Shown here: positions 1-23,633 of the stretch, in pieces
How positions within the stretch are numbered: the stretch's first letter is position 1
Layout of the letters: the number at the start of each line of letters is the position of its first letter
The notes under the pieces: generated by a model
Told to the model about the DNA's origin: nothing
The model's input: the letters and a program-made list of their open reading frames with translations, nothing else
Database searches by the model: none
Origin: Sedimentisphaerales bacterium
Lineage (GTDB): Bacteria > Planctomycetota > Phycisphaerae > Sedimentisphaerales > SG8-4
Direction: 5' to 3'
DNA: 23,633 nucleotides
Assembly: GCA_016932895.1 (NCBI GenBank)
Contig: JAFGCA010000006.1
Span: forward strand, 1-23,633
Program-made: the position numbers and the translations under genes

Positions 1-940
1 ACGGGTCCCGGAGGCCGAGGCGATCCCTTACCCGCCATGGCAGTATCAGCATCACACCTATCCCGTGGTGCCGGTGCCGCTTTCGTTTCTCAAGAGCGGC
101 GCGGGCAACCGGTTTCGCATGCGCGTCGACCCCGAGCATCCCTGGAAGTGGCCGCAGAATCTCATCTACGGCGTACATTTCCGCATCTATTACGACCCGG
201 CGAAGAAGCCCCACCCGACAGGGCGGATCATCTCGCCCGAATCCGGAGCGGCGCTCGGCAAGACCGTTCAACTACAGGTCGAGGCCGAGAGTCCCTGTGG
301 TGCGATCAAGCGGGCCGAGTACGTCGGTCACTACGAGGACGTCAATTACGAAGGCGACGGGCGGTACACGCAATGGCATTATCATTTCTTCCATGGCCGG
401 ATCACCCATCACATCGGCACTGCCACCGAAACGCCGTACGCGGTGACCTGGGATACTTCCTGGGTTCCGGATCAAGAGCAGCCGATGGCGCTGGCCGCCC
501 GGATCGTCGACAGCACCGGGATGATCTACATGACCGAGGCGGTGACGGACTTGCGCCTCGACCGCGACGGTTTCTCGGTCGAATTGTGCAAGCCCTATGA
601 CATTCCCAAGAAATGGGTGACGCGCAGCGGCGAAAAAGAGGAACGCTTCGTTGTCACCGGCGATCTGCAAAAGGCCACCGCCGCCCGCCTCCTCTGGTCG
701 AGCTGGAGCCCCGGGTATATGCGCGGGATCTATATCAACGGTGAGAGAGTGTTCGATCAGGAGGGGCCGAAGTACCAGTATTACTTTCACCGGGTGACGC
801 TTGACGACGTCGGCGTATTCCAGGGCGGTGTCAACATTCTCAAGACGGGCAAGACGCCGAAGATCGGCGGACACATGGTACACGGGATGGAGGTGAACTG
901 GCCCGGTATCATGGTCCTCATTCAGTACGCAGACAAATAG
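1..940 (+). CDS. 3' end of a predicted exported Ig-like/beta-sandwich protein (5' partial)
   Basis: The reading frame is open from base 2, so the gene begins before the window; the GTG at 65 is only an internal codon. The visible 312 residues include an Ig-like stretch beginning GRIISPESG, with a VQLQVEAESP strand and the phrase TPYAVTWDTSWVPDQ, typical of bacterial Ig-like domains on secreted enzymes. A C-terminal beta-sandwich follows, with INGERVF and a final hydrophobic strand, resembling galactose-binding-like modules. No catalytic motif is visible in this part. The next gene starts 78 bp downstream on the same strand with its own Shine-Dalgarno, so the two may be co-transcribed. The function is not recognised; a carbohydrate-binding tail of a larger exported protein is a reasonable guess only. 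Confidence 0.8.
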   Translation, partial: RVPEAEAIPYPPWQYQHHTYPVVPVPLSFLKSGAGNRFRMRVDPEHPWKWPQNLIYGVHFRIYYDPAKKPHPTGRIISPESGAALGKTVQLQVEAESPCGAIKRAEYVGHYEDVNYEGDGRYTQWHYHFFHGRITHHIGTATETPYAVTWDTSWVPDQEQPMALAARIVDSTGMIYMTEAVTDLRLDRDGFSVELCKPYDIPKKWVTRSGEKEERFVVTGDLQKATAARLLWSSWSPGYMRGIYINGERVFDQEGPKYQYYFHRVTLDDVGVFQGGVNILKTGKTPKIGGHMVHGMEVNWPGIMVLIQYADK

Positions 941-1018
941 CAACATTCTGGACCTGGCCGCAGGCCCAGGCCCAAGACATTCAGACAAAAGCTCTATGGG
1001 GACCACAGGAGAGGGCAC

Positions 1019-2209
1019 ATGAGGCGATGCGCAATGCTCACAGCGGTGGGTATTCTCATTATTCTGGCGGCTCCGTTCGCGCATGCCGGTGCGATCCCCT
1101 TCAGGCACACGGCGATCGACGACAGTGTCAAGGACCCATGGGCCAAGATGGTCGCGGACATCGACGGCGACGGGTTCCCGGATATCGTCATCGGCGGGCG
1201 CAGTGGGCCCCTGGTTTGGTATCAGTATCCTGATTGGGAGCCGACGGTCATTGCAAAAGGCGGCTACCGGACCGTAGACGGCGAAGCCGGCGACATCGAC
1301 GGCGATGGCGACCTCGATATCGTCATGGGCGGACTGATCTGGTATGAGAACCCGCTTCCATGTGGCCGGGCCACGCGGACGGGCTCGTGGAAGGCCCACC
1401 GGGTGGCGGATCACAAGACCCACGATCTGGAGCTGGCCGACCTGGACGAGGACGGCGACCTCGATATGGTCACGCGCGATCAGTCCGATTTTGGTGCGAA
1501 GGCCGGTGATAAGGTCTACCTGTGGCGTCAGGATGAGGACGACAGGTGGTCGCACAGGATCATTGCCTGTCCTCACGGCGAAGGGCTGACGCTCGGCGAC
1601 CTGGACCGGGACGGTGATGAGGACATCGTTGTCGGCGGCATCTGGTACGAGAACCATGGCCGGATTCTCAACGGCGCGTGGCCGGCGCACAAGTTCGCCG
1701 ACTGGCATCCGAGTGCGACCGTTCAGGTGGCCGATGTCAACGGTGACGGTCGCGCGGACGTTGTCCTGTCGCCGTCGGAATTGAAAGGCAACTGGTACCG
1801 GCTTTCGTGGTTCGAGGCCCCGCCCGATCCGAGACAGGGCGGCTGGGTCGAGCATGTCGTCGTCGATTCGATAGAATGCGTCATCCATGGCCTGGTGACG
1901 GCCGATTTCAATGGCGACGGAGCCGTGGATATCGCGGCGTCGGAGATGCACCAGGGCAAGGATCCGGACGAGGTGATGGTCTTCGTCAACCGCAGCGGCG
2001 GAAGTGCGTGGGATAAACAGATTCTCTCTACGAGAGGATCGCACTACATTCAGGCCGCCGACATCGGTCGCGACGGGGATATCGATCTCATCGGCGCCAA
2101 CTGGAGCGGCCCTTACCAACCGGTCGAGATGTGGGAAAACGCCTCCGCTGGCCAACCGGCTTTGTCCAGCGCCAGGGGCGATCTGCCCGCGCCGTACGGG
2201 AATCGGTGA
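1019..2209 (+). CDS. Secreted VCBS/FG-GAP repeat protein, probable seven-bladed propeller
   Basis: This is a 396-residue protein. The ATG is preceded by AGGAGAGGGCAC, giving a good ribosome binding site. Residues 1-24 form a signal peptide: an arginine-containing n-region, the hydrophobic run ILIILAAP and an AHA-G cleavage site. The mature part carries seven Asp-rich loops of the DxDxDGxxD kind, at about residues 47-55, 92-100, 141-149, 194-202, 239-247, 296-304 and 348-356, most followed by IVxGG-like strands and WYE/WYQ. These loops bind calcium in VCBS/FG-GAP (integrin alpha-like) repeats, and seven evenly spaced copies predict a seven-bladed beta-propeller. The role is probably extracellular binding, for example of polysaccharide; no enzyme active site is seen. 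A long antisense frame covering it (272-2287, minus) is a codon-bias shadow. Confidence 0.88.
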   Translation: MRRCAMLTAVGILIILAAPFAHAGAIPFRHTAIDDSVKDPWAKMVADIDGDGFPDIVIGGRSGPLVWYQYPDWEPTVIAKGGYRTVDGEAGDIDGDGDLDIVMGGLIWYENPLPCGRATRTGSWKAHRVADHKTHDLELADLDEDGDLDMVTRDQSDFGAKAGDKVYLWRQDEDDRWSHRIIACPHGEGLTLGDLDRDGDEDIVVGGIWYENHGRILNGAWPAHKFADWHPSATVQVADVNGDGRADVVLSPSELKGNWYRLSWFEAPPDPRQGGWVEHVVVDSIECVIHGLVTADFNGDGAVDIAASEMHQGKDPDEVMVFVNRSGGSAWDKQILSTRGSHYIQAADIGRDGDIDLIGANWSGPYQPVEMWENASAGQPALSSARGDLPAPYGNR

Positions 2210-2511
2210 CCCGGCTCGTAGCGCGCCTTGCTGGGGCCGGTCCATAGCGTGGGGCCTGTGTACAAGTGCAAGGGTGTGTCGCTGCACAGCCTCAACTGCC
2301 CGCGGGGACAGCCCCCGGGTCGTACGCTTGTTGTCTTCTCTTCAATGGGCGCGCGTGCGTCAATCCCCGCTTGTACGGCGGTCGCCTCATTCGTTTGCTT
2401 ATCCCTGCGCGCCCCCAGGTTCCTGATGTCTAATCCGGCTGCCTGACACAGCGCAACCAGAAGCAGACGGCCTGCCAGGCCGCAGATGGTGGTCGCGTCT
2501 ATCCGAAGCAT
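2113..2511 (-). CDS. Possible small hypothetical protein downstream of the slipin gene
   Basis: A 132-codon minus-strand frame begins 53 bp past the slipin stop. I chose the ATG at 2511 because GGAAAGGAG lies 8 bases before it; the same frame extends to an ATG at 2538 without such a site. The N-terminus (ICGLAGRLLLVALCQAAG) is hydrophobic enough to be a signal or membrane segment. The rest is charged, Pro/Gly-rich and resembles no family I know. The last ~97 bp overlap the 3' end of the VCBS gene on the opposite strand, which is unusual and argues against the full length. The Shine-Dalgarno is the main support. It could be a real short secreted protein or a chance frame. Confidence 0.3.
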   Translation of the reverse strand: MLRIDATTICGLAGRLLLVALCQAAGLDIRNLGARRDKQTNEATAVQAGIDARAPIEEKTTSVRPGGCPRGQLRLCSDTPLHLYTGPTLWTGPSKARYEPGHRFPYGAGRSPLALDKAGWPAEAFSHISTGW

Positions 2512-2564
2512 TGTGATTGCTCCTTTCCCATAGCCCACGCCTTCGTGCGGGCCGCCTGCCGGCT

Positions 2565-3542
2565 CTATGATTGGGTGTCGGTGTCTTCGGTGCTCTGCGT
2601 CTGGCTCAGGGCCGCCATGCCGCCGATGGCACCGAGGTTCATCGTATCGAGGGCTGAACTGGGGACGATGATCATCGAACCTTTTTCCTTGAGGCCCTCA
2701 AAGAGCATGTTCATGCCGCGCAGGTGCATCGCGCCGGGATTCGACTCGTATTGTTTGGCGGCCTGTGCGAACTTCTCGGCGATTTCGGTCTCGGCCGTTC
2801 CCAGGATGATGCGGGCGTGACGCTCCCGTTCGGCCTGCGCCTCCTTCGACATGGCGTCTTCCAGGTCCTTCGGGAGAGTGATGTCGCGGATCTCCACGGA
2901 CTGGACCGTGATGCCCCAGGGGTTGGTCTTTTCGTCGAGAATTTCCTGGAGCTTCTTGCCGAGCTGCTCCCGGTGCGACAGCATCTCCGTCAGTTGATGC
3001 GTGCCGATGATGTCACGCAGGCCGGTCTGGGCGCTGAGCACGATGGCCTGGTAGAAGTTCTCCACCTCCAGAATCGCCTTTTTGGCGTCCCAGACCATCC
3101 AGAAGCAGATGGCGTCGACGTCGACGGGAACGGTGTCCTTGGTGAGCGTCGATTCGGAGCTGAAGTCGGTCGAGCGGATGCGCATATCGACCGATTGCGT
3201 GACACTCTCGATGATCGGGATGATAAAGAAGGGCCCCGGGCCCCGGAGGGCGTGGAACCGGCCGAGCCGCAGGACGATGGCACGCTCCCACTGGTTGGCG
3301 ATCTTGATCCCGAAGAAGCAGATGCTCGCCACGAGGGAGGCGGCGATAATGATGTAAATGTTCCAGTGTTGCCAGGTGCCTTCGGTGAGCCGGTTGAGGA
3401 CGGCGCCGGCAAGCACGACCGTGGCGGCTGCCAGTGCGGCGACCCAGTTGAGAGATGCCGCCTCGGCCTCCAACTGCGTCGTGGCCTTGTACTCGCGGAC
3501 GAGGCCTGCCAGAGCGACTTTGCCTTCTTTTCTCTCAGCCAT
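2565..3542 (-). CDS. SPFH-domain (slipin/stomatin-like) membrane protein
   Basis: This 325-residue protein has two predicted membrane segments near residues 32-50 and 62-81, then an SPFH/band-7 domain from about 82 to 250. Recognisable slipin features are QWERAIVLRLGRFHALRGPG, FFIIPIIESV, the SVDMRIRSTDF strand, DTVPVDVDAICFW and VEIRDITLPKDLEDAMSKEAQAERE split over the domain end. An alanine/glutamate-rich coiled-coil segment follows (AERERHARIILGTAETEIAEKF), then SMIIVPSSALDTM, as in stomatin-type proteins. Family members oligomerise on the inner membrane and are linked to microdomains and membrane-protease control. The extra N-terminal hairpin is longer than in minimal slipins. The start is supported by AAAGGAG about ten bases upstream. 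The gene overlaps the preceding GntR gene by 8 bp, so translation is probably coupled. Confidence 0.9.
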   Translation of the reverse strand: MAERKEGKVALAGLVREYKATTQLEAEAASLNWVAALAAATVVLAGAVLNRLTEGTWQHWNIYIIIAASLVASICFFGIKIANQWERAIVLRLGRFHALRGPGPFFIIPIIESVTQSVDMRIRSTDFSSESTLTKDTVPVDVDAICFWMVWDAKKAILEVENFYQAIVLSAQTGLRDIIGTHQLTEMLSHREQLGKKLQEILDEKTNPWGITVQSVEIRDITLPKDLEDAMSKEAQAERERHARIILGTAETEIAEKFAQAAKQYESNPGAMHLRGMNMLFEGLKEKGSMIIVPSSALDTMNLGAIGGMAALSQTQSTEDTDTQS

Positions 3543-3912
3543 TTTCCTGTCTCCTTTGCAAATGCTCGACGATCTCTTTCAGCGTTAGGTTGTACTGATG
3601 ACCCCGAGCGACGAACTCGTCGCAGATTTGCCGGAGCATGCGTTTTCTTTCCGCTTCGCCGATCTGGACCTCGCGTTGGCCGACGAATGTTCCGGTGCCT
3701 TGTTGGGTGTCCAGGATCTTGAGGATCTCCAACTCGGAGTAGGACTTGCGGATCGTGTTGGGGTTGACCTGCAACTGCACGGCCAACTCCCGCACCGTGG
3801 GCAACTGCTCGCCGGGCAACAGCCGGCCCGAGGCGATCCCGTAGCGAATCTGATCGACGATCTGCCGGTGAAAGGGCACCCCGCTTTTCAAATCCAGCTT
3901 GAACTCAATCAT
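3535..3912 (-). CDS. GntR-family transcriptional regulator, YtrA-like
   Basis: This short 125-residue repressor has the GntR winged helix at about residues 10-78: PFHRQIVDQIRYGIASGRL, LPGEQLPTVRELAVQLQVN and PNTIRKSYSELE, followed by the wing GTGTFV. Only a short helical tail follows (residues 82-125), with no FCD, UTRA or aminotransferase domain. That size is characteristic of the YtrA subfamily, which usually sits first in an operon encoding membrane proteins or transporters and represses it. Here the downstream partner is a slipin overlapping by 8 bp, rather than the usual ABC transporter. The ATG is preceded by GGAG at a 7-base spacing. A promoter and an inverted repeat lie just upstream (3949-3998), consistent with autoregulation. 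Confidence 0.9.
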   Translation of the reverse strand: MIEFKLDLKSGVPFHRQIVDQIRYGIASGRLLPGEQLPTVRELAVQLQVNPNTIRKSYSELEILKILDTQQGTGTFVGQREVQIGEAERKRMLRQICDEFVARGHQYNLTLKEIVEHLQRRQENG

Positions 3913-3948
3913 TCAAACGCTCCATCCATTTGCCTAATGAAACGGTAC

Positions 3949-3970
3949 AATAGTATTACAGTGTACTATT
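3949..3970. promoter_or_regulatory. Inverted-repeat operator candidate for the YtrA-like repressor
   Basis: AATAGTA and TACTATT form perfect 7-base arms around an 8-base spacer. The repeat starts immediately downstream of the predicted -10 box and covers the predicted transcription start, the classic place for a repressor to block initiation. GntR proteins bind as dimers to such dyads, so the product of the first gene is the obvious ligand. Binding is inferred. Confidence 0.5.
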
Positions 3971-3998
3971 ACTATAGCACAGTAAGGCATTGGGTCAA
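3971..3998 (-). promoter_or_regulatory. Sigma70-type promoter of the gntR-slipin operon
   Basis: On the minus strand TTGACC (3993-3998) and TATAGT (3971-3976) are separated by 16 bases, matching the TTGACA/TATAAT consensus at five positions each. Transcription would start near 3964, leaving a leader of about 50 bases before the GntR ATG. The region is much more AT-rich than its surroundings. Confidence 0.6.
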
Positions 3999-4196
3999 GA
4001 GGAAAAATGTTCTTTTTAAGTATTTATTTTGAAAAGGCTTACGCGTCTATTGGCGTTTTTTGGGGGGGTGTGAGAGACAGAGCGTCGATGCAGTTTCCAT
4101 GACGCAGGCCACGGGCCGGCCGAGTCCCGAAGAGCCGCGGAGTGTCGTTCTTGCGATCGTTGTCGCCTGATTCTTGTGACCGCTTGCGGGCCGGTG

Positions 4197-4658
4197 TCAG
4201 GCGAGTGCGGCCCGGGCGTTCGGCACGGTGTCCAGCGGTTTGACCTTGTACGAAACCTGCAAGAGCTTACCCTTCTCGTCGATGAGGAACGAGGAGCGGA
4301 TGATGCCTTCGTAGGTTTTGCCGTACATCGACTTCTCGCCCCACGCGCCGTAGGCCTGGGCGACCTTGTGGTCCGCATCCGAGAGCAGCGGGAAGGCAAG
4401 GTCGTATTTGTCGGCGAACTTCTTCTGTTTGTCCGGCGCGTCCGGGCTGATCCCCACCGCCGCGACGTTCACCTTCGCCAGGTCCTTGCCGGAATCGCGG
4501 ACGCTACACGCCTGTTTCGTACAGCCCGGTGTGTCCGCCTTCGGGTAGAAATACACAAGCAACTTCTTGCCTTTGAAATCCGCCAGCGAGACCTTCTTGC
4601 CCGTTTGGTCCTCCAGGGAAAACGCCGGGGCCTTGTCCCCAACCTTCAATTGTGCCAT
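4197..4658 (-). CDS. bcp: Peroxiredoxin, Bcp/PrxQ type (thioredoxin-dependent thiol peroxidase)
   Basis: This 153-residue cytosolic peroxiredoxin reduces H2O2 and organic hydroperoxides using thioredoxin-derived electrons. The AhpC/TSA fold is intact: VGDKAPAFSLEDQTGKKVSL at the N-terminus, then YFYPKADTPGCTKQAC. C46 is the peroxidatic cysteine in the TPGCT motif. C51, five residues later, is the resolving cysteine typical of atypical 2-Cys Bcp/PrxQ enzymes. R121 in IIRSSFLID is the likely active-site arginine. I chose the ATG at 4658 (MAQLKVGD) because GAAAGG precedes it and it matches family starts; an in-frame ATG at 4688 would add ten residues that do not resemble the family. The length is normal. 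The gene is monocistronic, divergent from the SGNH hydrolase gene, with a perfect palindrome upstream. Confidence 0.95.
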   Translation of the reverse strand: MAQLKVGDKAPAFSLEDQTGKKVSLADFKGKKLLVYFYPKADTPGCTKQACSVRDSGKDLAKVNVAAVGISPDAPDKQKKFADKYDLAFPLLSDADHKVAQAYGAWGEKSMYGKTYEGIIRSSFLIDEKGKLLQVSYKVKPLDTVPNARAALA

Positions 4659-4703
4659 CGTCGTTTCCTTTCTCTCAGCGATATTCATCGGGACGTCGAT
4701 ACT

Positions 4704-4717
4704 GAAATCGCGATTTC
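4704..4717. promoter_or_regulatory. Perfect 14-bp palindrome in the bcp/SGNH divergent spacer
   Basis: GAAATCGCGATTTC is an exact palindrome centred about 52 bases upstream of the bcp start and about 160 bases upstream of the SGNH hydrolase start. Its position fits an operator for a dimeric regulator acting on bcp. The regulator cannot be identified from the sequence. Confidence 0.4.
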
Positions 4718-4800
4718 CATTGTTCGCTGTTCCTACGGAGTACGCGAGGAAGGGTTCTCGCAGATTCGGGAATCGCCTTGAGATACTGCGGGCCCGGCGA

Positions 4801-4829
4801 TTGCGAAACCCGCCTGCGTCGCCTATGAT
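4801..4829 (+). promoter_or_regulatory. Sigma70-type promoter of the SGNH hydrolase gene
   Basis: TTGCGA (4801-4806) and TATGAT (4824-4829) are separated by exactly 17 bases, with four and five matches to consensus. The predicted start near 4836 leaves about 37 bases of leader, including a GGGAGG ribosome binding site ahead of the ATG at 4873. Confidence 0.5.
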
Positions 4830-4872
4830 GTGTCCCCGGACGGCCTTTGATTCTACCTGGGAGGCAACGACG

Positions 4873-6312
4873 ATGACGACAGTGGCGACTGGGGCTTCGG
4901 CCCGGCGGCTTTCACGCCGGGGCTGCTGGAGACGGTTCCTTCTTGCGCTGCTAGCGCTGGCCTTGTTTGGGGTCGATGCGACGTGGGCGGCCTCGGAATA
5001 TCCGCCGCCGGTGCCGGCGGCGGATGATTCGCAGTTCGGCGCGAAAATTCAGCGCACGATGCAACTGCTGGCCACGAGCACGCCGGAGCATAAGAACAAG
5101 GTCAGGATCCTCTTCTACGGCCAGTCCATCACCGTACAGAAGTGGTGGCGCAACGTCGCCGATGATCTGCGCCGGCGCTTTCCGCATACCGATCTGGAGA
5201 TCGAGAACCGGGCCATCGGCGGCTTCTCATCGCAGTATCTCGTGCGTATCGCCGAGCATGACCTCTACACGTACTATCCCGATCTGCTGATCTTCCACGT
5301 CTACGGCGACCACCGGCGCTACGAGGATATCATTCGCAACACGCGCCGGCGGACCACGGCCGAAATTCTCATCTGGACCGACCACCTCGCCGCCGGGGAG
5401 AAAGCGAACGAGGCAGGGGAGTATGTTGACGAGGGTTGGACGGCGTTCATGGCCAAGTGGCTCCTTGAGAACGCGAGCAAGTACGATTGCGGAACTGTCG
5501 ATATTCGGCCCGAGTGGAAGCGGTACCTCAAAGAGAACCGCCTCACGCCGCCCGACCTGCTCCGCGACGGCGTCCATCTCAACGACCACGGCTGTTATTT
5601 GTTGGCCGAGCTCATCAAACGCCGTCTCGTGTACCGGCCGCAGCTCGCCGCCGACCCCAACGGCATGGTCAGGACTTGTGTCGTCGGCCGCGACGTCCGT
5701 TGGAGTAGCGGCAAGCTGACGTTGGATTTCACCGGGAACCGCGTCGATGTAATCGCCGCCGACGCGGGCAAACACACGCCGGTGCAAGTCTTCATTGACG
5801 GCAAGAAACCATCCGCCTTTCCCGATGCCTACGCCATCACGCGCCCCAGCAGGATTCACAACATCTGGCCCTCTGTGATCCGCGTATCGTGGGAGAAACC
5901 TCTGATTCTGGAAGACTGGACGGTCCGGATTGCCGAGAGCGACGAGCTGGGAAGCAAGTTCCGGTTTGAGGTGGTCGGTTCCAGAACTGGCCCCGACGGT
6001 GCGGGCAACAGTTGGGAGAGGTTCGTCTCCCGCTCCGGCCGGGTCGTGATCGATCCCAACGACTGGCATATGGAGCGTACCTGCAAGTACGCGAAGAAAC
6101 CCGTGCCGGACGGCTTCGAGATCAAGTGGAAAGTGGTCCCGATGTTCGTAGACGAGTACGAGCCGCCGCGGGTCGAAGACCCGGCTCGGGAGTACGCCAC
6201 CACAGTCATCCAGGGCATCGACAACACACGCCATCGCCTCGAGCTCGTCGCCGAAACGGGCGGTCCCGTGCCGATCCGCGCCATCCGCGTGCACAAGCCG
6301 CCGCTGCCATAA
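4873..6312 (+). CDS. Secreted SGNH/GDSL-family hydrolase with C-terminal beta domain
   Basis: This is a 479-residue protein. The frame is open further upstream, but the ATG at 4873 has GGGAGG at an 8-base spacing and opens a signal peptide: arginine-rich n-region, FLLALLALALFGV core, cleavage near TWAA-S at about 40. The catalytic domain (about 75-250) has the SGNH layout: block I FYGQSIT with nucleophile S85, block II glycine in RAIGG, block III region FHVYGDH (145-147) and block V LLRDGVHLND with D232 and H235 completing the triad. Such enzymes deacylate carbohydrates or lipids; the substrate is not evident. Residues 250-479 form a beta-rich domain of unknown role. Block III reads GDH rather than the usual GxND, so the oxyanion-hole asparagine is not obvious. 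Confidence 0.85.
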   Translation: MTTVATGASARRLSRRGCWRRFLLALLALALFGVDATWAASEYPPPVPAADDSQFGAKIQRTMQLLATSTPEHKNKVRILFYGQSITVQKWWRNVADDLRRRFPHTDLEIENRAIGGFSSQYLVRIAEHDLYTYYPDLLIFHVYGDHRRYEDIIRNTRRRTTAEILIWTDHLAAGEKANEAGEYVDEGWTAFMAKWLLENASKYDCGTVDIRPEWKRYLKENRLTPPDLLRDGVHLNDHGCYLLAELIKRRLVYRPQLAADPNGMVRTCVVGRDVRWSSGKLTLDFTGNRVDVIAADAGKHTPVQVFIDGKKPSAFPDAYAITRPSRIHNIWPSVIRVSWEKPLILEDWTVRIAESDELGSKFRFEVVGSRTGPDGAGNSWERFVSRSGRVVIDPNDWHMERTCKYAKKPVPDGFEIKWKVVPMFVDEYEPPRVEDPAREYATTVIQGIDNTRHRLELVAETGGPVPIRAIRVHKPPLP

Positions 6313-6373
6313 CTTGGACGCCACGTTCAGAGCTCCTTTCCAGATGGCCCCTAATGACAGCGGGACCGGCGCG

Positions 6374-6390
6374 GGCGGCGAATCGCCGCC
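6374..6390 (+). terminator. GC-rich hairpin after the SGNH hydrolase gene
   Basis: GGCGGCG-AAT-CGCCGCC forms a perfect 7-bp stem with a 3-base loop, 62 bp past the hydrolase stop; an alternative outer pairing uses ACCGGC (6365-6370) and GCCGGT (6388-6393). No T-run follows directly, so it is not a textbook intrinsic terminator, but it separates the hydrolase gene from the next promoter. Confidence 0.35.
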
Positions 6391-6466
6391 GGTCGGCTGC
6401 GCGCTGAACAGGCCCCCGCGTTCTCTTGCTGTTCCTCTGTACGGCGAAAAAAAATTCACTTTTTTC

Positions 6467-6495
6467 TTGCAGTCTCTACAATTGTAAAGTAATCT
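6467..6495 (+). promoter_or_regulatory. Tentative promoter of the blaI-like operon with upstream A/T tracts
   Basis: TTGCAG (6467-6472) and TAATCT (6490-6495) are 17 bases apart; the -35 match is good and the -10 match is weak. An A8 tract and a T6 tract (6447-6465) lie directly upstream and could act as an UP element or bend. The BlaI-type palindrome falls inside the spacer, where bound repressor would exclude RNA polymerase. Confidence 0.4.
6477..6486. promoter_or_regulatory. BlaI/MecI-type operator, TACAATTGTA
   Basis: The perfect 10-bp palindrome TACAATTGTA contains the TACA/TGTA half-sites recognised by BlaI/MecI dimers in known systems. It lies 39 bases upstream of the BlaI-like start codon and between the putative -35 and -10 boxes, which supports autorepression of the repressor and the co-transcribed giant peptidase gene. 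Confidence 0.6.
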
Positions 6496-6524
6496 TGTCA
6501 TCGTTAGAGTTAAAGGAGGTTCTC

Positions 6525-6926
6525 ATGGCGAAAAGAGATTGTGAGTTGACCGAAGCGGAATGGGCGATCATCCACGTGGTTTGGGAGCACCAGCCCTGTG
6601 CGGCCCCGACGGTCCAGGAAGAGCTGGCCGAGCGCAAGCAGTGGACCTACAGCACGGTCAAGACGCTGATGGACCGCATGGTGGGCAAGGGGCTACTCGA
6701 GACCGAGCGCATTCGCAATCTGATTCTGTATCGTTCCGCCGTCAGTCGGGCCGACGCCCAGCAAGGTGAGCTGATGCGTACGGTCAAGCGGGCCTTCGGC
6801 GGGGCGTTCACGCCCATGATGCAGTTCATGCTGGACAGCGATACGCTCTCGCCCGAGGAGATCGGCGAGCTGCAGGCCATGATTCGCAAAAAACGCCGGC
6901 GCGAGAAAACCGGGGTAAAGCGGTAA
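6525..6926 (+). CDS. BlaI/MecI/CopY-family transcriptional repressor
   Basis: This 133-residue protein has the family's usual length. The ATG is preceded by AAAGGAGG at a 5-base spacing. Residues 8-75 form the winged helix: LTEAEWAIIHVVWE, then the recognition region WTYSTVKTLMDRMVGKGLL (40-58), the most conserved motif of BlaI/MecI. The C-terminal half (76-133) is the dimerisation domain and ends in a basic tail KKRRREK. In staphylococcal BlaI/MecI the sensor protease triggers cleavage at N101-F102; the aligned point here is Q100-F101 within PMMQFMLDSD, so the scissile region is similar but not identical. The gene is followed after 54 bp by the giant M56 peptidase, its expected partner, and preceded by a matching operator. 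Confidence 0.93.
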   Translation: MAKRDCELTEAEWAIIHVVWEHQPCAAPTVQEELAERKQWTYSTVKTLMDRMVGKGLLETERIRNLILYRSAVSRADAQQGELMRTVKRAFGGAFTPMMQFMLDSDTLSPEEIGELQAMIRKKRRREKTGVKR

Positions 6927-6980
6927 TCCGTTTGTGACAAAGCGAGCCGCTGGACGTCGTTAGAACGCGGAGGTTCGATC

Positions 6981-9900
6981 ATGAATGCAATCGTTGATAT
7001 CATCAATGCCGTCGGGCGGGCGTTCGTGGATTTCGCCCTGCCCATGCTGGTTCAATCCACCGTCCTGATCCTGGTCCTGCTCGTCGTGGACGCGCTCCTG
7101 CGCAAGCGGGTACGCGCGGTCTTTCGCTACTGGATCTGGGTGCTCGTGCTGATCAAGCTGGTTCTACCGCCTTCGTTGTGGTCGCCGGTCAGCGTGGGCA
7201 GATGGTTCGGCGACGAGCTGCACGTCTCGGCGGAATCTCTTCTTGAGGACGACCAGCCACCGACGGTGGAACCACCCTCGACCGCTCTGCAAATCCTCTC
7301 GCAGCCGGTTCCGCTGTCGGTCGAGCCCTTTGCGGGCGTGCCCGAGCCCCGCGCCGCGACAGCGGAGCCATTGGCTCTTCCGGCCGTTGCGGGCGATGAT
7401 AGAGCGATCCAGCCGGACACCGTAAGTGCGTCGGTGGAAGCGGAGAGGCCCGCTCCCGCTCCCGCGGCGCCCGTTACGGCGCTGGACTGGCGTGGTTTTG
7501 CGCTGCTGGCGTGGGCGAGCGTCGTCGTGGCACTCCTGCTTTTGCTCTTGCAGCGGGCGGTGTTCGTGCAGGGCCTTGTGGCCCAGGCCGCCGAGGCGAG
7601 CGCTTCGATGCAGAACGTTCTGGATGAGTGCCGGGCCCGCATCGGCCTCGGCCGCGCCATAGCGATGAGAATCTCACCGAACGCGACCAGCCCGGCCGTT
7701 TGCGGACTCGCGCGCCCCGTGATTCTGATCCCCCGGAATCTGGCCCCGAAGATCTCCCGCCACGATCTGCACGCCGTGCTGCTGCACGAGCTGGCGCACG
7801 TCAAGCGGGGCGATCTGTGGATCAGCCTCGCCCAGACGCTGCTGCAAATCGTCTATTTCTACAATCCGCTGCTCTGGCTAACCAACGCCGTGATCCGTCG
7901 CGTTCGCGAGAAGGCTGTTGACGAGGCGGTCCTCGTTGCCATGGGCGAGTCGGCCTCCGACTATCCGGAGAGCCTGGTGAACGTGGCCAAGCTCGCCTTC
8001 AAGCGGCGTCCCGTCCTGAGCCTGCGCCTGATCGGCGTCGTCGAATCCAAAAGCGCCCTGACCGCCCGCATCAAACACATCCTCAATCGCCCCTTCCCCA
8101 AGACCGCCAAACTCGGCGGCGTCGGCCTGCTGACGCTGTTCGCCCTGGCCGCCGTGCTGCTGCCCATGGCGAAGGCACGAGAGGATGAGGAGAACGCGGT
8201 CCTGTCCCGATTGGCCGTTGTGCCGAATTGCGCCGTCCGGCTGTCGGATATCAACGGGCAGCATTTGCCCGTGCTCGATTTCGCAAGCGAGAGAATTATC
8301 GTGCTGCCTGCCGTCCAGAACGAGCGCGATCTCCTGCGCATGACCGGTCCCCAGGACCAGGGAGATGTCGTTTACTACTACGACAGCGAAAAGGACAAGC
8401 CCAGGATCACCTTCCTGGGAAGCGCCGGCCTGAACGGTGAATCGGTGTCCGACGAGTACAAGGCGCTTACGCTCACACCGATGCGAATGCCTTTCGAAAC
8501 GACCGTGGCCACGCGGGGCAACAAGCGATTCGCCATCCGCATCATCCGTGCCGACGAGCACGGATGCGTCATTCAGTTTCGTCCTCTGGGGGCCGAGGTC
8601 TCCACGCCCAAGGCCGTTTTGGCAAATGGGATCACAGTCGAGTTGTTGGGCGTCTGCGAGCATCCCAGCGCGGGCAGGCAGTGGTGGTACCCCGACGGCT
8701 CGACGATGAAGGAAGCGCCCCGTAGTCAGAGCGGCGTCCATGTCTATGCGCAAACGTCGGAATCCACCTATGAGTTCGCGGTGCGGCTGCATGATCTGCC
8801 CAAAGGGGCCGCCGTGACCCTGAAGACCGAGCCGATGGGTGCCCGGACCCAGGGACCGGGCGTGGAAGGTCTGCGCTGGTTGGCAGCGACGCTGCCGGAT
8901 GACCTTCGGCAGTGTCGGTTGCTCTGCGGCATAGCGGCCGGAGCCTGGGAAACCCTCGCCCAAAGCTCAGGCGCCGCGCAGAACATCAGCGGAACGGCCC
9001 TGGGCGGCGTCATGTTCTCCGAGGCAAGCGCCCGAGCGGACGGCGCGCTCAGTGTCACCACGACCGATGATATCATCGAACGTCCGTGCCGCGTGGTCGC
9101 TATGGCGAAAGATGGCCGCACCATCGAAGCCTCTAAGTATAAGTGGGGCGAGGCTGGAAAGGCCCGACAGACTACGTCCCGGTTCGAGGGCATCTCTCTC
9201 AGCGAAATTGCAGAGTTTCAGTTCCAGACCCGGCCGTGGACCTGGATCGAGTTCGAGAACGTCTCGCTCCGTCCCGGTCGGGGAACGAATGTCGAAGTCC
9301 GCCTCCCGGTGGATCAGGGACTTCGAGAACAGGATGAGGCACAGCTCGACGAATCTACGACCCTGCCCTTGACCCGACGGACTGAAATGGTAATGCCCCT
9401 GGCCGAGCAGGAGGCCCGACGACTCAATCACGGCTACGTCGGCACGGAGCATATGCTCGTCGCGTTGGCACGCGACAGTGAGGCCGTGGGCGCCCGGGTC
9501 TTGGCGAGCTTCGGTGTCGATGCTGACACGTTGCGCGCGGAGATGGCCAAGCTCGTTAAGCCAGGCTTGGCCCCGTCACCTTCCGGCAAGCTGCCACGCA
9601 CGCCTCGTGTCGATAGCACATTCAACTACGCCAGACAGGAGGCGACAAAGCTCGGCCACGCGTATCTTGGAACCGAGCACCTTCTCCTCGGCATCCTGCG
9701 CGAACGCGAATGCCTGGGCGCGCAGATGCTCGTCAAGCTGGGATTGACGTTGCCCCGGGTCAGGGCTGAACTGCGCAAATTCGTCCGCGCGGCAAACGAA
9801 GAGGATGTTAACGGGAACACTACGGTTCCGATTCCGTCGAGCGAGCCTCGACCATCGCGATTCGCTGCGACGTTGTCCAACGCCGTGACGGTCGAGTTGC

Positions 9901-12900
9901 TCGGTGTCTGTACGTATCCCGGCGCGGACAGGCAGTGGTGGCGGCCGGACGGTGGTTCGTTGCCGCAAGCTCCATGCTCGATCCCCGCCAGTTCCGTCCT
10001 CCACCCTTCCGACGGAGAGACAGTTTATGGATTTGTCGCTCAGGTCACCCATGTGCCGGATGACGCGCGAGGCGCCGTCAAGGTGCCCTCCGCTCGTACC
10101 CAGGCAAGCTACGACATGGCATGGGCGGCCGATGGGACCGTCAGGAAGGACATCTGGTATGCCGAGGCGATTCTGGCCAAAAACCGCAAGACCTGTACGG
10201 TCCGCTGCGAGGTGGCGACCGATATCTGGGCCGAATTTGAGAACGTTTCCTTGCAACTTGGCGGCTCGACCAATCTGGCAGTCAAGGTCGGGCCGAGCGG
10301 AGAGCTGCAAGGCCAGCGAAGGATCGTTCTGCCGGATGTGGACCATGAGGCGGTGATGCTCGATGATCGCGGGGTGTTCTTGCTGGAGCAGCGGGACCCC
10401 GACCGGGCCAATCGCGGCGAGGACCGGCTCTACCTGATCGACGCCGCCGGCAAAGTCCGCAGCATCTTCACGGGGTTGGATTTGTGCGAGACCATCGGCG
10501 GCGCTCACATGATGGCGGTCGATGAGAGCCGCAAGGTCTTGTGGGTGGCCGAGAACGCGGGCAACCGGCTTTGGAAGTTCGACCTGACCACCGGCAAAGT
10601 GGCGGGCCGTTTTCCGGACCTCAGAGCCAGTGCCGTTGCCGTGGATCCGGAGAGCGGGAATGTGTGGGTCGCAGCCGAGCCGGAGTTGATTCGCGTGGTG
10701 TCGCCCCAGGGCAACGTCCTGGCAACGTACGAGATACCGGGGTATGACATCGCATACAGTTCCCGTGACAAGAGCTTCTGGGTCGTGGGCAAGGAGATCT
10801 GCCGGGTGGACCGAGCGGGCCAGATCGTCGCGCGCGTCACTGGCGTAGGGTACGCGGCCGTGTCGGTCGCCACGGACCCTCACACCGGTGAGGCGTGGGT
10901 GGCGATTGCCTCCCACTCGCAAGTGCCGAAGAGCCGGAACGAATTATGGCATGTCGACGCCACCGGCGTCGTGCGGCACCGCCTCGACCTCGACGAGCTC
11001 AGGCCTTACTGCGTGCGGGTCGATTCCGACCACAGCGTCGTCTGGGTCGGTTGTCGCGGCACGACACTGCGCTATGACACCAGCGGGAACAGGCTGGCGT
11101 CGACGCGTGGAGAGTCGGCTTTTTCCATCGCGCTGAGCGGCCGCAAGGAGGTGGCGTACCTGGCCGACAGGACGGGGGCACACGAAGTCGTCGTGCTGGA
11201 TTCGGGGCACGTGAAGTCCCGATCCCTCCTGTCTGACGTGAGCGACGTCCAGCAGAGCCAGAAGTGGATCGCACGCGTGCCGTTGGCGCAAGCAATGCTG
11301 CCGACGTCTCCGGAGATGGTCGAGCTGGTTCCCACAAGGCAGGAGGCGTCGACGCCGGGGATCGCCGTCTCCGCGAGCAAGACGGAATCGGCGGACAAGC
11401 TGCTGCAATTAGGAATGGCTCTGCTGATTCACGCGGCCGGCCACGAGGACCGGCTTCCCTTGGCGTTGAGCGAAGTCAGGGCCGAGATGAGCGAGCCGGA
11501 TTTCTGGTGGTGCCGGGAGCACGCCGAGTACATCGGCCGAGGCATCAAGCGCAGCGCCCGGGCGCTTGACGACAGGGCAGTGGTCGTAGCCTACGACAAG
11601 ACACTTCTCCGGCAGGGTGAAGGCACGAATGTTCTCTTTCTCGACCCTCACGTCGAGTTTCTTTCGCCCGACCGCCTGCAAGAACTCGCCATCTCCACTG
11701 CGGAGACTCCGGACAGGGACTTGTCCGCCGGGCGTATTGAACTGCCGGATGTGGATCATGAGGCGGTGATGCTCGATCTGGCCGGTGGCCGGCTTGTGCC
11801 GGTACCTCAGGTTGGGCCGCCGGAGAAGCTCCTGGAAGCCATCGAAGAGTTAGGCAAGGGAGACATCGTGCTTGATAGTCGCTCCCTGATCCTGGTTCGG
11901 GGAGCTACGTCCAGGCAGGCTGAGGGTGGCCCTGCGGATCTCGTGAGGCTCGTCAAGATTGGTTCGCACCTGCCCGAGACCTTCTCCGTTACCACCGCCG
12001 AAGGCTGGCAGTATGTAATCACGGTTCTTTCCATCGATGACGAGGCTTGCACGCTCACATATTCTCTGTCTCCTGTCGAACCCATGCAAACCCGCAGTTC
12101 TTCCGCACCGGATGCGCATGCAAATGAACCAGCCAGCGCGCTGGCGTTCTGTGTCGCGGTGAGCCGGACCGATGTTCCCGAGGCGATTGTGAAACGGTAT
12201 GAGGAAGGGTTTGCCGAGGACCGACGCCCACCGGGCGGTGATTATGCCTGGTTTGAGGTACGACCAAATGTGACATTGTCGCCCGAGCTGGTGGCGCTGG
12301 AACGCGAGGGAACGACGTTTCTCCTGCTCCGCACCGGCGAGCCGTACGTTATGCGTGCGGGGCCGGGCTGGGCCGTCGAACGCGTCAAGGCAGCCACCGA
12401 CGCCATGGACCGGCCTGCCGTGCGGGTGTGGCTCGACGACAAGGGCGGCGAACGCTTGCACGCGTTGACACAGGCGAACGTGAAGAAGGTCCTGGCAATT
12501 CTCGTTGAAGGCCGGGTCGTTGCCGCTCCCGAGGTCATGAGCCCAGTGAGAGACGCGGTACTCATCGTTGGAAATTACACGCAACGAGAAGTCCAGGAGA
12601 TGATCGACGTCCTGCGACCGAAGCCGCCCGAGCAACCCGTCGCGTTGTCGTCGGCCGTTTCCGACAAGCCCGGTGCAGGCGATTCCAAAGACAAAACGGA
12701 GCCGGCGGCGGATGTACTGGCGAACCTGCGCCAATTAGCCTTGGGCGTCGTCCTGTTCGCCCACGATCACGAAGGAGACTTGCCCACGACACTGAGGGAC
12801 ATCGAACGCCACGTCCCCGACCGCGCGCAGTTTGCCTGGATGCGCGCGAACGTCACTTATGTCGGCAAGGGCAACCTCAAACGCGAAGCCAAAGCCTACG

Positions 12901-15900
12901 CGGTCCCCATCGCGTATAGAAAGGCACCGGAGTCCGTCGGCGGCGCCTACGTCGCCTTCATGGACGGCCACGTCGTGCTCGTATCGTCCGAACGCTGCAA
13001 AGAGCTCGGCATCAGACGTGTTGCCGGGGAAGACGCAGTCGGCGCCAGGGTGCGGTACCCGGAATCCGGTCCGCTCGGTGGGCATGCTCTCTCCTTTGAC
13101 GGCGTCGACGACTGTCTGGTGGTGCCGCCTAGTGCGTCGCTGACGTTGAAGCCGCCGTTCTTCGTTGAGGTGTGGGCCCGGCCCGATCTGTCTGTGCTTC
13201 CACAAGAGCGTTTCGATCCGAGGAAGGCCCCGTACCCCGCGATGGACTTCATATGCCAGGGGCGCGCGCCCAAGTCGGCAGGGCCCGCAAACCTGGACAG
13301 CAAAGCCAATACGGAGACGCTCGACGGATGGCCCGTTCCTTCGACAGTTTCTCGTCCCCTCGTACAGCCGCTTCAATCGGGCGGATTTGCGACGTTTCTG
13401 GAGGGCGGTGTGTTTGTGGTCGATGAGACGAGCCACGCCGCGCAAACGGGTCTCATCCGGACGAACCAATTAGAGGTGGACCGCCCGGGCTGGACGCATT
13501 ACTACTTCGAGTTGCGCCGAGACAACGTCGCACGGAGAAAGTACGTACTGGCTGAGGGCCCGCTTGTGATCGGCCGGGTAGTGCGCAATGGGTTCCCGTT
13601 CAAAGGCCAAATCGCCGAGATCCGCATCTGGAACAAGGAACTGAGTATGGGGGATATGCGCTACGTCGGCTCGACGTCGGTGACCGGCAACGAGCCGAAC
13701 CTCGTCGCCTGCTGGAGGTTCGAGGAGGGTAGCGGCCAGATCGTCCGCGACATCAGCCCCAACGCCAACCACGCCTACCTCGGAGGCTCTGAAGATGTCG
13801 ACGACGCCGACCCGAAGTGGGTGGACCTGGCACAGGATGAAGCGTCGGCGCCCGGTGGAATCGCCGGGCGGGTGGTCGATGCCGACGGGAAGGCGGTTGC
13901 CGGGGCCCAGGTGGCGTTTTGCACGGAGACGATTCATGTGACGATCCAGGACGGGAGGCTATCCCACCCCCGGGCCAGTGACATGGAGAAAGGGGAGATT
14001 GCCGAGACGGGTGCTCAGGGCCTGTTCCGGTTCGACAGCGAAACCCCGGGGGACTTTAGTCTAATCGCGGCACACGACGACGGATTTGCTCTGGTCGAAT
14101 TGGAGAGTTTCAGAAAGGACTGCGAGATCCGGCTGGAACGTTGGGGACGTATCGAAGGGCAACTGGCGTCCGGACGCACGGCACAGGGGAATCAGATATC
14201 GATGTGCGGCCTGCCAAATTCGACATGGCGCAAGCACAGATGTGACTTTCGGTACGAGACCAAGTGTGACGGCCAAGGGCGTTTCGCTTTTGAGCGCGTC
14301 CCCGCTGGACGCTTCGAGGTCGGATATCTGGCCAGCACCGGGCGTGGTTCGGCTTCGGTGACCTCGCGGACACCGGTTGTGGTCGACTCCGGACGGACAG
14401 CGACTATGAAGCTGGGTGGAGAAGGTCGCCCGGTGATTGGCAAACTCGTACCGCCGCAAGGCTATCACGGGCCGATCTACTTTGGCCAGGGGCTGCGCTC
14501 GCTGAGCACGTCGCGCCCCGAAGAGCCACGACCTGAGAACTACGATCAGATGAGCCGCCGCGAGCAACAGGCATGGCACGGCCAATGGCGCCAAACGCCG
14601 GAGGCCGAGGCGTTCTATGAGGCGATGTGGAGCAACCTGAACTGGCGACACTATTGCTTCAGCATCCAGCAGGACGGCTCGTTTCGGATCGAAGACGTGA
14701 TCCCGGGCAAATACGACTTGAACGTCTGGCTGGAGGAACGTTTCACCGGCCAGGGTCGGCCCGAAGAGATCGGCGGCTACAACGGGATCGTGGAAGTGCC
14801 TCCCATGGCCGAGGTGAGCACAGACGAACCGCTCGACCTCGGCGAATTGACGCTGAGTATGAGACATCCGCTGCACGTCGGTGACACGGTACCGGAGTTC
14901 GAGGCCGAGACACTCGACGGCAAAGCCATCAGCTTGGCCGACTACCGCGGCCGACACGTCCTGCTGAGCTTCTGGTCCCCCACGTTCCATCCGGAACTGG
15001 AACGCCTCAGGGAACTGCACGCCGATTATGGAAAGACAGGCCAGTTGCAAATCATCGGGCTGGGCGGAACGGACACGCGCGATGAAGTGACGAGCTACAT
15101 CAACGAGCATAATATTGCATGGCCCCAGATCTACTTCGGCTCCGATTGGAACGCTGATCTGTTCAAGAAACTTGGCGGTCAGGTGCAGATCATACTGATC
15201 GATCCCAAGGGCAAAGTTGTCGCGACCTGGCTTCGCGGGGACAAGCTCTCCGACACCGTCCGCGAAGCTGTGGCCTTCGCCTGGCAGCGGACGGATGGTT
15301 ATGTCGCGCCCGATCCGGAGAGGTTCTTTCCCGATGATGCCGAGGGGGGCAAGAGGTTGGACGCGCTGTTCAAGGCCGTCGATAAGGATCGGCGCAGCGA
15401 CGAGGAGATTCTCTCGACCGTGCGCCGGGGCTTTCGTCGGACGAAGGAGTATCGCTCGAACATCCTGCGGTGGATCGGCAACCGGTACGTTTGGGGTGCG
15501 GATCCACAGAACGCCGAGGCGATTGAGATCATGTACCACGCGGTGGGGATGGAGAGACATTACGCGATCTACTTCGGTCTCTCGGTCGTCAAGGACAAGA
15601 CGCCGAACATTCTCCGCGCGCTGGCCGAGATCTGCATGCAGGGCGAAGACGTTGGGCGCATTACCTGGGGCGTCGGCGCGCAGCGCGATGAACTCGTCGC
15701 CTATATCAAGCCGTACCTCGACGATGCCGACCCGCAGAAGCGCGAAACCGCTTCGGTCCTCGTGCAGCACTTCGAGGGAAAGCTGGACTTCGACCGGTGG
15801 AAGGAAGAGAAACGCCTGGATCAGGCGAAGGTCGAATTCGCCGGCCACCTGCCCAAATTCAAACAGACTCTCCTGACCGGCGACAGCCGCGCCCGGCGCG

Positions 15901-18059
15901 AGGTCTTCACGACGATTCAGCGAGAGGGTCTCGCCGCGCTGCTGGACGATTCCTTCGTGCCGGCCTTTCAGGCGTGCGGCGCTGATCCGGACCGGAAGGT
16001 CCGCAACGAAGTCGCGCGCATGGCGGGCGGTCGCTGGGTGTGGGGGGCGCAGGAGCAGGACCCCAACGCGATCGCGCTGATGCTCGAGCTGGCCTCGGAC
16101 AAGGTTCGGGATGTGCGCTACAATGCGGTCTACTACGGCCTGTCCGTCGTGCGTGACAAGACCGAGCCGGTCGTGCGCCGTCTCGTCGAGCTGGCGTTGT
16201 CCGACCACGAGAACAACCTCTACGGGCGCATCGTCTGGGGTCTCAAAGGGCCCATGCGTGCCTCGCCCGAGCCGTTCGAGAAAGTCTTGGCCGAGTACCT
16301 CAACGCGAGCGAGTCCAACGACCACTTGGCCGCGTCAGTATACTTGCTCTACCGCGACGTCCTGCAGAAGGAACCGCCCGCCGCGTGGAATCTGGCGCGA
16401 ATCAAACAACAGTATCCCGACGATCTTTTCACGATTACGTTCTCCGCCAAGGAACCTTTCGCCCCGGCAAACTCGGGCGCCCTCTGGAACGAGTTCGCCA
16501 GGACACTTCCGTCGAAAGCTGCGGTAAACCGCGTGGCCGACTTTCGCAGGGGCAAGCCCTTCGTTTGCGTTGCACAGGTCCGTTCGCAACAGCAGGCCGA
16601 CGTCGTCAGGCAGTCCATCGACAGCAATCCTCGCCTGAGCCTCGGCAAGGTCCGGCCCGTGCCCCTGTGGGTGCAGCTCTACGAGGAGGAGAAACGCGGC
16701 ATGAGCAGCTTTCCGCCTGACGATGAAGCCATCGCGTCCCTGTTTGGCGCGAAGGTTTCCGAACCGGGTCCCGTCCAGCAGCGGATTGACGCCGCGGCAC
16801 CGGGTGACACGATCCGCCTGGAGCCCGGCCTCTACAAGGAAAGCCTGATCATCAACAAGCCGCTGACGCTCGAGGGCGCCGGCTGGGACAAGACGGTCAT
16901 TATGAAGGAGAAGCTGGTCGTCGAGTCTTTCGAGGAGATTCAGCGGATGATGTTCCAACGCCTGTCGCAAGCCGAATCGGAGGCCCAGCGAGAGGAAATG
17001 GCCGCCCAGATGAGGAAGCAACTGGCCGAGAGGGTGTCCCCGACGGCGCTACGCGTGGAGGGCGCACGGGACGTGGTCGTTCGCGGTATCAAGTTCACCT
17101 CGCCCGGCGGGCACGTCGAGGGAACCTCGATGAGTTTGCCGATTGTCATATTCGCTCGCAGCGGCGTTCGATTCGAGGACTGTGCGGTAATCGGCGGCCC
17201 GGGAGATGGCATTCATGTTCTCAATGCGGCCGACGCAGAGATCGAACGAACGCTCGTGGCGGCCGTGTGGGGTACCGGGGTCACCGTGGGTGGGAAGGCC
17301 GGGACGCCGTCCCGCATGCGCCTCCAGGATTGTGACATGCGCAACTGCCATTATGCGGGCGTTCGCATTGGCAAAGGCAACGACGATACGCGCATCGAGC
17401 GCTGCCGCATCTCGGGGGCCGCCTGGCACGGCATTCGCTACGACAGCGCGTCCCCGCGCGTGGTGAACAATCTGATCTTTGGCAACGCCCGCTCGGGCAT
17501 CTACGCTTCGGGCGAGACCGCCGCCGTCGTCAGCGACAACCTCTTCTATGCCAACGAAATGTGCGGTGTCTCCTGCTGGTTCCAGAACCGCGACACGATC
17601 GAGGGCAACACGTTCGTGGGAAACAAGCGTTCGGGGCTGGAGGTCCTCGGAGCGTCGGCGCCCAGCGTGCGCCGGAACATCTTCTATGCCAATCCCACCG
17701 GTGTATTCCTGGGCAACATCGGTAGCAAGTCTCGCTTCGCCCAATCCGATGGGACGGTTGCTCTCCAGGACAATCTCTTCTGGGCCAACGCGCACGACGT
17801 GGCATGTCGGCCCGATGCGAACACGGTCGAAACGATCGTACCGGGCCAGGAGACGCACACGCTCCGGACCGATCCGCAATTCGCCGCTGCGGCGACGAAG
17901 GATTTCTCCCTGGCCGTCGGCTCGCCGGCTCGGCAAAACGACATCGGCGTTGCCGACCCCATCTCGTTTGCCGGTCCCTGGCCGCTGCAACCCGAAGAGC
18001 GAGCCATCATCCCCGAAGGCGACACCCGCGATTCGCGCCTGTGGCGACACGCGAACTGA
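6981..18059 (+). CDS. Giant BlaR1-like M56 metallopeptidase with ~3290-residue mosaic ectodomain
   Basis: This is an uninterrupted 3692-residue frame; GGAGG precedes the ATG. Residues 1-400 are M56/BlaR1-like: helices near 18-40, 47-63, 172-190 and 378-396, zinc motif HELAH (269-273) and E310 in REKAVDEAV. Later residues should be extracytoplasmic. Approximate order: 400-545 beta-rich region; 546-775 VELLGVC/EFENVSL module; 797-860 and 871-940 Clp-N-like repeats; 964-1105 second VELLGVC module; 1117-1430 NHL-like propeller; 1469-1572 H-X9-DG-like module; 1586-1700 LPDVDHEAVMLD module; 1720-1884 SecD-P1-like; 1909-2012 second H-X9-DG-like module; 2032-2285 LamG; 2291-2628 carboxypeptidase-regulatory-like and beta domains; 2629-2767 redoxin-like without CxxC; 2774-2950 and 2950-3134 duplicated HEAT-like; 3264-3660 parallel beta-helix. 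By analogy with BlaR1 it senses an external signal and triggers BlaI inactivation; the ligand is unknown. Confidence 0.9.
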   Translation: MNAIVDIINAVGRAFVDFALPMLVQSTVLILVLLVVDALLRKRVRAVFRYWIWVLVLIKLVLPPSLWSPVSVGRWFGDELHVSAESLLEDDQPPTVEPPSTALQILSQPVPLSVEPFAGVPEPRAATAEPLALPAVAGDDRAIQPDTVSASVEAERPAPAPAAPVTALDWRGFALLAWASVVVALLLLLLQRAVFVQGLVAQAAEASASMQNVLDECRARIGLGRAIAMRISPNATSPAVCGLARPVILIPRNLAPKISRHDLHAVLLHELAHVKRGDLWISLAQTLLQIVYFYNPLLWLTNAVIRRVREKAVDEAVLVAMGESASDYPESLVNVAKLAFKRRPVLSLRLIGVVESKSALTARIKHILNRPFPKTAKLGGVGLLTLFALAAVLLPMAKAREDEENAVLSRLAVVPNCAVRLSDINGQHLPVLDFASERIIVLPAVQNERDLLRMTGPQDQGDVVYYYDSEKDKPRITFLGSAGLNGESVSDEYKALTLTPMRMPFETTVATRGNKRFAIRIIRADEHGCVIQFRPLGAEVSTPKAVLANGITVELLGVCEHPSAGRQWWYPDGSTMKEAPRSQSGVHVYAQTSESTYEFAVRLHDLPKGAAVTLKTEPMGARTQGPGVEGLRWLAATLPDDLRQCRLLCGIAAGAWETLAQSSGAAQNISGTALGGVMFSEASARADGALSVTTTDDIIERPCRVVAMAKDGRTIEASKYKWGEAGKARQTTSRFEGISLSEIAEFQFQTRPWTWIEFENVSLRPGRGTNVEVRLPVDQGLREQDEAQLDESTTLPLTRRTEMVMPLAEQEARRLNHGYVGTEHMLVALARDSEAVGARVLASFGVDADTLRAEMAKLVKPGLAPSPSGKLPRTPRVDSTFNYARQEATKLGHAYLGTEHLLLGILRERECLGAQMLVKLGLTLPRVRAELRKFVRAANEEDVNGNTTVPIPSSEPRPSRFAATLSNAVTVELLGVCTYPGADRQWWRPDGGSLPQAPCSIPASSVLHPSDGETVYGFVAQVTHVPDDARGAVKVPSARTQASYDMAWAADGTVRKDIWYAEAILAKNRKTCTVRCEVATDIWAEFENVSLQLGGSTNLAVKVGPSGELQGQRRIVLPDVDHEAVMLDDRGVFLLEQRDPDRANRGEDRLYLIDAAGKVRSIFTGLDLCETIGGAHMMAVDESRKVLWVAENAGNRLWKFDLTTGKVAGRFPDLRASAVAVDPESGNVWVAAEPELIRVVSPQGNVLATYEIPGYDIAYSSRDKSFWVVGKEICRVDRAGQIVARVTGVGYAAVSVATDPHTGEAWVAIASHSQVPKSRNELWHVDATGVVRHRLDLDELRPYCVRVDSDHSVVWVGCRGTTLRYDTSGNRLASTRGESAFSIALSGRKEVAYLADRTGAHEVVVLDSGHVKSRSLLSDVSDVQQSQKWIARVPLAQAMLPTSPEMVELVPTRQEASTPGIAVSASKTESADKLLQLGMALLIHAAGHEDRLPLALSEVRAEMSEPDFWWCREHAEYIGRGIKRSARALDDRAVVVAYDKTLLRQGEGTNVLFLDPHVEFLSPDRLQELAISTAETPDRDLSAGRIELPDVDHEAVMLDLAGGRLVPVPQVGPPEKLLEAIEELGKGDIVLDSRSLILVRGATSRQAEGGPADLVRLVKIGSHLPETFSVTTAEGWQYVITVLSIDDEACTLTYSLSPVEPMQTRSSSAPDAHANEPASALAFCVAVSRTDVPEAIVKRYEEGFAEDRRPPGGDYAWFEVRPNVTLSPELVALEREGTTFLLLRTGEPYVMRAGPGWAVERVKAATDAMDRPAVRVWLDDKGGERLHALTQANVKKVLAILVEGRVVAAPEVMSPVRDAVLIVGNYTQREVQEMIDVLRPKPPEQPVALSSAVSDKPGAGDSKDKTEPAADVLANLRQLALGVVLFAHDHEGDLPTTLRDIERHVPDRAQFAWMRANVTYVGKGNLKREAKAYAVPIAYRKAPESVGGAYVAFMDGHVVLVSSERCKELGIRRVAGEDAVGARVRYPESGPLGGHALSFDGVDDCLVVPPSASLTLKPPFFVEVWARPDLSVLPQERFDPRKAPYPAMDFICQGRAPKSAGPANLDSKANTETLDGWPVPSTVSRPLVQPLQSGGFATFLEGGVFVVDETSHAAQTGLIRTNQLEVDRPGWTHYYFELRRDNVARRKYVLAEGPLVIGRVVRNGFPFKGQIAEIRIWNKELSMGDMRYVGSTSVTGNEPNLVACWRFEEGSGQIVRDISPNANHAYLGGSEDVDDADPKWVDLAQDEASAPGGIAGRVVDADGKAVAGAQVAFCTETIHVTIQDGRLSHPRASDMEKGEIAETGAQGLFRFDSETPGDFSLIAAHDDGFALVELESFRKDCEIRLERWGRIEGQLASGRTAQGNQISMCGLPNSTWRKHRCDFRYETKCDGQGRFAFERVPAGRFEVGYLASTGRGSASVTSRTPVVVDSGRTATMKLGGEGRPVIGKLVPPQGYHGPIYFGQGLRSLSTSRPEEPRPENYDQMSRREQQAWHGQWRQTPEAEAFYEAMWSNLNWRHYCFSIQQDGSFRIEDVIPGKYDLNVWLEERFTGQGRPEEIGGYNGIVEVPPMAEVSTDEPLDLGELTLSMRHPLHVGDTVPEFEAETLDGKAISLADYRGRHVLLSFWSPTFHPELERLRELHADYGKTGQLQIIGLGGTDTRDEVTSYINEHNIAWPQIYFGSDWNADLFKKLGGQVQIILIDPKGKVVATWLRGDKLSDTVREAVAFAWQRTDGYVAPDPERFFPDDAEGGKRLDALFKAVDKDRRSDEEILSTVRRGFRRTKEYRSNILRWIGNRYVWGADPQNAEAIEIMYHAVGMERHYAIYFGLSVVKDKTPNILRALAEICMQGEDVGRITWGVGAQRDELVAYIKPYLDDADPQKRETASVLVQHFEGKLDFDRWKEEKRLDQAKVEFAGHLPKFKQTLLTGDSRARREVFTTIQREGLAALLDDSFVPAFQACGADPDRKVRNEVARMAGGRWVWGAQEQDPNAIALMLELASDKVRDVRYNAVYYGLSVVRDKTEPVVRRLVELALSDHENNLYGRIVWGLKGPMRASPEPFEKVLAEYLNASESNDHLAASVYLLYRDVLQKEPPAAWNLARIKQQYPDDLFTITFSAKEPFAPANSGALWNEFARTLPSKAAVNRVADFRRGKPFVCVAQVRSQQQADVVRQSIDSNPRLSLGKVRPVPLWVQLYEEEKRGMSSFPPDDEAIASLFGAKVSEPGPVQQRIDAAAPGDTIRLEPGLYKESLIINKPLTLEGAGWDKTVIMKEKLVVESFEEIQRMMFQRLSQAESEAQREEMAAQMRKQLAERVSPTALRVEGARDVVVRGIKFTSPGGHVEGTSMSLPIVIFARSGVRFEDCAVIGGPGDGIHVLNAADAEIERTLVAAVWGTGVTVGGKAGTPSRMRLQDCDMRNCHYAGVRIGKGNDDTRIERCRISGAAWHGIRYDSASPRVVNNLIFGNARSGIYASGETAAVVSDNLFYANEMCGVSCWFQNRDTIEGNTFVGNKRSGLEVLGASAPSVRRNIFYANPTGVFLGNIGSKSRFAQSDGTVALQDNLFWANAHDVACRPDANTVETIVPGQETHTLRTDPQFAAAATKDFSLAVGSPARQNDIGVADPISFAGPWPLQPEERAIIPEGDTRDSRLWRHAN
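8601..9306 (+). repeat. Copy 1 of the VELLGVC...EFENVSL protein module
   Basis: Within the giant protein, residues about 546-775 begin with ITVELLGVC (553-559 for VELLGVC) and QWWYPDG and end with EFENVSLRPGRGTNVEVRL. A second copy at 9870-10295 has the same landmarks. This copy is longer, with an extra segment including LSEIAEFQFQTRPW just before EFENVSL. The function is not known. Confidence 0.7.
9370..9800 (+). repeat. Two tandem Clp-N-like repeats inside the giant protein
   Basis: Residues about 797-860 contain GYVGTEHMLVAL and 871-940 contain AYLGTEHLLLGIL, each followed by the glycine/alanine helix and a terminal arginine-rich helix (TLRAEMAKLV, RVRAELRKFV). This is the pattern of the paired N-terminal repeats of ClpA/ClpC, normally a cytosolic substrate or adaptor docking domain. 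No AAA+ Walker motif is attached. Confidence 0.7.
9870..10295 (+). repeat. Copy 2 of the VELLGVC...EFENVSL protein module
   Basis: Residues about 964-1105 repeat the landmarks of copy 1: VTVELLGVC, RQWWRPDG, and EFENVSLQLGGSTNLAVKV. It lies directly after the second Clp-N-like repeat, so the pair of modules brackets the two Clp-N-like domains. Confidence 0.7.
10329..10364 (+). repeat. 36-bp near-identical direct repeat, copy 1
   Basis: This DNA encodes LPDVDHEAVMLD at the start of the propeller region. It differs from the copy at 11742-11777 at a single third-codon base (GAC versus GAT), so the similarity exceeds what protein conservation alone requires. Confidence 0.8.
11742..11777 (+). repeat. 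36-bp near-identical direct repeat, copy 2
   Basis: This is the second copy of the LPDVDHEAVMLD coding segment, 1413 bp downstream of the first, matching at 35 of 36 bases. It introduces a module with the phrase LGKGDIVLD rather than a propeller, so the shared segment sits at a domain boundary in both places. Confidence 0.8.
15300..16380 (+). repeat. Duplicated HEAT-like module inside the giant protein
   Basis: Two successive ~180-residue helical segments (about 2774-2950 and 2950-3134) share landmarks in the same order: R(Y/W)VWGA, then Y(F/Y)GLSVV(K/R)DKT, then GRI(T/V)WG. The pattern indicates tandem duplication of an alpha-solenoid unit; HEAT-like is the nearest fold I can suggest. Confidence 0.7.
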
Positions 18060-18276
18060 AATGTCACGCCCGGCGCCACCCTGTTTGGCGGAGGACGGGG
18101 GGGCGCCGGATTCTTGTAACACCGTCCTGCCGCGCGCAATTGTGTCGGTGGAACAGCAGAGTTGCGGCTGCGGACGCACCGTTGGATTCGCCAACCGGCA
18201 GTTCCTCTTGAACCGTTGGGGCACAGTACGTCAGGATTGCGGGCGGCCTCCGACCGCAGATTGCCAGGAGTCAATC
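18060..18276. other. Spacer between the giant gene and the oxidoreductase gene
   Basis: This 217-bp stretch has no convincing ORF. It contains two short hairpins, CGCCA/TGGCG (18074-18090) and GTTGG/CCAAC (18181-18195), neither followed by a T-run. I found no clear promoter pair for the downstream gene. Confidence 0.4.
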
Positions 18277-19695
18277 ATGAGTGCAAACGGATCGCAACTG
18301 AGATTGAATCGTCGTCGATTTCTTCGTTCGGCGGCCGGCGCCGGGGCGGCGCTGGCCTTGGGACCGGTGGCGCTGGGACAGGGTCAGGGCGTTTCGCCAT
18401 CGGAGGAAATCAACGTGGCTCTGGTCGGCGCGGGCAGCCAGGGCAAGGTGCTGCTGGAGGCCGCGCGGCGCATCGAGGGCGTGCGGTTCCGCGCGGTCTG
18501 TGACATCTGGTTGTTCAATCGCAGGTGGGTGTCGCGGCGTCTGAAGGCCTACGGGCATGAGTGCAACGCCTACGAAGACATTGCAGAGATGCTCCACAAG
18601 GAGAAAGACCTGGACGCGGTTATCATCGCGACGCCCGATTTCTGGCACGCCCGCCATACCGTGGCGTGCCTCAACGCCGGCCTGCACGTCTACTGCGAGA
18701 AGGAGATGTCCAACACGCTCGATGGCGCGCGGCAGATGGTGGAAGCGGCGCGCAAAACAGGCAAGCTTTTACAGATCGGCCACCAGCGGCGCAGCAATCC
18801 GCGCTATATCTTCTGCTGTGAAAAGCTCTTGAAGGAGGTGAAGCTTCTGGGTCGCATCGTCGCGGTCAACGGCCAGTGGAACCGGGCGGTTCACACACCG
18901 CTCGGCTGGCCGAAGCAGTATGAAATCGATGCGGCCACGCTGGGAAAGTACGGCTACGATTCGATGCAGCAATTCCGCAACTGGCGTTGGTACAAGGGCC
19001 TCGGCGGTGGTCCCATCGTGGACCTCGGCTCGCACCAGATCGATGTGTACAACTGGTTCCTCGGCGCCCGGCCCACCTCGGTCCTGGCCAGCGGGCGGAC
19101 GAACTACTACGACAACAAGACGCACCAGTGGTACGATACGGTCGTGGCTGTGTACGAATACGAAGTGCCTCAGGGCGGCGTCACGGCCTCGTACCAGACC
19201 CTCACGGCCAACCGGCACCTGGGCTATTTCGAGAAGTTCATGGGCGATGAGGGAACGCTGGTCATCTCGGAGCGGTCCTTTGTCGGCCAGCTCTGTCCCG
19301 AGCCGACTGCGCAGCAGGACGGTCGAGTCAAGTGGGCAACCGGTCTCAAGGATGGATATCTCACCGCCTCGAAAGCCGTGATGGAGATGGTCGACCGCAT
19401 GACGGTGCAGCAGCTTGCCAAGGCTCTGTCTGTGGACCCGTCACCGCTTCCGATCAGCACGAATCCTTCGGCGACGACCGGCGCGGCCCTGATGAGCTGC
19501 AACCTCTCCATACGCATGGACAAGCCTGCTCATCAGCCGCACCTAGAGAACTTCTTCGGCGCGGTTCGCGGCAAAGCCAAACTGAACTGTTCGGCCAAGA
19601 CCGGCTACGAGACCGCGGTTACGGTCCTGAAGGTTAACGAGGCCGCCGAGGCAGGGCGCAAGCTCAGCTTCAAGCCCGCGGAGTATGTTGTGTGA
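18277..19695 (+). CDS. Tat-exported Gfo/Idh/MocA-family oxidoreductase
   Basis: This is a 472-residue protein. The ATG at 18277 follows CCAGGAG and opens a twin-arginine signal (NRRRFLRSAAGAGAALALG, residues 11-29), so the folded, cofactor-loaded enzyme is likely exported; the long upstream extension of the frame is not coding. The Rossmann domain has VALVGAGSQGK, with GAGSQG at 51-56 for NAD(P). The usual EKP catalytic-lysine motif reads CEKEMSN here (EKE at 141-143): the lysine is kept and the proline replaced. The C-terminal domain has GGGPIVDLGSHQIDVYNW, with D249, H253 and D256 where the family places substrate-contact residues. Such exported paralogues are abundant in Planctomycetota and probably act on sugars or sugar-derived compounds; the substrate is not visible. 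Confidence 0.92.
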   Translation: MSANGSQLRLNRRRFLRSAAGAGAALALGPVALGQGQGVSPSEEINVALVGAGSQGKVLLEAARRIEGVRFRAVCDIWLFNRRWVSRRLKAYGHECNAYEDIAEMLHKEKDLDAVIIATPDFWHARHTVACLNAGLHVYCEKEMSNTLDGARQMVEAARKTGKLLQIGHQRRSNPRYIFCCEKLLKEVKLLGRIVAVNGQWNRAVHTPLGWPKQYEIDAATLGKYGYDSMQQFRNWRWYKGLGGGPIVDLGSHQIDVYNWFLGARPTSVLASGRTNYYDNKTHQWYDTVVAVYEYEVPQGGVTASYQTLTANRHLGYFEKFMGDEGTLVISERSFVGQLCPEPTAQQDGRVKWATGLKDGYLTASKAVMEMVDRMTVQQLAKALSVDPSPLPISTNPSATTGAALMSCNLSIRMDKPAHQPHLENFFGAVRGKAKLNCSAKTGYETAVTVLKVNEAAEAGRKLSFKPAEYVV

Positions 19696-19748
19696 GATTG
19701 CGCTCCGCACGCCGTGGGCTGGATGTCGATTGCGGAGGCCGGCCGGGA

Positions 19749-20021
19749 TTATCCGAAGGTGTAATGCTTGCGGACCGCTTTCTCCACGTTCCAGACGCAG
19801 TCCAGATCCTGGGGAAACACGACCATGTCGCCGGGCCCGAAACTCACCGATTCATCGCCGTCGGTGATGGTGACTTGCCCTTCCAGGATGAGACACGTCT
19901 CTTTCTCGGTATACGACCAGTCGAACGAGCTGGGATCGCAACTCCAGATCGGCCAGCTCTTGCACCGGCTCACCTCTTCCTCCGTGGGTTTGCGCACCAC
20001 GATATCCTTGACCGTTGGCAT
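19749..20021 (-). CDS. Small cupin-domain protein (Cupin_3/DUF861-like)
   Basis: This 90-residue, single-domain cupin starts at an ATG preceded by AGGAG. The core reads WSYTEKETCLILEGQVTITDGD, then VSFGPGDMVVFPQDLDCVWNV and VRKHYTFG, which matches the Cupin_3 (ureidoglycine aminohydrolase-like) pattern of an ETCxxLEG strand, GPGD turn and C-terminal WxVxxxVRKHY. The histidines of classical cupin metal sites are missing from motif 1, so metal binding, if any, must use other residues such as E39 and E41. The role is unknown; small proteins of this type often bind or isomerise polar metabolites. It has its own predicted promoter and converges with the upstream oxidoreductase gene, with 53 bp between the stops. 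Confidence 0.85.
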   Translation of the reverse strand: MPTVKDIVVRKPTEEEVSRCKSWPIWSCDPSSFDWSYTEKETCLILEGQVTITDGDESVSFGPGDMVVFPQDLDCVWNVEKAVRKHYTFG

Positions 20022-20079
20022 GTTTCTTTCTCCTCTTGCTGCAATACATCAACCAGACACCCATGTTTCGTATCAACTC

Positions 20080-20107
20080 ATTATACAAGATTCGGCGGAC
20101 ATGTCGC
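20080..20107 (-). promoter_or_regulatory. Promoter candidate for the cupin gene
   Basis: On the minus strand a perfect TATAAT (20080-20085) is preceded at 16 bases by GCGACA (20102-20107), which keeps the GACA half of the -35 consensus. Transcription would start about 50 bases before the cupin ATG. Confidence 0.45.
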
Positions 20108-20162
20108 TGCTGAGGTCAGGCGTTTTTTGGTCGTACGCTTTCATCCAGGGCTATTCAGTGAG

Positions 20163-20219
20163 TCATCTCCTGATCTGCGGTTCGAGGCGCGGCAAGAGCC
20201 GTTCCCGGTCGCTTCTCAT
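20163..20219 (-). pseudogene. Remnant of a HEPN (DUF86-like) partner gene
   Basis: An ATG overlaps the stop of the nucleotidyltransferase gene in the ATGA arrangement typical of MNT-HEPN pairs. It encodes MRSDRERLLPRLEPQIRR and then stops. The first residues resemble the N-terminus of DUF86 HEPN proteins (MRxDRERL), but a full-length HEPN protein has over 100 residues and the RxxxxxH RNase motif, which I do not see downstream. The simplest reading is a partner gene lost by deletion or decay after its first codons. A chance frame is possible given the short length. Confidence 0.45.
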
Positions 20220-20506
20220 AGCCGCATCGCCTGATTGCAGACGGTCTGCCGAATACGATCCCGCAGGCCCGCTTCGGTGACAACCTCGACCTTTCGGCCG
20301 AGCAAGTCCTGAATATCCATGAGCAAGCCGCCCAAGTCGAGTAAATTGCGGCTCGGCTCCATGTCTACCAGAAAATCCACGTCGTTGGCGTCATCCGCTC
20401 TGCCGTCGGCGACCGACCCGAAGACGCGCACGTTCGAAGCCGCGTACCGGGCCGCCAGCGCCAGGATCGCTTCGCGCTTCTCCGAGATGATTTCTTCTAT
20501 GCCCAC
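20216..20506 (-). CDS. MNT-type nucleotidyltransferase (MntA-like antitoxin)
   Basis: This 96-residue minimal nucleotidyltransferase starts at a GTG at 20506, supported by GAGGT 8 bases upstream. The polymerase-beta-type active site reads VRVFGSVADGRADDANDVDFLVD: G30-S31 of the GS motif and D42/D44 of the DxD pair, with a probable third carboxylate near E74 in RKVEVVTE. In MNT-HEPN toxin-antitoxin modules this protein neutralises the HEPN RNase by AMPylating it. All catalytic residues appear present, but the partner is reduced to a short remnant, so this is an orphan or has been repurposed. A possible -10 box (TATACT, minus strand) lies at 20571-20576 without a good -35. Confidence 0.88.
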   Translation of the reverse strand: MGIEEIISEKREAILALAARYAASNVRVFGSVADGRADDANDVDFLVDMEPSRNLLDLGGLLMDIQDLLGRKVEVVTEAGLRDRIRQTVCNQAMRL

Positions 20507-20865
20507 CGGAATCTACCTCGACTGTGGAGTCGTCACAGAACCTTCGAGTCGTCCATGCACTTCGTGGTCCAGTATAGTCGCATCGAGCCAATCTACGCAA
20601 GCGCAAGGAAAGCACGCAACTCGTTCTCCAGGCTGGTACAGCGCCCGCAATCCGGGAGAGCGAAGTAACGACGGAGAACAGGCACGAAGTGACCATTCTC
20701 AGAGTCGTGGTTGAACGGCGGTCCGCGGCGACTTTGCGTTTTGGGTCCACCGAAACACGGGGCCTGCGGGAAATGCCGGGGACTGATACCACGACGAGTA
20801 CGGCCAACAACACGCCGCCCATCGGCGCACTCGCTGCCCCAATCGGTCGACCGGCTTAATTTCCG

Positions 20866-20894
20866 TTGCCGCGTAGCCGATGATTCGGTATCAT
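20866..20894 (+). promoter_or_regulatory. Promoter candidate upstream of the LamG gene
   Basis: TTGCCG (20866-20871) and TATCAT (20889-20894) are exactly 17 bases apart, matching consensus at four and five positions. The predicted start near 20901 would give a leader of about 345 bases before the LamG ATG. Confidence 0.4.
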
Positions 20895-20968
20895 AGGTAG
20901 TGTGTAGCATGCCCGTGAGGGGCTTCGACCGTGGCGTGGGTGATCATCGGCTTGGAGGAAGGAAGAGC

Positions 20969-21061
20969 ATGCAACTGCGGAGGACAATTCGTATACATGT
21001 CTTGGGGGATTCAGGAGATGTGCTGCGCATTCGCAGCCAGGCTTGCGGCCAAAGGAGGTGA
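20969..21061 (+). CDS. Possible 30-residue leader ORF
   Basis: A 30-codon frame begins with an ATG preceded by GGAGGAAGGA, a strong ribosome binding site, inside the presumed leader of the LamG gene. Its stop TGA shares one base with the ATG of the next tiny frame. The peptide is basic, with no family resemblance. It may be a leader peptide or chance. Confidence 0.2.
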   Translation: MQLRRTIRIHVLGDSGDVLRIRSQACGQRR

Positions 21062-21204
21062 TGCGCGATCATAACAGCCAGATTCATTCAAAGGGCCAGG
21101 GGCGCGGACTTCTGCCCGCCAGCAGCGCAGCGGTCTTGTCCGGGCAAGGCACCAAGTTAGATCCACATCCGAATGTTCGTGCACTTGGGCCCACCGACGT
21201 GTAA
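21061..21204 (+). CDS. Possible 47-residue leader ORF
   Basis: This frame starts at an ATG overlapping the previous stop by one base and ends 43 bp before the LamG start. An AAAGGAGG sequence lies only two bases upstream of the ATG, too close for normal initiation, so coupling would be needed. Its composition is unremarkable and no family is recognised. Confidence 0.15.
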   Translation: MRDHNSQIHSKGQGRGLLPASSAAVLSGQGTKLDPHPNVRALGPTDV

Positions 21205-21247
21205 CGAAGGCACGTATATCTTCAGTCTCAATAAGGGAGGGCTAACA

Positions 21248-23633
21248 ATGCGCAGAGAATGGATGTATCCAATTTCTCTTGTTGTGGCACTGGCGCTATC
21301 TGGCGCGAGCGTATCCAACGCTGCTGACCCCTCATTGGTGTTGAATCTCCCATTTGACGAAGGAGGCGGAGAGCCGCAAGACGTTTCTATGTATGGGCAT
21401 GAAGCCCAACTTGTCAACAGTCCCGAGTGGGTCGATGGGAAATACGGCAGCGCGTTGGAGTTCGATGGAACAAATTATGTCATAGTTCCAATTACAGATA
21501 CGCTGCAGTTAGTAGAAACCTTTACCGTGGAATTCTGGGTACAAAGGGGAGCGACTCAACCGGGAACGTGGAACTACATGGTCGCCGGCGGCACGCTCAT
21601 GTGGGGTGTGATTTTCAACGCCAGCGACGAAAGCGTCTACGTCTGGAGCCGCTCAGGTGGCACCTGGGCACAGCGGTTGGTCAGCTCCGTACCGCTGTCA
21701 ACAGACTGGACGCATATTGCCATGACCTACGACGTGGGCAGTGGAGTAGAGCTGTATTTTGACGGCGAGAAGGCAGGGGAAGGCGGGGCGCCTCCCGTTG
21801 TGGATGAAATCGACGGCTCCATCATGGTCGGCGCAAGAAACCCGGGGCAGGAATTCTTCGCCGGTCTCATCGATGAAGTGGCTCTCTACGACCGAATTCT
21901 ATCGTTGGACGAAATCACAAAGGACATGAAAGGTGAGCCCCGGCCTTCTGCCCTGGCCCCCAACCCGTCCGATGGCGCCATGCTTGAGAGCACCTCCGCG
22001 CTTCTCACATGGAGGCCGGGTGATTTCGCCGTTTCGCACGACATCTACTTCGGCGAGAGTTTCGACGACGTAAATCAGGCTACGCGTGAGGATGACACGC
22101 TCAGGAGCACCCAGGCAGAAGCGGCACTGGCGGTGGAGGGCCTGACCCCTGGAGCAACCTACTACTGGCGGGTCGACGAGGTCAACGATCTCCATCCGGA
22201 CACTCCGTGGAAAGGCAACGTTTGGAGTTTCTGGGTGCGGCCGGAAATTGCCTGGCGCCCCGTTCCTGCCAACGGGGGCACGTACGTGGACCCGGATCAG
22301 GATTTGAGTTGGGAAAAGGGTCTGGGGGCGCTGTTCCACACCGTCTACTTCGGAGAGACGTTCGAGGAGGTCAGAGACATGCCGGCCGGTGGTTGGATGA
22401 CCGCGGCTGCTGTCTATGATCCGGGAACACTGGAGCCCGACAAGACCTACTACTGGCGTGTTGACGAATTCGCGCAGACCGGAACGCACAAGGGCGAGGT
22501 CTGGAGCTTCACGACGGTGCCCGAGATACCGGTTGCGGATGACCCCAATCTGGTACTGTGGTGGACGATGGATGAAGGACAGGGGGCCGTAGGTCCTGCC
22601 GACTGGTCCGGGCATAGCAACCGCGCGACCATGGTGGATGACGTCCAGTGGAGCGTGGACGGATACGACGGTGGCGCCCTGGAATTCGACGGCAGAAAGG
22701 ACTACATCTACGCCCCGATGGCCCCGATTCTGCCCAGCCAGACCGTCTGCCTCTGGGTAAAGACGCGGGAGGCACCCGCATCAATCCTGGGCTGGTCCAA
22801 TGCCCATCCAACTCACGGCACCCATGACAAAGAGCTGTATGTCAACGCCGACGGCCGCGTAGAATGGCGCATCTGGACTGCTGCGGACAACATCGTTACC
22901 TCCGTGAAGACGATCAGGGACGGGCACTGGCACCACCTTGCGGGAGTGTACACTGATGAAGGCACGACCGAGCTCTACCTTGACGGCGTGTCGCAGGGCT
23001 CCAACAGCGCCAGCGGGATATACAACGCCTACGCCTCCCCCTATTTGACGGTCGGCATCGAATCGATGCAGAGCAGATACCTTGTGGGCGCGGTTGATGA
23101 CGTGCGCGTGTACGACAAGGCCTTGAGCCTGGCCGAAATCGAGGAGGTGATGCGGGGCGATCCGTTGCTGGCTGCAAATCCCGATCCGGCTCGTGGCGCG
23201 ACGGTGGATATTCGCGACGCGACCGCCCTGAGCTGGAGCGCCGGAGGTACGGCCGTCTCGCACGATGTATACTTCGGGACCGACAGGGACGCCGTGGCCT
23301 CCGCCGGCAGAAACGTCCCCGAGTTCCGGGGCAATCAGCCGGGTGCCGGCTTCTCGCTGGCCGGTCTGGTCGCGTTCGGTGGAGGGGACTATTACTGGCG
23401 CATCGACGAAGTCGAAACCGATGGGACCGTGCGAACCGGGAAGATCTGGAGATTCACAATACCGGCTCACTTGATCGTGGACGACTTCGAGAGCTACACC
23501 AACGAGGTCGGCTCCCGTGTCTTCGAGGTGTGGGTCGACGGTGTCGGTTTCACGCTGCCGGAACCGGGGAATCTGGGTAATGGCACCGGGGCCGTGGTCG
23601 GCCACGATATCTGGAGCGTGGACAGCCCGTACT
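21248..23633 (+). CDS. Secreted multidomain LamG protein (3' partial)
   Basis: The frame is open from the ATG at 21248 to the end of the window, giving 795 residues without a stop. GGGAGGG lies 7 bases before the ATG. Residues 1-25 are a signal peptide (ISLVVALALSGASVSNA-A). LamG domain 1 (about 27-225) starts SLVLNLPFDEGGG and has YGSALEFDG and FAGLIDEVALYDRILS. Two Fn3-like repeats (227-428) each carry HD/HTVYFGE-type strands and YYWRVDE. LamG domain 2 (about 430-635) has GGALEFDGRKDYIYAP, WHHLAGVY and GAVDDVRVYDKALS. A third Fn3-like repeat (636-735) ends YYWRIDE, and a last domain opens IVDDFESYTNE. LamG folds bind carbohydrate, and the domain order suggests a surface polysaccharide-binding or degrading protein. 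No catalytic domain is reached. Confidence 0.92.
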   Translation, partial: MRREWMYPISLVVALALSGASVSNAADPSLVLNLPFDEGGGEPQDVSMYGHEAQLVNSPEWVDGKYGSALEFDGTNYVIVPITDTLQLVETFTVEFWVQRGATQPGTWNYMVAGGTLMWGVIFNASDESVYVWSRSGGTWAQRLVSSVPLSTDWTHIAMTYDVGSGVELYFDGEKAGEGGAPPVVDEIDGSIMVGARNPGQEFFAGLIDEVALYDRILSLDEITKDMKGEPRPSALAPNPSDGAMLESTSALLTWRPGDFAVSHDIYFGESFDDVNQATREDDTLRSTQAEAALAVEGLTPGATYYWRVDEVNDLHPDTPWKGNVWSFWVRPEIAWRPVPANGGTYVDPDQDLSWEKGLGALFHTVYFGETFEEVRDMPAGGWMTAAAVYDPGTLEPDKTYYWRVDEFAQTGTHKGEVWSFTTVPEIPVADDPNLVLWWTMDEGQGAVGPADWSGHSNRATMVDDVQWSVDGYDGGALEFDGRKDYIYAPMAPILPSQTVCLWVKTREAPASILGWSNAHPTHGTHDKELYVNADGRVEWRIWTAADNIVTSVKTIRDGHWHHLAGVYTDEGTTELYLDGVSQGSNSASGIYNAYASPYLTVGIESMQSRYLVGAVDDVRVYDKALSLAEIEEVMRGDPLLAANPDPARGATVDIRDATALSWSAGGTAVSHDVYFGTDRDAVASAGRNVPEFRGNQPGAGFSLAGLVAFGGGDYYWRIDEVETDGTVRTGKIWRFTIPAHLIVDDFESYTNEVGSRVFEVWVDGVGFTLPEPGNLGNGTGAVVGHDIWSVDSPY

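Follow-up and report, generated by a model that had tools for sequence, protein, structure and literature searches.

A BlaR1-type membrane protease and its BlaI-like repressor partner in Phycisphaerae-type planctomycetes: shuffled ectodomain modules on a conserved core

Introduction

The BlaR1/BlaI pair is the textbook example of a one-ligand switch. What, then, is the role of a locus in which a BlaI-like repressor gene is followed by one giant frame that fuses an M56 zinc protease to approximately 3290 extracytoplasmic residues devoid of a penicillin-binding domain? We addressed this question in a stretch of 23,633 nucleotides from a Sedimentisphaerales bacterium (contig JAFGCA010000006.1 of assembly GCA_016932895.1), hereafter called the window. 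A first-pass annotation, made from the letters alone, had read the locus as a BlaR1-like transducer with a mosaic ectodomain, and such a family was not described in the open-licence PMC text that we searched.

New here are a combinatorial ectodomain and an apparently self-only regulon on a BlaR1-BlaI-like switch. Furthermore, ectodomains that were rebuilt between close relatives while the core stayed fixed amount to a set of module-swap experiments done by nature with one and the same transducer. They allow one to ask which modules sense, how in-frame rebuilding spares signalling, and whether this receptor constitutes its own output.

Results

The giant frame is intact and belongs to a family

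The frame (6981..18059, + strand) starts with ATG and encodes 3692 residues without an internal stop, exactly as the first-pass annotation had claimed, and it is real rather than an accident of assembly. That it might be an assembly chimera, or several genes misread as one, is hardly credible: three of its 15 module junctions (second module B to propeller-like segment, D1 to E, and E to the SecD-like module) are spanned by no relative under the criteria used, but the remaining 12 recur in relatives, databases hold further giant M56 proteins, and a relative on a single 6.5-Mb contig carries an open frame of 1713 aa. Junction recurrence together with the giant relatives led us to discard the chimera and fused-gene readings. 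The 33 proteins listed among 1975 scored in the database search comprised the studied protein itself, 31 other M56 proteins of 2065-4347 residues with module sets overlapping its own, and one unrelated LamG protein; the protein is therefore not a singleton.

For the comparative work, 80 genome stretches yielded 82 M56 frames of at least 120 bits, 69 of them complete (438-4347 aa). Together with the database relatives, and with duplicates removed, they form a family set of 110 proteins, in which the database entries P0002-P0032 may include contig-cut ends. The family is common in one order of Phycisphaerae-type planctomycetes, that of genome G001, where 69 of 161 genomes matched the core at E<=1e-60 and 63 at E<=1e-75. 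When 294 genomes were sampled evenly across the phylum, three of them matched at E<=1e-75, including G001 and G008, which are both in the order list as well. A relative titled Limisphaerales (L006), with a core 52% identical, indicates that the family is not strictly confined to this order.

The core is an intact BlaR1-type M56 protease

The zinc protease assigned by the first-pass annotation was recovered by Pfam (Peptidase_M56, E=5.3e-43, best stretch residues 157-367), with HELAH at residues 269-273 and the third ligand E310 in place (Table 1). H269, E270 and H273 are kept in 109 of the 110 family proteins (one gap), and E310 in all of them. The four proposed membrane helices likewise agree with hydropathy (19-residue mean above 1.6), which marks residues 14-72 (interpreted as two helices from overlapping segments), 168-203 and 375-399, and no such segment in the 3692-aa protein beyond residue 399. 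Sequence relatives in the PDB at E<=0.001 were exclusively S. aureus BlaR1 chains (best E=2.8e-9), and when an AF2 model of residues 1-404 (pLDDT 80.4) was submitted to Foldseek, all six matches at E<=0.001 were again BlaR1 chains, for instance 8exr_A (TMt 0.59, rmsd 2.6 over 164 columns). The superposition is poor for the full-length BlaR1 chains (rmsd 15-16), and the NCBIfam BlaR1/MecR1 models match residues 175-394 only, far under their cut-offs. The protein thus possesses an intact BlaR1-type M56 protease, whose core belongs to the BlaR1 protease family. Across all 3692 residues, no C-terminal penicillin-binding sensor domain and no penicillin-binding or transpeptidase family was found in Pfam at E<=0.1, in keeping with the lack of a penicillin-binding motif noted at first pass; by this definition the giant protein is not a beta-lactam sensor.

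Two sites of presumptive processing are conserved. The segment SLRLIG aligns with the self-cleavage site of BlaR1, given as Ser283/Phe284 in PMC9834060; it is covered by segment 347-353, one of the low-confidence segments of the core model, and G352, E355 and S356 are kept in 110 of 110 family proteins. The last helix terminates in LPMAKA, where P395 and M396 are present in 109 of 110 proteins (one gap) and A397 in 104 of 110, and small residues occupy positions -3 and -1 in 90 of 109. According to the same paper, signal peptidase cuts BlaR1 at a place matching this AKA site, and the shedding is treated there as receptor turnover and not as output.

Table 1. Features of the operon in the window, with coordinates, strand and basis of assignment; residue numbers refer to the 3692-aa protein.
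Feature	Position	Strand	Basis
Promoter-like element: TTGCAG (6467-6472), 17-nt spacer, TAATCT (6490-6495)	6467..6495	+	read from sequence
BlaI-type operator dyad CTCTACAATTGTAAAG	6474..6489	.	fills promoter spacer between the -35-like and -10-like elements
BlaI/MecI-like repressor, 133 aa	6525..6926	+	Penicillinase_R E=1.5e-29; start from alignment and ribosome site
M56 core, residues 1-399	6981..8177	+	four membrane helices and zinc protease domain; Pfam, PDB sequence search, hydropathy, AF2
HELAH zinc motif, residues 269-273	7785..7799	+	third ligand E310 at 7908-7910
SLRLIG, residues 347-352	8019..8036	+	aligns with BlaR1 self-cleavage site
AKA, residues 397-399, end of helix 4	8169..8177	+	signal-peptidase-I-like site
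Module A (related to E), residues 409-531	8205..8573	+	family profile
Module B, residues 544-773	8610..9299	+	all-beta, two Ig-like sheets; profile matches in 65/110 proteins
Two Clp_N repeats, residues 796-939	9366..9797	+	Pfam E=1.3e-27; in 17/110 proteins
Second, partial module B, residues 963-1088	9867..10244	+	family profile
36-nt direct repeat, copy 1	10329..10364	+	detached 5' tip of E module, just before propeller-like segment
Propeller-like segment, residues 1150-1453	10428..11339	+	labelled by eye; profile match in 3/110 proteins
H-X9-DG-like module D1, residues 1469-1573	11385..11699	+	profile matches in 35/110 proteins
Module E, residues 1586-1695	11736..12065	+	profile matches in 30/110 proteins
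36-nt direct repeat, copy 2	11742..11777	+	at start of complete E module
SecDF_P1_head-like module, residues 1721-1879	12141..12617	+	Pfam E=2.3e-12; profile matches in 24/110
H-X9-DG-like module D2, residues 1914-2011	12720..13013	+	NCBIfam pre_pil_HX9DG 16.8 bits, below cut-off 19
LamG-like module, residues 2029-2286	13065..13838	+	Laminin_G_3 18.5 bits, below cut-off 27.6; profile in 16/110
CReg (carboxypeptidase-regulatory/fn3_3) block, residues 2293-2627	13857..14861	+	Pfam; profile matches in 35/110
Redox (thioredoxin-fold) module without CxxC, residues 2630-2764	14868..15272	+	Pfam, alignment
HEAT-like block, residues 2767-3134	15279..16382	+	HEAT_2 18.4 bits, below cut-off 27.7; in 18/110
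Module K, residues 3134-3245	16380..16715	+	in 10/110 proteins
Right-handed beta-helix block, residues 3262-3689	16764..18047	+	Beta_helix E=2.3e-26, NosD E=1.5e-12; profile in 23/110

A mosaic ectodomain

Above the Pfam cut-offs, the ectodomain contains Clp_N (two stretches), SecDF_P1_head, CarboxypepD_reg, fn3_3, AhpC-TSA/Redoxin, Beta_helix and NosD, while the Laminin_G_3 and HEAT_2 matches lie below theirs. Profiles built from the family itself additionally define module B (all-beta, Ig-like), A/E, two H-X9-DG-like modules, the propeller-like segment and K, and it is by adding these to the Pfam set that the earlier estimate of at least ten module types holds. The commonest module is B, for which AF2 predicted, with high confidence (pLDDT 95.2), an all-beta structure composed of Ig-like sheets; its model had no Foldseek match in the PDB at E<=0.001 and no match to a named fold, an absence that says little. 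The propeller-like segment gave no PDB sequence match at E<=0.1 and no database match for its label. In the Redox module, the CxxC active site is absent from the giant protein and from 23 of 26 family copies, a loss that speaks for a role in structure or binding more than in redox catalysis and disfavours an enzymatic redoxin output.

The repressor gene and its operator

The BlaI-like gene, whose start we placed at 6525 instead of 6426 on the basis of alignment and ribosome site, lies 55 nt upstream of the giant gene, and a BlaI-like ORF precedes the M56 frame in 79 of the 80 relatives whose 5' end is intact. This operon, the BlaI-type operator within its promoter, and the conservation of protease residues and self-cleavage region all bear out the proposed coupling of a BlaR1-type transducer to a BlaI-like repressor. 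The ligands suggested at first pass (carbohydrate, contact or envelope state) gained no support from these analyses. The promoter-like element is weak against the sigma-70 consensus and a promoter scan returned a different pair (6455..6482); the same layout was seen upstream of blaI in many relatives.

The operator is rare. Allowing up to 3 mismatches, CTCTACAATTGTAAAG matched once in the window, with 0 matches expected. Genome searches with strict patterns covered eight relatives, and their evidence thus comes from relatives and not from the window's own genome: each of the eight contained a single strict operator, situated at the orthologous place, and a further test gave the same result in 6 of 6. 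With one mismatch, the eight genomes contained 7 further sites versus 23 for the reversed control, and neither strict nor one-mismatch patterns revealed in these eight relatives a separate effector gene under the same operator. The repressor therefore seems, from operator sequences, to control its own operon only, although weak or half-site targets may have escaped these patterns. More broadly, TACANNTGTA was found at most 118 nt ahead of blaI in 39 of 77 relatives (shuffles: mean 0.2, maximum 2), and of the 38 relatives without it, several have other dyads and others none that we recognised. In other BlaI subfamilies, different dyads such as TTCGACACATGTCGAA and TTTGATTTAGATCAAA occur at a similar distance, a pattern suggesting that each pair has its own specificity; operator specificities may possibly co-evolve with BlaI subfamilies. 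Differing dyads upstream of blaI were noted in L198, L210, L212, L199, L201, L207, L177 and others.

Apart from BlaI, no gene is a general neighbour of the M56 frame, the second largest cluster of neighbours being present in 9 of 83 loci. Directly downstream of the giant gene lies a Gfo/Idh/MocA oxidoreductase gene with a twin-arginine signal (18304-19695, +). A MocA-type gene occurs within 1 kb downstream on the same strand in the window and in 5 of 82 relatives, so that a downstream effector is possible in some relatives; as a conserved effector it was rejected. Elsewhere in the window we noted an FG-GAP repeat protein (1019-2209, +), an SPFH/band-7 (HflK-like) gene adjoining a GntR-type regulator (2565-3912, -), a frame upstream of the operon that begins MAQLKVGDKAPAFSLEDQTGKKVSLADFKG and by eye is thiol-peroxidase-like (4197-4688, -), and another large LamG/fn3-type protein that runs past the window end (21173-23632, +). 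Plasmid carriage was dismissed after megablast returned no match, as was an anti-phage defence system, with PADLOC assigning 0 families to four window proteins.

Ectodomains are rebuilt on a fixed core

A search for homologues with the same module order next to BlaI had been suggested at first pass; the BlaI neighbour was found, and family profiles reveal module subsets and orders that differ between proteins. For instance, 14 of 90 single-copy module pairs were seen in both orders, with HEAT occurring before as well as after CReg. Proteins P0007 and P0009 share cores 94% identical and a HEAT-K-beta-helix end 93% identical, and their remaining modules are absent or matched at just 38-69%. In L139, L140 and L141, flanking DNA matches on both sides at 84-91%, which identifies them as the same locus, and the genes measure 6.2, 5.9 and 10.8 kb, with extra modules in frame.

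We quantified this as the collinear cover of the shorter ectodomain, using complete genome-derived ORFs only and dropping pairs with an ectodomain below 150 aa (1 and 41). At a core identity of at least 60%, the mean cover was 0.25 in 270 main pairs versus 0.99 in 7 control pairs, and at 75% or more it was 0.50 (10 pairs) versus 1.00 (3 pairs), the control being a subfamily with the same kind of core that was picked after its equal lengths were seen. A third small group, rich in H-X9-DG modules, was intermediate (3 pairs 0.60, 6 pairs 0.51). In 82 main pairs with cores 75-94% identical, the mean was 0.50 by the shorter ectodomain, with 37 of 82 under 0.5, and 0.35 by the less-covered one; part of this difference is length.

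A breakpoint was resolved in L139, which is a hybrid of two neighbouring L141 modules joined at a repeated module start. Its left 100 nt match L141 copy 1 at 94 positions and copy 2 at 27, its right 100 nt match copy 2 at 91 and copy 1 at 32, and the 28-nt seam matches both copies (26 and 25 of 28). Such a pattern would be expected after a crossover between repeated starts of modules. A count of the shared-seam motif was unusable as evidence, as its 34 occurrences in 30 of 110 proteins are mainly the starts of one module. The window gene itself contains just one near-exact direct repeat of 22 nt or longer; it spans 36 nt, and its two copies are identical at 35 of 36 positions (Table 1).

Each of G009, G010, G012 and G014 has a single CReg-Redox copy with at least 60% identity, which lies within the giant frame. 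In G013 (one 6.5-Mb contig), the CReg-Redox copy is located elsewhere, by itself in a frame of 384 aa, and a 2092-aa frame without M56 carries B, E and D modules. The module-bearing frames without M56 at L218:6651-7805 and L219:4807-11085 of this genome lie far from its M56 locus; the G013 frames look like detached or donor pieces.

In close pairs, dN/dS amounted to 0.23-0.33 in seven ectodomain blocks and to 0.16-0.38 in four core rows (11 rows used; one further ectodomain row was out of frame). The compared ectodomain blocks are under purifying selection, which disfavours junk accretion of pseudogene pieces. Altogether, modules are gained, lost and reordered in frame on a conserved protease core. 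This hypervariable, recombining ectodomain, the confinement of the operator to its own operon in 8 of 8 relatives, and the known giant M56 relatives were missed by the first-pass annotation.

Discussion

On balance, we consider it more probable than not that the locus encodes a transmembrane protease-sensor of the BlaR1 type, the modular ectodomain of which recombines, together with a BlaI-like repressor that has a single recognisable target, namely its own operon. By analogy with BlaR1, BlaI dimers would occupy the dyad between -35 and -10 at rest and keep the operon low. Engagement of the ectodomain would then transmit strain via the helices to the cytosolic M56 site, which would cut itself near 350/351 and also cut BlaI, and the operon, derepressed by the loss of BlaI, would produce further copies of the receptor. 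Once the cytosolic cut had been made, the last helix would resemble a signal peptide, with a basic start, a hydrophobic core and AKA, so that signal peptidase could free the 3290-residue ectodomain; shedding, like the preceding steps, is extrapolated from BlaR1. Much of the output may lie in the exported modules and not in a separate target gene. More tentatively, at somewhat less than even chances, we propose a receptor class in which in-frame modules recombine at short repeated starts on a fixed core, the repressor keeps a single operator in the genome, located at the promoter of the receptor, one gene thus serves as sensor and effector, and proteolysis increases its expression as well as freeing the array.

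Other readings deserve consideration. The protein could be a classical sensor of a polymer or surface, with BlaI switching unlinked genes via weaker operators that our patterns missed. BlaI and MecI do govern separate effector genes in staphylococci, and half of the relatives lack the strict dyad; however, each genome searched holds one strict operator, and one-mismatch sites are in no excess over the reversed-pattern control, so that we regard a separate regulon as unlikely. Rather improbable, in our view, is a sheddable variable surface protein or adhesin, for which M56 would be an anchor and release device and signalling would be secondary or lost. Adhesion-like modules (Ig-like B, LamG, beta-helix), the signal-peptidase-like site and thioredoxin-fold copies that mostly lost CxxC (23 of 26) would suit such a protein, but the catalytic residues and the pairing with BlaI are almost invariably conserved, and operator dyads are retained in the promoter spacer.

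Fast module turnover on a conserved core, as well as a regulon that looks limited to the receptor itself, might also be expected of a variable receptor for kin or partner recognition, its ectodomain diversified by recombination because identity is the signal. Yet the locus has neither a conserved immunity partner nor a conserved second polymorphic gene, and we judge this very unlikely. The protease-sensor that regulates its own operon remains our preferred reading, and it can be set beside known systems.

BlaR1/BlaI and MecR1/MecI (S. aureus BlaR1, PDB 8exp) likewise possess an M56 zinc protease with four helices, a cleavage region before the last helix with a signal-peptidase-like site after it, an adjoining BlaI-family repressor gene and an operator of the TACA-TGTA type. 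In contrast to these, the planctomycete protein carries some 3290 residues of shuffled modules in place of one penicillin-binding domain, the repressor gene comes first, and in eight relatives the operator is found at its own operon only, with no beta-lactamase-like target seen. ECF sigma systems are somewhat reminiscent as well. At L221:2662-6725 (G012), we observed another signalling pair, in which a gene of the sigma-70 family precedes one for a large protein that carries CarboxypepD_reg and AhpC-TSA modules; this partner has the same module kinds (CReg, AhpC-TSA) at approximately 32% identity, but a sigma factor stands in place of BlaI and the large protein is without M56. Finally, polymorphic toxins and tip-swapping surface proteins combine a conserved front with variable, recombining downstream cassettes, and so does the family described here. 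However, compared with polymorphic toxins, where a toxin/immunity pair has no counterpart identified here, the front is a signalling protease, and it is nearly the whole ectodomain that varies, not the C-terminal tip alone.
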